Assembly (NCBI RefSeq): GCF_030540875.1
Contig: NZ_JAUOEM010000003.1
Span: 186,001 to 250,000 of the forward strand
From: Flavivirga amylovorans
Lineage (GTDB): Bacteria; Bacteroidota; Bacteroidia; Flavobacteriales; Flavobacteriaceae
Length of the DNA stretch: 64,000 bases
Direction: 5' to 3'
Shown: piece by piece, positions 1-64,000 of the stretch
Layout of the letters: every line of letters starts with the position of its first letter
How positions within the stretch are numbered: position 1 is the stretch's first letter
Translations under genes and position numbers: made by a program
Notes under the pieces: generated by a model
The model's database searches: none
What the model was told of the DNA's origin: nothing
Seen by the model: only the letters and a program-made list of their open reading frames with translations

Positions 1-1
1 A

Positions 2-2170
2 TTGATGGTATATTGTTTATTTCTAGATAACTTGCGGTCATTTTTTGAACTTAAGAAAAAAATATCCTTTTTCTTTCTACTTCTTCTTTTTCATAGTGGA
101 TATACTCAAAGTAATAAACTTGCCAATACCTTAGAAAGCTTTAATTCATATGAGGAAAAATGGGACTTTTATTATTCGTCTGAAGTCCATCTTGATAGCA
201 TATCACAAATGTTAGAAGAAAGAATTCCTGATAATGAGTTACTTGAATTATTGTTGTTTTACAAATATAAGAGTGGTGTTAAGAATGTTTCGAAAACAAA
301 AATACAAACAGAAAAAGCTTTAAAAATAGCAAGGAACTTGCGGAAACCACTACAAGAGGCTATGGCGTTACGTTATCTTGCGCTTCCAGTTTCAGATAAA
401 TCGTTCCAATATGCAGATGATGCTCTTAAAATAGCTAAGGCTATTGATGATCAGGTGTTAATAGCAGATATTTATAATAGTATGTTCTTTATTTATAAAC
501 ACAGAGAAGATTATATTAAGGCTACCAATTATTTTCTAAAAAGTGTTGATCTTATTAATGAACATGGAGGGCATTCTATAAAAAATGTAAAATCAATGGC
601 TATAGCCAATATATCATTGAAAAATGATAATTTACCCCTGGCAGATAAAACGATAAAACTTGTTGATTATAATGATTTAAATATAAGCTATAAAAAACTT
701 TTTATGGAATTGAAGACCGAAATTCTTAGAAAGAAGAATGATGTCGATTCTCTTCAATTTTATTACAGTAAAATGCTATCTGAACTACCTTCTAATCAAA
801 CATTTCAATTTATTGCAGACGAATCTCTACAGAGGGGAGACTTAAGTATGGCTCTGGATTTTTATCATAAAGCGGCAAAAATTAGATCTAATTCATCTGA
901 ATATTCATTTAGAGTACATGGAAAAATTGCTGAGACCTACCAAAAAATGGGTGTTAAAGACAGCACAGAGCTTTTTTTAAAAAAGAGTCTTGAAGATGCT
1001 GTCCTGTTTAAAAGCACACATGATATACCTAAAGCTTATGCAGCCTTGTCATTATTTTATATTGAAGAAAAGCAGTACAATAAGGCTAAAGACTATGCTG
1101 TTAAGGGATATACGTTAGCTAAATCTAAAAGTCTTACAAAGTCTTTGGCTGAAATCACCCAAGTATTAAGTAGAATATATTCTTTGGAAGGTAAGTATGA
1201 TAAGGCTTATTTGTACTTAAAAGAAAATAAGTGGTATACAGAAAAGTTGACCATACAAGAAGCTTCAGAACTCTTACAGAAAACAGAAATAGATCGTGAA
1301 TTGAGAATGTGGTCAGAAATTCAAGAGCAAAAGATTGCCTTTGAAGTTGAGCAAAAAGATAAAGAAATTTCTATTCTAAAAACAGAGAGAAAACTCCAAG
1401 ATGTTGAGGCTAAACAACAACGAAACCTTAAAATAAACCTTATTATTGGAAGTCTTATGCTCATTGCTTTACTTCTAATTATTTGGAGTAGATTTAATAT
1501 TAAAAAGAAAGCTCTTAAGAAAATAAAGAGTAAGAATGATGAAAATCTTCTATTAATGAAAGAAATTCATCATAGGGTAAAAAATAATCTTCAGATTGTA
1601 CTAAGCCTTCTTAATGCGCAATCAAGTGCTTTTAATGATGATAAAGAGCTTAAGCTTGCATTTGTTGAAAGCCAAAATAAAATTAAGGCTATGGCTATTA
1701 TCCATCAAAATCTTTATAGTTCTAATAATTTTGTTCGTGTTCCTTCTATGAATTACCTAAATGAGCTCGTTGCGAATATTCAAGATTCATATAAAGGGAG
1801 TGATAAAAAAATTAGTTTTAATGTTAATATTGAAAATAGTGAGATTAATATGTCTATGGCGGTGCCATTAGGATTAATAGTTAATGAGCTTGTTACCAAT
1901 GCTTATAAATATGCTTTTATTTCAAGTGATAGTAACAATAAGATAACTATACATTTCGGTGAATTAGAAGAGAGTGAGGTTTATAAATTAGAGATTTCTG
2001 ATAATGGTATAGGTTTAGCAGAAAGTATTAACATAGATGAACTAACCTCTTTTGGTTTACAATTAGTAAAAGGTTTGGTACAGCAATTAAATGGAAAAAT
2101 TGAAATTAAGAGTGAAGCCAATAAGGGGACTAAATTTATAATTCATTTGACACAACCTGAAACCGTATAG
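2..2170 (+). CDS. TPR-containing sensor histidine kinase (HisKA_2 type), 5' end at window edge
   Basis: Membrane-anchored histidine kinase of about 722 residues. A signal-peptide-like stretch lies near residues 17-36. A helical TPR-like sensor region covers roughly residues 60-430 and probably sits in the periplasm. A charged coiled coil follows (about 435-475), then one membrane helix (about 478-497). The cytoplasmic kinase begins with the HisKA_2 box EIHHRVKNNLQ at about residues 521-531; H523/H524 contains the phospho-acceptor. An HATPase_c domain follows, with an N box (VNELVTNAYKYAF), DNGIG and a final GTKF segment. The frame is open to the window edge, so the start is uncertain; the first ATG is at position 5. 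HisKA_2 kinases usually partner receivers of the type encoded at 3699-5081, so that gene is a likely partner (inference). Confidence 0.88.
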   Translation: MMVYCLFLDNLRSFFELKKKISFFFLLLLFHSGYTQSNKLANTLESFNSYEEKWDFYYSSEVHLDSISQMLEERIPDNELLELLLFYKYKSGVKNVSKTKIQTEKALKIARNLRKPLQEAMALRYLALPVSDKSFQYADDALKIAKAIDDQVLIADIYNSMFFIYKHREDYIKATNYFLKSVDLINEHGGHSIKNVKSMAIANISLKNDNLPLADKTIKLVDYNDLNISYKKLFMELKTEILRKKNDVDSLQFYYSKMLSELPSNQTFQFIADESLQRGDLSMALDFYHKAAKIRSNSSEYSFRVHGKIAETYQKMGVKDSTELFLKKSLEDAVLFKSTHDIPKAYAALSLFYIEEKQYNKAKDYAVKGYTLAKSKSLTKSLAEITQVLSRIYSLEGKYDKAYLYLKENKWYTEKLTIQEASELLQKTEIDRELRMWSEIQEQKIAFEVEQKDKEISILKTERKLQDVEAKQQRNLKINLIIGSLMLIALLLIIWSRFNIKKKALKKIKSKNDENLLLMKEIHHRVKNNLQIVLSLLNAQSSAFNDDKELKLAFVESQNKIKAMAIIHQNLYSSNNFVRVPSMNYLNELVANIQDSYKGSDKKISFNVNIENSEINMSMAVPLGLIVNELVTNAYKYAFISSDSNNKITIHFGELEESEVYKLEISDNGIGLAESINIDELTSFGLQLVKGLVQQLNGKIEIKSEANKGTKFIIHLTQPETV

Positions 2171-2220
2171 CTTGAAAATATATAAGTTATTGTCCAGGCT
2201 ATAAGTTTTATCTAAGAATT

Positions 2221-2844
2221 CTATCTATACTTACGTATTCTACTCAGTGTCTCAGGAGATACTCCAATAAAGGAAGAAATTTCTTTGCAAGACAAATTTT
2301 GAATGAAATCAGGGTAATTCTTAATGATATAGTCATATTTCTGCTTTGCTGTTAAGGCTAATAAAAAAAATAGTCTTTCTTGTGAATCTATGCAATATGC
2401 TTCTGAAATTTCTCGAAAAAAGCTATCAACAGCATGGTACTTCATTTTCAATTTATAATACATATCTCTAGAGATACTATAAAAATCACAGTCCTCTAGA
2501 GCTTTTATGCCTTCTTTACTAGGGGTTTGTTTGATAAAGCTTGTATAAGCTATTACTACATCGCCTTTAAAATTAAACCAAGTAGTATACTCGTTACCAT
2601 CTTCCTTGTACCTGAATTGCTTTACAATTCCTGATTTTAAGATATAAATATTATTGCTAATTTCATGAATTCTATTTAGAAATTGCCCCCTTTTACAGTT
2701 CCCCTCTTTAAAGGAGACCATGAATTCATTATAGGCATTTATATCTCTTGATTTCATTTTTTTGAGAGCTGTGTAAGTTGCTGTACACTCAATTTGCATT
2801 GATTTTGAGCTTATTTCTGATGCTTCTTTTATATGTGATAACAT
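2221..2844 (-). CDS. Crp/Fnr family transcriptional regulator
   Basis: A 207-residue protein with a cNMP-binding-like beta-roll in the middle (about 50-130; ILKSGIVKQFRYKEDG and an F-x-GDVV stretch). A long helix and a short C-terminal helix-turn-helix follow (EISSFIGVSPETLSRIRK, about residues 187-205). This is the compact Crp/Fnr form common in Flavobacteriia, which ends just after the recognition helix. The arginines that bind cAMP in E. coli Crp are not evident, so the ligand is unknown. It converges on the kinase gene with a 50-base gap. Target genes cannot be told from the sequence. Confidence 0.85.
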   Translation of the reverse strand: MLSHIKEASEISSKSMQIECTATYTALKKMKSRDINAYNEFMVSFKEGNCKRGQFLNRIHEISNNIYILKSGIVKQFRYKEDGNEYTTWFNFKGDVVIAYTSFIKQTPSKEGIKALEDCDFYSISRDMYYKLKMKYHAVDSFFREISEAYCIDSQERLFFLLALTAKQKYDYIIKNYPDFIQNLSCKEISSFIGVSPETLSRIRKYR

Positions 2845-2904
2845 GCTATTTTGTCTTTTAGATTGAACGTAATGTGAGTTTTCTTATATAATTTGAGCAT
2901 TGTT

Positions 2905-3291
2905 TTATAATTGATAGTTTTTATGCATGCCATTAGGTATCTTATATTGAGGGTTAAAATCTTGAGTCATCCCTATTAAGAATAGATCAAATACATACGG
3001 TTTTCTAATTCCAGCTTCAATTGCCATAGTCTCTATCCAACGAACCACCTCAAAATGCTCATGATGTTTTATGGATAGCCCATCAATTAACGTTCTATCT
3101 GTTCTCCATTCCAAATTGTAAGAATCATAATTAAAAAACAGCATGTCTCCACTTTTAGTAAGCTTTTGAGTATGAAGGCTACTACTATGGAGACTATGGT
3201 ATAATACGATTTGGGTAGCTTTAGAAGAGAGTAAAAAACTTCGCTCTGTCGAGATTAGATATTTAATGGCTATTTTAATGTAACTTTCCAT
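2905..3291 (-). CDS. Hypothetical protein, 128 aa
   Basis: I do not recognise this protein. It has no signal peptide or membrane helix and is mixed in composition. It has a central aromatic stretch (NYDSYNLEWRTDRT) and a His/Glu-rich segment (KHHEHFEVVRWIE). It lies in the same direction as the Crp-type gene, 60 bases upstream of it, so the two could be co-transcribed. Its length and composition look like a real gene rather than chance, but no family was assigned. Confidence 0.5.
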   Translation of the reverse strand: MESYIKIAIKYLISTERSFLLSSKATQIVLYHSLHSSSLHTQKLTKSGDMLFFNYDSYNLEWRTDRTLIDGLSIKHHEHFEVVRWIETMAIEAGIRKPYVFDLFLIGMTQDFNPQYKIPNGMHKNYQL

Positions 3292-3482
3292 AACTTTTTA
3301 TGTGAATTTCACTTTATAAATTCAAAAAACATATATAATGCATCATATATATTGAGTGCTTTACGAAAGCCATGCCAAATATTAATTATATGTTAATAGA
3401 CTGATTGTCATATTGTTATATTATTTTTTTGTATGTGATATTTCAAATAGTAGTACAGTATTTTGTATATATACAATATATT

Positions 3483-3659
3483 ATGGCTAGAGAAGGTTTC
3501 TATTCAATTTATGATGAAGCCAGAGTCGTTCTCAAGAAAAAAAGAAAGTTTAAATATGTAGTAAATTATAGATTTATTGTGAGAGATTTTACATGTAACA
3601 CCTTGTTTTTAGGCATATACTTGTGTTTGATTTTTATGATTAATGTTTATATCTTGTGA
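3483..3659 (+). CDS. Possible small membrane protein, 58 aa
   Basis: Short open frame in the 407-base gap before the response-regulator gene. It opens with ATG at 3483; an upstream TTG at 3405 would add 26 hydrophobic residues. The product has a basic middle (KKKRKFKYVV) and one hydrophobic C-terminal segment (about residues 39-57). No family was recognised. It ends 39 bases before the response-regulator start, so it could be a small co-transcribed gene or chance. Confidence 0.22.
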   Translation: MAREGFYSIYDEARVVLKKKRKFKYVVNYRFIVRDFTCNTLFLGIYLCLIFMINVYIL

Positions 3660-3698
3660 CGTATTAAATTGTATTAAAAAATTAATATCAATAAATAA

Positions 3699-5081
3699 AT
3701 GAATGGTAAGCTTTTGGTTGTTGAAGATGAATTTGTTATTGCTCAGGACTTACGAAGAATTTGTACAAATTTAGGATATGTTATTATGGGAATGGCTAGA
3801 TCTGTAAAAGAAGCTTTGTCCCAAATTGAAATGGAGAGACCAGATTTAATTTTGCTTGATATCAAAGTGGAGGGAAAGCTTACTGGAATAGATTTGGCTC
3901 ATATTATTGATAAAAAACTTCAAATTCCTTATATATATGTAACATCGTATTCTGATTCTGATATTTTAAACCAAATGAATGCTACAAACCCAGTAGGGTA
4001 TATATTAAAACCATTCGATGAAAGAGATATTAGGGTAGCATTAGAAATAGGATATTCTAAAATTAATGATAGAATTGTTTCAAAGAACTCTAAAAAAGCT
4101 ATTTCTGCTGTAAATGAATCGGATTTTCCTATTATTGGAGAGAGTAAATCTATAAAAGATGCATTAAAGAAGGTGAGTCAGGTAGCTAGTACAGATGTTA
4201 CAGTCTTGATACATGGAGAAACAGGTACTGGTAAAGAATTATTTATGCAAGCTGTTCAGAAGATGTCGAATAGAAATGATAAAATATTAATTAAGGTAAA
4301 TTGTGCAGCTTTACCTGTTAATCTTATAGAATCTGTACTTTTTGGACATGAAAAAGGAAGTTTTACTGGAGCAACAGAAAAACGAATTGGTAAATTTGAA
4401 TTGGCTGATGGAGGGACTATTTTTTTAGACGAGATTGGAGAATTACCTCTAAGTAGTCAGGCCAAATTACTTCGTTGTTTACAAGAAAAAGAAATTGAAA
4501 CTGTAGGAGGTAGTGTTTCTAAGAAAGTAGACATTCGTATTATTGCTGCTACAAACAAAGACCTTGCAGAAGAAGTAAGAATTGGAAACTTTAGAGCAGA
4601 TTTATTCTTTCGGTTAAATATTTTTCCAATTTATGTTCCGCCGCTCAGAGATCGTGAAGATGATATTATTTTACTGGCTAATTTCTTTTTAAAAAACGTT
4701 ACCGATAAGATGCAAAAAAATGTAAACTTAATTTCTTCTAAAACAATGGAAGATTTTAAAAGATACAACTGGCCAGGTAACGTTAGAGAGCTTCAGCATT
4801 GTATTGAAAGAGGTGTGATTTTGGCAGAGAGTAATGAAGTCTCCATAACTATTGAGAACCCTAATTTAAAAGGATATGCAAGACATCATGAAGAATTTCA
4901 ATTAAAATCATTTGAAGAGACTGAACGTGAGTTAATTGTGCAAACTTTGAACTATTGTAAGGGAAAAATAAGAGGTAAAGATGGTGCTGCAGAAATCTTA
5001 AAAATGCACCCTAACACATTAGATTTTCGAATCAAAAAACTTGGAATCAAAAAGTCCATTTACCACTCTAAGGAAGAATAA
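3699..5081 (+). CDS. NtrC-family sigma-54-dependent response regulator
   Basis: A 460-residue activator in three parts. The receiver (about 1-120) has the acidic pair E9-D10, phospho-acceptor D54, T82 and K104. The AAA+ domain (about 143-375) has Walker A GETGTGKE at 173-180, the sigma-54-contacting loop GSFTGA at 220-225 (a variant of GAFTGA) and Walker B FLDE at 242-245, plus arginine-finger region residues. A Fis-type helix-turn-helix lies at about 418-455. The intact GxFTGA loop and Walker motifs predict a working sigma-54 activator. The receiver is of the sort paired with HisKA_2 kinases, so the kinase ending at 2170 is the likely partner even though two minus-strand genes lie between them. 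Targets are unknown. Confidence 0.92.
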   Translation: MNGKLLVVEDEFVIAQDLRRICTNLGYVIMGMARSVKEALSQIEMERPDLILLDIKVEGKLTGIDLAHIIDKKLQIPYIYVTSYSDSDILNQMNATNPVGYILKPFDERDIRVALEIGYSKINDRIVSKNSKKAISAVNESDFPIIGESKSIKDALKKVSQVASTDVTVLIHGETGTGKELFMQAVQKMSNRNDKILIKVNCAALPVNLIESVLFGHEKGSFTGATEKRIGKFELADGGTIFLDEIGELPLSSQAKLLRCLQEKEIETVGGSVSKKVDIRIIAATNKDLAEEVRIGNFRADLFFRLNIFPIYVPPLRDREDDIILLANFFLKNVTDKMQKNVNLISSKTMEDFKRYNWPGNVRELQHCIERGVILAESNEVSITIENPNLKGYARHHEEFQLKSFEETERELIVQTLNYCKGKIRGKDGAAEILKMHPNTLDFRIKKLGIKKSIYHSKEE

Positions 5082-5534
5082 CTATAGAAGATAATTGAAT
5101 GAGTACGTATTTTAGTAAATATTCTTTTAAGAGTAAAGAATGAATTACAGATTTGATTATTTTTGTTGGGAAAGTTTCTTTAAAATGGGGTATTTCTAGA
5201 CCATAAAGCCTGTAAACTTGTTGAAATAACTCCTCTATGGGAAGATACTGAATCCACTTATAATGTATCTAAAGAACGCATTCAAGAATAAAACTATTGA
5301 GTAGATATTGCTTTATGAGAGTGGTTCAAAATCAAATTCTAAGGCCTTTATAAAGACCTTAGAATTTAATATATTATATCCAACTCTATGTTTTGATATA
5401 CAATTATTGAAATTTTAACTGTCTAGATATAATACTACAAATATTATGTAGGATCTCCAGAAACTTTCAATTTTATATCTGTGTATATCCATAGACGTTA
5501 TTAGGCTCATTCTTCACCCTATTTTATTCCATAA
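5082..5534. other. Non-coding gap with a strong inverted repeat
   Basis: About 450 bases between the response regulator and the thioredoxin gene, which converge. A 35-codon open stretch (5184-5291, +) resembles coding sequence in composition but matches nothing I recognise. The hairpin listed separately lies at 5334-5367. I see nothing else supportable. Confidence 0.4.
5334..5367. terminator. Hairpin between convergent genes
   Basis: Perfect 11-bp inverted repeat, AAATTCTAAGG (5334-5344) and CCTTAGAATTT (5357-5367), with a 12-base loop. It sits between the ends of convergent genes, so it probably ends transcription from both sides. The A/T-rich outer arms could serve as the T-run. Confidence 0.55.
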
Positions 5535-6740
5535 TTATAGGTTTTCTATGGCTTTTCTAAGATTACTAACTGAAGGATGGTTATTATTACCTCCCGCTTT
5601 TGCGTTTTCCTCAAAGAAAATATCAAAACTTGTTTGCGCCTTTTCCTTATCTTTTTTATGCAAATAAAGTTTGGCTAACATTATATTGCCCATAATAATG
5701 CCGTTTTCTCTATCTGCGGCAAAATTTTGAGCAATTGTAATAAAATTATCTATAATTTCATTTGATGCAGCTAACTTTGGTGTTCTTAAAATTTCATCAC
5801 AAATATCATAATACACATATATGTGTTGTTTTTCACCTTTTAAAGCTTCTGCATCTTTTAACTTATTAACGTACCATGTTTGTAATTCATTATTAGCAAT
5901 ATAAAAATCGTAGCTCAAGTCTTTTTTAACATCTCTAAACTTGCTTATATCAAATAGGGTATTGCTATTTTTAATTTCTAGGTGAAGCGCTTCTAAGCTT
6001 TTACATTCTTTTGCATACTTCTGCAAATGACCAAAAATTGGCCTAAAATAAACCGTACCATACTCATAGTCTTTCGTAAGAGCCTTTACGTTCTCTTTAT
6101 TGTTTAGCAAATAGTTGAATTCCTTAGTGCCATAAGAAAAATTGGCTGCTGCTATTACAAAGAATAAATCATTAGTCATGAATTTTTCAATGGACGACTG
6201 AGCAATTATCTCTTTTGCCACAATGGCAATATTTGCAGCGTTACTTTCTGCTTGTAAAGCTTTTAAATAAGTTACCAAGAAATCATGATCCTTGTTTCCG
6301 TTGTTGTATTTTTCTTTAAGACTACTTATTCTCGTGTTTGGGTTTAGGGCGGCCTTTGCACCTTCAATTAAATCCGGAGCTTTTTTCCCACCAACAAGTT
6401 TATGAATTTCCTTGCCACTACTATCGATAAAGAGTAAGGTAGGATAGGCATTTACTCCATATTCACTATTCAGTGCAATACCTTCACCTTTTTCCATATC
6501 AATTTTTATACTAATGAAATTTTCATTAAAAAAATCACCAACTTCTTTTTGGGGAAATATTTCTTTGGTCATCCATTTACAAGGACCACACCAAGTTGTA
6601 TAGCAATCCATGAATAAGATTTTGTTTTCTTTTTTTGCCTTTTGTAGAGCTTCTTTAAATGAGGTTTTTTCGAATGAAACACCTTGACAAAATGATAGGT
6701 TTAACACGCCTATAGCTAATAATGTAAATATTTTTTTCAT
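5535..6740 (-). CDS. Secreted thioredoxin-family protein
   Basis: A 401-residue protein with an N-terminal signal peptide (about 1-19). A thioredoxin fold follows (about 23-135) with the redox motif W-CGPC-K (C51, C54) and the cis-proline segment AYPT. The remaining 260 residues are helical with no motif I recognise, possibly TPR-like. The family works in the periplasm of Bacteroidota, reducing or isomerising disulfides; the substrate is unknown. It is the last gene of the minus-strand series that starts with fecR at 14317, and the relic at 6753-6950 lies just upstream. Confidence 0.85.
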   Translation of the reverse strand: MKKIFTLLAIGVLNLSFCQGVSFEKTSFKEALQKAKKENKILFMDCYTTWCGPCKWMTKEIFPQKEVGDFFNENFISIKIDMEKGEGIALNSEYGVNAYPTLLFIDSSGKEIHKLVGGKKAPDLIEGAKAALNPNTRISSLKEKYNNGNKDHDFLVTYLKALQAESNAANIAIVAKEIIAQSSIEKFMTNDLFFVIAAANFSYGTKEFNYLLNNKENVKALTKDYEYGTVYFRPIFGHLQKYAKECKSLEALHLEIKNSNTLFDISKFRDVKKDLSYDFYIANNELQTWYVNKLKDAEALKGEKQHIYVYYDICDEILRTPKLAASNEIIDNFITIAQNFAADRENGIIMGNIMLAKLYLHKKDKEKAQTSFDIFFEENAKAGGNNNHPSVSNLRKAIENL

Positions 6741-6752
6741 ATAATAATTATT

Positions 6753-6950
6753 TTAATTAGTCGCATGACTTTTAAATAATGTTAAAAACACTGTTATACC
6801 TTGCCCACGATTATAAACTTTGTCCATTACCTTGCGCTTGGCTTGAAGATATTCTGAAACACCTGCTCCTTCACCTGAAACCTATAAGGTATTTTCTTTT
6901 TTACAGGAAAGAAATGTACATGTCGCTACGAATACAATTAGCGTTTTTAT
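6753..6950 (-). pseudogene. Relic of a TlpA-type lipoprotein gene
   Basis: The codon after the TAG of the neighbouring TlpA gene is ATA, where an ATG would be expected. Reading on gives a lipoprotein signal (IKTLIVFVATCTFLSCKKE), then an in-frame TAG after about 22 codons. The next stretch, GEGAGVSEYLQAKRKVMDKV, resembles GNGAEANNYLVKKG in the intact TlpA lipoprotein at 15215-16216. The frame ends at TAA (6753-6755). The signal peptide has been joined to an internal segment, so most of the N-terminal domain and all of the thioredoxin domain are gone. The operon therefore once held a third thioredoxin-type gene here. Confidence 0.6.
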
Positions 6951-8024
6951 CTATTTAAGTATTTTTTTTAGTTCTTCCGTTAAGTTATCTTCGTATTTAT
7001 GCTTGTAAATAATTTTACCTTCTGGAGATATTAATACTAAATGAGGAATAGCTACCACTGTATATTTAGAACCAATGTCTACTTTTAAACTGTCATCATC
7101 TATAACCTGCGCCCAAGGTAATTTGTGTTTCTCAACAGCCTCAATCCATTTATCATAATTTTTATCTGTGCTAATACTTATCATTTCTAGTTTTTCTTTA
7201 CTGTAAGATGCTCTAATTTCTTTTAGCTCTGGAAAACTAGCAATACAAGGCGTACACCAATATGCCCAAAAATCAATTAATAAATATTTTCCTTTGAAAT
7301 CTGTAATTGATATATTTTTCCCTTCGGGGTTTTTAAGTGTAAATAGAGGTGCCGGTTTACCAATTTTTACCAAATGTAGATTTCTTTGTCTTTCAAGTAA
7401 AGGTTGTAGGAAATAATTATTCTTAAAACTACTGTCAAAGCTTGAGATTACCTCATCCAAATTACTCCCATCTGCACTCCAAAATTGACTATAAGCTATT
7501 TGTGCTAAACCAGAATTAGTAGGATGTTTTTTAATAATTTCAATGAGCTTACTAGGAAATTTTGTAATAAAGTCTTCTTCTTCTGAAGAACGCTCCTTTT
7601 TATATCTTAATTTTTCAATTTCTGATATTCGTAATTCTTCTTTTATAGCCATAAATTCGTTGTGTCTAGCAGGCCCCTCAACAGTAAGGTCATTGTTTTC
7701 AATTGATATCTTAAATTTTCCGACACCAGTAAACAACTCTGTAGAATAACTATTAACTCCAATCTTTAAGTTAACTTTTCTCAAAGCTTGTACTGTATCA
7801 ATTTCAATTTTTGTAATGCTTCCTTTAATAGAATCTTTAATGGTTAGCTTATTATACTCTTCCATACTTTGAACACGTTGATATGGAGAGATAACCAAGA
7901 CTCCATTTTCATTACCATCTGTATGAATTTCGATTTGGCATGTATTCAAAGGTGTACTTTCCTTTTTTTTACAAGCTCCTAGAAATATTACAAGCCCAAG
8001 TGTTAAAAAAAATAACTTTTTCAT
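6951..8024 (-). CDS. TlpA family thiol-disulfide oxidoreductase lipoprotein
   Basis: A 357-residue lipoprotein with lipobox LGAC near residue 18. An N-terminal beta domain of the DUF4369 kind covers about 25-130, then a helical spacer. The AhpC/TlpA thioredoxin domain (about 220-357) has W-CTPC (C257, C260). Such proteins face the periplasm and reduce disulfides, usually fed by a DsbD/CcdA membrane donor. The gene follows susD by 87 bases on the same strand, so it is probably part of the fecR-susC-susD transcript. The second motif residue is T rather than G, as in many Bacteroidota TlpA proteins. Confidence 0.88.
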   Translation of the reverse strand: MKKLFFLTLGLVIFLGACKKKESTPLNTCQIEIHTDGNENGVLVISPYQRVQSMEEYNKLTIKDSIKGSITKIEIDTVQALRKVNLKIGVNSYSTELFTGVGKFKISIENNDLTVEGPARHNEFMAIKEELRISEIEKLRYKKERSSEEEDFITKFPSKLIEIIKKHPTNSGLAQIAYSQFWSADGSNLDEVISSFDSSFKNNYFLQPLLERQRNLHLVKIGKPAPLFTLKNPEGKNISITDFKGKYLLIDFWAYWCTPCIASFPELKEIRASYSKEKLEMISISTDKNYDKWIEAVEKHKLPWAQVIDDDSLKVDIGSKYTVVAIPHLVLISPEGKIIYKHKYEDNLTEELKKILK

Positions 8025-8111
8025 AAGTTTTGAATTTATAAATTATGATGTTTATAAAAACAGAAAGCTAAATAAATATTTAGCTTTCTGTTGTTTTGAT
8101 TAAAACGTATT

Positions 8112-9509
8112 TTATTCTCGAATGTTTTCCCCAATTTCTGGGCTTTGCAATATGTATTTTGCTGCTATTGGAAATGCCCAATTAGTACTATTGGCATTTA
8201 ATGTATATGTGGTTCCGTTAAATACATGTGTAAGATCAGTTTTAGGTGTATCATAAACATTATATCGCTTTAGATCAAAGAAACGATGTCCTTTCATTAT
8301 TAATTCAAGACGCCTTTCTGTTTTTATCCAGTTCAACACTTCCGTTTGATCAGCACTTGCAAAAGGTGTAAAGGTACCTGTATCAACACGCATTTCTCTT
8401 AATGTATTTAAATCATTCAAGGCTTCAGACAAATTACCTAATCTTGCGCTGCACTCAGCTCTAGTGAGGTGCATTTCTGGCACAGATGGTCCAATCTCTT
8501 TAAAATTTCTTGCAAACCCAGTAGCATAGATACTTTCTGTCCCGCCTAGACCGAAAAGAAATGGTCCTGCAAAACGTCTTCTACGTTGATCATTTGGTGC
8601 TATTAAACTTAAGAAATCATTAGAAGCGATTCTAAACGAAAATGTATTGTTACTAGCTTTATGCCAAATAATCTCAGCATCATCTTCAGGTAAATCACCA
8701 GGATTCACAACACCAGGAAAGAACCAATCTGGATGCGTGTTAAAATCTACTAATGTATTTGATAGTAGCAACGCATTATTTGAAGCTTCCCAGGCTTTTT
8801 GAAACTCGCCCATATAAAGATAAACTCTTGCCAATAAACTGTATACGCCAGCCTTTGATGGTCTATGTACAAACTCAGGAGTATCAGGTAAATTGTCTAG
8901 AGCTTCATTTAAATCATCTAGTATTAGGTTATAAACATCTTCAATTGTAGCTCGAGGAAACTCAATGCCCACCAGTTCAGTTCCTAGCCTTAGTGGCACT
9001 CCCAAATCGGTAGTCACAGATGCCGGGTTATAATGAACACCATATAAATTCACTAAAATAAAATAAGCAAATGCTCTATGTGCCTGTGCTTCTGCTTTTA
9101 AAGCTAGCTTTTCTTGTAGTGTTCCATTTGTTGCGTCTAAAATTTCCTCTAGAACGATATTCGCAGTATATATTTGACCATATAACAATTGCCAATCTTC
9201 ATCTTCTTGGTCCTGTGTAAAAATATTATCACTCCAAGTATAGATATTTACATCAGGGGTACCTTCGGGATAATTATCAGATAAATTATCAGTAATCATT
9301 ACATCATCACTGGCTATTTCAGTCCCAGAAAATGTTTCTACAAATCCAGCAGAAATGCCTCCAAAATCCAATGTTTGATCCAATAAAAGTCTGTAGTCGT
9401 CTACTTTATTTGGAATTATTTGACCTTTTGGTTGTATGTCTAAGTACTCTTCTCGATCACAAGAGAATACTAAAAATGTAAGGCATAATATATATAAGTA
9501 TTTTTTCAT
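8112..9509 (-). CDS. SusD/RagB-family nutrient-binding outer membrane lipoprotein (module A)
   Basis: Surface lipoprotein of about 465 residues that caps the SusC-type channel and binds the imported substrate. The start at 9509 gives MKKYLYILCLTFLVFSC with a lipobox Cys and lies 10 bases past the susC stop. A longer reading from 9533 would overlap susC and bury the signal peptide. The N-terminal LDIQPKGQIIP segment, the TPR-like helices (QAHRAFAYFILVNLYG, YSLLARVYLYMGEFQKAWEASNNAL) and the C-terminal ERRLELIMKGHRFFDLKRY block are typical of the RagB/SusD family. The substrate is not visible from sequence. No glycoside hydrolase is nearby, so a peptide or other non-glycan ligand is as likely as a sugar. 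Confidence 0.93.
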   Translation of the reverse strand: MKKYLYILCLTFLVFSCDREEYLDIQPKGQIIPNKVDDYRLLLDQTLDFGGISAGFVETFSGTEIASDDVMITDNLSDNYPEGTPDVNIYTWSDNIFTQDQEDEDWQLLYGQIYTANIVLEEILDATNGTLQEKLALKAEAQAHRAFAYFILVNLYGVHYNPASVTTDLGVPLRLGTELVGIEFPRATIEDVYNLILDDLNEALDNLPDTPEFVHRPSKAGVYSLLARVYLYMGEFQKAWEASNNALLLSNTLVDFNTHPDWFFPGVVNPGDLPEDDAEIIWHKASNNTFSFRIASNDFLSLIAPNDQRRRRFAGPFLFGLGGTESIYATGFARNFKEIGPSVPEMHLTRAECSARLGNLSEALNDLNTLREMRVDTGTFTPFASADQTEVLNWIKTERRLELIMKGHRFFDLKRYNVYDTPKTDLTHVFNGTTYTLNANSTNWAFPIAAKYILQSPEIGENIRE

Positions 9510-9519
9510 TTTATTTTTT

Positions 9520-12500
9520 TTAAAAGTTAGCATTTACTCCAATGGTGAACGTAGGTCTCTGTGTAAAAAATGTAGGCTTGTTTTGTGTAACAATTAAGCC
9601 TTCAGGATCTACATCCCACTTATTGAAATTAATTAGCGCAAGGTTTCTACCTTGTAGATTTATACTCAATCCATTTAAACCAATTTTATTTGCTATTTTT
9701 TGATCCAACTGATAAGATAAAACGACTTCTCTCAATCTAATATGTGAAGCATCATCAATGTTTTGACTGCCATATTTATAGAAATTGGAGTACATAGCTA
9801 GAGTAGCGTCAGCTCTTGTGGTTGGTGTTCTTGGAATGTTTGTGTTAGCCTCATCACCAGGGTTTTGCCATCTGTTCTCAAATTCTTCATGAACAAAATG
9901 ATTGCCACCAAAAATATTTGGCAACTGATTATAATCTAAGAAATCTGGATTTCTAAACACATGACCAAACTTAAAAGTCGCTAGTGCCCTTAAAGTAAAG
10001 CCTTTGTAAGTGAATTGATTTATCCAACTTCCATAAAATTTTGGTAATGTGGTACCCTCATATTTAAGAGCATCAACATTATCAATAACATCATTCACCA
10101 ACTCTCCATTTTCGTTTAAAAATAATGGGTCTCCTTCGTCATTTAACCCTTGGTATTGATAACTATACAAATAACGAAGAGGTGTATTTACTAATGGAGT
10201 TCTAGTTACGGTATACGTAAAAGGAGTATCGTTTGGCACATCAACTTTGGTAACTTCATTTTCATTAAAACTGAAGTTTAGCGTCGTGTTGTAATTAAAC
10301 GATTTAGTTTTTACTACGTCTCCTCTAATTGAAATATCTAGTCCTTTATTTACCATTTCGCCTGCGTTAATTAAGGCCGAATTAAAACCAAGTATTGAAG
10401 GGAAAATAACGTTAGATAGCAATTCCTGACTTTTTCTTTCGTAATATTCAATGCTACCAGAAATACGGTTATTAAATAATCCAAAATCTAAACCTAAATT
10501 TGTAACAAATACTCTTTCTAGTCTTAACTCAGGGTTTTTTACATTAGATATATAAGCAAATGGGTTGCCTGTATTGAAATCACTAGTTACTGTTAATTGC
10601 ACATTGGGACTGGTCTGGTTATTGACATTTCCGTTACTGCCGTAAGTCGCTCTAAGTGCCAAGTTGTTTATAACAGCACTGTTAAAAAAGTCTTCATTAT
10701 GTATGGCCCATTTACCTCCAATAGAGAATAGGGGGATATTTTTATATTCATCACTAGCTCCAAAAAGGTTAGCGTCATCTAAACGAATGCTTCCTGTTAA
10801 AGTATATCTTCTATCATAATCGTAAGAGAAATTCCCATAATAAGAGATAAACCTATCTTCTAGATCACTAATTCTCTCTAAGTTTGGTATGTTTCTCTGA
10901 CCAAAAAAGAATACTGTTGGAAATAAATCAGCATAGTTTATATTGCTATTAAAATCTAATGACTGGTCGTCATAGGCATACAGCCTATTTCCATGCGAAC
11001 TTGATTGTACTTTCCTTACCTCATAACCAGCTAAGGCAGTAACATTATGCAAGTTATCTTTAAAGGACTGATTATAGTTTAATTGCAGTCTTCCTGATTG
11101 AGATTGACTTGTTTCATTATTAAAATCAACCATAGCTCCTTTTGGAATAGCACTTACAATGTCACCAGTAGCATTTCTTGTGGTAAAAGTGTTTACAAGA
11201 TTTCTTACGGTGAATGTATTTTCGTTAAATAAGTTTTTTGTATTTATGTGGCCTCTTTCATATTGATACCTTCCTTCAATTGCCAAATGATCTGTTATAT
11301 TATAATTCAAGGCTCCTTGCAATCTTATTTGCGAATTGGTACTTCTATTATTTTTATTTTCTAATTCTTGTAATAGATTATAGTCCCAATTATAAGGATA
11401 GCCATTTTCTACGCTGCGTTCTTCTTTAAACTCCTCATAAAAACCTCTAGGTTGTGCCAAATAATTACCATTTTCATCAATAATATTTTGATATTGATCC
11501 AAATCTTGTGCGTCAGTCAAACTTAAGCCATTTGGTTTGTTTCTTGTATGAGAATAGTTGATGCCACCCGTAAAACTAAGCTTAGGTGAAAGATCTATTT
11601 GGTTTCTAATATTTGCAATAATTTGGTCTCTATTTGCATGGTTAAATGAGCCAATATTTCTATTTTGGTTATAAGCCAAAGAAACTTGGTAACTGCTGCT
11701 CTGTCCTCCACCGCTAATACCTAAGTTATGTTGCATCCATGTTTCATCAGAAATAAATAGATCTTCAAATTGTTGTCTACTATCAATAGACCTTAGACCA
11801 TTAATTATGTTATTAGCTTCATCTTCGGAAATTAAACCAGCATTTAACTGAAGATAAGTATTTAACCCATTACTAACATTAGAAGAATTAAATGCATTTG
11901 GTAAGGATCTCCATTGGTTGTCGGCTATATGTTTTTCTAAATCTAAAAAACTTGAAGTAGATGCATAGCGTTGCTCGTGTAAGTCCAATTGCGATGTAAT
12001 AGAAAAATTAGAAGCATAACTTACTGAAGTTCTGGTATTTTTATGGCCTTTTTTTGTTACGACTACTATAACTCCATTTGCAGCCCTAATACCCCAAATA
12101 GATGCTGCAGCTGCGTCTTTAAGAATTGTAATACTTTCCACATCATTAGGGTTTATGGTTTCTAAGCCCTGTTCAACAGGAAAGCCATCTATTACAATTA
12201 GTGGTTGGTTAACTGAATTTATAGTACTAATTCCACGTACTACCGCACTTTGTGTTCCATCTGGTGCTTGATCAAAAAGTACACCAGCTACCTCACCTTC
12301 TATTTTATTAAAAACATTTTGAGCAGTTTTAATTCCTAGTGTCTTTTCATTTATATTTTCAAAAGACCCAGTAGCTCTTTCTTTTGATATTTTTTCATAT
12401 CCAGTACTAAGTACGATTTCATCTAAAACATTTGTGTTCTCCTCAAGCACAACATTAATAGTAGTACTATTTTCTACAGGAACTTTTTTTGTTTTATAAC

Positions 12501-13065
12501 CGATATAAGAGAAGATTAGTAGTTCAAATTGACTGGCTTTAATTTTGTACTTACCGTCAAAGTCTGACGATGCACCTCTTATAACAACACTATCACTGTT
12601 AAGAATAGCTATACTGGCTCCTGCAAGTGGCAAGCCATCTTTGTTGGTTATTGTTCCTTGTATTATTTGCTGATCTTCGGAGCGCATTATTCTATTAGGA
12701 TCGGAAAGTTGAATGGTTTCCTCACTTACCAAAGAAAAATTATAGCCTCCTAACGATAATGTCTTTTTTAACAGTGCTTTTGTTCTAATAGTTCCCTTAC
12801 TAAGATTTATCATGGGATAGTTCTTGAACATATCCTCATGGTAAATAAACCTGTAATCGGTTTGGTCGCTGATAATACTAAAAACATCATCTGCTGATAC
12901 TACCGTATCTTCTTCAATCGTAATTTTTGAATTTTGTGACAATACGTTGTTGGGAGATAAACCAAACATTGTAGTACAAAATAGAAATACAAATGTTCTC
13001 ATCATTATTGATAAAATTTTCTTTCTTCTTAATAAAAAAGAACAGCTAGTTAATTTTAGTTCCAT
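9520..13065 (-). CDS. SusC/RagA-family TonB-dependent transporter with STN signalling domain (module A)
   Basis: An 1181-residue outer membrane transporter. In order: an N-terminal membrane/signal segment (about 18-43); an STN secretin/TonB short domain (about 45-118) that passes the loaded state to FecR; a carboxypeptidase-regulatory-like domain (about 133-212; IIQGTITNKDGLPLAGASIA); a plug (about 220-340) with the signature GYEKISKERATGSFE and the VVRGISTINSVNQPLIVIDG block; and a 22-strand-type barrel to the C-terminal Phe. The STN domain together with the adjacent fecR and ECF sigma genes indicates FecA-like surface signalling. The start retains the MELKLTS opening, close to the MEIKLTS of the module B paralogue. 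Confidence 0.94.
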   Translation of the reverse strand: MELKLTSCSFLLRRKKILSIMMRTFVFLFCTTMFGLSPNNVLSQNSKITIEEDTVVSADDVFSIISDQTDYRFIYHEDMFKNYPMINLSKGTIRTKALLKKTLSLGGYNFSLVSEETIQLSDPNRIMRSEDQQIIQGTITNKDGLPLAGASIAILNSDSVVIRGASSDFDGKYKIKASQFELLIFSYIGYKTKKVPVENSTTINVVLEENTNVLDEIVLSTGYEKISKERATGSFENINEKTLGIKTAQNVFNKIEGEVAGVLFDQAPDGTQSAVVRGISTINSVNQPLIVIDGFPVEQGLETINPNDVESITILKDAAAASIWGIRAANGVIVVVTKKGHKNTRTSVSYASNFSITSQLDLHEQRYASTSSFLDLEKHIADNQWRSLPNAFNSSNVSNGLNTYLQLNAGLISEDEANNIINGLRSIDSRQQFEDLFISDETWMQHNLGISGGGQSSSYQVSLAYNQNRNIGSFNHANRDQIIANIRNQIDLSPKLSFTGGINYSHTRNKPNGLSLTDAQDLDQYQNIIDENGNYLAQPRGFYEEFKEERSVENGYPYNWDYNLLQELENKNNRSTNSQIRLQGALNYNITDHLAIEGRYQYERGHINTKNLFNENTFTVRNLVNTFTTRNATGDIVSAIPKGAMVDFNNETSQSQSGRLQLNYNQSFKDNLHNVTALAGYEVRKVQSSSHGNRLYAYDDQSLDFNSNINYADLFPTVFFFGQRNIPNLERISDLEDRFISYYGNFSYDYDRRYTLTGSIRLDDANLFGASDEYKNIPLFSIGGKWAIHNEDFFNSAVINNLALRATYGSNGNVNNQTSPNVQLTVTSDFNTGNPFAYISNVKNPELRLERVFVTNLGLDFGLFNNRISGSIEYYERKSQELLSNVIFPSILGFNSALINAGEMVNKGLDISIRGDVVKTKSFNYNTTLNFSFNENEVTKVDVPNDTPFTYTVTRTPLVNTPLRYLYSYQYQGLNDEGDPLFLNENGELVNDVIDNVDALKYEGTTLPKFYGSWINQFTYKGFTLRALATFKFGHVFRNPDFLDYNQLPNIFGGNHFVHEEFENRWQNPGDEANTNIPRTPTTRADATLAMYSNFYKYGSQNIDDASHIRLREVVLSYQLDQKIANKIGLNGLSINLQGRNLALINFNKWDVDPEGLIVTQNKPTFFTQRPTFTIGVNANF

Positions 13066-13118
13066 AAATTTGCATGTGTTAGTTAATTAATTATTAATTG
13101 ATTAATACTTATCAAAAG

Positions 13119-13167
13119 AGGGTTAATTGGAAAAGTTAGCGGTGAGATGTTGCTTTTCCTTAACCCT
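13119..13167 (-). promoter_or_regulatory. Conserved hairpin between fecR and susC (module A copy)
   Basis: On the + strand the arms are AGGGTTAATTGGAAAAG (13119-13135) and CTTTTCCTTAACCCT (13153-13167), pairing over about 15 bp with a two-base bulge. The loop carries GGTGAGAT (13141-13148). In the transcript, read on the minus strand, the loop shows AUCUCACC. It starts 2 bases after the fecR stop and ends 53 bases before the susC start. Module B has the same layout at 21846-21889 with different stem bases. It could be a leader element, an mRNA-processing site or an attenuator; there is no T-run. Confidence 0.6.
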
Positions 13168-13168
13168 T

Positions 13169-14317
13169 TTAATTTATTATGACTGTTTTATCCTTAATTT
13201 CATAATTGTTTATTATTGTGGTTTGCTTTATTAATTTCAAAATTTCTTCTAAACTTTGATATTTACTTAGTTCTCCAATGAATCTTTCATTTTCTAAACT
13301 CTCATTCTCAAAAACTACGTTTACGTCATACCACCTTTCTATAGTTTTCATGATGGTTTTAAGAGGTAGTTTATTAAAAACAAAATCACCATTTACCCAA
13401 GCTATTTCTTGTTTAATATTTGCTTCTGCAACTAAAATAGTTTTTGTTTTTGAGTGAATAACTGATTGCTCGTTCGGTTTTAAAATTTTTGAATTTATAT
13501 CGGTCGATACTTTTACTTTTCCTTCAACAAGGGTAGTTATAATGTTATCTTCGTCACTGTAAGCTCTTATATTGAATTTTGTACCCAATACCTCAATCTC
13601 TTGGAAGTTATTTAAAACCATAAAATTATCGCCATTATGGTATGTGCTAGGTGATACTTCAAAATAAGCTTCTCCATATACCAGTTCAACGTGTCTAGTT
13701 TCACCATCAATAAAGTTTACAGGGTATTTAAGTTTTGATTCTGAATTTAACCAAACTTGCGTTCCGTCTGATAGCTCAACATTATATTGACCACCTCTTG
13801 GAACGGTTAGGGAATTATATGTTATTTCTGTTATATTAGATTTAGCGTCATTATAAATAATTTTTGTGCCGTTGCTTTTTGCGCTATTGGTTACATAATT
13901 TTGACCTTTCTCTAGAGTAATATTACTACCGTCTTCTAATGTAAGCGTTGCTTTATCCGTGCCTTCTTTAATGGCGTTATTTACAATAATTGGTTGCTGG
14001 CTTGATTCTGACTTGTTTTTTACAAATAATGGAATGGTGATTAGTATTGTTATAGTGGCAGCAACAGCGTATTTCCAGTATGCATGTCTTTTCCTTTTAT
14101 CTTTAATATTATGTTCAATAGCATTCCATACAAGACTTTTGCTGTGATTTTTTCTATGCTTTAATTGTTCGATAGAGAAATTTAAAGCCACATACTCTTG
14201 AAATATGATTTTATTATTTTTGTCTATTAACCAATCGTTAAGTTTCTTTGTTTCTTCATCATTGATTTGATTTGTAAAGTACTTAACGATTAAGGTTTCA
14301 ATTTTTTTGGGTACCAT
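13169..14317 (-). CDS. FecR-family anti-sigma / sigma-regulator protein (module A)
   Basis: A 382-residue inner membrane protein. The cytoplasmic N-terminus (about 1-75) binds the ECF sigma factor. A membrane helix follows (about 80-100; YAVAATITILITIPLF). The periplasmic FecR domain (about 175-285) has VPRGGQY, LSDGTQVWLNSESKLKYP and GEAYFEV. A C-terminal DUF4974-type domain (about 308-382) receives the signal from the STN domain of SusC. It is divergent from its sigma gene and is followed by susC. About two thirds of its visible blocks are shared with the module B FecR, for example GTDKATLTLEDG. Confidence 0.93.
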   Translation of the reverse strand: MVPKKIETLIVKYFTNQINDEETKKLNDWLIDKNNKIIFQEYVALNFSIEQLKHRKNHSKSLVWNAIEHNIKDKRKRHAYWKYAVAATITILITIPLFVKNKSESSQQPIIVNNAIKEGTDKATLTLEDGSNITLEKGQNYVTNSAKSNGTKIIYNDAKSNITEITYNSLTVPRGGQYNVELSDGTQVWLNSESKLKYPVNFIDGETRHVELVYGEAYFEVSPSTYHNGDNFMVLNNFQEIEVLGTKFNIRAYSDEDNIITTLVEGKVKVSTDINSKILKPNEQSVIHSKTKTILVAEANIKQEIAWVNGDFVFNKLPLKTIMKTIERWYDVNVVFENESLENERFIGELSKYQSLEEILKLIKQTTIINNYEIKDKTVIIN

Positions 14318-14389
14318 TTTTAGCTATTTATATATTTTTATACACAATACTATAAAAATACCCCTATTATTATTTTACTTTTTTTAGTT

Positions 14390-14397
14390 TAGCTTTG
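14390..14397 (+). promoter_or_regulatory. Candidate promoter -7 element of the module A sigma gene
   Basis: TAGCTTTG matches the Bacteroidota TAnnTTTG element exactly and lies 13 bases before the ATG at 14411. No clear TTG -33 element is present at the usual spacing, so support is moderate. Confidence 0.4.
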
Positions 14398-14410
14398 TTT
14401 TAAATTGTTA

Positions 14411-14989
14411 ATGAAGAGGAAACAAAAAAATAATTATTCAATAAAGGAGGCCTTTGAAGCGGGCAATAGAGAGGCGTTTAAACTTTTGTTTGAGGCATAT
14501 TATGATAAACTCTTTGTGTATATTAATGGATTTACTAATGACTCTTTTTTAACTCAAGACATTATTCAAGATACTTTTGTTAAACTTTGGAACCGTAGAG
14601 ATAGTTTAAAATTAGAACAATCTGTTACGGGATATTTGTACAAGACAGCATACAACACATTTTGTAACAATTACAGAGACCAGAGAAAAGAATCTAAAAT
14701 GCTTGATAGTTTAACCTATGAAAAAATAACAAATCTATTAAGTGAAGATACTGATGAAAGATTGGCAAAGATTGAAAGAATAAAAGCAGTGATAGAAAAG
14801 TTACCTCCAAAAACGTTAAGAGTGTTTAAAATGAGTAAGTACCAGGGGTATAAATATCATGAGATAGCGAAAGAGTTAAATATTTCAATAAAAACTGTAG
14901 AAAATCAAATGACGAGAGCTTTTGCTTTTATAAGAAAAGAAATGAAGGATAAAGATACTTTTTCACTATTTGTAAGTCTATATTTTTAG
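14411..14989 (+). CDS. ECF RNA polymerase sigma factor, FecI type (module A)
   Basis: A 192-residue sigma-70 family protein. Region 2 (about 20-85) has AYYDKLFVYINGFTND and DIIQDTFVKLWNRR. Region 4 (about 125-180) ends with the HTH YHEIAKELNISIKTVENQM. ATG at 14411 was chosen over a TTG six bases upstream. It is divergent from fecR and should direct transcription of module A when FecR is signalled by SusC. A terminator-like hairpin follows at 15044-15077. Confidence 0.92.
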   Translation: MKRKQKNNYSIKEAFEAGNREAFKLLFEAYYDKLFVYINGFTNDSFLTQDIIQDTFVKLWNRRDSLKLEQSVTGYLYKTAYNTFCNNYRDQRKESKMLDSLTYEKITNLLSEDTDERLAKIERIKAVIEKLPPKTLRVFKMSKYQGYKYHEIAKELNISIKTVENQMTRAFAFIRKEMKDKDTFSLFVSLYF

Positions 14990-15043
14990 GTTTGAAACTC
15001 GTTTTTAACGATAGATTTTCAACTAAATATTTTGAAATAAATT

Positions 15044-15077
15044 AAACCAGAAAAATCTAGTTTCTCTGGTTTTTTTC
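15044..15077 (+). terminator. Rho-independent terminator after the module A sigma gene
   Basis: AAACCAGA (15044-15051) pairs with TCTGGTTT (15065-15072), extended inward by an AAA/TTT stretch with a bulge, and runs into a T-run. It lies 55 bases after the sigma stop. Confidence 0.65.
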
Positions 15078-15214
15078 ATTTTACTATTAATCAATAGTTA
15101 ATATTTCGAAATTGCGCAAAGTATTCCTCTAATTTAGAGGATTACAATATGTTTTGCTTAAAAATACTTTTAACATCGATACTATTGAATTTATAATGTA
15201 CAAAATATTCTATT

Positions 15215-16216
15215 CTATATATTTAATTCTTTAAATAGCACTTTTAATTTATCACTTGAAGGCCTTGGTGCATCTGCATTAACTACATTTCCATTTGGAT
15301 CTATTAAAATAAATCTAGGTATTCCAGAAACTTTATATTCATCAACAAAAGTTTTATCTTCTTTAGCCCACAATTGTATCCCGGATAATGCTTTGTCTTT
15401 AACCATATTTCTCCAAGTATTGTAAGCCTTTTTTTTGTCAATAGAAATACTAACGAAAGCAATATTTTTATCATGATATGCCTTTTCTACTTCTTTTAAA
15501 AAAGGGATTTCTGCTTTACATGGACCACACCAAGTTGCCCACATATCAATATATACGTATTTCCCTTTTAAATCATTTAAGGAAGTAGTACCTCCCGCAT
15601 AGTTTTCATAATCAACAAACTTTGGAGATGCTTGACCTTTTAAAGCTAATAATTGTTTCTTTTGGTACGTTCTCTTTAACATTTCAGTCGTCATTTTAGT
15701 ATTCTTTTTCTCGCTTGCAACAAACGAAGAATCTAAACTTTTAGTAGTTTCTAAAAGTGATGTAACTGATTTTGTATACTCATCCATTGTTCTATCTAAA
15801 CTAGCTTGATCCATAGCCAATAATGTTTCGTAATCGAATAGTCTTTTTTCAAGGATACCTTTTTTAACTAGGTAATTGTTAGCTTCTGCACCATTACCTG
15901 AAAAAACAAGTGTTTCATGAAATTTTTTAGTGTCTAAATTGATATTTAAATCGTATCCGTTTTTTAAATAAATACTGGCACGCTGTTCTCCATCAAAAAG
16001 AATATAATTACCAGTTTCTTCTACCTTTAAAGTGTCTGAAAAATTGCCTTCGGCATCTACTTTCATCTTTTTAATAACACTACGCTTGCCTATTAGTAGA
16101 GAATCTGAACTTTGATTTTTAATAGTTCCCGAAAGAGTGACATAGTCCTTTGTTGATTCTTTTTTACAAGCAACTATTACAATTACAATTGATACAATAC
16201 AAATTAATTTTTTCAT
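15215..16216 (-). CDS. TlpA family thioredoxin lipoprotein, paralogue of the 56.5 kb gene
   Basis: A 333-residue lipoprotein: signal peptide with Cys at residue 17 (VIVACKK), DUF4369-like beta domain (about 25-120), helical linker, then a thioredoxin domain (about 190-333) with W-CGPC-K (C230, C233) and the cis-Pro segment GIPRF. It matches the protein at 56524-57525 end to end, with identical length and identical CGPC position, and clear identity in most blocks (WATWCGPCK, EIPFLKEVEKAYH, DAPRPS). A relic of a dsbD 3' end lies just upstream. The gene therefore derives from the same dsbD-tlpA pair and now sits beside two SusCD modules. Likely role: periplasmic disulfide reduction. Confidence 0.88.
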   Translation of the reverse strand: MKKLICIVSIVIVIVACKKESTKDYVTLSGTIKNQSSDSLLIGKRSVIKKMKVDAEGNFSDTLKVEETGNYILFDGEQRASIYLKNGYDLNINLDTKKFHETLVFSGNGAEANNYLVKKGILEKRLFDYETLLAMDQASLDRTMDEYTKSVTSLLETTKSLDSSFVASEKKNTKMTTEMLKRTYQKKQLLALKGQASPKFVDYENYAGGTTSLNDLKGKYVYIDMWATWCGPCKAEIPFLKEVEKAYHDKNIAFVSISIDKKKAYNTWRNMVKDKALSGIQLWAKEDKTFVDEYKVSGIPRFILIDPNGNVVNADAPRPSSDKLKVLFKELNI

Positions 16217-16234
16217 TGTTTTATTTTTAAATTT

Positions 16235-16309
16235 TTAAATCCCTTCTTTTAACCAAGCATTATACTCATCAACGTTTGGAGTATACGCTACAGGATTTAT
16301 TAAAATTTC
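16235..16309 (-). pseudogene. Relic of the 3' end of a dsbD gene
   Basis: On the minus strand about 24 codons end in TAA 18 bases upstream of the TlpA gene and read LINPVAYTPNVDEYNAWLKE followed by GI and stop. The intact DsbD at 54458-56515 ends [20 protein letters not shown] and then GISNFK. A stop lies directly before the relic. In both places the sequence abuts a tlpA gene of the same family, so this is the surviving tail of a second dsbD-tlpA pair. Confidence 0.75.
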
Positions 16310-16573
16310 TTAATTATAATCCATGGTATTAGAGTGTAGTTTTTTCTTGCTTATATATTGCTATCTGTTTTCACATAGTTTTATTTCTTTGATTAGATAT
16401 TTTGCTAAATATTAATTATAGTATGGGTTTCTGCTACTCCCTTTTTTTAGTATTATAATTAATGCTTTGTTAATTTGTTATAGACGATAAGTTTCACTTA
16501 AACAGGAAGTTATTTTAAATTTTATATCTAGACAAATTCAATATTATACTTCCAAATGTTTAATGGTTTTAAA
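16310..16573. other. Non-coding stretch beside the dsbD relic
   Basis: AT-rich sequence with no open frame of note and no further dsbD similarity that I could read. It presumably replaced the rest of the lost gene. Confidence 0.4.
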
Positions 16574-16718
16574 GATAAAAAAGGCTGTCTAAAAAGTCTA
16601 TAAGTTGTCATTTTGAGCGCAGCCGAAAAATCTCAACACGCTGGTATTCAAAATGTTTAATTTAAAGAGATTCTTCATTTCATTCTGAATGACACTTTTT
16701 TAGACAGCCTCTTTTATC
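16574..16718. repeat. Inverted-repeat element (MITE/REP-like), possible terminator of module B
   Basis: About 145 bases bounded by near-perfect 24/25-base inverted arms, GATAAAA-AAGGCTGTCTAAAAAGT at 16574-16597 and its complement at 16694-16718. A second, inner pair is TTGTCATTTTGAGCG near 16605 and ATTCTGAATGACA near 16682-16694, together with GAAAAATCTC / GAGATTC. The inner TGTCATT..GAGCG..AATCTC pattern resembles a repeat family I know to be scattered through Bacteroidota genomes. It lies 6 bases after the susD stop, so it would fold at the 3' end of the module B transcript. Confidence 0.6.
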
Positions 16719-16724
16719 TTTGTT

Positions 16725-18140
16725 CTACATTCCTAAAGAAACATTATCCCTTTGGTTTTGTTCCCAATCAGGATTAAAATCCATTACGTTTAGGGGGATA
16801 TTTATCACCCAATTGTTAGCATTAGGTGCCATAGGAAAATCTCTACCAAATAGACTACGAGTTAATGTTTCGGTAAAATCGCCAGTAACCATTAACCTTT
16901 TCATATCGAATAAGCGCATATCTCTGAATGCCAATTCCTTTTTTCTTTCATCAAGCACAAAAGAAAGTGCTTCATTCATATCTGAAATATCAGAGGTTGT
17001 TAAATCTGTATATGTTCCAGTAGCAAAACGGAATACTCTAACTGTATTTAAATCATCCAGAATGTTTTGCAAATCTCCTCCTGGAAGCCTCGCTTCACAC
17101 TCAGCTCTAATTAAATATAACTCTGGGACTGAAAGCCCAACATTAATATTACGTTCACTAGCCTCTATGTAAAACTCACCATTATCATTAAATCTGGTAT
17201 TTCTTGTTAAAATTGGAAGCCTTATATCTCCAGTTTCAAAGGAATCTGAGAAATCTGAATCTAAAGAAAAACCACCTCCAAATATTGGATTGCTAGCATA
17301 AGATATACCATTTATCCAGCCAAACCTTTCTTTTAAATAAATAACTTCTGGATTATCAACTATTGCTGGGAATGGTCTATTATTGTAATCATGAATACTA
17401 CTTTTAATTGTTAATGCCAAAGTTGCATTTTCTTTTGCTTTAGTATAATCATGCATAAATAAGTATACTCTTGCTAAAAAAGCATAAGCCATATCCTTAC
17501 CTGGGTAAAAAGTCTTTAGATATTCTGTCTCAGGTAAATCTGGAAGCGCCTCATTCATTTCGGAAACCATATAATCGTAAACTTCTTGAACAGTATGTCT
17601 ATTAGGAATTACCGCATTTAAATTTGGGCTAGTAATAATTGGCACTCCTAGGTCCGTTGAAGCTGTAGCCTGATTATAGGATTTACCAAAAGCATTAACA
17701 GCATCAAAATATTCATAAGCACGAGCTGCTCTTGCCATAGCTACTAACCTTTTTACTTCGTCTTCACTTGCTTCTTCTATGTCTTTACTAGTAGCTTCAT
17801 CAATAATGCTATTATAAACAAAAATTCTTTCATATATATTATCCCAAAGCTGATTGCTTTCGGATGTGCTTTCATCTAAGAAATCCGTTCTTACAAAACG
17901 TCTTAAATTAAATAGACTAGTTGCATTTTTAAATCTATCATCAGCTGAGACTAAATCAGTCATCATAAGCATTGAAAAGGAAGAACGTGCTTGCATAAGG
18001 TCATATTTAATCATTAAAGACTCAAAATGCCCTAAAGTTGTAGGAATGAAAGTTCCATTTGGTTGAACGTTTAAGTAATCTTCACATGAAGTAATGAAAA
18101 CCGTAAAACAAAATATTATGGTATATATTCTTTTTTTCAT
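16725..18140 (-). CDS. SusD/RagB-family nutrient-binding outer membrane lipoprotein (module B)
   Basis: A 471-residue surface lipoprotein with lipobox Cys at about residue 19 (VFITSC) followed by EDYLNVQPNGTFIP. TPR-like helices (ARAARAYEYFDAVNAFG, AFLARVYLFMHDYTKAKENA) and the C-terminal DERKKELAFRDMRLFDMKRL block define the family. It starts 12 bases after susC on the same strand. It is related to the module A SusD but clearly diverged in the ligand-facing middle, so the two modules probably bind different substrates (inference). The gene ends next to the inverted-repeat element. Confidence 0.93.
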   Translation of the reverse strand: MKKRIYTIIFCFTVFITSCEDYLNVQPNGTFIPTTLGHFESLMIKYDLMQARSSFSMLMMTDLVSADDRFKNATSLFNLRRFVRTDFLDESTSESNQLWDNIYERIFVYNSIIDEATSKDIEEASEDEVKRLVAMARAARAYEYFDAVNAFGKSYNQATASTDLGVPIITSPNLNAVIPNRHTVQEVYDYMVSEMNEALPDLPETEYLKTFYPGKDMAYAFLARVYLFMHDYTKAKENATLALTIKSSIHDYNNRPFPAIVDNPEVIYLKERFGWINGISYASNPIFGGGFSLDSDFSDSFETGDIRLPILTRNTRFNDNGEFYIEASERNINVGLSVPELYLIRAECEARLPGGDLQNILDDLNTVRVFRFATGTYTDLTTSDISDMNEALSFVLDERKKELAFRDMRLFDMKRLMVTGDFTETLTRSLFGRDFPMAPNANNWVINIPLNVMDFNPDWEQNQRDNVSLGM

Positions 18141-18152
18141 TTGTTCTAATTT

Positions 18153-21100
18153 TTAGAAGTTAATATTCAAACCAACAGTATAAGAAGTCATAATAGGTAA
18201 CAATCTTGTACCATAAGATAATTCATGAGCTTCTGGGTCTATACCGTCATTATTCGCTGTCCATCTCCAAGGATTATTTACTTGTAAAATTAATTGAGAT
18301 GGACCAATTGATAAACTAGATAAAACAGACTCTGGTATATTATAAATAAGACTTACTTCTCTTAATTTAATATAATCTGCGGATATTACATTAATATCAG
18401 CAAATTGATACAAATTATTGCTTAATATTGGTTCTGTAAAACGTGTTCCAATTCTTGGTACATTGCTAGTAGCTTCATCTCCTGATTGTTTCCAGCGATT
18501 AACCACATCTGCATGCGGTCTAGTAATTTGATTAAAATTAAGGTTAGGAACATCTCTACGCATTACATGCCCAAAACTACCAACAAACATTGTAGATAAC
18601 TCTAAGTTTTTATACCTAAATTGAGATCTAAAACTACCAACCCAATTTGGTACAACAGAACCACTAAAAACAAGCATATCAATTCCAGTTAAATCAGTAT
18701 ACTGGGTTGTTGCTTCTCCATTTACGTCTAAAACTTGCGGCAGCCCTTCTTCACTTATACCGGCCCACTGAAGGCTATACAATCCATTTGCAGGAAGCCC
18801 CGGAGCTGAATATAAACCTCGCAATAAATTTTCTGGGACCTCTTTCCGCTCTGATGTTTCTACATCAAGTACTTCGTTTTTGTTATACGATACTAACATT
18901 GTAGCTCCCCAATAAAAATTTTCTCTCTGTATTAATTTAGTATTGAGTTCAAGTTCAAATCCTTTATTCACAATAGTACCATTATTTGCTGTAACGCGTC
19001 TTATTCCATATGTAGGGTCAATCTCTCTACTAGATAAAACATCAATACTTTTCCTGTGATAAAAATCTAAAGAACCTGATAACTTATAATCAAACAACCC
19101 AAAGTCTAGTTTAATGTTATTGGTTACAGTTTCTTCCCATTTTAGGGCATCGTTTTTTGGGGATTCTATTGTTCCAATTATTTGACCTGCAAAGGCATCA
19201 AAATTTTGTGATATTTGTAGTTCAGGAATTGCTCCCCTAACTACATTACCATTGCTGCCATAGGTATATGCTAACTTTAAATTGTTAATCCAGGAAATAC
19301 TCTCCATAAAGTTTTCTTTAGAAATATTCCAGCCTGCTCCAAGAGACCATAATGGTTGCTGATTAAACCTGGCATTGCCTCCATACAAATTAAAGTTGTC
19401 TACACGGGCACTGGCATTAAGAATATATTTCTTGTCAAAGATGTATCCCATATTCCCAAAATACGAGGCAAACCTATCATCTTGAGATGTTATCTCTCTA
19501 AAATTTTCAAAATCATCAAAATAGAAAGTAAATCTATTCGCATTTAGTGATGGAAAAATAACTCCATTAAGATCATTTATATCTACAGGTTTTTCAATTA
19601 ATGTTGAGGGGTCAAATCCAAATTGGGTTGATTTATAAAATTCATTAAACCTTTTATTAATTTCTCCACCTCCTAGTAATACAATAGAATGTTTACCAAA
19701 AGTTTTGTCATAGTTTAATGTTCCTCTAATAGTATAGGCGTAATTATCTCCTGTATTGACCTGTTGAAGTGCTCCCTCTGGAATTATCTCCTCAACAATA
19801 TCACCAGTAACAAAATCAGTACGAGTAAAGGCAGCTCTTGACTGATTAAGAATTCTTGCATTTTTACTCCAAAAACTCTTATCTGTTCTGCTTCCTCTCT
19901 CATACTGAAAACCTGCGTTAAAAGTTAAATCTTTAGTGATTTTATAGTTAATATTCGTTTGTAATCTTGTTAAAAAAGATTTAAATCCTCTACTTGTTTC
20001 ATCTATATCGTTAAGTAAATTGCTATGAGTTTCTATTCCATATCGATCTAATACAAAATCAGAATGCCTTAGATTAAAAAAACCTCTTAGTCCTAATGGT
20101 TCTCCTATGTAATTTCTAGACTGATTAAGATAGTTACCTTGATCATCTACTAACTGCTCCCAAGGAGCAATTTGATCTATAACAGCTGATCTACCACCTA
20201 CACCTGGTTCCCTTGCAAAAATTGGCGAGTAATCTGCATCTTCGTAAATAAAATTCAACCCTAAACTCGCTGTTAAGCGATCACTAATTTTAAATTCATT
20301 ATTCAATCTAAAATTGATTTTTTCATTTTCATTACCAACATAACCACCTTCTTTAGATAGGTAGTTAAGGGAGGCTCTATAGTTAATTTTATCTCCGCCT
20401 CCTTGAACAGCTAAGTCATGTTGTTGAATAGTTCCAAATGCCAATAGTTTATCTTTAGACTGATCAAAGTTGTCACCCCTAGCTCTAATTTCAGCTACAG
20501 CAGCATCGTACGTAATTTGATCAATAGCTCCATTTCTCAAATCACGCATTAAATAACTTAACTCTGTTGGTCTTGAAGTTTCAATAGTATTAGGGCCAAT
20601 TCCATTAAGTGCATCTCCAAGCACTTCTTCTAAATAATCAATTGTTTCACTTGCATTGGCTTTATTTAAATAGTCTAAATCCCATTTTGGAGTTAACTGA
20701 TGTGTATATCTATAAGATACTTTTGGTACTGAGGCAGAACCTTTTTTTGTTGTAATTACAATAACACCATTAGAAGATTGTGCTCCCCAAATAGATGCCG
20801 CAGCTCCATCTCTCAAAAAAGTAATTTTTTCAATGTTATTTGGGTTAATACTAGATAATCCTTCATCAGTAGGAAAGCCATCAATAACTACCAATGGAGA
20901 AGAGTTTCCTGTAATAGTTGAAATACCACGCATGATCAACCTATTATCGTTATCTGAATCTGGTAAAAAGTTTACCATAAAGTTAGCATCTCCAAAAGTA
21001 GAATTTAAAACTCCGGGAACAAGCCCTTCCAGCCTAGCTTGAACGCTAGTTTCCAATGTTTTTACATCTTTTCCTTTTATTACTGAATAAGAACCAGTAG

Positions 21101-21806
21101 CTCTTTCCTTAGAAATTTTTTGATATCCAGAAGACACCACTACTACCTCGTTTAATTCACTAATACTCTCTTTTAGCGTAATATTGTATACTGTTTGTTC
21201 TGCTTTAATTTGATCTTTGAAAAATTCATATCCTAAACCAGAGACAATTAAATAATGGCCAACATCTGCTTTTATGGTAAATTTACCATCAAAATCTGTT
21301 GATGTGCTTCTCACAACAAAGTCGCTGGATATTTTTTCTGATGTAGGCTCTCTATTTGATACATAAACAGTGATTCTAGATAGTGGTAGATTATTTTCAT
21401 CTGTTACTGTACCAGTTATCACAAGTTCCTGTACCTCTGAAGCTTGACGTATAGTAATAGTGTTATTGGCCGAAATATTAAATTTGAAATCTCCTTTAGA
21501 AAGGCTTTTTTCTAATAATCTATTAGCGTTTATTACCCCTTTTTTCACATTTATTTTGGGATAATCTTTAAACATGCCAGATTTGTAGATAAAATTAAAA
21601 TCTGTTTGGGTTTTTATAATTTTAAAAACCTCATCAACGCTTATGGTTCTATCTGCATCAATCTTGATTTTTGCATTTTGAGAGAATACCCCATCTGATG
21701 TTAAGCTAAAGACTGTAGAACAAAATAAGAGTATAAATGTTCTCATAATAAATTTTAGTAAGTTCTTTCGTTTGAAAGAAAGAACACTTGTTAATTTAAT
21801 TTCCAT
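18153..21806 (-). CDS. SusC/RagA-family TonB-dependent transporter with STN signalling domain (module B)
   Basis: A 1217-residue outer membrane transporter built like the module A protein. It has an N-terminal segment opening MEIKLTS, an STN domain (about 45-115) and a carboxypeptidase-regulatory-like domain (about 128-212; VITGTVTDENNLPLSRITVY). The plug has the signature GYQKISKERATGSYS, IMRGISTITGNSSPLVVIDG and DGAAASIWGAQSSNGVIVITTKKG. The barrel ends in Phe. The STN domain and the adjacent fecR and ECF sigma genes indicate surface signalling. The shared QKISKERATGS plug signature and synteny show that modules A and B arose by duplication. Confidence 0.94.
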   Translation of the reverse strand: MEIKLTSVLSFKRKNLLKFIMRTFILLFCSTVFSLTSDGVFSQNAKIKIDADRTISVDEVFKIIKTQTDFNFIYKSGMFKDYPKINVKKGVINANRLLEKSLSKGDFKFNISANNTITIRQASEVQELVITGTVTDENNLPLSRITVYVSNREPTSEKISSDFVVRSTSTDFDGKFTIKADVGHYLIVSGLGYEFFKDQIKAEQTVYNITLKESISELNEVVVVSSGYQKISKERATGSYSVIKGKDVKTLETSVQARLEGLVPGVLNSTFGDANFMVNFLPDSDNDNRLIMRGISTITGNSSPLVVIDGFPTDEGLSSINPNNIEKITFLRDGAAASIWGAQSSNGVIVITTKKGSASVPKVSYRYTHQLTPKWDLDYLNKANASETIDYLEEVLGDALNGIGPNTIETSRPTELSYLMRDLRNGAIDQITYDAAVAEIRARGDNFDQSKDKLLAFGTIQQHDLAVQGGGDKINYRASLNYLSKEGGYVGNENEKINFRLNNEFKISDRLTASLGLNFIYEDADYSPIFAREPGVGGRSAVIDQIAPWEQLVDDQGNYLNQSRNYIGEPLGLRGFFNLRHSDFVLDRYGIETHSNLLNDIDETSRGFKSFLTRLQTNINYKITKDLTFNAGFQYERGSRTDKSFWSKNARILNQSRAAFTRTDFVTGDIVEEIIPEGALQQVNTGDNYAYTIRGTLNYDKTFGKHSIVLLGGGEINKRFNEFYKSTQFGFDPSTLIEKPVDINDLNGVIFPSLNANRFTFYFDDFENFREITSQDDRFASYFGNMGYIFDKKYILNASARVDNFNLYGGNARFNQQPLWSLGAGWNISKENFMESISWINNLKLAYTYGSNGNVVRGAIPELQISQNFDAFAGQIIGTIESPKNDALKWEETVTNNIKLDFGLFDYKLSGSLDFYHRKSIDVLSSREIDPTYGIRRVTANNGTIVNKGFELELNTKLIQRENFYWGATMLVSYNKNEVLDVETSERKEVPENLLRGLYSAPGLPANGLYSLQWAGISEEGLPQVLDVNGEATTQYTDLTGIDMLVFSGSVVPNWVGSFRSQFRYKNLELSTMFVGSFGHVMRRDVPNLNFNQITRPHADVVNRWKQSGDEATSNVPRIGTRFTEPILSNNLYQFADINVISADYIKLREVSLIYNIPESVLSSLSIGPSQLILQVNNPWRWTANNDGIDPEAHELSYGTRLLPIMTSYTVGLNINF

Positions 21807-21845
21807 AAATTTGTGTGTTAGTTAATTTATTAATTGACGTGTTAG

Positions 21846-21889
21846 GGAAATTGAGGTTTGTTTGGTGAGATATTCTAACCTCTTTTTCC
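21846..21889 (-). promoter_or_regulatory. Conserved hairpin between fecR and susC (module B copy)
   Basis: On the + strand the arms are GGAAATTGAGGTT (21846-21858) and AACCTCTTTTTCC (21877-21889), pairing 5 + 6 bp around a 2x2 internal loop. The loop carries GGTGAGAT (21864-21871). The octamer starts 5 bases after the left arm, exactly as in module A, and 5 bases (4 in A) separate it from the right arm. Stem sequences differ between modules, loop octamers are identical. It lies 13 bases after the fecR stop and 39 before the susC start. Confidence 0.58.
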
Positions 21890-21902
21890 TTTATTTTTAG
21901 TA

Positions 21903-23054
21903 CTACCTAAAAATGATAGTGTCGTTGTTTATTTCATATGTAATATTATTTATAGTTCTAATAATTTCTAATATTTCTTTTATACTTTGATTTTTTCTTA
22001 AAATTCCTGTGAATAGGATGTCTTTAAGGGTTGGGTCTACAAAAATCACATTAAAATCATACCATCTGGCTAACACTTTCATGATTTTATCAAGAGGCAT
22101 GTCTTCAAAACTAAAGATGCCTTCCTTCCAAGAGATTGCTGAGAACGTATCTACGTTCACTACTTCAATTCCAGAAGTATTCTGTTTAATTATAGCTTGT
22201 TGATTTGGACTTAAACTGGTACTAGAGGCGCCATTTACGATATTCACTTTACCCTCAACAAGCGTTGAGTATATGTAGGCTTCATATTTGTAGGCTTTAA
22301 TATTAAACTCAGTGCCTAGAACCTCTAATTCTTGGTTGTCTGTAATGACACTAAATTTTGCACCATCGTGCTCGCTACTTGGAGATACATCAAAGTAAGC
22401 CTCTCCGTATATTAATTCTACCTTTCTTAATGCTCCGCTAATAAAATTTGTTGGGTATTTAAGTTTTGATTCTGAATTTAACCACACCTTAGTGCCATCA
22501 GAAAGTTTTACGTAATACTGTCCTCCTCTTGGTACGGTTAAATAGTTATAAGCTATTTCTGTTTTAACAGAATTGGTTTTTTCATAAATGATCTTTGTAC
22601 CATCACTCTTTATATTATCAGTAACATAACTTTGATCTTTTACTAAAGTTATATCTGTACCATCTTCTAATGTAAGTGTTGCTTTATCTGTACCTTTTTT
22701 AATGGTATTATTTACAATGATAGGCTCGTGGTTTACTTTTTGTGTATTATTTTTTATTAATAAAGGAAGAGAAATAAGAATTGCTATAACAGCTGCCGCA
22801 GCATATTTAAATACGCTTCTCTTATACAAAGGTATTTTCTTTAATGGCATGCTAGTTTCTTCTATCCTTTTAATCACTCCCGCAAAAGCTTCATCAATAT
22901 TAGCTTTAGACTGACTTAAGTTTATATCGTAATTGTCTCTAATATAATTTTCGAGCGTTATTTGATTTTGAGAATCTTCTAACCATTTTTGAAGTTCTCT
23001 GAGCTCAGCATCGGTGATTGTACGATTTAAAACTTTATATATTAAATATTTCAT
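21903..23054 (-). CDS. FecR-family anti-sigma / sigma-regulator protein (module B)
   Basis: A 383-residue inner membrane protein. The N-terminal sigma-binding part (about 1-78) is followed by a membrane helix (about 84-102; YAAAAVIAILISLPLLI). The periplasmic FecR domain (about 170-285) has VPRGGQYYVKLSDGTKVWLN and GEAYFDVSPSS. A DUF4974-like end (about 310-383; FEDMPLDKIMKVLARWYDFN) follows. It is divergent from its ECF sigma gene and upstream of susC, as in module A. It should hold the sigma factor inactive or prime it until SusC signals. Confidence 0.93.
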   Translation of the reverse strand: MKYLIYKVLNRTITDAELRELQKWLEDSQNQITLENYIRDNYDINLSQSKANIDEAFAGVIKRIEETSMPLKKIPLYKRSVFKYAAAAVIAILISLPLLIKNNTQKVNHEPIIVNNTIKKGTDKATLTLEDGTDITLVKDQSYVTDNIKSDGTKIIYEKTNSVKTEIAYNYLTVPRGGQYYVKLSDGTKVWLNSESKLKYPTNFISGALRKVELIYGEAYFDVSPSSEHDGAKFSVITDNQELEVLGTEFNIKAYKYEAYIYSTLVEGKVNIVNGASSTSLSPNQQAIIKQNTSGIEVVNVDTFSAISWKEGIFSFEDMPLDKIMKVLARWYDFNVIFVDPTLKDILFTGILRKNQSIKEILEIIRTINNITYEINNDTIIFR

Positions 23055-23176
23055 AATTAAATGTATAATTTGGGGTTTTGAGTTTTTCTTTTAATTTAAT
23101 AGCGTGACTCTTTTTTTTAGAAAAACCCCCAAAAAAAAATATTTTTTTTTTAATCTTTGAGAAACTTTTAAATTTT

Positions 23177-23755
23177 ATGAATGAAAAAGATGCCATAAAA
23201 AGGTTGCGAGAAGGGGATAAAACGGCATTTAAATATTTGTTCGAATTATTTTACGATAGGCTAGTAGCCTATATACTTACCTATACTAACGACAAAATGC
23301 TAGCTGAAGATATTGTGCAGCAAGTATTTTTGAATCTATGGAATGGAAGGGCTAAACTTAATGAAATTAAAAACCCGAAAAGCTACTTATACACAATGGT
23401 TTATAATCTTTTTATAGATAGCAGGAAACATGAAAAAAAAGTGAATAAACTTTTAGACAATATTTATGAGAAGGCTCTAAGAGAAAGGATTAAAGAAGAT
23501 AAGTCTCTCATTGATTTAAGAATTAAAAAAATGAATGCTATCATAGAAACCTTACCTCCAAAATGTAGAGAAATACTTAAAATGAATAAGGTACAAGGTT
23601 TTAAGTATAAAGAGATTGCAGAAATTTTAGGGATTTCTATCAAAACGGTGGAAAATCAAATGGGGTTGGCTTATAAAAAAGTTAGAAAAGCATTTGAAAA
23701 CCCCTCATTAATCTTATTCCTTATTAAGTCAAGAAATCTATTAAAATTTAATTAA
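23177..23755 (+). CDS. ECF RNA polymerase sigma factor, FecI type (module B)
   Basis: A 192-residue sigma factor. Region 2 (about 14-80) has LFYDRLVAYILTYTND and DIVQQVFLNLWNGR. Region 4 (about 120-175) has PPKCREILKMNKVQGFKYKEIAEILGISIKTV. It is divergent from fecR. Just upstream, an AATCTTTG sequence (23152-23159) is close to, but not an exact match for, TAnnTTTG. A C-rich tract preceded by AAAAA lies about 25 bases before that CTTTG, and a similar AAAAATACCCC lies at a like distance in module A. It should drive module B expression. Confidence 0.92.
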   Translation: MNEKDAIKRLREGDKTAFKYLFELFYDRLVAYILTYTNDKMLAEDIVQQVFLNLWNGRAKLNEIKNPKSYLYTMVYNLFIDSRKHEKKVNKLLDNIYEKALRERIKEDKSLIDLRIKKMNAIIETLPPKCREILKMNKVQGFKYKEIAEILGISIKTVENQMGLAYKKVRKAFENPSLILFLIKSRNLLKFN

Positions 23756-24165
23756 ATCCAAAATTGGCTAAGCTAGGTGTAGGAAAAATAATAATGGAGG
23801 CAGACCAAGAGGGGTGTCACAAAGATTAATAGATTTAACCCCTAAATTATAAGTTGTTTTATCAAAAAACTAAAAACAATTAATTATCCACTTTTTTGTT
23901 GCAAGTCCAGTTTTCTATGTTGCTAAATAGTAGTAAATAAGAAAGATATTGTTATAAGAGAATAAAAATAGAAGTAATTTTAGTTGTGCTTTTTCTTAAA
24001 TTTCGTGAGTTATAGAGGCAAACATTTCATGTTTAAAAGCAATAATTTTCATTTTTGAGCTATTTTTATCTAATTGTAACTCACTGTTATACCATATATT
24101 TTAACAAAATTCAGGATAAAATGCAAAAAAATCGGTTAAAATGTTGTTTTTTAAGATTATTTGCA
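23756..24165. other. Non-coding gap before the gliding cluster
   Basis: About 410 AT-rich bases. A weak GGGGT/ACCCC inverted repeat near 23813-23847 may end the sigma transcript. No open frame worth calling was found. The promoter of the next gene lies at its right edge. Confidence 0.4.
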
Positions 24166-24173
24166 TAGTTTTG
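24144..24173 (+). promoter_or_regulatory. Bacteroidota housekeeping promoter of the gliding cluster
   Basis: TTG at 24144-24146, 19 bases, then TAGTTTTG at 24166-24173. This matches the TTG-N(17-23)-TAnnTTTG pattern and lies 28 bases before the ATG at 24202. Confidence 0.65.
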
Positions 24174-24201
24174 CTATTCATAATCAAGAAAATTTTGTAA
24201 T

Positions 24202-24645
24202 ATGAAAATGAAAATTATATTTTTTAGTCTTAGTTTATTTTTAATAACGGGCGCAAGTTTTGCTCAAAAAGATGCCCCTAGAAGTATTATTAGTGAAAAA
24301 GTAGGAATAAAAAAATACCATGACAAGGATGAATTGGATCGCATGCAAAAAGGACAATTGTTAGAGCTTTATATTGAAAGAATAAAGCTTCTTGTTAAAA
24401 CGTTGCCTTATATTGCATTTGCAACAAAACCAGGTGTAACAATGTCTACTTTAGGTATTCCAAATACAAAAGATAACAGATCTACTTTAGAAGACGAATT
24501 TGAAGCATCTGATGCATTTTTAGAAACAACTCTAAATTTTCAGAGAACCATGCTGCCATACTCAGATAAAAGTAATTTAGTAGCAGCTATTATATTCTAC
24601 GAAGATACAATGAAAGCACTGCATCAATACAGTGAATTTCGTTAA
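24202..24645 (+). CDS. Small exported protein upstream of the gliding cluster
   Basis: A 147-residue protein with a clear signal peptide (about 1-21, ending GASFAQ). The mature part is mostly helical, with LLELYIERIKLLVKTLPYIAFATK in the centre. I do not recognise a domain. The position ahead of a sprC-sprD-sprB-sprF-like set, in the same direction, suggests an accessory role in gliding or T9SS. The F. johnsoniae sprB operon is reported to contain small upstream genes of unknown role, and this may be one of their counterparts (inference). A hairpin at 24719-24743 may limit read-through to the next gene. Confidence 0.7.
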   Translation: MKMKIIFFSLSLFLITGASFAQKDAPRSIISEKVGIKKYHDKDELDRMQKGQLLELYIERIKLLVKTLPYIAFATKPGVTMSTLGIPNTKDNRSTLEDEFEASDAFLETTLNFQRTMLPYSDKSNLVAAIIFYEDTMKALHQYSEFR

Positions 24646-25030
24646 TTAAGATTTGTTTATATTATTTGTTTATCGGACTAATGATAAATAATTTTTTTCA
24701 TTAACAATACAATATATAAAGGTTTAATTCTAAATTAAACCTTAAGTATCATTCTATAGTTTATTTTATAGTATACATTATTTGTATAATATATAAATAG
24801 ACAAAATCATTTTAGTATACAGATTTTCTTTAGGTTATAAATTTTATAAAAATAAGCTTTTTTGTTTTTATAAAATTTAAAACATTAGCAATGTAAGATT
24901 TTCTATTCGCAAAGAGTAGTTAAAATAGATACAGTGTATTACATCGAGTAAATTAATAAGTAAATTCTTTCAATATTATGCATTTCATCGAATATATTCG
25001 CTTTTTATGGAATTAAATTGTAAATAATTG
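24646..25030. other. Non-coding gap within the gliding cluster
   Basis: About 385 very AT-rich bases. It contains the hairpin at 24719-24743 and, at the right edge, a promoter-like element for the beta-helix gene. I see no gene. Confidence 0.4.
24719..24743. terminator. Hairpin after the small exported protein gene
   Basis: Perfect 10-bp inverted repeat AAGGTTTAAT / ATTAAACCTT with a 5-base loop, 73 bases after the stop. There is no T-run on the + side, so it may be a weak terminator or an mRNA-stabilising stem. Confidence 0.5.
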
Positions 25031-25038
25031 TAAATTTG
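25031..25038 (+). promoter_or_regulatory. Candidate -7 element upstream of the beta-helix gene
   Basis: TAAATTTG fits TAnnTTTG exactly and lies 36 bases before the ATG at 25075. The -33 TTG is not at the usual distance, so this is tentative. Confidence 0.4.
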
Positions 25039-25074
25039 AATATTGAACTTAACAAGTGTTAAATATTAACAGCT

Positions 25075-26385
25075 ATGAGAAAAATTATACAAATAGTGGT
25101 GTTGCTTTTATTGACTGGAAGTGCATCAGCCCAGCAAGAAAAAGGAATAATTGGTACAGATAATTGGTTGAATAATTGGACCGATTTTGATCCTAAAAGT
25201 GCTGACTACGGAGAACCGAATGAGATTCTTACAGGAAATATAACCGAGGATAAAAAACTATATAAGAAAGATATTTACCTATTAATGGGTAATGTTTTTG
25301 TTACAGATAGTGTTACGCTTACTATAGAGCCAGGAACCGTAATTATTGGTGATTGGGAATCGCAAGCATCTTTAACTATTGCTAAAGGAGCAACTATAAT
25401 GGCAGAAGGTTTAGAAACAGATCCAATAGTATTTACTTCTAATAGAAGTGTTAAAAAACCGGGAGATTGGGGAGGTATCATTTTATTAGGTGATGCCCCG
25501 ACCAATAAATTCGGAAACGGTTCTGTTGCATCTATGTATGCTAATCTAGACCAATCTTCGTATCAACATACAAATTATGGCGGCGAAAATGTTAAAAGTA
25601 ATTCTGGTGTATTGAAGTATGTTAGAATTGAGTATGCTGGAGGAGGAAAGAAAGGAAGAGGAGCGGCTAAATTTGATGGATTGCTATTGGCTGGTGTCGG
25701 TAACGAAACAGTATTGGAAAATATAATGGTAAGCTATTGTGAAGGAGATTCTTTTGAAGTAATGGGTGGAGGTGTTAATTTTGTTAAAGCAGTTTCTTAT
25801 AGCTCTAATAGTAACGATTTTAAATTTAATTTAGGGACACAATCTAGGTTAGATAATTCATTAGCTATTCGATCTCCATATGCTACCAGTAGTAAAGGAG
25901 CAAGATGTTTAGATATTTCTTCATACGATAAAAAAGAACAGGTTGATTTTACAAAGCCTGGAACATCAATAATTGCTAAAAATATGACGATGTTAAATAT
26001 GAGTGATGATTTAAATTCCCATATTCAATTAGGCTTAATTAAAGAAGCTGTTTTTATAGGAGAAAAAGCGTCTCTGGATATTAATAAAAGTGTTATTTCT
26101 GGATTTAATCCAGCTGTAATATTAGATGATAAAATAATTATTAATCAAGAAAATTTAGAGAAAATTAAATTCGTTGATATGTTTTTTAATAACTGTAATG
26201 GAAACATATTTAAAGAGTATAACTCTAATAATGAGGATTTAGAGAATTGGTATGGTAATAGATCTTTTTACAATGTATATTCCAAAACTCAAAATTCAGA
26301 AACATTTATTGATTTAAAAAATAGAAGAAGACCTGACTATAGATTGCGTATTAATAAAATAATAGCAGCCAATGGCAAAAATTAA
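25075..26385 (+). CDS. Secreted parallel beta-helix repeat protein
   Basis: A 436-residue protein with a signal peptide (about 1-19, ending SASAQ). The mature part has the turn pattern of a right-handed parallel beta-helix: VTLTIEPGTVIIGD, LTIAKGATIMAEG, DPIVFTSNR, GDWGGIILLGDAPTN, LKYVRIEYAGGG. Flavobacterial homologues are surface or secreted proteins often found in T9SS-rich strains. No catalytic site is visible and no C-terminal sorting domain is obvious. It lies upstream of the T9SS-sorted protein gene, separated by 177 bases that hold a hairpin, so it belongs to the gliding cluster by position. Function unknown. Confidence 0.78.
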   Translation: MRKIIQIVVLLLLTGSASAQQEKGIIGTDNWLNNWTDFDPKSADYGEPNEILTGNITEDKKLYKKDIYLLMGNVFVTDSVTLTIEPGTVIIGDWESQASLTIAKGATIMAEGLETDPIVFTSNRSVKKPGDWGGIILLGDAPTNKFGNGSVASMYANLDQSSYQHTNYGGENVKSNSGVLKYVRIEYAGGGKKGRGAAKFDGLLLAGVGNETVLENIMVSYCEGDSFEVMGGGVNFVKAVSYSSNSNDFKFNLGTQSRLDNSLAIRSPYATSSKGARCLDISSYDKKEQVDFTKPGTSIIAKNMTMLNMSDDLNSHIQLGLIKEAVFIGEKASLDINKSVISGFNPAVILDDKIIINQENLEKIKFVDMFFNNCNGNIFKEYNSNNEDLENWYGNRSFYNVYSKTQNSETFIDLKNRRRPDYRLRINKIIAANGKN

Positions 26386-26392
26386 ATTTACT

Positions 26393-26427
26393 GGAAGGGG
26401 TTCAGTTCATATAAGTTGAACCTTCCC
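26393..26427 (+). terminator. Hairpin between the beta-helix and SprC-like genes
   Basis: GGAAGGGGTTCA (26393-26404) pairs with TGAACCTTCC (26417-26426) with a small bulge and a 12-base loop. There is no T-run, so partial termination or mRNA stabilisation is possible. Confidence 0.4.
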
Positions 26428-26562
26428 ATAAATTTAAGCAGAGTTCTTTTTAATTAAACCAACCAACAATTATTAAAAGTGATTTTCTATTATTCTAATG
26501 GTATCGTCGTTAGAACGGTAATTGTTTCAAAAAGTTTTATTAACTAAAGACAATAATATCGT

Positions 26563-28023
26563 ATGCGAAACTTTACTATTACTACTAATATTATCATTGT
26601 TGTTTTTCTGTTTTTTGCCGGACAAATGAAGGCGCAAATTATACGAAACCCAACCTTAGAAATTACTAGCAGAGCTTGTGCGAGTGATACTTTTAATTCT
26701 TTTGAGGCAGAATTTGTATTTGAAGAAGGATCTATAAACACGTCATCCAATCAATTTATATTAGAACTTTCCGATGAAAATGGAAGTTTTTCAAATCCAG
26801 AAATACTTTTTACTTCTGCCATAGGAGCCATTACCACTTCACCAGGTATTATTGATTTTTCTTTGCCAACTACAGCAGCAGGAGATGCATATAAAATAAG
26901 AATAAAAAGTACTGAAACCGCATTTACAAGTAGTGGTTCTAAGTCTTTTGCAGCATACTATAAAATTCAAAACACACCTTTTACAATTAATAACTTAAAT
27001 GATACTGCTGTTTATTGTGCAGGAGGAAGTTATTTACTAACCATAGACAATCCAGGAACAGGAGAAAACGATTCGCCATTACAATACCCTTCACTTACAT
27101 TTAGATGGTATAGGGAAACAAGTCCGACTACATCTGTTTTTGTTACAGATGGCGCTAGTTTAGCTGTAAGTGAACCTGGGACTTACTTTGTTGAAACAAA
27201 TTATGGTCCTTGTAGTACTCCAGATTCATCTTCAAATAAAGTAACAGTCAGTCAGGCATCCTCAGGAGGTGCTTCTACCGATATAAATTCAAGTTTAGGT
27301 AATCCATACTGCTCTAGTTTAGGAGAAACAACTTTAAGTACAGTCTCTGGAGGTGATAGCTATCAGTGGTTCAAAGATGGTAATGAGATTGATGGTGCTA
27401 TAACAGAAACATATGTAACAGACCAATCTGGTTTATATGAAGTAAATGTTTCTTTAGGAACATGCTCAACAAGTGGATCCATTAATTTAGATGCCAATCA
27501 ATTTACAAGCAGTATTGATGTTGACGAAAAGCCAGATGTAAACTTATTGCCAGCAAGTGGGACTTTAACAATTACTTTAATAGATACAGCTACTAATCCA
27601 GAATATGAATGGTATTTAAATGACGTTTTAATTCCTGGAGCTACTAGCGATAGTTTTGATGCAACACAAACAGGTGATTATAAAGCTGTTATAAAGCAAA
27701 CAGTAGGATGTATATCATCAAAAGAATTTCTTTTTGCAATACAAGAAACATTTCCCGATGTAGAAAATATTCCCAATTTAATAAGCCCTAATGGAGATGG
27801 TGTAAATGATACCTGGGTCATCCCTAAAGAATATATTTCAGGAACAAATGCAGACATTGTAATAATTAGTTCTCAAGGAAAAATAGTATTTCAAACCAAT
27901 GATTATCAGAATAATTGGCCAGATACAGAATTAAATCTTAAAGACGTAAACCCAGTTTACTATTATATAATAACGACCGAGGGTCAAAAAACAAAAAAAG
28001 GATCAATAACGGTCATAAAATAA
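26563..28023 (+). CDS. T9SS type B sorted surface protein, SprC-like by position
   Basis: A 486-residue protein with a signal peptide (about 1-24). Two or three Ig-like modules carry Cys pairs (YCAGGSYLLTIDNPG; YCSSLGETTLSTVSGGDSYQWFKDG; YEWYLNDVLIPGATSDS). The C-terminal T9SS type B (CHU_C) sorting domain starts near residue 403 (NLISPNGDGVNDTW) and ends in KKGSITVIK. It should be exported by the type IX system and attached to the cell surface. One base separates its stop from the next gene, so the two are translationally close. In F. johnsoniae, sprC precedes sprD and sprB; synteny suggests this is the counterpart, but I assign no symbol because only order supports it. Confidence 0.85.
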   Translation: MRNFTITTNIIIVVFLFFAGQMKAQIIRNPTLEITSRACASDTFNSFEAEFVFEEGSINTSSNQFILELSDENGSFSNPEILFTSAIGAITTSPGIIDFSLPTTAAGDAYKIRIKSTETAFTSSGSKSFAAYYKIQNTPFTINNLNDTAVYCAGGSYLLTIDNPGTGENDSPLQYPSLTFRWYRETSPTTSVFVTDGASLAVSEPGTYFVETNYGPCSTPDSSSNKVTVSQASSGGASTDINSSLGNPYCSSLGETTLSTVSGGDSYQWFKDGNEIDGAITETYVTDQSGLYEVNVSLGTCSTSGSINLDANQFTSSIDVDEKPDVNLLPASGTLTITLIDTATNPEYEWYLNDVLIPGATSDSFDATQTGDYKAVIKQTVGCISSKEFLFAIQETFPDVENIPNLISPNGDGVNDTWVIPKEYISGTNADIVIISSQGKIVFQTNDYQNNWPDTELNLKDVNPVYYYIITTEGQKTKKGSITVIK

Positions 28024-28024
28024 C

Positions 28025-30823
28025 GTGAAAAAATATCTAATACATATCGTTTTATTTTTATGTTGCATACAACAATTCCATACTCAAGAAGAAGTAAATG
28101 GAGTTGTTTCGTTTGCTATACCCGTTAGAAATTCCTTAAAGTTTAATAGACATATAGTTAACCCGACTTTTAGTTTTGTAAGAGAACAAAATAAATATGT
28201 TAGTTTTAATAATAAAAGACAATGGGGTCAATTTGATAATGCTCCACAAACATACTTATTCGGTTATTCAGGAAGGTTTAGAGAAGACATAGGAATAGGT
28301 GTGAGCTTATTTCAGCAAAACTACGGTGTATTAACTACTTTCGGTGGTCTTTTAAACTTTGCCTATAACGTTGCTTTAAGTAGAGATAGTAATCTAACTT
28401 TCGGTATTAATCTAGGATTTTATAGAAGTGGTTTAAACGAAGGTAAAGTAGTAACAAATTTTCCAGACCCTTCATTAGAAAACATACCTTCTAATTCTTT
28501 ATTAACTATAAATCCGGGAATAAATTATGGAACAGATTTCCTCGATTTTGGACTCTCAATAAACAATGCCGTTTTATATAACCTTAACGGTTCTAAAATA
28601 GTAGAAGATGATCCTGAGCAAAGTATTCAAATTCATGCCATGTATACTGGATATACAAATTCTCGTGGATTTTTTGATGAAAGTAAATTTTCTGCATTAA
28701 TCAGGTCAGAATTCAAAAAAGATAACACCGTTATTTCAGGAATGGCGATGCTAACAATTCCTAAAGGTATTTGGGCCCAAGCCGGATACAATACATTATA
28801 CGGATTATTTGGAGGCATAGGCTTTAACATAAGTACTCAAATTTCTATAGAGTATAATTATGAAAAAGCTATGGGGGATTTAGTAGATTTTGGAAACTCC
28901 CATGATATTACTTTAGCTTATAAATTTAAAAACAGATACAGGTATAGATATAGTGGTGATGATGAAGAAGGTTCTATGATCATACCAGCTAAGAGATCAA
29001 GACGTGCAATAGCAAGACGAAAAGCTCCTTCTAAACCAAAAGTATCAGCACAAGATAGAGCAGCGGCAAGAGCAAAAGCTAAAGCAGATGCAGAAGCTAG
29101 AGCAGCAGCAGCAGCAGAAAGAGCCAAAGAAAGAGCAGATGCCGCAAATACCGCAGCCGCGAAAGCCAAGGCGGACGAAGAGGCTAGACTGAAACGTGAA
29201 GCAGATGCCGCAGCCGCGAAAGCCAAGGCAGATGAAGAGGCTAGACTGAAACGAGAAGCAGACGCCGCAGCCGCGAAAGCCAAGGCAGACGAAGCAGCTA
29301 GACTGAAACGGGAAGCAGACGCCGCAGCCGCGAAAGCCAAGGCGGACGAAGAGGCTAGACTGAAACGAGAAGCAGATGCCGCCGCCGCGAAAGCCAAGGC
29401 AGATGAAGAGGCTAGACTGAAACGGGAAGCAGACGCCGCCGCCGCGAAAGCCAAAGCGGACGAAGAGGCTAGACTGAAACGAGAAGCAGATGCCGCAGCC
29501 GCGAAAGCCAAAGCGGACGAAGAGGCTAGACTGAAACGGGAAGCAGACGCCGCCGCCGCGAAAGCCAAGGCAGACGAAGCGGCTAGACTGAAACGGGAAG
29601 CAGACGCCGCAGCCGCGAAAGCCAAAGCGGACGAAGCGGCTAGACTGAAACGAGAAGCAGATGCCGCAGCCGCGAAAGCCAAAGCGGACGAAGCGGCTAG
29701 ACTGAAACGTGAAGCAGAAGCAGCAGCCGCGAAAGCCAAGGCAGACGAAGAGGCTAGATTGAAACGTGAAGCAGAAGCAGCAGCCGCGAAAGCCAAGGCA
29801 GACGAAGAGGCTAGACTGAAACGTGAAGCAGAAGCAGCAGCCGCGAAAGCCAAGGCAGACGAAGAAGCTAGACTGAAACGTGAAGCAGACGCAGCAGCCG
29901 CGAAAGCCAAGGCAGACGAAGAGGCTAGACTGAAACGTGAAGCAGAAGCAGCAGCCGCGAAAGCCAAAGCGGACGAAGAAGCTAGACTTAAAAGAGAAGC
30001 AGAAGCAGCAGCGCCTTCACCAGTTGATGATATTACTAAATCGATGAATGATTTATTAACAAGACTAGATGAGACAGTAGCTAGTAGAGATAAAGACCTT
30101 AAAGATTTAAAAGAAGAAAATGATTTAGGAGAGAAAGGAATTTTTACAGCTCCAAAACCTTTTAAAAGTATAACAGCTGAAAACGCTGCTTTAGAATCTT
30201 TAAAATCTGAGCTTGATGGTGTTATTAGTACTCGTAATAATAAAATTACAGCATTAGAAAAATCATATAAAGGGTCGATTAATCCAGCAGAATTAAAAAT
30301 GCTGGAAAGATTGAAATCTGAACAAGCACAGGCTTTAAATTCAAGAAAAAATTTAATGGCCACATTAGAAAAAATTAAAGTAGCTACAGAAATAGAGAGA
30401 AAACGAAGAATTAAAAGAGCAGCTTACGATAATGCAGATGATAGGTATTCTAAAGATATGGCAACATTAAATAGAATTAAACGAAATACACCTGTTAGCG
30501 CAGTGCCTCTTAAAGAAGAAGATTTTGATTTTGGAGAAAAACAAAGCGGAAACATACGAATTGTAAAGGATATTAAAAATGTAGAAAGCGGTTATTATTT
30601 AGTAATTGCAGTACATAATGATGTTGATAAGAGAGATGAATTTGTGAAGAAAACGGTCTCTGCTGGACAAGCAGATGTAAACTTTTTCTACGATGAAAAC
30701 ACTAGTAAATATTTCATTTATTATGAAAAATATAGTAGTGTAGAACAAGCAACTAGAGCTTTACAGTCTAAAGGAGATAAACCATATAATGGCAAAATGT
30801 CAATGGTTAAAATAGAAAATTAA
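28025..30823 (+). CDS. PorP/SprF-type outer membrane protein with TolA-like repeat and SPOR-like end (SprD-like by position)
   Basis: A 932-residue protein starting with GTG one base after the previous stop. Signal peptide at about 1-20. A PorP/SprF-type barrel covers about 25-305 (HIVNPTFSFVREQ start, DITLAYKFKNRYRYR end). A basic Ala-rich linker follows, then 15 tandem 19-residue repeats (residues 376-660, unit AAAAKAKADEEARLKREAD with E/A and D/E variants). Next comes a helical charged region (about 661-840) and a C-terminal domain that looks SPOR-like (about 841-932; ESGYYLVIAVHND...GKMSMVKIEN). The order suggests an outer membrane anchor, a long rigid helix through the periplasm and a peptidoglycan-binding end. 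In F. johnsoniae the gene at this place is sprD. The repeat DNA is markedly more GC-rich than its surroundings. Confidence 0.85.
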   Translation: MKKYLIHIVLFLCCIQQFHTQEEVNGVVSFAIPVRNSLKFNRHIVNPTFSFVREQNKYVSFNNKRQWGQFDNAPQTYLFGYSGRFREDIGIGVSLFQQNYGVLTTFGGLLNFAYNVALSRDSNLTFGINLGFYRSGLNEGKVVTNFPDPSLENIPSNSLLTINPGINYGTDFLDFGLSINNAVLYNLNGSKIVEDDPEQSIQIHAMYTGYTNSRGFFDESKFSALIRSEFKKDNTVISGMAMLTIPKGIWAQAGYNTLYGLFGGIGFNISTQISIEYNYEKAMGDLVDFGNSHDITLAYKFKNRYRYRYSGDDEEGSMIIPAKRSRRAIARRKAPSKPKVSAQDRAAARAKAKADAEARAAAAAERAKERADAANTAAAKAKADEEARLKREADAAAAKAKADEEARLKREADAAAAKAKADEAARLKREADAAAAKAKADEEARLKREADAAAAKAKADEEARLKREADAAAAKAKADEEARLKREADAAAAKAKADEEARLKREADAAAAKAKADEAARLKREADAAAAKAKADEAARLKREADAAAAKAKADEAARLKREAEAAAAKAKADEEARLKREAEAAAAKAKADEEARLKREAEAAAAKAKADEEARLKREADAAAAKAKADEEARLKREAEAAAAKAKADEEARLKREAEAAAPSPVDDITKSMNDLLTRLDETVASRDKDLKDLKEENDLGEKGIFTAPKPFKSITAENAALESLKSELDGVISTRNNKITALEKSYKGSINPAELKMLERLKSEQAQALNSRKNLMATLEKIKVATEIERKRRIKRAAYDNADDRYSKDMATLNRIKRNTPVSAVPLKEEDFDFGEKQSGNIRIVKDIKNVESGYYLVIAVHNDVDKRDEFVKKTVSAGQADVNFFYDENTSKYFIYYEKYSSVEQATRALQSKGDKPYNGKMSMVKIEN
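29150..30004 (+). repeat. 57-bp minisatellite, 15 tandem copies
   Basis: Fifteen in-frame copies of a 57-bp unit encoding 19 residues each, inside the PorP/SprF-type gene. Copies differ mainly at synonymous sites (gcc/gca, gac/gat, cga/cgg/cgt) and at two amino-acid positions (E/A and D/E). Any gain or loss of whole units keeps the frame, so the length of the encoded helix can vary by slippage. Confidence 0.95.
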
Positions 30824-30912
30824 AATATATATATGTAATAAAATTAGCCTAGCATACTTTATCTGATAAAGCCCTAACTATAAGGATAAAGAAGCGTCAA
30901 ATATAAACTATT

Positions 30913-33900
30913 ATGAAAAAACCTACTACTTTAAAAAAAGAACTAATTGTTCTGCTGATATTTTTGTTCAGCGTACAATTGTTTGCTCAAAATCAAGTGC
31001 CCTTCACACCTAGATTTAATCAAGATTTGAAGGGTGATATCATATTGATAGGTAATAATATTTTGGGACCAAACAACAATGATTTCAATAATAATTCGAC
31101 ATATAACGATAATGTTAATATGCGATATATCGATATTGATTCGGATGGAACCACGTTTAGCTCATCGAGTGCGGATTTACAAATCCCTATTAATCCTAAT
31201 ATCCCACCTGCAGCTAACGATTGTTATGAAATTGTACATGCAGGTCTATATTGGAGTGCCGTTACAGATGGTACAGAACCTATTACCGCTGTAAAATTAA
31301 GAGGGCCAACCGGTGGGTATAATGATATTACAGGAACTGTTATTTTTAATGCAGGTACAACATCAGTAGATGGGGGTAATAGTTTTCCATATGCATGTTA
31401 TGCAGATGTAACAAATATTATAAGAGCATTAGGTACCGATCAGGGAACATATACGGTTGCTAATGTATCATCGGCTCAAGGTCAAACAGAGCTTTTCGGT
31501 AATAATACTGGAAATTCAGCAGGATGGTCTTTATTTATAGTTTATCAGAATCCGTCTTTACCAGGTAAATCCATTACTAGTTTTGATGGTTTTAGTACGA
31601 TCACAAGAAATACTCCTGGATTAGATGTTGCGGTTTCAGGATTTAGAACCGTACCAGCACCTGCTCCAGTTAGAGCGAATTTCGCATTTGCTACTTTAGA
31701 AGGAGATAAACCAATTACTGGTGACCGATTAATAATTAATGGAACCAGGCTGTCTGACCTGAATCGAGATCAAAATAACTTTTTCAACAGTTCGGTAACA
31801 GGACCACCAGTTAGGGTACCTAATAGTAGTAATTCCTTAGGGTTTGATACGGGTATATTGGCCGTACCTAATCCAGCAAATGCCGTTATTAATAATAATG
31901 ACACAAGTGCTACAGTACGTTTAGAAACAGGTCAAGATACGTATTTCCCATATTTCTTCGCCTTTGCGGTAGATATTATTGCGCCTAACATGGTGCTTAC
32001 TAAGACCGTTGAGGATGAATTTGGAAATAATATTGGAGGCGGATTAGTCGCTCTCGGTGATGAATTAAATTATGTAATAGGTTTTCAAAATACAGGAAAC
32101 GATGATGCTACAGGGTTAACTATAAGAGATGTACTTCCGAATAATATTGAATTTGATTACCCAGCCGATATGGGTTTATTACCTTCAGGGATTACAGTTC
32201 AAAGCTATACCCCAGCAACGCGAGAGCTTATTTTTGCTGTAGATGATTCTGTAATAGAGGAAAATGACCCTATACTAGAAATCCGTTTTAGAGTGACAGT
32301 AGTAAGGGAATGTAGTTTGCTGAATGATGCCTGCGATAATATTGTAAGTAACCAAGCTTTTTCAACTTATAGAGGTACTTTAAACCCTTTGTTTGTTATT
32401 TCAGATGATCCAAGTTTCAGTACCAATACAGGTTGTTTGTTAATACCAGGAGCTACTAACTTTATTGCCGATATTGATTGTACGTTTGAAGAAGACGTGA
32501 TTCTTTGTGGTGATAATGTGGTATTAACGGCAGGAGATGATTACGATTCATATTTGTGGTCTACAGGAGAAACAACACAATCCATAACAGTTACAGCTCC
32601 AGGAACGTATACTGTTCGTAATACAGCAACAGCACCTTGTCAATCTATCGACCAGATTTTTAATGTAATTACTTTTGGTGCAGGAGTTCCAAATCCAGTA
32701 ATTCCTTTTGCAGATCAGGTAGTTACTTGTCCTGATGACGGAACAGAATTGCCAAACATTTTTATGTGCGGTGCTTCCGATACAACATTTATTGATACAA
32801 ATATTACTGATGCTAACTCAATAATTTGGCAAAGACTGGACGAATCAAGCTGTACAGCAGTTGCAGATATAAGATGTCCCAATGTGGAGGCAACTTGTAC
32901 ATGGGTTACAGTACAGACCGGACCAGATTATTTAGTAGATACAGCTGGGCAATACCGATTAACGTTAAATTATACAGGTGGTTGTTTTAATGAGTATTAT
33001 TTTAATGTTTATGAAAATGTATTGTTACCAACATATACATCAAATGATATTATTTGTACAACACCAGGAGAAATAGTTGTAGCAGATGTACCTAGTGGAT
33101 ACGAGTATAGTATTGACAATGTAAATTTTCAACCTAGTAATATTTTTTCTATAGCTACCGCGGGTATTTATACTGTTTATATTAGACAAATAGGTGTTAC
33201 GCCTAATCCTTGTATCTTTACGATACCAGATATTCAAATAAGAGAAAGAAATTTTACTGTTACAACAGACATTACACAACCATTATGTCATAATGGTCAA
33301 GGAAGTGTCTTAGTAGCAGCTAATGATGTACGTCCACAATATTACTATTCAATTTCCTTAGGAGCTACATTAATAAATAGTGTAGGTCCTATAGCGGCTA
33401 GTGATTATACATTTCCCAATTTAAACCCAGGAACATACACTATAGACGTTACTACGGACGATGGTTGTGTATTTAATGGTGATATAGATATAATAAACCC
33501 GACATTGTTGGAGGCTACCGCGGCTTTAACAAGTCCTTTAACTTGTACCGATGGGGAAATTACCGTATATCCAACAGGAGGTACATCGCCTTATTTCTAT
33601 TTTGTAAATAGTACAACGGTATTCCAAACACTACCACAAATACCAGTTACAGCAGCAGGAACATACAATATTAGAGTTGTAGATTCTAACAACTGTTTTG
33701 TAGATATATCAATAGATGTAGATGCCATACAACCTCCTGCCTTTACTGTTTCTAAGACGGATATTTTATGTGCCGGTACTGGTAATGTTGGAGAAATAGA
33801 TATTAATGTTTCGAACGCTAACGGAAATACGTTGCGATATAGTATTGATAATGGAGTAACATTTTTTAATTCACCTACTTTTACAGGGCTTGCAGTTGGA

Positions 33901-36900
33901 AGTTACGAGGTCGTAGTTGAATATACTTCAGGAACAGATGTGTGTCTAGCTGCACCACAAACTATAGATATTATAGAACTTTCAGCAGTTATAGGAACAG
34001 CAACATTAACAACACCATATAATTGTGATACCGATGGAATTATTACTGTTTCTGGAGTTTCAGGAGGAACTGCTCCTTATACATATAGTATAGATGGAGT
34101 TACATTTCAAGCTGGACTTACATTTACAGGGGTAACAGATGGTTCTTATACAGTAACAATAAGAGATGCTAATGGTTGTACGTTTACTGCACCTGCTATA
34201 GATATTAATCCATTAGACCCACCAACAAATTTAACTTTCAGTAATACGCCTTTAACCTGTCCAACAAATGAATCTGATGTTACAATTACGAATACAACAG
34301 GTGGAGTAGGAACCTTAGAGTATAGAATAACAGCACCAGCAGCGGCAATTACAGGGTATCAAAGTTCGACTACTTTTTCAGGTCTAACTCCTGATATTTA
34401 TACTTTCGAAGTTAGAGATGCTAATAACTGTACTTATAGTGAGTCTTACGAAATTGAGGCACTTCCAGCATTAACGGTGGTAGGTCAATTAATAAATGAT
34501 ATTACTTGTGTCGGTGCTTCAGATGGAGCAGTTCGATTTACAGTTTCAGGAACAACAGGTTTTACCTATACTATTAATGGAGGATCTTCCACGGCTGGTT
34601 CATCACCTATTGATTTAACAGGATTATCAGCAGGATCTTATGCAATTGTTGTTACAGATACAGCTACAAATTGCCAGGAAACAGCTTCTGTAACAGTAAA
34701 TACACCAGCAGTAGCATTAAGTGCTACAGCAACCGAATCCCCTATTACTTGTCTTACAGATGGTAGTGTTATTATTAATGCCGTAGGCGGTTGGGGTGGA
34801 AATTCATATACACTTACTCAACCAGATGCAACGGTTTTAGGGCCACAAGGAAGTAACACTTTTGGAGGTTTAACGCAAGCAGGATTATATACAGCGACGG
34901 TTACAGATTCAAATGGATGTACAGCGACAGATACATTTACTTTAAGTTTAACAACATTACCAGTTGCTTCTATAGATGTGACATCAGACTTATGTTATGA
35001 TACGACTAATGCTGCAACACTAGTGGCAACAGTAACATCTGGAGGACAAGCTCCTTTTGAATATAATATTAATGGAGGGCCTTTTGGTTCTAGCAATACA
35101 TTTGCGAGTTTAACTCCTGGAAGTTATACCATTATAGTAAGAGATGCTTATGGATGTACAGTTACTTTACCAGCACAAACCATAGCACCACAATTAACAT
35201 TAAGCGCCGTTTTAACAAAAGATATAGATTGTTCTGCATTTCCAGATGCTTTAATTACGGGTACGATTTCGGGAGGTACGCCTCCATATCAATATACAAC
35301 ATCTTTTAATGGAGGTGCGTATAACCCAGTACTTACAACAGTACCAGGAACAACATTTGCACCAGCAGTAGCTGCTGCTGGAGATTATAGATTTAGAGTA
35401 GTAGATGCTATAGGATGTGAAGTAGAATCTGGAATTGTTACTGTGAATCCATTAGTACCACTAACAGCTTCTGAAACCACTGTAAATATAACTTGTAATG
35501 GTGGTACAAATGGTTCGGTACAAATAACAGCAACCGGAGGAGAAGGACCTTATGAATATAGTTTTAACGGAAGCGCTTTTACAACAACATCATTTTATAA
35601 TACGCTAGGTGCTGGAACATATACGTACCAAGTAAGAGATAATAAAGAATGTATTGCTAATGGTACAGTAACGCTAACAGAGCCGTCAGCTTTATCAGCC
35701 ACGGCAGCAGTAGCGCCACCATTAAGTTGTAGCCCTACGAATACGAATCAACCGGCCACTGTAACAGTAACAACTACAGCAGGAACGGGAACAGCACCAT
35801 ACGAATACAGTTTTAATGGCTCGGCATTCGGTACAACAAACACATTAACCGTAAACGATACCGGAGCAGACCAAACAATAAATTATATCGTAAGAGATGC
35901 TAACGGTTGTACCTTCCCAGGTTCGATAGTGGTCACGGCGCTAGATCCGCCAACAGCTTTAAGTTTTGCTTCAACGCCAGTGACATGTTTGGCGTCAACA
36001 AGCGACGTTACCTTAACAGCGACAGGTGGTGTAGGGGCCTTAGCATATGCGATCTTATCACCAGCATCAGCAACAGGAAACGTAACAGGAGCAGTCTCTG
36101 GAATTTTTACAGGACTAGCCCCGGACACCTATTTATTTGAAGTAAGGGATGCCAATGGCTGTTACTATACAGAATCGTATACCGTAGATCCAGTAACCAA
36201 TATTACAGTAACAGGAACATTGGTTAGCGATGTAAACTGTAATGGCGGTTCGGACGGAGCAGTCACGTTCACAGTTGCAGACTTCGCAGGAACCTATGGC
36301 TATTCGATTACAGGAGGTGCATTACCGGCAACAGGTGCTGCACAATCAGCTTCAACCATTAATTTCCCAGGATTAGGAGCTGGAACTTATGCAATTACCA
36401 TAACAGATGATAGCACAGGGTGTACAGCAAATGCTACAGTAGTGGTTGTAGAACCAGCAAATCCTTTATCATTTACAGCAACAGCAACCAATGTATTCTG
36501 TAGTAATGATAACTCACAGATTACGGTTACAGCAATAGGAGGAACAGGCCCTTATACTTATGCGGCAGTTGTATCGGGAGCAGGAGCTCCATTACCAGCA
36601 GCTTATGGGATCAATAATGTTTTAACAGTCGATACGAATTCGGGAGCAGATTTAGCCTGGGATGTATATGTTTTAGATGCCAACGGTTGTACTCAAACTC
36701 CAATATTCGATACTGTTACTATTATTAACGATCCGGTACCAACAATAAATCCTGTAGTACAACAATGTTATACAGGTAGTCCTATAAATATTACTTTAGT
36801 AGAGGGTACGGGTACAGCAATTGGACCATTGTCCTATAGTATTGGAAGTGGTTTCCAGGCGAGCGATAGCTTTACGATTAATGCTCCGGGAACCTATACC

Positions 36901-39900
36901 TTAACCATAAGAGATGCCAACGGATGTGAGGCTTCAACCCCATATGTTGTTGATCCTCAATTACAGGCAAGTGCTGTCTTAACGAAAGTTTTAACATGTT
37001 CTGCACCAGCTGATGCTACTATTGATGTGACTATATCTGGTGGTAATGCGAATTATACCGCTTATGAAGTTTCTATAGATGGCGCTGCTTATACACCAGT
37101 TTTACCAGCACCAGTAGGCGCATCATTTACTTATACGGTTTCTACAGCAGGAACGTATCAGTTTAGAATTACAGATACAAAAACTACAGGAGTTACATGT
37201 ACGATAGAAACAAATGTTGTTACAGTTATTTCTATAGTTCCAGTTGCAGTTACAGAAGCACATGTAAACCCTAGATGTAATGGTTCCACAAATGGTTCTA
37301 TTACCTTAACAGCTACAGCAGGTCAAGCTCCTTTTACTTATAGTATTAATGGAGGTGCTACTTTTGCATCTACAAATGTATTTGGTGGTTTAGGAGCAGG
37401 TACTTATAATTATGTAGTAAGAGATAATTTAGGTTGTGATTCACCACCAGCCTCTGTTACATTAAATAATCCAGCACCTATTGTTCCTGATATTGATATA
37501 TTTGGATTATCATGTGCAGGTAATGTAGCAACACCTGGAAGGATTGAAGTTAGTATAGTTTCTGGAGGTACAGAATCTTATACATATACTTTATACGATA
37601 ATACGTTTACGCAAATTGGTGTGGCGCATGTTGAAGCATCTGCAGCACCAACTCCAGTTCATACTTTTGGAAATTTATCCTTTGGAAATCATTATGTTAG
37701 AATTGTAGATAGCAACGGTTGTGAATACAACAGTGGACCTCTAATGGTTAACACAACGCCCGATTTAACATTAACAGGGACTTTAAATTCGAATAACTGT
37801 GCTACCGGAGTGGATTATACTGTTACAACAATAGGAGGAACAGCTCCTTATAATTATTCGATTGTAGGGCAACCTGAAACAGTTGGACCAGCTACTTATA
37901 CTTTTACAGGACTATTACATAATGTAAATTACTTTTTACAGGTAAGAGATGCTAATAATTGTATTTTTGTGTTACCTATTCTAACGCCAGCACCGCCATC
38001 TACGATAGCCATATCGGGTACAACAGCTACCAATATAACTTGTAATGGAGTAGATAATGGTAGCTTTGCGTTTACCGTTCAAGATTATGATGCTACGGTT
38101 ACAAATATTGATTATAGATTATTAAATGCACTAACATTATTACCTTTACCAACACCAGTAAACGGAACATTGGTTGGGCCTGCAGGAGGACCGGTATCAC
38201 ATACTATTTCTGCTTTACCTCCGGGTAATTATGTTTTAGAGGCTAGAGAAGCAGCAGGAACGCTTTGTGCTAGTACATCTACTTTTACAATTACGCAACC
38301 AGCGCAGCCACTTACTTTTACAGAAACATTAGTACCATCAAATTGTAACGCAGGGGCTCAAATTACAGTTTCAGCAAGAGGAGGTACAGGACCATATAGG
38401 TATGCGGCAGTTGTATCAGGAGCAGGAGCTCCATTACCAGCAGCTTACGGTACAAGTAATGTTTTAACAGTTAATACAAGTTCAGGTACAGCTTTAGCTT
38501 GGGATGTATATGTTTTAGATGCGAATGATTGTTCCGATGATCATCCTGTTAATGTTACACATCAAGCACCACCAACAATAGATCCAGTAACACAACAATG
38601 TTATACAGGTAGTCCTTTAAATATTACTTTAGTAGAGGGTATGGGTACAGCAGTTGGGCCATTGTCTTATAGTATTGGAAGTGGTTTCCAGGCGAGCGAT
38701 AGCTTTACGATTAATGCTCCGGGAACCTATACCTTAACCATAAGAGATGTCAACGGATGTGAGGCTTCAACACCATATGTTGTAGATCCTCAATTACAGG
38801 CAAGTGCTGTTTTAACGAAAGATTTAACATGTTCTGCACCGGCTGATGCTACTATTGATGTGACAATATCTGGCGGTAATGTGAATTATACCGCTTATGA
38901 AGTTTCTATAGATGGCACTGCTTATATACCAGTTTTACCAGCACCAGTAGGCGCATCATTTACTTATACGGTTTCTACAGCAGGAACGTATCAATTTAGA
39001 ATTACAGATACAAATGTTACTGGTGGTACATGTACCGTAGAAACAAGTACTATTACTATTGATGCGTTAGTAAATCCAACAGCTACAGTAGCGCCAATAA
39101 ACCCTACTTGTAATGGAGGCACAAACGGATCGGTACAAATAACAGCAGCGAATGGTGTAGGACCTTATACCTATAGTTTTAATGGAAGTGCTTTCACTTC
39201 AACTGTATTATACACAGGGTTAAGTGCAAATATTGCTTACCCTTATACGGTAAGGGATAGTAAAGGCTGTGAATTTACCAGTTCAGTAACGCTAACAGAG
39301 CCGTCGGCTTTAGCAGCCACGGCAGCAGTAGCGCCACCATTAAGTTGTAGCCCTACGAATACGAATCAACCGGCCACTGTAACAGTAACAACTACAGCAG
39401 GAACGGGAACAGCACCATACGAATACAGTTTTAATGGCTCGGCATTCGGTACAACAAACACATTAACCGTAAACGATACCGGAGCAGACCAAACAATAAA
39501 TTATATCGTAAGAGATGCTAACGGTTGTACCTTCCCAGGTTCGGTAGTCGTTACGGCGCTAGATCCGCCAACAGCTTTAAGTTTTGCTTCAACGCCAGTG
39601 ACATGTTTGGCGTCAACAAGCGACGTTACCTTAACAGCGACAGGTGGTGTAGGAACCTTAGCATATGCGATCTTATCACCAGCATCGGCAACAGGAAACG
39701 TAACAGGAGCAGTCTCTGGAATTTTTACAGGACTAGCCCCGGACACCTATTTATTTGAAGTAAGGGATGCCAATGGCTGTTACTATACAGAATCGTATAC
39801 CGTAGATCCAGTAACCAATATTACAGTAACAGGAACATTGGTTAGTGATGTAAACTGTAATGGCGGTTCGGACGGAGCAATAAGATTTACAGTTGCAAAC

Positions 39901-42900
39901 TTCGCAGGAACTTATGGCTATTCTATTACAGGAGGTGCATTACCGGCAACAGGTGTTGCCCAATCAGCAACAACCATTAATTTCCCAGGATTAGGAGCTG
40001 GAACTTATGCAATTACCATAACAGATGATGGCACAGGATGTACAGCAAATGCCACAGTAGTGGTTGGGGAACCAGCAAATCCTTTATCATTTACAGCAAC
40101 AGCAACCAATGTATTCTGTAGTAATGATAACTCACAGATTACGGTTACAGCAATAGGAGGAACAGGGCCTTATACCTATGCGGCAGTTGTATCGGGAGCA
40201 GCAGCTCCATTACCAGCAGCTTATGGGATCAATAATGTTTTAACAGTCGATACGAATTCGGGAGCGGATTTAGCCTGGGATGTATATGTTTTAGATGCCA
40301 ACGGTTGTACTCAAACTCCAATATTCGATACTGTTACTATTATTAACGATCCTGTACCAACGGTAACAGCAGCTGTAGACAATCAGTGTTCAGGAACAAC
40401 ATCATTTACTATTACAGCAACTCCGGGAGCAGGAGCAATAGCACCATTAAGCTACAGTATTAATGGCGGTGTATCGTATCAAACAAGTTCTATATTTACG
40501 GTAAGTACAGCTGGAAGTTATACGATTACTATTAGAGATGGAAACAATTGTACGGCTAATACTGTTGCGCCAATAGACGTTTTTGCACCACTTGCAGCAA
40601 GTGCCACTTTAACTAAAGATTTAACATGTTCTTTACCAACAGATGCTTCTATGGATATTGAGGTGCTTGGAGGAAACGGACCGTATTCTTATAGAGTTAG
40701 TATAGGGGGAGGAGCTTATGCAGGGCCACAAATACCATTTGCAGGAACTACATTTACTTATAACAACACTACGGCAGATACATATCAGTTTGAAATTACT
40801 GATGTAAATAGTTGTACAACAGAAACAAATGTGATAACAACCAATGCTACAATACCTGTAACATTTACAACAACTGTAGTTGATGTTAGCTGTAATGGGG
40901 GTAATGATGGTTCAATCACTGTAAACTTAAATCCAGGTAACGATAATCCAATTTATAATTATGAAATTATAGCTGGACCTATTGTAAGACCTTCACAAAC
41001 CTCAAATCTTTTTGAAGATTTAGTAGCTGGAGATTACACCGTAGAAGTAACTTCTGGTAAAGGATGTACCAATACTGCAGTTGTTCGAGTTGATGAGCCG
41101 TTAGCTTTAACGGTTTCAGGAACCGCAACACCTTATACATGTGCACCAGATAATTCTGTAAACACGAGTACATTAACTATTAATGAAGGCGCAGGAACAG
41201 GAACGGCTCCATATACATATAGTATTGATGGTACAAATTATTTCACAACCAATACATTTGATATCATTGATACAGGTGTTTCGCAGACCATTAATATTTT
41301 TGTAAGAGATGATAATGGGTGTATTGAGACCAATACTGTAAACATAGCACCATTGCCAACACTAACTGCTGCAACAGTAGCGGTAGCTACGCCTATTGAT
41401 TGTAATGGCACAGGTTCGGTTGATATAACTGTAACAGGAGGATCAGGTAACTTTACTTTTCAAATGTTGCCTGGTGGAACGCCACAAGCGTCGAATACAT
41501 TTAATATAACAAATCCAGGAACTTACCATTTCCAAGTAAATGATATAACTACTGGATGTACTATAGATGCATCATACGAAGTATTGCCTTTTGATACTAT
41601 TGATGCAGTAATAAATGCATCAACTCAAGTCACCTGTTTTACAGATAATAATGGTGGATTTGAACTTAATATAAGTGGTTATACAGGACCTTATAATTAT
41701 GATATATTAAATAGCACAGGAGCTTCAGTAAGAGGTCTTACAGCAGCTAATACATCAACGAACCCTGAACTGGTAACAGGGTTACAAGGAGGTAATTACA
41801 CCGTGGTAGTAACAGAAACGGCAAGCCCATTCTGTACTACAACATCGAATGTAATCACTATAGATTCTCCTGTCAGTGCATTAACATTGGTAGCAACAGA
41901 AACAGCGAATGTAACCTGCGATAATAATGTAGGTACTATTACTGCTGTAGCTAGTGGGGGAAGAACACCTTATGAGTATGAATTAACAGGAGCGGCTACA
42001 GTAGGGTATTCTCCAAATGGAACGTTTAGAAATTTATCGGCAGGAGCTTATATAGTAAATGTTAGAGATGCCGGAGGATGTATAGAGCCTTATCCAATTA
42101 CTTTGAATATTCCAACACCAATTTCAGCGACCGTGACTCCAAGTGCAAGCTTATTATCTTGTTTTGGTGATACAAATGGAACGATTACTGTAAATGCTAC
42201 TGGCGGACAAGGAAGTAATTATTCTTATACGCTTAATATGGTCTCACCAATAGTAGCATCGTCAGGACCTCAAACAGATCCAGTATTTACAAACCTGGGT
42301 GCAGGAACTTATAATGTTACTGTAACCGATGGATATAATTGTGAGTTTAATTCGCCTAACGTTGTTATAAATGAGCCAACTCAAGTACAAGTAACTTTGG
42401 CAAAAGAGACCTCACAAACTTGTTTAACAAGTGCTACGTTAACATTAAGCGCTACAGGGGGAACAGGACCATATACATATAGTGATACACAAAATTTTGT
42501 TACGACTCTAGGATCATTCCCTTCGTCGATAACATTCCCTGTATCTGTAGGATCACATGTTTATTATGTGAGAGATGCTAATGGATGTCCAGCAAATGTT
42601 TCTAATGAAATCATAATAGATCCATTACCAACTTTAACAGCTGATCCTGAATCGGTTGATATAAACTGTGCTGGAGATAATACTGGTGTAATAACAGTAA
42701 CAGCTGAAGGTGGTTTAGGTAATTATGTTTATACTTTACAAGATACATCTGGAAATGCTATAACACCAGTGGTACAAGATACCCCAGGTGTTTTCACAGA
42801 ACTCCTTGCTGGAAGTTATCAGGTAAGAGTAGAAAGTGGTGATTGTTTATTCACTACTGTAAGAATTGACATTACCGAACCTACGGATCCATTAATAGCA

Positions 42901-44109
42901 AGTTTTGTACCAACAAATGAAACCTGTCCAGGTTCTAATGATGGTGTATTACAAATAAATGCATCTGGAGGTACTGGATTAATTAGATATGCCATTTCAC
43001 CTCGATTAGATCAATTTTTCGAAACATCTACATTTGAAGATCTTGCTCCTGGTACCTATCAGGCTATAGCTCAAGATGAGTTAGGATGCTTCGTGTTTGA
43101 TACTTTTACGATTGGTTCACCAACGCCAGTAATAGTAAGCGTAGTACCTAATTCATTAATCCCTGAGGTTTGTGAAGGTGATGCAGATGGATCATTTAGT
43201 ATTGATATAACAGGAGGCAATATGCCATATAGTGTTGCCTTAGATGATGTTAATGGAACTTATACAACAGGAACAGCAACTCAAACACGATTTGATTTTG
43301 ATAATCTTGTTGGAGGAGACCATATTGTCTTTGTTAGAGATGCTAGCGATTGTTTATCAGAATGGACTATAACGTTCCCACCATCAGTAAGAATAAATCC
43401 TGAAGCTGCTATAGAGTATGCTTGTACTGGAAATATAACAACAAACACCGTTACGGTAACTGTAGATGTTAGTATAACAGACTTAACAGATCTGGATTAT
43501 TCATTAGATGGTGCACCATATCAAGCTAGCAATGTATTTGTAAATGTGCCAGCTGGGTTAGATCATTATGTAGACGTAAGACATACAAATGGATGTATTC
43601 AAAGAACGGAAGGTTTTGATATTGATCAATCAGATCCATTAACGCTTGTTTTAGATGACGGTAACTTAAACGAAATCGTTGCTGTAACAACAGGAGGTTC
43701 AGAACCATATGAATATACACTAAATGGTGAGTCTTATGGTAGTACAAACACATTCCTTATTTATTCGTCAGGCGATTATACAGTCACTGTAACAGATAGA
43801 AATGGTTGTGTGGCGACTGTTACCAGATATTTTGAATATATAGATGTATGTATTTCTAATTACTTTACCCCGAATGGAGATAATGATCAAGACGAATGGG
43901 GACCAGGGTGTACATCTCAATATAAAGATCTTACTTTCGATATTTTTGATAGGTATGGTCGTATAATAGCAACTTTAAGTGTAGGGGAAAAATGGGATGG
44001 TAAATATAATAACGCGGAGCTTCCAACAGGTGATTATTGGTATGTATTAAAACTTAATGACCCAAAAGATGATCGTGAATTTGTTGGACACTTTACACTT
44101 TATAGATAA
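30913..44109 (+). CDS. sprB: Giant SprB-repeat gliding adhesin with T9SS type B sorting domain
   Basis: A 4398-residue cell-surface protein. Signal peptide about 1-26. An N-terminal globular region (about 27-355) is followed by a DUF11-like domain (about 357-500; VLTKTVEDEFGNN, DELNYVIGFQNTGND). From about residue 787 to 4300 there are roughly forty-odd SprB-type repeats, each near 75-80 residues with the pattern TC-x-DGS-x-GGTxPYTYSI-x-AGTYTVTVRDANGC. The C-terminal CHU_C/type B sorting domain starts near residue 4313 (NYFTPNGDNDQDEW) and ends HFTLYR. The family member SprB of F. johnsoniae is moved along the surface by the gliding motor and needs SprF for export; the sprF gene follows 15 bases downstream. 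Large internal DNA duplications are listed separately. Orthology rests on repeat type, sorting domain and synteny. Confidence 0.9.
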   Translation: MKKPTTLKKELIVLLIFLFSVQLFAQNQVPFTPRFNQDLKGDIILIGNNILGPNNNDFNNNSTYNDNVNMRYIDIDSDGTTFSSSSADLQIPINPNIPPAANDCYEIVHAGLYWSAVTDGTEPITAVKLRGPTGGYNDITGTVIFNAGTTSVDGGNSFPYACYADVTNIIRALGTDQGTYTVANVSSAQGQTELFGNNTGNSAGWSLFIVYQNPSLPGKSITSFDGFSTITRNTPGLDVAVSGFRTVPAPAPVRANFAFATLEGDKPITGDRLIINGTRLSDLNRDQNNFFNSSVTGPPVRVPNSSNSLGFDTGILAVPNPANAVINNNDTSATVRLETGQDTYFPYFFAFAVDIIAPNMVLTKTVEDEFGNNIGGGLVALGDELNYVIGFQNTGNDDATGLTIRDVLPNNIEFDYPADMGLLPSGITVQSYTPATRELIFAVDDSVIEENDPILEIRFRVTVVRECSLLNDACDNIVSNQAFSTYRGTLNPLFVISDDPSFSTNTGCLLIPGATNFIADIDCTFEEDVILCGDNVVLTAGDDYDSYLWSTGETTQSITVTAPGTYTVRNTATAPCQSIDQIFNVITFGAGVPNPVIPFADQVVTCPDDGTELPNIFMCGASDTTFIDTNITDANSIIWQRLDESSCTAVADIRCPNVEATCTWVTVQTGPDYLVDTAGQYRLTLNYTGGCFNEYYFNVYENVLLPTYTSNDIICTTPGEIVVADVPSGYEYSIDNVNFQPSNIFSIATAGIYTVYIRQIGVTPNPCIFTIPDIQIRERNFTVTTDITQPLCHNGQGSVLVAANDVRPQYYYSISLGATLINSVGPIAASDYTFPNLNPGTYTIDVTTDDGCVFNGDIDIINPTLLEATAALTSPLTCTDGEITVYPTGGTSPYFYFVNSTTVFQTLPQIPVTAAGTYNIRVVDSNNCFVDISIDVDAIQPPAFTVSKTDILCAGTGNVGEIDINVSNANGNTLRYSIDNGVTFFNSPTFTGLAVGSYEVVVEYTSGTDVCLAAPQTIDIIELSAVIGTATLTTPYNCDTDGIITVSGVSGGTAPYTYSIDGVTFQAGLTFTGVTDGSYTVTIRDANGCTFTAPAIDINPLDPPTNLTFSNTPLTCPTNESDVTITNTTGGVGTLEYRITAPAAAITGYQSSTTFSGLTPDIYTFEVRDANNCTYSESYEIEALPALTVVGQLINDITCVGASDGAVRFTVSGTTGFTYTINGGSSTAGSSPIDLTGLSAGSYAIVVTDTATNCQETASVTVNTPAVALSATATESPITCLTDGSVIINAVGGWGGNSYTLTQPDATVLGPQGSNTFGGLTQAGLYTATVTDSNGCTATDTFTLSLTTLPVASIDVTSDLCYDTTNAATLVATVTSGGQAPFEYNINGGPFGSSNTFASLTPGSYTIIVRDAYGCTVTLPAQTIAPQLTLSAVLTKDIDCSAFPDALITGTISGGTPPYQYTTSFNGGAYNPVLTTVPGTTFAPAVAAAGDYRFRVVDAIGCEVESGIVTVNPLVPLTASETTVNITCNGGTNGSVQITATGGEGPYEYSFNGSAFTTTSFYNTLGAGTYTYQVRDNKECIANGTVTLTEPSALSATAAVAPPLSCSPTNTNQPATVTVTTTAGTGTAPYEYSFNGSAFGTTNTLTVNDTGADQTINYIVRDANGCTFPGSIVVTALDPPTALSFASTPVTCLASTSDVTLTATGGVGALAYAILSPASATGNVTGAVSGIFTGLAPDTYLFEVRDANGCYYTESYTVDPVTNITVTGTLVSDVNCNGGSDGAVTFTVADFAGTYGYSITGGALPATGAAQSASTINFPGLGAGTYAITITDDSTGCTANATVVVVEPANPLSFTATATNVFCSNDNSQITVTAIGGTGPYTYAAVVSGAGAPLPAAYGINNVLTVDTNSGADLAWDVYVLDANGCTQTPIFDTVTIINDPVPTINPVVQQCYTGSPINITLVEGTGTAIGPLSYSIGSGFQASDSFTINAPGTYTLTIRDANGCEASTPYVVDPQLQASAVLTKVLTCSAPADATIDVTISGGNANYTAYEVSIDGAAYTPVLPAPVGASFTYTVSTAGTYQFRITDTKTTGVTCTIETNVVTVISIVPVAVTEAHVNPRCNGSTNGSITLTATAGQAPFTYSINGGATFASTNVFGGLGAGTYNYVVRDNLGCDSPPASVTLNNPAPIVPDIDIFGLSCAGNVATPGRIEVSIVSGGTESYTYTLYDNTFTQIGVAHVEASAAPTPVHTFGNLSFGNHYVRIVDSNGCEYNSGPLMVNTTPDLTLTGTLNSNNCATGVDYTVTTIGGTAPYNYSIVGQPETVGPATYTFTGLLHNVNYFLQVRDANNCIFVLPILTPAPPSTIAISGTTATNITCNGVDNGSFAFTVQDYDATVTNIDYRLLNALTLLPLPTPVNGTLVGPAGGPVSHTISALPPGNYVLEAREAAGTLCASTSTFTITQPAQPLTFTETLVPSNCNAGAQITVSARGGTGPYRYAAVVSGAGAPLPAAYGTSNVLTVNTSSGTALAWDVYVLDANDCSDDHPVNVTHQAPPTIDPVTQQCYTGSPLNITLVEGMGTAVGPLSYSIGSGFQASDSFTINAPGTYTLTIRDVNGCEASTPYVVDPQLQASAVLTKDLTCSAPADATIDVTISGGNVNYTAYEVSIDGTAYIPVLPAPVGASFTYTVSTAGTYQFRITDTNVTGGTCTVETSTITIDALVNPTATVAPINPTCNGGTNGSVQITAANGVGPYTYSFNGSAFTSTVLYTGLSANIAYPYTVRDSKGCEFTSSVTLTEPSALAATAAVAPPLSCSPTNTNQPATVTVTTTAGTGTAPYEYSFNGSAFGTTNTLTVNDTGADQTINYIVRDANGCTFPGSVVVTALDPPTALSFASTPVTCLASTSDVTLTATGGVGTLAYAILSPASATGNVTGAVSGIFTGLAPDTYLFEVRDANGCYYTESYTVDPVTNITVTGTLVSDVNCNGGSDGAIRFTVANFAGTYGYSITGGALPATGVAQSATTINFPGLGAGTYAITITDDGTGCTANATVVVGEPANPLSFTATATNVFCSNDNSQITVTAIGGTGPYTYAAVVSGAAAPLPAAYGINNVLTVDTNSGADLAWDVYVLDANGCTQTPIFDTVTIINDPVPTVTAAVDNQCSGTTSFTITATPGAGAIAPLSYSINGGVSYQTSSIFTVSTAGSYTITIRDGNNCTANTVAPIDVFAPLAASATLTKDLTCSLPTDASMDIEVLGGNGPYSYRVSIGGGAYAGPQIPFAGTTFTYNNTTADTYQFEITDVNSCTTETNVITTNATIPVTFTTTVVDVSCNGGNDGSITVNLNPGNDNPIYNYEIIAGPIVRPSQTSNLFEDLVAGDYTVEVTSGKGCTNTAVVRVDEPLALTVSGTATPYTCAPDNSVNTSTLTINEGAGTGTAPYTYSIDGTNYFTTNTFDIIDTGVSQTINIFVRDDNGCIETNTVNIAPLPTLTAATVAVATPIDCNGTGSVDITVTGGSGNFTFQMLPGGTPQASNTFNITNPGTYHFQVNDITTGCTIDASYEVLPFDTIDAVINASTQVTCFTDNNGGFELNISGYTGPYNYDILNSTGASVRGLTAANTSTNPELVTGLQGGNYTVVVTETASPFCTTTSNVITIDSPVSALTLVATETANVTCDNNVGTITAVASGGRTPYEYELTGAATVGYSPNGTFRNLSAGAYIVNVRDAGGCIEPYPITLNIPTPISATVTPSASLLSCFGDTNGTITVNATGGQGSNYSYTLNMVSPIVASSGPQTDPVFTNLGAGTYNVTVTDGYNCEFNSPNVVINEPTQVQVTLAKETSQTCLTSATLTLSATGGTGPYTYSDTQNFVTTLGSFPSSITFPVSVGSHVYYVRDANGCPANVSNEIIIDPLPTLTADPESVDINCAGDNTGVITVTAEGGLGNYVYTLQDTSGNAITPVVQDTPGVFTELLAGSYQVRVESGDCLFTTVRIDITEPTDPLIASFVPTNETCPGSNDGVLQINASGGTGLIRYAISPRLDQFFETSTFEDLAPGTYQAIAQDELGCFVFDTFTIGSPTPVIVSVVPNSLIPEVCEGDADGSFSIDITGGNMPYSVALDDVNGTYTTGTATQTRFDFDNLVGGDHIVFVRDASDCLSEWTITFPPSVRINPEAAIEYACTGNITTNTVTVTVDVSITDLTDLDYSLDGAPYQASNVFVNVPAGLDHYVDVRHTNGCIQRTEGFDIDQSDPLTLVLDDGNLNEIVAVTTGGSEPYEYTLNGESYGSTNTFLIYSSGDYTVTVTDRNGCVATVTRYFEYIDVCISNYFTPNGDNDQDEWGPGCTSQYKDLTFDIFDRYGRIIATLSVGEKWDGKYNNAELPTGDYWYVLKLNDPKDDREFVGHFTLYR
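35671..36743 (+). repeat. Internal segmental duplication of the adhesin gene, long copy 1
   Basis: About 1.07 kb that recurs at 39289-40361 with a constant offset of 3618 bases (1206 codons) and no length change. Long stretches are identical and only scattered substitutions occur. It covers several consecutive SprB-type repeats. Confidence 0.92.
36761..37180 (+). repeat. Internal segmental duplication of the adhesin gene, short copy 1
   Basis: About 420 bases that recur at 38594-39013, offset 1833 bases (611 codons), with few substitutions. It directly follows the long duplicated segment. Confidence 0.88.
38594..39013 (+). repeat. Internal segmental duplication of the adhesin gene, short copy 2
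   Basis: Second copy of the 36761-37180 segment. A short related piece just upstream (from 38401) also matches the end of the long copy (from 36559), at an offset of 1842 bases. Confidence 0.88.
39289..40361 (+). repeat. Internal segmental duplication of the adhesin gene, long copy 2
   Basis: Second copy of the 35671-36743 segment. Similarity begins at ACGCTAACAGAGCCGTC and ends at GTACCAAC, after which the two copies diverge completely. Confidence 0.92.
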
Positions 44110-44124
44110 TCAAAATAAAGGATT

Positions 44125-45141
44125 ATGATATTGAAAATTAGAATGATACGTATACGGAAATTATTTATATACATGTTTCTCTTGGTTATAGCAAATAGCT
44201 ATAGCCAAGAGTTAAACTTGCCAGTTTTAACACAATATTTGGCAGAAAATAATTTTGTAGTCTCTCCGTCTTATGCAGGAATAGGAGATAATTTAAAAAT
44301 CAGAGCTAATGGATTAACACAGTGGGTTGGTATTAAAGATGCCCCACAGAACCAATCTATCTATGCCGATTTTAGAATTGCAGATCGTTCTGGTGTGGGC
44401 GTATCTTTCTATAATGATAGTAATGGAAATACCATTCAAAAAGGCGCTAAATTTTCGTTTGCGCATCATCTTATTTTAGACTATTATGCTAAAATGTACT
44501 TATCATTTGGTATTTCTTATAACCTCAATAGTTTTAGGATTGATACTTCTAAATTTGTAAATAATGGTAATGGTCAAAACCCCCCTGTCACTAATATCCC
44601 AACCGATGACCGGGCGATTACAAATAATAACTTTGATGTTAGTGCCTTGTTTAGACTTAAAGGGTTCTTTTTAAGTTTTAATGCCAATAATGTTTTGGGT
44701 AAGGATTTTGATTTTGAAGATACAGTTAATGCTATACAAGAACCTAATTTACTTTTAAATTATCAAATTTATTCAGGATATACATTTAGAGGCCCTAAAA
44801 AGAGTGGTTTAGAATACGAACCATCTGTTTATTATCAATTATTTAGTAGTGATGGCAGATCAAGTACAGATGTAAATTTTAAATTTAGAAAGTTTAATAG
44901 AAAAGAAGATTATTATTGGGCTGGAATATCCTATCGTTTTCTTAATGATCAATTTTTTAAACCTTTAAACATAGGACCCATGGTAGGTTTTAAGAAATCT
45001 ATTTTCTACTTAGGGTATGCCTATCAAATAACGACAAACAACTTATCAGGTTTCAATTCAGGGACTCATATGGTTACAATAGGGTTAGACTTTTTACGTG
45101 GTATTAGTAATTGTCCGTGTACACAAAGTCCAGTGCATTAA
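44125..45141 (+). CDS. sprF: PorP/SprF family type IX secretion membrane protein
   Basis: A 338-residue outer membrane protein with a signal peptide (about 8-27, ending NSYSQ). The family opening is clear (LPVLTQYLAENNFVVSPSYAG) and alternating beta-strand blocks run to MVTIGLDFLRG. It ends in a short Cys-containing tail (NCPCTQ). In F. johnsoniae SprF is needed for secretion of SprB. PorP/SprF proteins are thought to receive type B-sorted cargo at the surface. It begins 15 bases after the adhesin stop, so the two are co-transcribed. The first ATG is used; an internal ATG at residue 7 is an alternative start. Confidence 0.9.
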   Translation: MILKIRMIRIRKLFIYMFLLVIANSYSQELNLPVLTQYLAENNFVVSPSYAGIGDNLKIRANGLTQWVGIKDAPQNQSIYADFRIADRSGVGVSFYNDSNGNTIQKGAKFSFAHHLILDYYAKMYLSFGISYNLNSFRIDTSKFVNNGNGQNPPVTNIPTDDRAITNNNFDVSALFRLKGFFLSFNANNVLGKDFDFEDTVNAIQEPNLLLNYQIYSGYTFRGPKKSGLEYEPSVYYQLFSSDGRSSTDVNFKFRKFNRKEDYYWAGISYRFLNDQFFKPLNIGPMVGFKKSIFYLGYAYQITTNNLSGFNSGTHMVTIGLDFLRGISNCPCTQSPVH

Positions 45142-45476
45142 TATATCATTGGAGAATATAATATTATTATACACAAAAATTAAGGCTCATAACAGGTTAA
45201 ATAGTGTTTTTAGGAAAACAAACATAGCTCAATATTGAGATAGGTTAAAACTTGTTATTTCTAATATTATTCAAATTCAACATCTATAAAAGTTTCGGTA
45301 TAGTTTTATATTCAAAGACTCTGAAACATTACTATAAGCTTAGTAAATCATTAGCTAAAATAATAAGGATGAAATGACTCTTTATTACTAAGTATGGGTA
45401 TTTAATAGTTCTTTCTATACACGTTTTTTTTCTTAAGCTTTTCTTAAACTTAGTACCAATATTTCTAGAGCTGTTT
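45142..45476. other. Non-coding gap after the gliding cluster
   Basis: AT-rich region with a small GTTTT/AAAAC hairpin near 45208. No convincing gene or strong terminator was seen. Confidence 0.4.
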
Positions 45477-45484
45477 TATCTTTG
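45477..45484 (+). promoter_or_regulatory. Candidate promoter -7 element of the TonB receptor gene
   Basis: TATCTTTG fits TAnnTTTG exactly, 113 bases before the ATG at 45598. No TTG was seen at the -33 distance. A 12-base palindrome TGCTTTAAAGCA (45574-45585) lies between this element and the start and could be an operator. Confidence 0.4.
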
Positions 45485-45597
45485 TTTCTTATTAAAACCC
45501 GAACACACCATAATTAATTATTCCTGCTTCAGAACTATTTTGGTTAAACGTTTTTAGGATAGATAAACATTGGTGCTTTAAAGCAAATATAGTTGAT

Positions 45598-47862
45598 ATG
45601 TTGTCCCCAATTAAAAGGAAGAAAAGCCTAAAGAACAAAATTTCATTACTAGTCTTTTTATTAATCATTTGTATTGTTAATGCCCACGAAATAAATGGCA
45701 TAATCATTTCAGAAGATACAGGTAAACCCTTGCAAGGAGTAGGGGTTTATAATAAAACTACAGGGTATTATATGTACAGTAATGTCTCTGGTTATTTTGA
45801 ATTAGATGATGTTTCAGAAAACGATACGATCTATTTTTACAGATTAGGTTATGAAACTCAAGAGCTGGTCATTAAAGAATCTCAATTTATTAGTAGCATT
45901 AATATGACTTTAAAGATATCTCCTGCATCATTAGATCAGGTATTAATAGTATCTAAAGCTAACGTATTAAGTACTTTTTTTAATGTAGATTTAAAAACAA
46001 GCCCGGTAAAATCATCACAAGAGATACTTAGAAAAATTCCTGGATTAATAATAGGACAGCATGCTGGAGGCGGAAAAGCAGAACAAATATTTTTACGAGG
46101 ATTTGATATCGATCATGGTACGGACATTGCAATAGACGTGGATGGCATGCCTGTAAATATGGTGTCTCATGCACATGGACAAGGCTATGCAGATATGCAT
46201 TTTATAATCCCCGAAACTATTGATAATATAGATTTTGGAAAAGGAACGTATTATGCAGATAAAGGTAATTTTAATACCGCGGGCTATGTTGACATAAATA
46301 CGAAAAAGACTATTGATGATAATGTGATTTCTATAGAAACTGGTCAGTTTAACACATTACGAGCATTAAATATGACGAGAATTATTGATGAAGAAACTAG
46401 CAGTGCCTACATCGCTTCAGAGTTAATGCTTTCAGACGGTGTTTTTGAGTCTCCTCAAAACTTTAATCGCATTAATGTTATGGGACGTTATAATTTTAAT
46501 AATTATAAAGATGAATCATTTAATATGGCAATGTCTCATTTTCAAAGCAAATGGGACGCTTCTGGACAAATTCCTATAAGAGCTGTCGAGAATGGACTAA
46601 TAAACCGATTTGGAGCTATTGATGATACAGAGGGAGGTAATACAAGCAGGAGTAATTTTTGGATAAACCACAATAAGCAATTAGATGAACATTCGTCAAT
46701 TAAATCGTCTGTATTTCTTTCAAAGTATGATTTCGAACTATATTCAAACTTTACATTCTTTTTAGAAGACCCCGTAAATGGTGATCAAATTCATCAAAAA
46801 GAAGATAGAACTATATTCGGAGCCAAAACGACCTTCGATCATTCATTCCATCTTGAAGATCATGACGCTCAGCTAAAGTATAAATTAGGAGCTGGGTTTA
46901 GGTATGATGATGTAAACGATGTACAATTATCAAAAACGTTAAACAGACAAACCATTTTAGAAAGACTAGCTTATGGAAATATTGATGAATTAAACGCATT
47001 CTCTTTTGCTGATTTAACTTATAAAAAGAATAAATGGACGCTCAATCCTGGTTTCCGTTTAGATTATTTTAAGTTTGATTATGAGAATTTGTTAGCTACA
47101 TCATATGATAATAAAAGTGAAAATAAAGTATTGTTTAGCCCTAAATTAAATATCATCTATGCAGCATCACCTAAATTACAGTTATTTACTAAAACAGGAT
47201 TGGGGTATCATTCTAATGACACACGAGTGGTTACAGCAAATAACGGAAAAGAAGTGTTGCCAACTGCATTTGGAACCGACATAGGTCTTATTATGAAACC
47301 TATGGATCGGTTAGTTATTAACGCAGCTTTATGGAGTTTGTTTTTACAGCAGGAATTTGTTTATGTTGGAGATGCAGGTATTGTTGAGCCCAGTGGGAAG
47401 ACAAAACGCTATGGTGCAGATTTAGGATTAAGGTATCAACTAACAGATTGGTTATTCTTTAATACAGATGTTAATTATACTTATGCTCGAAGTAGTGAAG
47501 ACCCAAAAGGGCAAGATTATATACCATTGGCACCAGATTTAACATCCTCAGGCGGGTTAAATTTCAAAAACCTAAATAATTTTTCTGGCGGATTGAGTTA
47601 TAGGTTTATAAAAGACAGACCAGCTAATGAAGATAATTCTATAGTTGCAGAAGGTTATTTTATAACAGATTTTAATTTGAATTATACCCACAAAAACTGG
47701 ACGGTTGGTTTCATTGTTGAAAATTTATTTGATACCGAATGGAATGAGGCTCAATTTGCTACAGAAAGCAGATTGTTTAATGAAGTGACTCCAGTTGAAG
47801 AGATTCATTTTACACCAGGGACACCTTTCTTTCTAAGAGGAAAAGTATCGGTACGTTTTTGA
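45598..47862 (+). CDS. TonB-dependent receptor with carboxypeptidase-regulatory-like domain
   Basis: A 754-residue outer membrane receptor. Signal peptide about 10-30. A carboxypeptidase D regulatory-like domain covers about 31-108 (INGIIISEDTGKPLQGVGVY). The plug (about 130-235) has EILRKIPGLIIGQHAGGGKAEQIFLRG and the His-rich segment VDGMPVNMVSHAHGQGYADM. The barrel ends in Phe (VSVRF). It has no SusD partner and no STN domain, unlike the two SusC proteins, so it is a stand-alone importer. The substrate (metal chelate, cofactor or other) cannot be told. The HAHGQGYADMH stretch is typical of one broad receptor subfamily and does not by itself prove metal binding. Confidence 0.9.
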   Translation: MLSPIKRKKSLKNKISLLVFLLIICIVNAHEINGIIISEDTGKPLQGVGVYNKTTGYYMYSNVSGYFELDDVSENDTIYFYRLGYETQELVIKESQFISSINMTLKISPASLDQVLIVSKANVLSTFFNVDLKTSPVKSSQEILRKIPGLIIGQHAGGGKAEQIFLRGFDIDHGTDIAIDVDGMPVNMVSHAHGQGYADMHFIIPETIDNIDFGKGTYYADKGNFNTAGYVDINTKKTIDDNVISIETGQFNTLRALNMTRIIDEETSSAYIASELMLSDGVFESPQNFNRINVMGRYNFNNYKDESFNMAMSHFQSKWDASGQIPIRAVENGLINRFGAIDDTEGGNTSRSNFWINHNKQLDEHSSIKSSVFLSKYDFELYSNFTFFLEDPVNGDQIHQKEDRTIFGAKTTFDHSFHLEDHDAQLKYKLGAGFRYDDVNDVQLSKTLNRQTILERLAYGNIDELNAFSFADLTYKKNKWTLNPGFRLDYFKFDYENLLATSYDNKSENKVLFSPKLNIIYAASPKLQLFTKTGLGYHSNDTRVVTANNGKEVLPTAFGTDIGLIMKPMDRLVINAALWSLFLQQEFVYVGDAGIVEPSGKTKRYGADLGLRYQLTDWLFFNTDVNYTYARSSEDPKGQDYIPLAPDLTSSGGLNFKNLNNFSGGLSYRFIKDRPANEDNSIVAEGYFITDFNLNYTHKNWTVGFIVENLFDTEWNEAQFATESRLFNEVTPVEEIHFTPGTPFFLRGKVSVRF

Positions 47863-47875
47863 ATTAAAAATAAGA

Positions 47876-48703
47876 TCAATGAAATAAATTATAGAGAAAA
47901 GCTCCAAGTTTGGAACGTTCTATCTCACCATTTTTAATTTTTAACCTATGTTCCTTTGCTTGCTTTTTATAAAATTTAAAGTAGTTATTCCTTCTTAATT
48001 CATTTAACCTTCTTTTTTCTAACTTTTCAGGAAAACAAGTATAATTTGGGTTTCCAACGGCTCTACCAATCACAATGGTCACAAGTTCACCCATAATACT
48101 TTCCTCTAACTCTAATAAAAGAATATCGGTCGTTTTTTTATTAATTTTAATTTCTTTCGATTCATATCCCAGATAACTTACCAGTAATATGTCGTTCATT
48201 TTGGCGTTGATAGAAAAATTACCATCAAAATCGCTGGTCGTGCCCCTAGATGTTCCTTTAATCAAAATAGTTGCTCCAGATAGTGGCGTTTTACTTTTAT
48301 CCGTTATAGTGCCTGTAATTTGATTGTCTTTAGAGTTTTCATATTTATGAATATTGTTTTTTTGTAGAGAATCTAATTGCACGACTTTAGGTTGTCCCTG
48401 TGAATATGTATATTGACTGGATAGTCCCAGTACAGCAAATAGACCAGATGCTAGAAAAGATAATCGATTATTAGTATCTTTTCTACTAAATACCAAGTCT
48501 CTTTTTAATTGATTAGATTTAAAACGACCACAAACATTGTAGTTTTCTGTAAATGTTTTAACAATATACTCATCGGTTTGTGCCGTGAAATCAAAAACAG
48601 TTTTTTGACAGACTTTACAATGTTTTCCTTTTTCTTCGAGCGTCATTTTATTCCAATCTTCATGACATGGTTTCGGGATATCAATATTTATTACTTTTCT
48701 CAT
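47876..48703 (-). CDS. Cys-motif N-terminal domain plus carboxypeptidase-regulatory-like domain protein
   Basis: A 275-residue protein. The N-terminal segment (about 1-60) has CHEDWNKMTLEEKGKHCKVCQKTVFDF, a short Cys-containing motif of the type seen in a flavobacterial family. A hydrophobic helix (about 82-100) is followed by a carboxypeptidase-regulatory-like domain (about 128-200; GTITDKSKTPLSGATILIKG and GTTSDFDGNF), then a basic tail. The N-terminus would be cytoplasmic and the beta domain periplasmic. Function unknown. It converges with the TonB receptor gene with a gap of 13 bases. Upstream it has a tandem direct repeat (48743-48783). Confidence 0.75.
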   Translation of the reverse strand: MRKVINIDIPKPCHEDWNKMTLEEKGKHCKVCQKTVFDFTAQTDEYIVKTFTENYNVCGRFKSNQLKRDLVFSRKDTNNRLSFLASGLFAVLGLSSQYTYSQGQPKVVQLDSLQKNNIHKYENSKDNQITGTITDKSKTPLSGATILIKGTSRGTTSDFDGNFSINAKMNDILLVSYLGYESKEIKINKKTTDILLLELEESIMGELVTIVIGRAVGNPNYTCFPEKLEKRRLNELRRNNYFKFYKKQAKEHRLKIKNGEIERSKLGAFLYNLFH

Positions 48704-48742
48704 GGCTCAAATATCCATAAGAAGCACATAAAATAAAACCCA

Positions 48743-48783
48743 GAATGAGTAAACACCTCTTTTGAGTGAGTAAGCAACCTTTT
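48743..48783 (-). repeat. Tandem imperfect 20-21-bp direct repeat upstream of the Cys-motif gene
   Basis: GAATGAGTAAACACCTCTTTT (48743-48763) is followed at once by GAGTGAGTAAGCAACCTTTT (48764-48783). It lies 40 bases upstream of the 48703 start and just past the cydB stop. It could be a paired regulator site; the second unit also forms part of a small CCTTTT/AAAAGG hairpin (48778-48792). Confidence 0.45.
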
Positions 48784-48802
48784 AAGAAAAGGAGTTGATC
48801 GT

Positions 48803-49822
48803 TTATTTTTCCAAAACCTTTATCATTTTAAAAGACTTAAAAAGGTGAAATAAACCAGGTAGAATTATGAGGCCCCCAATAATTAAAGACATGCCTAATA
48901 CGTTAATAGCTTCATCTACTGCAGCAGTCTCTAGAATACTAATTTGGCTGTTAGAAGTGATAATTAGATTAGGGAAATGGGTTACTATGGCCGCTATCAA
49001 GATTAAAACGACTTGTAAACCAGCTAAAGAGCGGCTTATAATTTTTCGAGCCTGTTTAATACTTTTTAATAACGGGAAAATTAAAACAGCAGAAAGTAAT
49101 ACTAAACTAATAGTATATGGGTTTTTAAGAAACTCTGTAACAAAAACAATATTATAGATAAGACCATAACTTAAAACTATAAAACCTAATAGAATAACAG
49201 CTATAGTAGCATTTCTAGACTTTTTTACATAAATAGGTCTATCAGTCCCTTCAGCTTCTCCAATTAATAATATAGACGTTAAAAAAGTACATAAAGAAGC
49301 AAAAAACAATCCGATTAAAATTGAAAAACCATTAAACCAGGGCTTTATAAATAGCTCGTAAAATGTAAAACCTTCATAATCCTGAGTAATGATTAATTCA
49401 CCAGATAACATACTTCCAGCTGTCATTCCTAGAAAAATAGGCGTTAAAAAGCTCGATATTCTAAACATCCAATCATATAAAATTTGAGATTTATCTTTAT
49501 AGGCATCATAATGTCTAAAAACAAATGCAACACCACGCATGGTTATACCTAATAAAACTAAAGTTAAAGGAATGTGTAAATACACGGTAAGCACATTATA
49601 AAATTCTGGAAATCCAACCCATAGAATAACAACTAAAATGATAATCCATATATGGTTAGCCTCCCAAACAGGCCCCATAACACGATATACAGTCTTTTTT
49701 GTGATTTGTTGGCTCTTTTTTGTAGAAAATAATTCTACTATACCTGCACCAAAATCTGCTCCAGCCAATATAACGTACAGTAGTAACGAAATCATTAAAA
49801 ATAATAAAACAACATATAACAT
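48803..49822 (-). CDS. cydB: Cytochrome bd ubiquinol oxidase subunit II
   Basis: A 339-residue integral membrane protein with eight or so hydrophobic helices. It has the subunit II opening YVILAGADFGAGIVELF and the segment VMGPVWEANHIWIIILVVILWVGFPE. It pairs with CydA to form the high-affinity quinol oxidase that reduces oxygen to water, used at low oxygen. It directly follows cydA on the same strand with no gap, so the two are co-transcribed and translationally coupled. No cydX, cydC or cydD lies next to it. Confidence 0.95.
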   Translation of the reverse strand: MLYVVLLFLMISLLLYVILAGADFGAGIVELFSTKKSQQITKKTVYRVMGPVWEANHIWIIILVVILWVGFPEFYNVLTVYLHIPLTLVLLGITMRGVAFVFRHYDAYKDKSQILYDWMFRISSFLTPIFLGMTAGSMLSGELIITQDYEGFTFYELFIKPWFNGFSILIGLFFASLCTFLTSILLIGEAEGTDRPIYVKKSRNATIAVILLGFIVLSYGLIYNIVFVTEFLKNPYTISLVLLSAVLIFPLLKSIKQARKIISRSLAGLQVVLILIAAIVTHFPNLIITSNSQISILETAAVDEAINVLGMSLIIGGLIILPGLFHLFKSFKMIKVLEK

Positions 49823-51127
49823 TTAAGCAAGTTTTGAATTATTAAGTGATTTTATTTGTCGTATCATAAGCCAAGTGACGGCTACAGTTAATATGCTATA
49901 GAGTGTTACATACATATAAAAACTGTAAATCATACCAGGCATTGGAGTTACCGCATCTTTAGTTTTCATAATATTATGAATAATCCAAGGCTGCCTACCT
50001 ACTTCGGTTACTATCCAGCCAGCTTCCAATGCAATAAAGCCCATGGGAGCAAGTAACGTGAATAATAACCAAAACTTAGTATTGTCCCACCAAGTTTTCT
50101 TTTTCAAACTAATAAAAAATAGCAGACCTATTACTAATAGTAACGTTCCAATGCCTACCATGGTTTGAAAAGCATAATGAACTATGGCAACATTAGGACG
50201 TACATCTTCAGGGAAATCATTTAGTCCTTTTACTTCAGCATCAAAATCACCAAAAGCCAGAAAAGACAAAGCCTTTGGTATTTCTATTTTATAAGACACT
50301 TCTTGTTTTTCAGCATCTACAATACCTCCAATATAAAGAGGGACTCCTTTTTTTGTTTCATAATGAGCTTCCATAGCTGCTAATTTAACAGGTTGTCTTT
50401 CTGCAATATCTTTTGCAGAAAGATCTCCGCTTATAGGTTGCAAAATAGCAGCAATAGCACCAAATGTAATGGCTATTTTAAATGCTTTTTTATGAAGGTC
50501 TGTTTGTCTTTTTTTATAAACTTGATAAGCGTGCACACCAGCTACAGCAAATCCTGTAGCAGTAAAAGCAGCTAAAACCATGTGTAAAGCTTGTGTAAAC
50601 CATGCAGGATTCAATAAGGCCTTTATAGGATCAATATTTAAAAATTCACCATTGATATAGTCAAAACCAGAAGGCGCATTCATCCATCCGTTAGCAGAAA
50701 CCACTAAAATACCAGAAGAGACACCAGCAATACCAACAATAACTCCAGTAAACCAATGGAATTTTTCGGGAATCTTTCCCCATCCATATAAATAAAACCC
50801 TAGGGCTATTGCTTCTACGAAGAAAGCAGCACCTTCTAAAGAAAAAGGCATCCCAATTATAGGGCCAGCATGTTTCATGAATTCAGGCCACAGTAGTCCT
50901 AATTCGAAAGATAATGCAGTGCCCGAAACAGCACCAATAACAAAAAATATGGCAACACCTTTTTGCCAGGACTTAGTGAGCTTTAAATAAATAGGATTTT
51001 TGGTGTTCAACCATTTTTTATGAGCAACAATCATAAAAAAAGGCATTACCATACCTATACAAGCGAATATAATGTGAAAGATAAGCGTAAATGCCATTTG
51101 CAATCTGGCAGCATCTAAATTATCCAT
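49823..51127 (-). CDS. cydA: Cytochrome bd ubiquinol oxidase subunit I
   Basis: A 434-residue membrane protein carrying the haems. The start at 51127 gives MDNLDAARLQMAFTLIFHII, which lines up with the family N-terminus and its haem-ligand His. A longer reading to 51196 would add 23 residues and swallow the promoter at 51152-51159. The motif GRQPW near the C-terminus (EVGRQPWII) is characteristic, as is EGAAFFVEAIALGFYLYGWG. The quinol-binding loop is of the short type usual in Bacteroidota. It forms an operon with cydB. Confidence 0.95.
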   Translation of the reverse strand: MDNLDAARLQMAFTLIFHIIFACIGMVMPFFMIVAHKKWLNTKNPIYLKLTKSWQKGVAIFFVIGAVSGTALSFELGLLWPEFMKHAGPIIGMPFSLEGAAFFVEAIALGFYLYGWGKIPEKFHWFTGVIVGIAGVSSGILVVSANGWMNAPSGFDYINGEFLNIDPIKALLNPAWFTQALHMVLAAFTATGFAVAGVHAYQVYKKRQTDLHKKAFKIAITFGAIAAILQPISGDLSAKDIAERQPVKLAAMEAHYETKKGVPLYIGGIVDAEKQEVSYKIEIPKALSFLAFGDFDAEVKGLNDFPEDVRPNVAIVHYAFQTMVGIGTLLLVIGLLFFISLKKKTWWDNTKFWLLFTLLAPMGFIALEAGWIVTEVGRQPWIIHNIMKTKDAVTPMPGMIYSFYMYVTLYSILTVAVTWLMIRQIKSLNNSKLA

Positions 51128-51151
51128 AAGAAAGGATTTAAAATAGTATTG

Positions 51152-51159
51152 CAAAGGTA
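51152..51159 (-). promoter_or_regulatory. Promoter -7 element of cydAB
   Basis: The minus strand reads TACCTTTG, an exact TAnnTTTG match, 24 bases upstream of the chosen cydA ATG. It fits a short leader and argues against the longer N-terminus. No clear TTG -33 element was seen. Confidence 0.5.
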
Positions 51160-51460
51160 CTTTATATAGGCTAATTTTAAGCGAAAATGGATCCATAATA
51201 TTCCAATATTTTTAGATCCATTCAAGGGATAGTTTTTAACATAAAATATCGTAATATATTTTAATATTTATAACAGTCTAACAACAGTTTTTATGTTAAA
51301 CTTTGTATAAATCCATTTTATAAGCCACCCTTTCTAAGTATTATTTGTTGATACAATTAAATATTAAGGAATAGTTAAAAATCAATTTTAACATTTTATT
51401 AATAGGGGAAAACAAGTTTAAGACCGTCCTTAAGAGTATATAATCAAAAAACAATTACTA

Positions 51461-54295
51461 ATGATTAAACAACAAGTTAAAGTAATTACATTTTTACTTT
51501 TTACAGCAGGTATAACAGTTCATTTATTTGCACAGCAAAACGCAGTTAAAAATTTAGAATTAAATAGTCTATTACCTGTAGATCAAAGTATAAAAAAAGG
51601 CGTCCTTCCTAATGGGTTAACCTATTACCTTAAAAGTACAGACGTTACTAAAAATGTGGCCAGTTATTATATCATCCAAAATGTAGGATCTGTTCTGGAA
51701 AATGATGACCAACAAGGTTTAGCTCATTTTTTGGAGCACATGGCATTTAATGGGACTAAAAATTTTGAAGGAAAAGGCATTTTAAATACCATGCAAAAGC
51801 ATGGGTTGGTTTTTGGAAAAGATATCAATGCTTATACGTCTTTTGATGAAACAGTATATAACATAAATAATATTCCAACGACACCAGAACTCATAGATAC
51901 AGGTTTATTGGTGTTACACGATTGGTCGAATTATTTATTACTCACAGATGAAGAGATTGATGCAGAAAGAGGTGTTATTAAAGAAGAATGGCGTACTCGC
52001 CAAAGCGGAAATATGCGAATTCTTCAGAAAAACATAGGAACTATGTTCAATCACTCAAAGTATGCAAAACGCTTACCAATTGGGTTGATGGATATCGTTG
52101 ATAATTTTGAATACAAAGCATTACGCGATTTTTATCATGATTGGTATAGAACCGATTTACAAGCTATTGCCATTGTTGGTGATATAGATGTTAATCAGGT
52201 GGAAGAAAAAATTAAGGCATTATTCTCGAAAATTCCAGCAGTTAAGAAAGCTAAAGAACGCTTTGTGGTTAATATACCAGAAAATGACGCCATGTTATAT
52301 TCTATGGCTATGGATGAAGAAGTCACCACGTCTAATATAAGTTTTGGAATAAGACACCCAAAACCATTAAAAGAAGAAACAGTAGCTAACCTAAAAGAGT
52401 CCCTTTTAAATAACATGATAACAACTATGTTATCTGCAAGGATTACTGAACTTTCCAGAAAACCTGAAGCCACTTTTTTAGGCGCACGTATAGATTACGG
52501 AGGGCATTCTAGATCAACAAAAGCCTTTAATATTTCTGTATATCCAAAACCAAATCAGCAACACGCGGCATTTAAATCTGTTTTAACAGAAGTTAATAGA
52601 GCGGTGAAATTTGGTTTTGCTAAAGCAGAAATAGAACGAACTATTACAGATTTCACAAGCTATTACGAAAACCAGATTAGTCAAAAGGAAGATATGTCAC
52701 ATGGACGTATTGTTAAATTAATACAAGATGATTATTTAGATAATGTAGCTATTACAGATGTTGAAAAGGAATTTGAAATTGCTAAAACAATATTTAGCAC
52801 ATTAAAATCTGATGACATTCATTCAGCGCTTAAAAAATTATACACAGATAAAAACAGATATTTAACCCTAACAGGAGTAAACGGTAATAATAATTTAACG
52901 AAAGAAGATGCATTAAATATCATTAATGACGTAGAAAATGATGCCTCCATAGGAGCTTATACAGACGAATTTGGAGGAAAAACATTAATCTCTGGTTTAA
53001 CAATAAACAAAGGAACGATTAATTCTGAAGAAGTTAATAAAACGTTAGGCTCTACAACATTTACTTTAAGTAATGGTATAAAGGTACATTATAAATATGC
53101 TAATAAAAATGCAAATGATGTAAAGCTAAGAGCTATAAGTAAAGGTGGTACATCTTTATTAAACGATACCGATTTACCTTCTGCAGATTTATTGGATAAT
53201 GTTATACAATATTCTGGGTTAGGAGATTATTCTGCTACAGACTTACCAAAAGTATTAGCAGGTAAAACAGCCAGTGCTTCTATTAATATTTCTGGGTTAT
53301 CAGAAAGTATTTCAGGGGCATCTGTAACAAAAGATACAGAAACGATGTTACAGATGGTATATCTTCGTTTCGTAAAACCTCGTTTTGATGAGAATGGATA
53401 TAATGTCATTATGCAAAATGTGGAAAATTATAAAATAAGAAGAAAGGAGAATATTGCAGAAAAAATGAAGGATAGTATGACGGTTACTTTATATGGAGCT
53501 AATAATTCTAAGAGGCGTATATTCAATGATGATTTCATTAAAGACATTTCTTTTGATAAAATAAAGACGATCTATAATGATAGATTTGGTAATGCCGCAG
53601 ATTTTGAATTTTTTATTGTAGGAGACATAGATAAAGACGCTTTAAAACCTCTATTAGAAAAATACATAGCTAGTATACCTACTAATGACACAAAAGAAAA
53701 TTGGAAAGATAATTCTACGCCTTGGTTAAGTGGAAAAATAGATAAAGATATTTATCTAAAAATGGAAGACCCAAAAAGTTCTGTAAGGATTTCATATAAA
53801 AATGACTATGATTATAGTTTGAAAAATGCTTTAATAGCTCGTGCATTGGGTGATATGTTGGATTTAAGATATACTGAAACTTTAAGAGAAGAAGAAGGAG
53901 GAACTTATGGAGCTAGAACAAATGCTAGTTTGTCTAAACGACCTTTACAAAAGGCATCCGTCTCTGTTAATTTTGATTGTAATCCAGAAAAGGTAGAAAC
54001 ATTAATAGCGATTGTTCATGAAGAAATAAACAAAATGGCAGAAGGACATATTCTTCAACTAGATTTAGATAAAACATTAACAAACTATTTAAAAGAGAGA
54101 AAGCAGCAGAAAGATTATAATAGCTATGATATGAGGTTGTTAACACAGTTTTATCGTGAAGGATACAATATGAATGATTCAAAGAATTTTGAAGATATTG
54201 TTAATAATATTACAACAAAAGATATTCAAAAATTTGCCAAAACACTTTTAAAAGACGCAAAGTCTTATGAAATTGTATTCAAGCCTAAAGTTTAA
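51461..54295 (+). CDS. Exported M16-family zinc metallopeptidase
   Basis: A 944-residue peptidase with a signal peptide (about 1-25, ending HLFAQ). The N-terminal half holds the inverted zinc motif HFLEH (H89, E92, H93) and the third ligand E169 in ERGVIKEEW. The second half repeats the fold without the motif, as in pitrilysin/PqqL-type enzymes. It should cleave peptides in the periplasm or at the outer membrane. It precedes dsbD and tlpA but is separated from them by a strong terminator (54403-54433), so it is probably its own transcription unit. In other Bacteroidota, M16 genes are often found with SusCD-TlpA loci. Confidence 0.92.
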   Translation: MIKQQVKVITFLLFTAGITVHLFAQQNAVKNLELNSLLPVDQSIKKGVLPNGLTYYLKSTDVTKNVASYYIIQNVGSVLENDDQQGLAHFLEHMAFNGTKNFEGKGILNTMQKHGLVFGKDINAYTSFDETVYNINNIPTTPELIDTGLLVLHDWSNYLLLTDEEIDAERGVIKEEWRTRQSGNMRILQKNIGTMFNHSKYAKRLPIGLMDIVDNFEYKALRDFYHDWYRTDLQAIAIVGDIDVNQVEEKIKALFSKIPAVKKAKERFVVNIPENDAMLYSMAMDEEVTTSNISFGIRHPKPLKEETVANLKESLLNNMITTMLSARITELSRKPEATFLGARIDYGGHSRSTKAFNISVYPKPNQQHAAFKSVLTEVNRAVKFGFAKAEIERTITDFTSYYENQISQKEDMSHGRIVKLIQDDYLDNVAITDVEKEFEIAKTIFSTLKSDDIHSALKKLYTDKNRYLTLTGVNGNNNLTKEDALNIINDVENDASIGAYTDEFGGKTLISGLTINKGTINSEEVNKTLGSTTFTLSNGIKVHYKYANKNANDVKLRAISKGGTSLLNDTDLPSADLLDNVIQYSGLGDYSATDLPKVLAGKTASASINISGLSESISGASVTKDTETMLQMVYLRFVKPRFDENGYNVIMQNVENYKIRRKENIAEKMKDSMTVTLYGANNSKRRIFNDDFIKDISFDKIKTIYNDRFGNAADFEFFIVGDIDKDALKPLLEKYIASIPTNDTKENWKDNSTPWLSGKIDKDIYLKMEDPKSSVRISYKNDYDYSLKNALIARALGDMLDLRYTETLREEEGGTYGARTNASLSKRPLQKASVSVNFDCNPEKVETLIAIVHEEINKMAEGHILQLDLDKTLTNYLKERKQQKDYNSYDMRLLTQFYREGYNMNDSKNFEDIVNNITTKDIQKFAKTLLKDAKSYEIVFKPKV

Positions 54296-54402
54296 AGTAA
54301 AAAAATATAAAATTAAAATAGATACATCTTTCTTAATACTTTTGTTTTAGTGTTAATTATATTCGAGTTAGTCCGTATATATAATATATGAAGAAAGATA
54401 AC

Positions 54403-54433
54403 AAAAGGGTTGTTTATACAAATAACCCTTTTT
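54403..54433 (+). terminator. Rho-independent terminator after the M16 peptidase gene
   Basis: AAAAGGGTT (54403-54411) pairs with AACCCTTTT (54424-54432), with a 12-base loop and a short T-run. It ends 25 bases before dsbD. Confidence 0.8.
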
Positions 54434-54457
54434 AATAAAAAAACATAAAGTAATATT

Positions 54458-56515
54458 ATGAGAAAATTTATTTTACTATTAGCCTTATTTTTTTTGACTG
54501 TAAGTCACTCTCAAGTTTTTGATCCCGTTAAATGGTCAACTTCAGTAGAGAAAATATCTGATACCGAATATAAATTAATTTCAAAGGCAAATATAGAATC
54601 TGGCTGGCATTTGTATTCTCAAGATGTTCCAGAAGGAGGGCCTATAGCAACAACATTTACTTTTAATGATGCGGGTGGTGCTTTTAAAGCTATCGGAAAT
54701 ACCATTGAAGAAGAGGGGCATACAGTTAATGACCCTATTTTTGAAATGGAAATTAAGTTTTTTGAGGATAAAGCAGCTTTTGAGCAAAAAATAAAAGTTT
54801 TAGGTGATAAAAAGACAGTGAATGCTACTGTAGAGTTTATGGTATGTGATGATACCAGATGCTTACCTCCCAAAGAGGTTGATTTGGTATTTAATTTACC
54901 CGCTATAACGAAGCCAGAACCAAAGGACGTTAAAGAAAAAACTGTAGTAAACGAAACCCCTTCAATTACAGAAGCAAATGAAGATACGCATGCTCCAAAA
55001 CCTAAATTAAAAGAAGAGAAAGAAGAAACAGTTACCGAAAAAACGGAAAAAGCATCTTCAAAATCAGGATCAAAGAAAGGGCTCTGGACTATATTCTTTA
55101 TTGCATTTTTATCTGGATTTGCAGCACTGCTAACACCATGTGTGTTTCCTATGATTCCAATGACGGTAAGTTTCTTTACTAAACAAAGTAAAAATAAAGC
55201 CGCAGGTATTAGAAATGCTATTATTTATGGTATTTCAATCATGGTTATTTATGTATTACTAGGCGTTATAGTTAGTCTAATTTTTGGGCCAGACGCTTTA
55301 AATGCGTTATCTACCAATGTTTGGTTTAATATTGCTTTTTTCTTACTACTAATAATATTTGCAGTATCCTTTTTGGGAGCATTTGAGATTATGCTTCCAA
55401 ACTCTTGGGCAAACAAAGTAGATAGTCAGGCAGATAGAGGAGGCTTAGTTGGTATCTTCTTCATGGCTTTAGCCCTAGCTATAGTCTCTTTTTCTTGTAC
55501 AGGGCCTATAGTAGGAACCTTACTGGTAGAAGCAGCGGCTGGAGGTAGTCAAATAGGTCCAATTGTTGGTATGTTAGGATTTTCGCTTGCTATTGCCTTA
55601 CCTTTTGCATTGTTTGCAGCTTTCCCAGGTTGGTTAAATTCATTGCCAAAATCTGGAGGTTGGTTAAATACAGTAAAAGTCGTTTTAGGCTTTTTAGAAT
55701 TAGCTTTAGCATTTAAATTCTTATCAAATGCCGATTTAGTATTACAATTGCATTGGTTAGAACGTGAAGTGTTTATAGCCATTTGGATTGCTATATTTGG
55801 AGGTTTGGCTTTATATCTTTTCGGAAAAATACAATTACCACATGACTCTCCATTAACCCACATTTCGGTAGGACGATTATGTCTTGGTTTGTTAACATTA
55901 TCATTTACTATTTATATGATTCCAGGGCTTTGGGGAGCACCTTTAAACTTAATTAGTGCGTTTCCACCACCACAACATTATAGTGAATCTCCGTATGGTG
56001 TTGGCTTTGCTAAAACTAATTCAGGCACAGCTTCAGCAGATAATCATATAGATATTCCAGAAGGTGCTCATTTGATGCCACCTCATAACATTTTAGCTTT
56101 TAATGATTACGATAAAGGGCTTGCCTATGCTAAAAAAGTAGGCAAACCTGTCATGATTGATTTTACGGGACATGCTTGCGTTAATTGTAGAAAAATGGAA
56201 CAAAACGTTTGGGTAAAACCCAAGGTGTTAGACATTCTTAAAAAAGATGTTGTTCTTATTTCTTTGTATGTAGACGACAAACGTAAGTTAGAAGCTTCTG
56301 AAGTTATTGATTCCAAACTACGCCCAGGCAAGAAATTAAAGTATATAGGTCAAAAATGGAGCGAATTACAAACGATTAAGTATAAAACTAATTCCCAACC
56401 ATTTTATGTTCTTATGGATCATAATGAAGGAAACTTAATAGATCCTGTAGCTTATACTCCAGATGTTGACGAATATTATAAATGGTTAGAAAAAGGAATT
56501 TCAAATTTCAAATAA
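54458..56515 (+). CDS. dsbD: DsbD-family thiol:disulfide interchange protein
   Basis: A 685-residue inner membrane electron carrier. Signal peptide about 1-18. The periplasmic alpha domain (about 20-150) has the Cys pair C130/C135 in CDDTRC. An acidic-basic linker covers about 155-205. The CcdA-like membrane domain (about 208-510) has its two key cysteines at C228 (LLTPCVFP) and C347 (SFSCTGP). The C-terminal thioredoxin domain has CVNC (C574, C577). It moves electrons from cytoplasmic thioredoxin to periplasmic acceptors such as the TlpA lipoprotein encoded 9 bases downstream. All six cysteines are present, so it should work. Its 3' end has a relic copy at 16235-16309. Confidence 0.94.
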
Positions 56516-56523
56516 AATAAACA

Positions 56524-57525
56524 ATGAAAAAACTATTATATATAGTATCTATTGCCCTATTATTAGGAGCTTGTAAACAAGAAGCACCTAAAGATTACGT
56601 GACCCTATCAGGGATAATAAAAAATCCTAATTCAGACTCTTTAATTGTTGCACAACGCAGTATTTTAAAAACGATCAAGGTTAATACTGATGGATCATTT
56701 TCTGATACACTTAAAGTTGAAACTGGATCTTACATTCTTTTTGATGGTAAAGAACGAACATCAGTTTACTTAAAAAATGGCTATGATTTAAATTTAAGCG
56801 TTGACGCAAAAGAGTTTGATGAGACCATTACATACAATGGTATTGGTTCAGAAGCTAATAACTATTTAGCAAAAAAAGCACTTCTTGAGGAGGGTTTAAT
56901 AAACTATGAAGCATTAATGACTTCAGATAAATCAAGCTTTGATAAACAACTTAATGCTGCTAAAAATGAGTTTAAATTACTACTGGATGCTACCAAAGGC
57001 TTAGATTCTGCATTTATTGCTAGTGAAGAAAAAGAGTCTGAAATGATGACAAAGCAGCTGGCATCCATGTTTGATGGAAAACAAGCTATATTAGCCATGA
57101 AAGGTAAAGAATCACCCAAATTTACAGATTATGAAAACTATGCAGGCGGGTTAACATCATTAGATGATTTAAAAGGGAAATATGTATATATAGACATGTG
57201 GGCAACTTGGTGCGGACCTTGCAAAAAGGAAATTCCATTTCTTAAAGAAGTTGAAAAAGCTTACCACGGAAAACCAATTGAATTTGTTAGTATTTCAATT
57301 GATCGACAAAATGCTTACGATACATGGAGAAGTATGGTTAAAGAAAAAGAATTGTCAGGTATTCAGTTATTTGCAAAAGAAGACAAAACATTTGCTGATG
57401 CGTATAAAATTACAGGGATTCCAAGATTTATTTTGATTGATCCCCAAGGAAATGTTATTGATGCTGATGCACCAAGACCTTCTGATGAAGAATTAAAAAG
57501 TTTATTTAATGAACTTAATATCTAA
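56524..57525 (+). CDS. TlpA family thioredoxin lipoprotein
   Basis: A 333-residue lipoprotein with lipobox LGAC (Cys 17), a DUF4369-like domain (about 25-120), a helical spacer (about 120-185) and a thioredoxin domain with W-CGPC-K (C230, C233) and GIPRF. It begins 8 bases after dsbD, which is its likely electron donor. It is the closest relative in the window of the gene at 15215-16216: same length, same CGPC position, and most thioredoxin-domain blocks shared. Substrate proteins are unknown. Confidence 0.92.
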   Translation: MKKLLYIVSIALLLGACKQEAPKDYVTLSGIIKNPNSDSLIVAQRSILKTIKVNTDGSFSDTLKVETGSYILFDGKERTSVYLKNGYDLNLSVDAKEFDETITYNGIGSEANNYLAKKALLEEGLINYEALMTSDKSSFDKQLNAAKNEFKLLLDATKGLDSAFIASEEKESEMMTKQLASMFDGKQAILAMKGKESPKFTDYENYAGGLTSLDDLKGKYVYIDMWATWCGPCKKEIPFLKEVEKAYHGKPIEFVSISIDRQNAYDTWRSMVKEKELSGIQLFAKEDKTFADAYKITGIPRFILIDPQGNVIDADAPRPSDEELKSLFNELNI

Positions 57526-57568
57526 TAAATTTCATAGCTTAAATGATAGTTTTAACTAATTGGAACAA

Positions 57569-59077
57569 ATGAATTTTGATAGTATTTTTAAATCAAAGCC
57601 GAAAGAAGTGTGTAATCTAGAAGTTTATTTTGACAGTTTTCGAAAAAATATTGTAGGTATTGATCAATATTTTGAATCACCATATGGCAGAAAAAAAGTG
57701 ATTTACGCCGATTGGACTGCAAGCGGTAGGCTATATAGACCTATTGAAGAAAAAATACTAAACGAAATAGGGCCTTTTGTAGCGAATACCCATACAGAAA
57801 CATCTATTACTGGCTCCGCTATGACCCTAGCGTATCATGATGCCAGAAATATTATTAAAAAGCATGTAAATGCGTCAAAAGAAGATGTGCTTATAACCGT
57901 TGGAACAGGTATGACAGGTGCCATTAATAAGTTTCAACGTATTTTAGGATTAAAATTAAACGAGAACCTTAAAGACCATACTGTAGTACCAGAAGCTTTA
58001 AGACCTATCATTTTTGTGTCGCATATGGAGCATCATTCTAACCAAACATCTTGGTTAGAAACGATTGCACGCGTTGAGGTGATCCCTTCAAATGAAGCAG
58101 GTTTACCATGTGCCAAAAATTTGGAAAAGCTAATTGCTAAATATAAAGATTGTCCTATAAAAATTGCTGCTATTACCGGATGTTCTAATGTAACTGGTAT
58201 TAGAACCAATTACCATGAAGTTGCAAAAATTATGCACCAGAATAATGGCTTGTGTTTTGTGGATTTTGCATGTTCAGCACCTTATATCGATATTGATATG
58301 CATCCAGAAGATGAAGACATGTATTTAGATGCTATTACATTTTCTCCTCACAAATTTTTAGGAGGACCAGGAGCTTCAGGCGTATTAATTTTTAATAAGA
58401 AATTATATAAAAATTTAGTACCAGACAATCCAGGAGGTGGTACCGTATCTTATACAAACCCATGGGGTGATCATGATTATATAGACGATATTGAAACCCG
58501 GGAAGACGGTGGAACACCAGGATTTTTACAAGCTATAAAAATTGCATTATCCATTCAACTTAAAGAGAAAATGGGAGTACAAAATATTCTGGATAGAGAA
58601 CATGAGTTGAATGCTATCATTTTTGAAAAACTGAGAGCCATAGAAAATCTAACCATACTGGCACCAGAGCATACAGATAGGCTAGGGGTGTTCTCTTTTT
58701 ATATTGAAGACGCACATTACAATTTAATTGTTAAACTATTAAATGACCGTTTTGGGGTACAAACCAGAGGTGGCTGCTCTTGTGCAGGAACTTACGGGCA
58801 TTATTTATTAAATGTGGACGAACCAACATCTAAGTCTATAGAACAAAAGATATTAGAAGGTTGTTTGATAGAACGTCCAGGTTGGATAAGAATGTCTATT
58901 CATCCTACAATGACTAATGAAGACATCCACTTTATTTGTGATGCTATTAAAGAGGTTGCTGAGTATTATGAAGTTTGGGGAAAAGATTATGAATACAACG
59001 CTATAAAGAATGAATATGTTCATAAGAGTAATAAATCTATTGAAAAAGAGATTACTCAAAATTGGTTTAAATTATAA
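57569..59077 (+). CDS. Class V aminotransferase-fold PLP enzyme (cysteine desulfurase-like)
   Basis: A 502-residue enzyme. ATG at 57569 is preferred to a TTG nine bases upstream. The PLP lysine is K262 in SPHKFLGGPG. Other family blocks are VGTGMTGAINKFQ, HMEHHSNQTSW, FVDFACSAPYIDIDM and the C-terminal GGCSCAGTYGHYLL. The Cys in that last block is where cysteine desulfurases carry their sulfur-accepting Cys. The protein is longer than SufS or IscS and belongs to a less studied branch, so cysteine desulfuration is a possibility only. It follows tlpA by 43 bases and may share its transcript. Confidence 0.85.
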   Translation: MNFDSIFKSKPKEVCNLEVYFDSFRKNIVGIDQYFESPYGRKKVIYADWTASGRLYRPIEEKILNEIGPFVANTHTETSITGSAMTLAYHDARNIIKKHVNASKEDVLITVGTGMTGAINKFQRILGLKLNENLKDHTVVPEALRPIIFVSHMEHHSNQTSWLETIARVEVIPSNEAGLPCAKNLEKLIAKYKDCPIKIAAITGCSNVTGIRTNYHEVAKIMHQNNGLCFVDFACSAPYIDIDMHPEDEDMYLDAITFSPHKFLGGPGASGVLIFNKKLYKNLVPDNPGGGTVSYTNPWGDHDYIDDIETREDGGTPGFLQAIKIALSIQLKEKMGVQNILDREHELNAIIFEKLRAIENLTILAPEHTDRLGVFSFYIEDAHYNLIVKLLNDRFGVQTRGGCSCAGTYGHYLLNVDEPTSKSIEQKILEGCLIERPGWIRMSIHPTMTNEDIHFICDAIKEVAEYYEVWGKDYEYNAIKNEYVHKSNKSIEKEITQNWFKL

Positions 59078-59126
59078 ATGGTTTTATTCATTAAGCGATC
59101 AGCAAAGTCTCTCAATAAGACTAGAA

Positions 59127-59240
59127 TTAACTTATCATTTTCAAAACCTTTACGATTTTTTTATATGCTACGCTCATTTGAGCTTCGACTGTTTTTATAG
59201 AAACCCCCAAGGTTTCGGTTATATCTTTATGTTTCCCCAT
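59127..59240 (-). pseudogene. Relic of an ECF sigma factor gene (region 4 only)
   Basis: The minus strand reads MGKHKDITETLGVSIKTVEA and then QMSVAYKKIVK before a stop after 37 codons. This is the region 4 helix-turn-helix of a FecI-type sigma factor. Compare YKEIAEILGISIKTVENQMG in the module B sigma gene. A stop lies directly before the ATG and nothing of regions 2 or 3 remains. It is a fragment of a third FecI-type gene, ended by a deletion junction near 59240-59258. Confidence 0.7.
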
Positions 59241-59257
59241 TTATCTTTTTTAAAGTC

Positions 59258-59479
59258 ATGGCGACAAAAAATGCAAAAAAAGAATATTTTGACCTAGTGC
59301 TTCCTAAAATTAAAGAAATGATGCTCGCAAGATCAGATTATGCGCTATCTCAATTTATGTATGGATACTTTCTCTATAAATTAGATCGATAGGAAGGAAG
59401 AAGCACAAGCACAATTCTAAAGGATAAAGCATTGATCCTTGATTTTGTTAAAGAGGTGGTACCAAGAAAACTCACTTGA
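59258..59479 (+). pseudogene. Broken small gene with an in-frame stop
   Basis: ATG at 59258 opens 44 codons (MATKNAKKEYFDLVLPKIKE and onward) up to TAG at 59390-59392. The same frame then continues for 28 more codons (ILDFVKEVVPRKLT) to TGA inside the hairpin at 59468-59503. Hydrophilic coding-like composition on both sides of the TAG suggests one decayed gene. I do not recognise the family. It could also be an intact 44-residue protein. Confidence 0.35.
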
Positions 59480-59503
59480 TGATTTTTTATTTCAAGTGAG
59501 TTT
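59468..59503. terminator. Bidirectional hairpin before the Cys-rich protein gene end
   Basis: Perfect 12-bp inverted repeat AAACTCACTTGA (59468-59479) and TCAAGTGAGTTT (59492-59503), with a 12-base T-rich loop. It lies 40 bases past the stop of the minus-strand Cys-rich gene and likely ends its transcript. Confidence 0.65.
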
Positions 59504-59543
59504 AATAAATATTTAGAATTATTCAAACAATATAGAGTTATTA

Positions 59544-59975
59544 TTAATTACATGGTACTGGATGGAAACCACAATAAAGTATGTTGCAATCAAAAAATAC
59601 TGCTGTACCTTGAAAATTACAACAAAAATGACAGCCACTTTCGCACAGAGAGCAATTAGGGTTCAAACTATTATATACAGACATGCAAGCTTCTGAAATT
59701 AATGCTACAGATTCCTCGTGATTCATATCTTTAAGTTGAGGGTACTTTTTTAGCAAAATTTCACCAATAAATTCATCTAAAGCCTTACCCCGGTCATAAG
59801 GGTCGTCTATATTCTGACTCGAATCTTTTATAAATTTTTGAAGATCAACATCAGTAATCAGAGTTTCTAGTGTGATAGGGTTTTCAAGTGATAAAGATTG
59901 TACTTTAATAGGTGTAATTAAAACTAACCCTACAATTAATAAAATAAGATTTGTTCTTAAAGTTTTTGTTTTCAT
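59544..59975 (-). CDS. Small secreted protein with Cys-rich C-terminus
   Basis: A 143-residue protein. ATG at 59975 gives a clean signal peptide (MKTKTLRTNLILLIVGLVLI onward, cleavage after VQS); the longer reading from 59999 adds 8 residues. A helical spacer (about 28-100) precedes a C-terminal block of about 36 residues with eight cysteines, from NCSLCESGCHFCCNF to YCGFHPVPCN. The layout of leader, helical part and compact Cys-rich end resembles secreted antimicrobial-type precursors. It recalls the fulvocin C-related proteins of Bacteroidota, which I know only as a family; I cannot confirm membership. No maturation or transport gene is adjacent. Confidence 0.65.
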   Translation of the reverse strand: MKTKTLRTNLILLIVGLVLITPIKVQSLSLENPITLETLITDVDLQKFIKDSSQNIDDPYDRGKALDEFIGEILLKKYPQLKDMNHEESVALISEACMSVYNSLNPNCSLCESGCHFCCNFQGTAVFFDCNILYCGFHPVPCN

Positions 59976-59999
59976 AATAAAAGATTTAAAAGTTAACAA

Positions 60000-60430
60000 C
60001 CTACTCTATTTTACAGGTTTTCGGTCTTAGCCCTGACTGCAGTTATTGTGAAGATAAGAAATGAAATTTGCTTTTTAGGGATTAAAACTTGCCCAAGAGG
60101 GATAATTTTGTAGCATATAGGAATATAAATACTTGTTTGGGTTACTTAAGTATGTTATTGCCTAATAAATATTTTGTTTAGGCTATAGGTTACTTAACAA
60201 CTGCATAAGTGGTAGTATAGATTAATAATAAAACCACAGATTTAATGAGATTTTTAAATAACAATATTTTAACAGGGACTCTAGTTTAATAGGAAACCTA
60301 GGAGATATAGAAAATATAAAAAAGTATACCACAAAATATGGAAAAACATGTACAAATTATTGAAGATGGTGGGAGTTAGGTGTTTATAAAAAGAATTAGT
60401 CGTTCAGAGAAAATATGTTGTACCATGATA
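60000..60430. other. Non-coding gap upstream of the Cys-rich gene
   Basis: About 430 AT-rich bases. No open frame of note was seen. No TAnnTTTG element was found on the minus strand for the Cys-rich gene. Confidence 0.4.
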
Positions 60431-60459
60431 AAAAAGAGAAGCCACGTACTTCTCTTTTT
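60431..60459 (-). terminator. Rho-independent terminator of the LysR gene
   Basis: AAAAAGAGAAG (60431-60441) pairs perfectly with CTTCTCTTTTT (60449-60459) around a 7-base loop. It starts 2 bases after the LysR stop on the minus strand, and the A-tract gives the T-run on that strand. Confidence 0.8.
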
Positions 60460-60461
60460 AT

Positions 60462-61379
60462 TTAAACATCTGTCTCTAAACTAACTTTATTCGATAGTCC
60501 TGAAACAAAATCAAAAACACGATTCAAAATAGGATTTCTGTTATTCTTGTTCCAAACTATTGAAAGCGTCGTTTTTTGTTTTATTTTAGTTAATTCAATG
60601 AATTTTAGATTTTTATTGTTAATATCAGTTAATGATTTAGGAACCATAGAAATCCCAAAATTATTCTCCACAAGCTTATATATAGAACTTGCATGAATGG
60701 TATTATGAGAAACGATAGGAGAAAAGCCACTGTCATCGAAAATTTGCATCACTTTTTCAAAATAGGTAGCACTATATTTTGGATCGAATAAGATAAATGA
60801 TGCTTCTTTTAACTGATGTAAGCCTTTAAAGTTTTCTTTATTAAGCGTATGATTATTTGGTAATACTAGACAAAAATTTTCTTTTAAAATAGGTTTGATT
60901 TCCAATTCTTTAGGCACTCTGTCCAAACGCACAAAACCTAAATCAATATCAAACGAAAGCAACTCTTCTATTTGTTTATGATTTCCCATTTCTTTTAAAT
61001 TGAAAAGCGCATTAGGATGCTCTTCCTTAAATGCTACTAATAAATGGGGAATTATTTCTTGCATGGCAGACCCAACATAGCCAAATTTTAAATCGCCTTT
61101 TTTACCATCATTCAATAATTTGGCATGATAAAAAGTGTGCTCCAGACTTTTTAAGTTTAACGCTAATTCTTCTTTAAGGTATTCACCAGCCTTAGTGAGT
61201 ATGACTTTTCTATTATGTCTTTCAAATAAAAGAACTCCTAGATCATTTTCCATTTGTTTAATTTGCCTACTCAATCCTGGCTGAGAAATAAATAGACGTT
61301 CCGCAGCTTTTCTGAAATGTAAATCTTTAGCAACTGCTAAAAAATACTTGATATGTCTTAACTCTATTTGATAACTCAT
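60462..61379 (-). CDS. LysR-type transcriptional regulator, divergent from hutHU
   Basis: A 305-residue regulator. The start at 61379 gives MSYQIELRHIKYFLAVAKDL, the usual LysR opening; the longer reading to 61448 would run through its own promoter. The N-terminal helix-turn-helix (about 18-45; FRKAAERLFISQPGLSRQIKQM) is followed by the coinducer-binding domain (about 90-295; GDLKFGYVGSAMQEIIPHLL). It is divergent from hutH with overlapping promoters and an inverted repeat between them, so it probably controls hutHU and itself. The inducer is likely a pathway compound such as urocanate (inference). Confidence 0.92.
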   Translation of the reverse strand: MSYQIELRHIKYFLAVAKDLHFRKAAERLFISQPGLSRQIKQMENDLGVLLFERHNRKVILTKAGEYLKEELALNLKSLEHTFYHAKLLNDGKKGDLKFGYVGSAMQEIIPHLLVAFKEEHPNALFNLKEMGNHKQIEELLSFDIDLGFVRLDRVPKELEIKPILKENFCLVLPNNHTLNKENFKGLHQLKEASFILFDPKYSATYFEKVMQIFDDSGFSPIVSHNTIHASSIYKLVENNFGISMVPKSLTDINNKNLKFIELTKIKQKTTLSIVWNKNNRNPILNRVFDFVSGLSNKVSLETDV

Positions 61380-61401
61380 AGTTATTATTATAAGACTTAA
61401 A

Positions 61402-61448
61402 TGATATTGTTGGTTATCAAATTTAAAAATAACTTTGTTATTCACCAA
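61402..61448. promoter_or_regulatory. Overlapping divergent promoters and LysR operator
   Basis: For hutH (+): TTG at 61407-61409 or 61410-61412 and TAACTTTG at 61430-61437, spacing 20 or 17. For the LysR gene (-): TTG at 61448-61446, 20 bases, TAAATTTG at 61425-61418. Between and over these lies the inverted repeat TGATA (61402-61406), 8 bases, TATCA (61415-61419), a fitting LysR-type site. It touches both promoters. Confidence 0.6.
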
Positions 61449-61458
61449 TTTTTATAGC

Positions 61459-62952
61459 ATGTCATTCAAATACGGTATAGATAATTTAACAGTTAATAAG
61501 GTATTAGCTATTTCTAAGGGCGAATTAAACGCTGTTATTACTGATAAAGCAAAGGAACAAGTAATAGCATGCAGAAAAAAGGTTGAAACCATGGCTGCTG
61601 GTAATAAAGCAGTATATGGCATTAATACTGGATTTGGACCATTATGTGATGTTCAAATCACATCGGAAGAAACTAATAAATTACAAGAAAACCTGTTGAT
61701 TACCCATGCCGTTGGCGTAGGAACTCCTATAGATAAAGAACTTTCGAAAATCATGATGATTTGTAAGGTTCATGCTTTATGCAGAGGGTATTCTGGAGTC
61801 CGACTAGAATTAATTGAACGCATGTTATATTTCATTGAAAATGATTTATTGCCTGTAGTGCCTAAGCAAGGTTCGGTTGGAGCATCAGGAGACTTAGCAC
61901 CTTTGTCACATTTATTTTTGCCATTAATAGGAGAAGGCGAGTTTTGGATAGGAGATAACATTGAACAGGCTAAAATTGGATTAGATAAACATCAATTAGC
62001 ACCTTTAGCGCTGCAAGCTAAAGAAGGTTTAGGCTTAATAAACGGCACACAATTTATTTTAGCCCATGCTATTATTGGTTTGAATAAAATGGCATATTTA
62101 TTAGATTTGGCAGATGTAGCTGGTGCGATGAGTATTGAAGGGTATCAAGGTAGTTCGTCTCCGTTTAGAGATGAATTGCATAAAATACGTCCTTTTAAAG
62201 GTACTATTGAAGTGGCCGAAAGAATGTTTATGCTGCTTTATAAGTCACAGAATGTAGACTCGCATGAAAATTGTGAACGCGTTCAAGACCCTTATTCGAT
62301 GCGTTGCATTCCTCAGGTACACGGCGCTTCCAGAAATGCCTATTACCATTTAAAGGAATTAGCAGAAATTGAAATGAATTCTGTAACCGATAATCCTATT
62401 ATTTTAAGTGACACGGAAGCTATTTCCGGAGGAAACTTTCACGGACAACCTCTAGCCATGGCATTAGATTATGCTTCAATAGCCGCATCGGAATTAGGGA
62501 ATATTTCAGATAGGAGATGTTATTTATTAATAGAAGGTAAGTTTGGCTTACCACGTTTATTAACTACAGGAGGCGGATTAAATTCTGGATTTATGATTCC
62601 ACAGTATACAACAGCAGCTTTAGTAACAGAAAATAAATCATTATGCTTTCCGCCATCAGCAGATAGTATTCCAACATCCTTGGGACAAGAAGACCATGTG
62701 TCTATGGGAAGTATTTCTGGCCGAAAATTCAATCAGATATTAGGGAATATTGACAAAATATTAGCTATAGAATTAATGTATGCTGCACAAGCTTTAGAAT
62801 TTAGACGACCGAACACGTTTTCGGATATCATTGAAGAAAATTTTAAAATTATTAGAGAACGTGTCCCGAAATTAGAAGATGACAGAATTTTAAAAGACGA
62901 TATTAATGCTGTGATTCAATTAGTTAAAAACCAAGCTTTCAATTTAAAGTAG
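61459..62952 (+). CDS. hutH: Histidine ammonia-lyase
   Basis: A 497-residue enzyme converting histidine to urocanate and ammonia, the first step of histidine degradation. The start at 61459 gives MSFKYGIDNLTVNK; a longer reading from 61435 would begin upstream of the -7 element's expected start point. The MIO-forming triad A142-S143-G144 in GSVGASGDLAPLSHL has the same numbering as the classic bacterial enzyme. Other family blocks include YGINTGFGPL, INGTQF, GNFHGQP and VTDNPI. hutU follows 8 bases downstream. Confidence 0.97.
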   Translation: MSFKYGIDNLTVNKVLAISKGELNAVITDKAKEQVIACRKKVETMAAGNKAVYGINTGFGPLCDVQITSEETNKLQENLLITHAVGVGTPIDKELSKIMMICKVHALCRGYSGVRLELIERMLYFIENDLLPVVPKQGSVGASGDLAPLSHLFLPLIGEGEFWIGDNIEQAKIGLDKHQLAPLALQAKEGLGLINGTQFILAHAIIGLNKMAYLLDLADVAGAMSIEGYQGSSSPFRDELHKIRPFKGTIEVAERMFMLLYKSQNVDSHENCERVQDPYSMRCIPQVHGASRNAYYHLKELAEIEMNSVTDNPIILSDTEAISGGNFHGQPLAMALDYASIAASELGNISDRRCYLLIEGKFGLPRLLTTGGGLNSGFMIPQYTTAALVTENKSLCFPPSADSIPTSLGQEDHVSMGSISGRKFNQILGNIDKILAIELMYAAQALEFRRPNTFSDIIEENFKIIRERVPKLEDDRILKDDINAVIQLVKNQAFNLK

Positions 62953-62960
62953 ACAAATAG

Positions 62961-64000
62961 ATGACGTTTCAAGATCAAATATTGCAAGGAATTCCTCATG
63001 TTTTACCTGCTAAAAGAGCATATCCTTTGGATGCAAATAGAGCGCCAAAACGAAAAGATATTTTATCGGTAGAAGAAAAGCAATTAGCTGTTAGAAATGC
63101 ATTGCGTTATTTTCCAAAAGATTGGCATCAGGAACTTGCAGTTGAATTTGCTGAAGAGTTGAAAGAATATGGCAGAATTTATATGTATAGATTCAAACCA
63201 GATTACGATATATACGCCAGATCAATTTCAGAATACCCAGCTAAATCATCGCAGACTGCGGCTATCATGCTCATGATCCAAAATAATCTAGACCCTGCGG
63301 TAGCACAGCATCCAGAGGAATTAATAACCTATGGAGGCAATGGTGCTGTATTTCAAAATTGGGCACAATATCTTTTAGTGATGCAGTATTTAGCAGTCAT
63401 GACAGATGAGCAAACCTTGCATATGTATTCTGGTCACCCTATGGGATTATTTCCTTCTTCTAAAAATGCACCGAGAGTGATTGTAACGAATGGTATGATG
63501 ATCCCTAATTATTCACAACCAGATGATTGGGAAAAATTCAATGCCTTAGGTGTCACGCAATACGGGCAGATGACGGCAGGTTCATTTATGTACATAGGGC
63601 CTCAAGGGATTGTTCATGGCACTACAATTACAGTTATGAATGCGTTTCGTAAAATTTTACCAAAAGGGCAAGATTCAAAAGGAAAAATATTTTTGACTGC
63701 AGGATTAGGAGGTATGAGTGGCGCACAGCCAAAAGCGGGAAATATAGCAGGTTGTATTACTGTTTGTGCAGAAGTGAATCCAAAAGCAGCTACAAAGCGT
63801 TATGAGCAAGGATGGGTAGATGTATTAATTGACAATATAGAAGACTTAATTAGTAGAGTTCAAGAAGCACAAGTCAATAAAGAGGTTGTTTCTATAGCAT
63901 TTATAGGAAATGTGGTAGAGGTGTGGGAGCGATTTGATGAAGACAATATTTTTATTCATGTAGGATCAGATCAAACATCGTTGCACATTCCTTGGACGGG
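62961..64000 (+). CDS. hutU: Urocanate hydratase, 3' end beyond the window
   Basis: The first 346 codons of urocanate hydratase, second enzyme of histidine degradation (urocanate to imidazolone propionate, NAD+-dependent). It starts at ATG 62961, 8 bases after hutH. Recognisable blocks are TYGGNGAVFQNWAQYLL, MYSGHPMGLFPS, TNGMMIPNYS, YGQMTAGSFMYIGPQGIVHG and the NAD-binding TAGLGGMSGAQPKAG. The frame is open to the last base, so the C-terminus with the active-site Cys region is not seen. Confidence 0.95.
   Translation, partial: MTFQDQILQGIPHVLPAKRAYPLDANRAPKRKDILSVEEKQLAVRNALRYFPKDWHQELAVEFAEELKEYGRIYMYRFKPDYDIYARSISEYPAKSSQTAAIMLMIQNNLDPAVAQHPEELITYGGNGAVFQNWAQYLLVMQYLAVMTDEQTLHMYSGHPMGLFPSSKNAPRVIVTNGMMIPNYSQPDDWEKFNALGVTQYGQMTAGSFMYIGPQGIVHGTTITVMNAFRKILPKGQDSKGKIFLTAGLGGMSGAQPKAGNIAGCITVCAEVNPKAATKRYEQGWVDVLIDNIEDLISRVQEAQVNKEVVSIAFIGNVVEVWERFDEDNIFIHVGSDQTSLHIPWT

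Follow-up and report, generated by a model that had tools for sequence, protein, structure and literature searches.

Predicted cis-antisense RNAs in the fecR-susC gaps of Flavivirga amylovorans and related flavobacteria

Bacteroidota take up glycans mainly through SusC-type transporters. In Bacteroides, the DonS RNAs form a family of 78-128 nt that is encoded antisense and divergent to susC and reduces its expression (PMC7366714), and the way in which DonS lowers PUL expression is described as unknown in the passages available of two reports (PMC11697453, PMC7366714). B. theta has 32 annotated PUL-associated antisense RNAs, for which both negative and positive correlations with PULs are given (PMC10994844), and another small RNA, FopS, is said to be deposited in Rfam (PMC11697453). 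For flavobacteria, PMC9723704 cites the Bacteroides case and offers its own antisense list as a starting point, and the passages of it available to us describe no such antisense family; among the titles and abstract openings found in our literature search, with most subscription journals outside it, none describes the element in these bacteria. A DonS-like antisense position is already known from Bacteroides, and here we predict one in flavobacteria from sequence. A preliminary description of the locus had known of no named element with this form, which has to be corrected, as DonS and the PUL-associated antisense RNAs of B. theta share the position in the parts of the two papers available (PMC7366714, PMC10994844).

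The window, i.e. the whole stretch of 64,000 nucleotides of Flavivirga amylovorans that was analysed, gives no match in a scan against Rfam 15 at E up to 1. It contains two adjacent ECF sigma / FecR / SusC / SusD modules, A and B, with one hairpin in each fecR-susC gap:

9520..13065, - strand: susC A, TonB-dependent SusC/RagA-type outer-membrane protein, presumed target (Pfam Plug, CarbopepD_reg_2; TIGR04056 match G000:C7:195523-198663)
13065..13072, + strand: TAAATTTG (TAnnTTTG), predicted as the sigma-A -7 box of antisense RNA A; the T that opens it complements the A of the susC ATG (from sequence)
13076..13108, + strand: antisense RNA A, 5' stem-loop rich in A+T that complements the part of the susC leader preceding the start codon (inverted repeat 13076-13091 / 13093-13108; consensus helix 1 of alignments A1 and A2)
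13077..13172, + strand: predicted cis-antisense sRNA A, about 95 nt, placed from box and terminator (match of model R1 at G000:C7:199063-199176, + strand, E 1.4e-5, for a sequence that belonged to R1's own alignment)
13116..13170, + strand: terminator hairpin of antisense RNA A, with GGTGAGAT in the loop region and a T-run at 13167-13170; includes the hairpin 13119-13167 (from sequence and folding)
13169..14317, - strand: fecR A, anti-sigma regulator, 5' of susC A on the same strand (PF16344, PF04773)
14405..14989, + strand: ECF sigma factor A, divergent from fecR A (PF08281, PF04542, PF07638)
18153..21806, - strand: susC B, presumed target (Pfam Plug, CarbopepD_reg_2)
21806..21813, + strand: TAAATTTG, predicted as the sigma-A -7 box of antisense RNA B (from sequence)
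21818..21897, + strand: predicted cis-antisense sRNA B, about 80 nt, placed from box and terminator (R1 match at G000:C7:207804-207899, + strand, E 2.7e-5, likewise for a member of R1's own alignment)
21845..21890, + strand: terminator hairpin of antisense RNA B, with GGTGAGAT in the loop region, then TTATTTTT; includes the hairpin 21846-21889 (from sequence and folding)
21903..23054, - strand: fecR B (PF16344, PF04773)
23177..23755, + strand: ECF sigma factor B, divergent from fecR B (PF08281, PF04542, PF07638)

The gaps are bordered by the fecR stop codons at 13169 (A) and 21903 (B) and by the susC starts at 13065 (A) and 21806 (B). For the predicted RNAs, the 5' end was set 12 nt from the start of the box, which then lies at -12 to -5, and the 3' end at the T-run. 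The label "STN-type" that had been given to the SusC proteins is unconfirmed, since neither susC A nor susC B has a Pfam STN domain at E 1e-3.

The two hairpins, at 13119-13167 and 21846-21889, are present where the preliminary description had placed them. Folding of the mRNA strand gives stems that differ in sequence and yet pair (15 bp in A, 5+6 bp in B), with loops of 17 nt in A and 18 nt in B, and the octamer GGTGAGAT stands at 13141-13148 and 21864-21871, 5 nt past the left arm in both; all of this had been read correctly, and both folds beat dinucleotide shuffles with z-scores of -3.1 to -3.5. What had been misread is the strand. The structure is one of the + strand, i.e. the strand antisense to fecR-susC, where hairpin A has an energy of -23.6 kcal/mol against -15.4 on the mRNA strand, and hairpin B one of -16.6 against -10.8 kcal/mol (z -2.8 on the + strand), and where each of them has a T-run on its 3' side. 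On the mRNA strand, hairpin A has a weaker terminator-like site (-14.7 sense against -23.3 antisense), and hairpin B has none. Judged by sequence and folding, hairpins A and B are most likely the 3' intrinsic terminators of predicted small antisense RNAs.

We consider it very likely that fecR-susC gaps of this kind encode a cis-antisense RNA of about 80-100 nt that damps susC, and that the hairpin is its terminator. The anatomy of the element, its strand, covariation, position and conservation are supported by comparison between loci, and it is probably transcribed, paired with the mRNA and repressive, as its anatomy and the analogy with DonS suggest.

The comparison was made on a FecR sample from the genome of the window, 12 genomes of the genus, 7 named Flavobacteriaceae contigs (with Seonamhaeicola, Maribacter, Arenibacter and Aestuariivivens among them) and 61 genomes of the phylum. 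For FecR places that had no locus in the genus search, 60 extra stretches were added and the rest left out, one of them with an internal stop. The 142 pooled FecR places gave 115 usable gaps, and 27 were dropped for want of a SusC-like start. In the genome of the window there are 33 matches to the FecR C-terminal domain; the first 23 were scored, and in 21 of these a SusC-like start follows downstream in range. L024 and L026, which were also viewed, have no gap before the next ORF.

With a terminator defined as a hairpin of -10 kcal/mol or better plus a T-tract, in leaders of 220 nt, 106 of the 115 gaps have one on the antisense strand and 9, hairpin A among them, on the sense strand, counts that are not independent since the paralogues are related. 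By group, the antisense terminator is present in 21/21 gaps of the genome itself, 66/69 of the genus, 7/7 of the named contigs and 12/18 of the phylum sample, and the six phylum-sample gaps that lack it are all 10-54 nt long. It lies 15-85 nt from the ATG in 103/115 gaps; in L096, L125 and L153 the antisense hairpin is outside this range and is possibly another one. The hairpin starts 40-60 nt from the ATG in 86 of 106 cases, and in the genome of the window, where hairpin and T-tract are both present in all 21 gaps, 18 start 40-57 nt from the susC start codon. As controls we used the 15 SusC leaders without FecR among 30 loci fetched from the 57 SusC-family matches of this genome, and the same rule gave one antisense and one sense terminator in these 15. 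The sole antisense case, L034, has the element at 51 nt and an upstream ORF that looks sigma-factor-like by eye. A looser rule (-8, leaders of 300 nt) gives 4 antisense and 5 sense cases in the 15 controls, and a scan at -8 that ends at the fecR stop codon finds 19 of the 21 gaps of the genome, L001 (module A) and L005 being below the cut. Seven of the 27 dropped places were viewed by eye, and the element is there in L115 and L118 and absent in L104, L106, L107, L113 and L121. A class-level FecR search with a strict cut-off added four loci, which by eye have the element in L214, no gap in L216 and no element in L215 and L217, and in distant lineages it is missing in several loci viewed in the same way.

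The other end of the predicted RNA is marked by TAnnTTTG, given as the flavobacterial sigma-A -7 consensus in PMC9723704. It stands at one fixed position, such that the last base of CAT, the complement of the start codon, serves as its first T, in 80/115 gaps, and the shorter TAnnTTT does so in 95/115. Among 24 gene starts checked in the window, the two susC are the only ones with CAAANNTATG, and one of the 15 control leaders, again L034, has the box at the fixed position. A -33 element is weak, with TTG at -31 in 14/84, and PMC7366714 reports the lack of an identified -33 element for F. johnsoniae, too. For the 12 class-1 RNAs of the genome, the predicted ends give lengths of 79-100 nt.

Sixty elements aligned on their common box start (alignment A1) have a consensus fold of two hairpins, an A+T-rich 5' stem and then the terminator. 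In the stems, 265 cells are G-U and pair on the antisense RNA only, and are therefore A-C mismatches on the mRNA, against 34 that pair on the mRNA only, but these counts rest on a structure predicted on the antisense strand and are biased toward it; the minimum free energy is an independent test, and it is lower on the antisense strand in 60/60 elements, with a difference that exceeds composition shuffles in 60/60. A search of the genome with covariance model R1 gave 18 places at E up to 1. Among these are the 12 class-1 gaps, one additional copy in the gap of L020, and two SusC genes of contig 13 that have no FecR next to them. In the family, R1 has matches in 33 of 149 genomes (E up to 0.01, strict filters), and all 30 matches that were fetched are antisense and, according to tblastn, flanked by a SusC and a FecR, one to each side.

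Alignment A2 was made of 28 fetched R1 loci outside the model, none identical to any row of A1 over the first 80 nt, the closest being L206 with a similarity of 0.94 to L090. Here 92.1% of the stem cells pair, 14 of the 18 pairs have changes on both sides with pairing kept (shuffled mean 6.0), and 44 cells are changed on both sides against 14.8 in shuffles, values that none of 500 shuffles reached, in an alignment whose fitting to the R1 structure favours such a result. G-U cells number 115 and A-C cells 14, and the A+T-rich 5' stem is conserved with covariation.

In the whole window GGTGAGAT is not rare, with 3 matches where 1.23 are expected and at least as many in 11 of 100 shuffles. What is unusual is its place in the hairpin: it is in the antisense hairpin of 4/115 gaps and, with 28 new loci added, in 5 of 107 related hairpins, where shuffles would lead one to expect 0.07. 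The carriers are both copies of the window, L065, L090 and L206, the last from another genus. L206 resembles module B more closely than module A (SusC 48% vs 37%, FecR 53% vs 48%) and retains the entire TTTGTTTGGTGAGATATTC, and L065 is nearer to module A by bit score. Other central 8-mers are commoner (ACTTTCCA in 9, ACTTTTGC in 8 and ACGGTCTA in 7 of the 107 hairpins), so that GGTGAGAT, which ranks 20th (tied), marks one loop type within a family, and we reject it as a universal signature. Among 5671 hairpin pairs, 721 share an 8-mer in the arms, which are longer, and 380 in the centres, where shuffling gives 23.2. YUNR loop motifs were considered and set aside, being judged too frequent by chance.

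The preliminary description had taken a changed stem with a fixed loop as a sign of selection on RNA structure, a reading that would fall if neither covariation nor enrichment of the octamer appeared. Both did, as 14 of the 18 pairs are changed on two sides, with two-sided changes that keep pairing above those of 500/500 shuffles, and GGTGAGAT is enriched in the hairpins, and the selection reading therefore stands. The fixed loop itself is valid within a subgroup, but not for the whole family, where the octamer is one of several loop types.

One may instead see in the conserved bases of the loop and arms the -35/-10 of a sense-strand ECF-sigma promoter for susC, the symmetry of the hairpin being incidental. 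Sigma specificity would predict that loop likeness follows FecR/SusC likeness, and in the few cases compared like loops do go with like proteins (L206 and L090 are nearer to B); an ECF-type motif of F. psychrophilum has a CGT box at -10 in the passages available of PMC9723704, and CGTC is present in some sense loops (L002, L005). However, no central 8-mer is found in more than 15/107 hairpins, and such a promoter leaves the T-tract, the antisense -7 box, the compensatory changes and the strand asymmetry unpredicted, and we find this explanation improbable. An ECF-sigma promoter for susC could coexist with an antisense RNA.

Just as improbable, in our view, is that the + strand terminator merely halts stray antisense transcription before it enters fecR, and that there is no regulatory RNA at all. 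Antisense transcription is present, and called pervasive, in F. psychrophilum (PMC9723704, as far as its available passages go), but this does not explain why a -7 box is fixed at the start codon in 80/115 gaps, why the 5' stem is conserved with covariation, or why the spacing between promoter and terminator is so narrow.

Improbable too, and rejected here on the strand tests, is that the hairpin acts in the fecR-susC mRNA as a leader or a processing site that sets the FecR:SusC ratio, as the preliminary description had proposed, or as an attenuator, for although the hairpin pairs on the mRNA strand too, the mRNA must fold somehow where an antisense RNA would bind, and 9/115 gaps have a sense terminator-like site, the other 106 have none, the antisense-only G-U cells outnumber their opposites in A1 as in the loci outside the model, and the minimum free energy favours the antisense strand in all 60 elements of A1.

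For the antisense RNA we propose the following course of events. A predicted sigma-A promoter with its -7 box over the susC start codon would start the RNA about 12 nt from that codon, and the RNA would begin with the A+T-rich 5' stem-loop and end in an intrinsic terminator rich in G+C, located at the fecR stop codon or close to it. Its sequence complements the susC leader in full to within about 12 bases of the start codon, which makes pairing with the fecR-susC-susD mRNA most likely, and the contact would perhaps begin at the complementary hairpin loops. The pairing could block translation of susC by covering the A+T-rich leader where ribosomes start or, alternatively, could offer a double strand that leads to cleavage between fecR and susC. 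SusC would then drop and FecR, encoded upstream, would not, and the output of the transporter would stay low until the ECF sigma/FecR switch lifts the mRNA above the antisense RNA. Repression is nevertheless uncertain, since the antisense RNAs of B. theta correlate both negatively and positively with PULs in the part available of the report cited above. The earlier suggestion that the hairpin is the target of a small RNA is right in that a small RNA is predicted, but this RNA would be encoded by the locus itself, on the opposite strand.

A further and rather doubtful thought is that the antisense RNAs also pair with the susC leaders of other PULs and form a cross-inhibiting network that links a flavobacterium's numerous transporters under ECF/FecR control, with groups set by loop type. 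Class-1 RNAs against the susC leaders of other class-1 loci give a mean of -29.1 kcal/mol in silico (132 pairs, accessibility ignored), compared with -18.7 for non-FecR SusC leaders, -19.9 for shuffled leaders and -73.8 kcal/mol in cis. This thought draws on the shared 5' domain and on shared loop types, and A and B have GGTGAGAT in common.

If most SusC-type transporters that answer to ECF sigma/FecR have an antisense RNA of their own, regulation by RNA would be a standard layer of nutrient uptake far beyond Bacteroides. The element can be searched for with model R1 and put to the test in a laboratory flavobacterium; the geometry, with a promoter at the start codon, means that the predicted RNA can be switched off with the SusC protein unaltered.

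CopA/CopT of plasmid R1 and FinP/traJ are stem-loop antisense RNAs that are complementary to leaders and make loop contacts. The flavobacterial element would resemble them as a stem-loop antisense RNA against a leader, a start from loop to loop being only conjectural here. Among the FopS/GibS sRNAs of B. thetaiotaomicron, FopS is likewise multicopy and short, with a 5' part that pairs with susC translation starts and a 3' terminator hairpin, but it differs in that it acts in trans, is intergenic in 9 of 14 cases and is opposed by the RRM protein RbpB, according to the available passages of PMC11697453. A search of the genome of the window for a similar partner gave no match to RRM_1 (PF00076) at E 0.001, the control with Bacteroides ihuae being positive, and we therefore reject an RRM/RbpB partner for the flavobacterial RNA.

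The closest likeness is to the PUL cis-antisense RNAs of the DonS type, as far as these are described in the available parts of the literature. The flavobacterial element is likewise encoded opposite the susC 5' region, with which it overlaps (103/115 gaps and 30/30 R1 matches), its predicted 79-100 nt fall within the reported 78-128 nt (PMC7366714), and it is multicopy, with one per locus, each expected to lower its own PUL; the two are compared by description. Unlike the DonS of Bacteroides, the element is found in Flavobacteriaceae and in a small number of further families of the class, and to that description it adds a -7 box over the susC start codon and a conserved two-hairpin fold with a specific covariance model.

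The element for the predicted cis-antisense RNA, which lies opposite the start of susC, is also found at SusC genes that have no FecR gene upstream. Two such loci of the F. amylovorans genome, L057 and L060 on contig C13, have SusC leaders that are highly alike and that both contain the element, and the upstream open reading frame that stands in place of FecR has, judged by eye, an end like that of secreted proteins sorted by the T9SS. In L057 the TAAATTTATG stretch, including the predicted sigma-A -7 box, is absent, and the SusC frame seems to begin at an ATG slightly upstream.

Two weaker matches to the covariance model of the element, R1, were found in the same genome. The 451 nt fecR-susC gap of L020 holds an additional, weaker copy (C7:63294-63389, E 0.028), which may be left over from a module that has been lost. 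The other, L059 (C1:940411-940525, E 0.155), lacks the common box and is situated downstream of the FecR gene of L012, one of the two FecR places in this genome that were left out by the script scoring the fecR-susC gaps.

Elsewhere in the window, between the sigma factor gene and fecR of module B (window 23070-23140), there are stretches of the GGGGTTTT / AAAAACCCCC type that are complementary to one another, and none of this type were seen in the corresponding region of module A. An open reading frame at 28025-30823 has a lengthy array of A/K/E-rich repeats (KADEEARLKREADAAAA) that are almost identical to one another, and is adjoined by a 4398-aa open reading frame that also has repeated stretches.

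A search for RRM_1 proteins at E 0.001 found none in the F. amylovorans genome and one in the control, Bacteroides ihuae. An RNA-binding partner in F. amylovorans, if there is any, would be distinct from RbpB, the RRM protein that opposes the FopS sRNAs in Bacteroides thetaiotaomicron.
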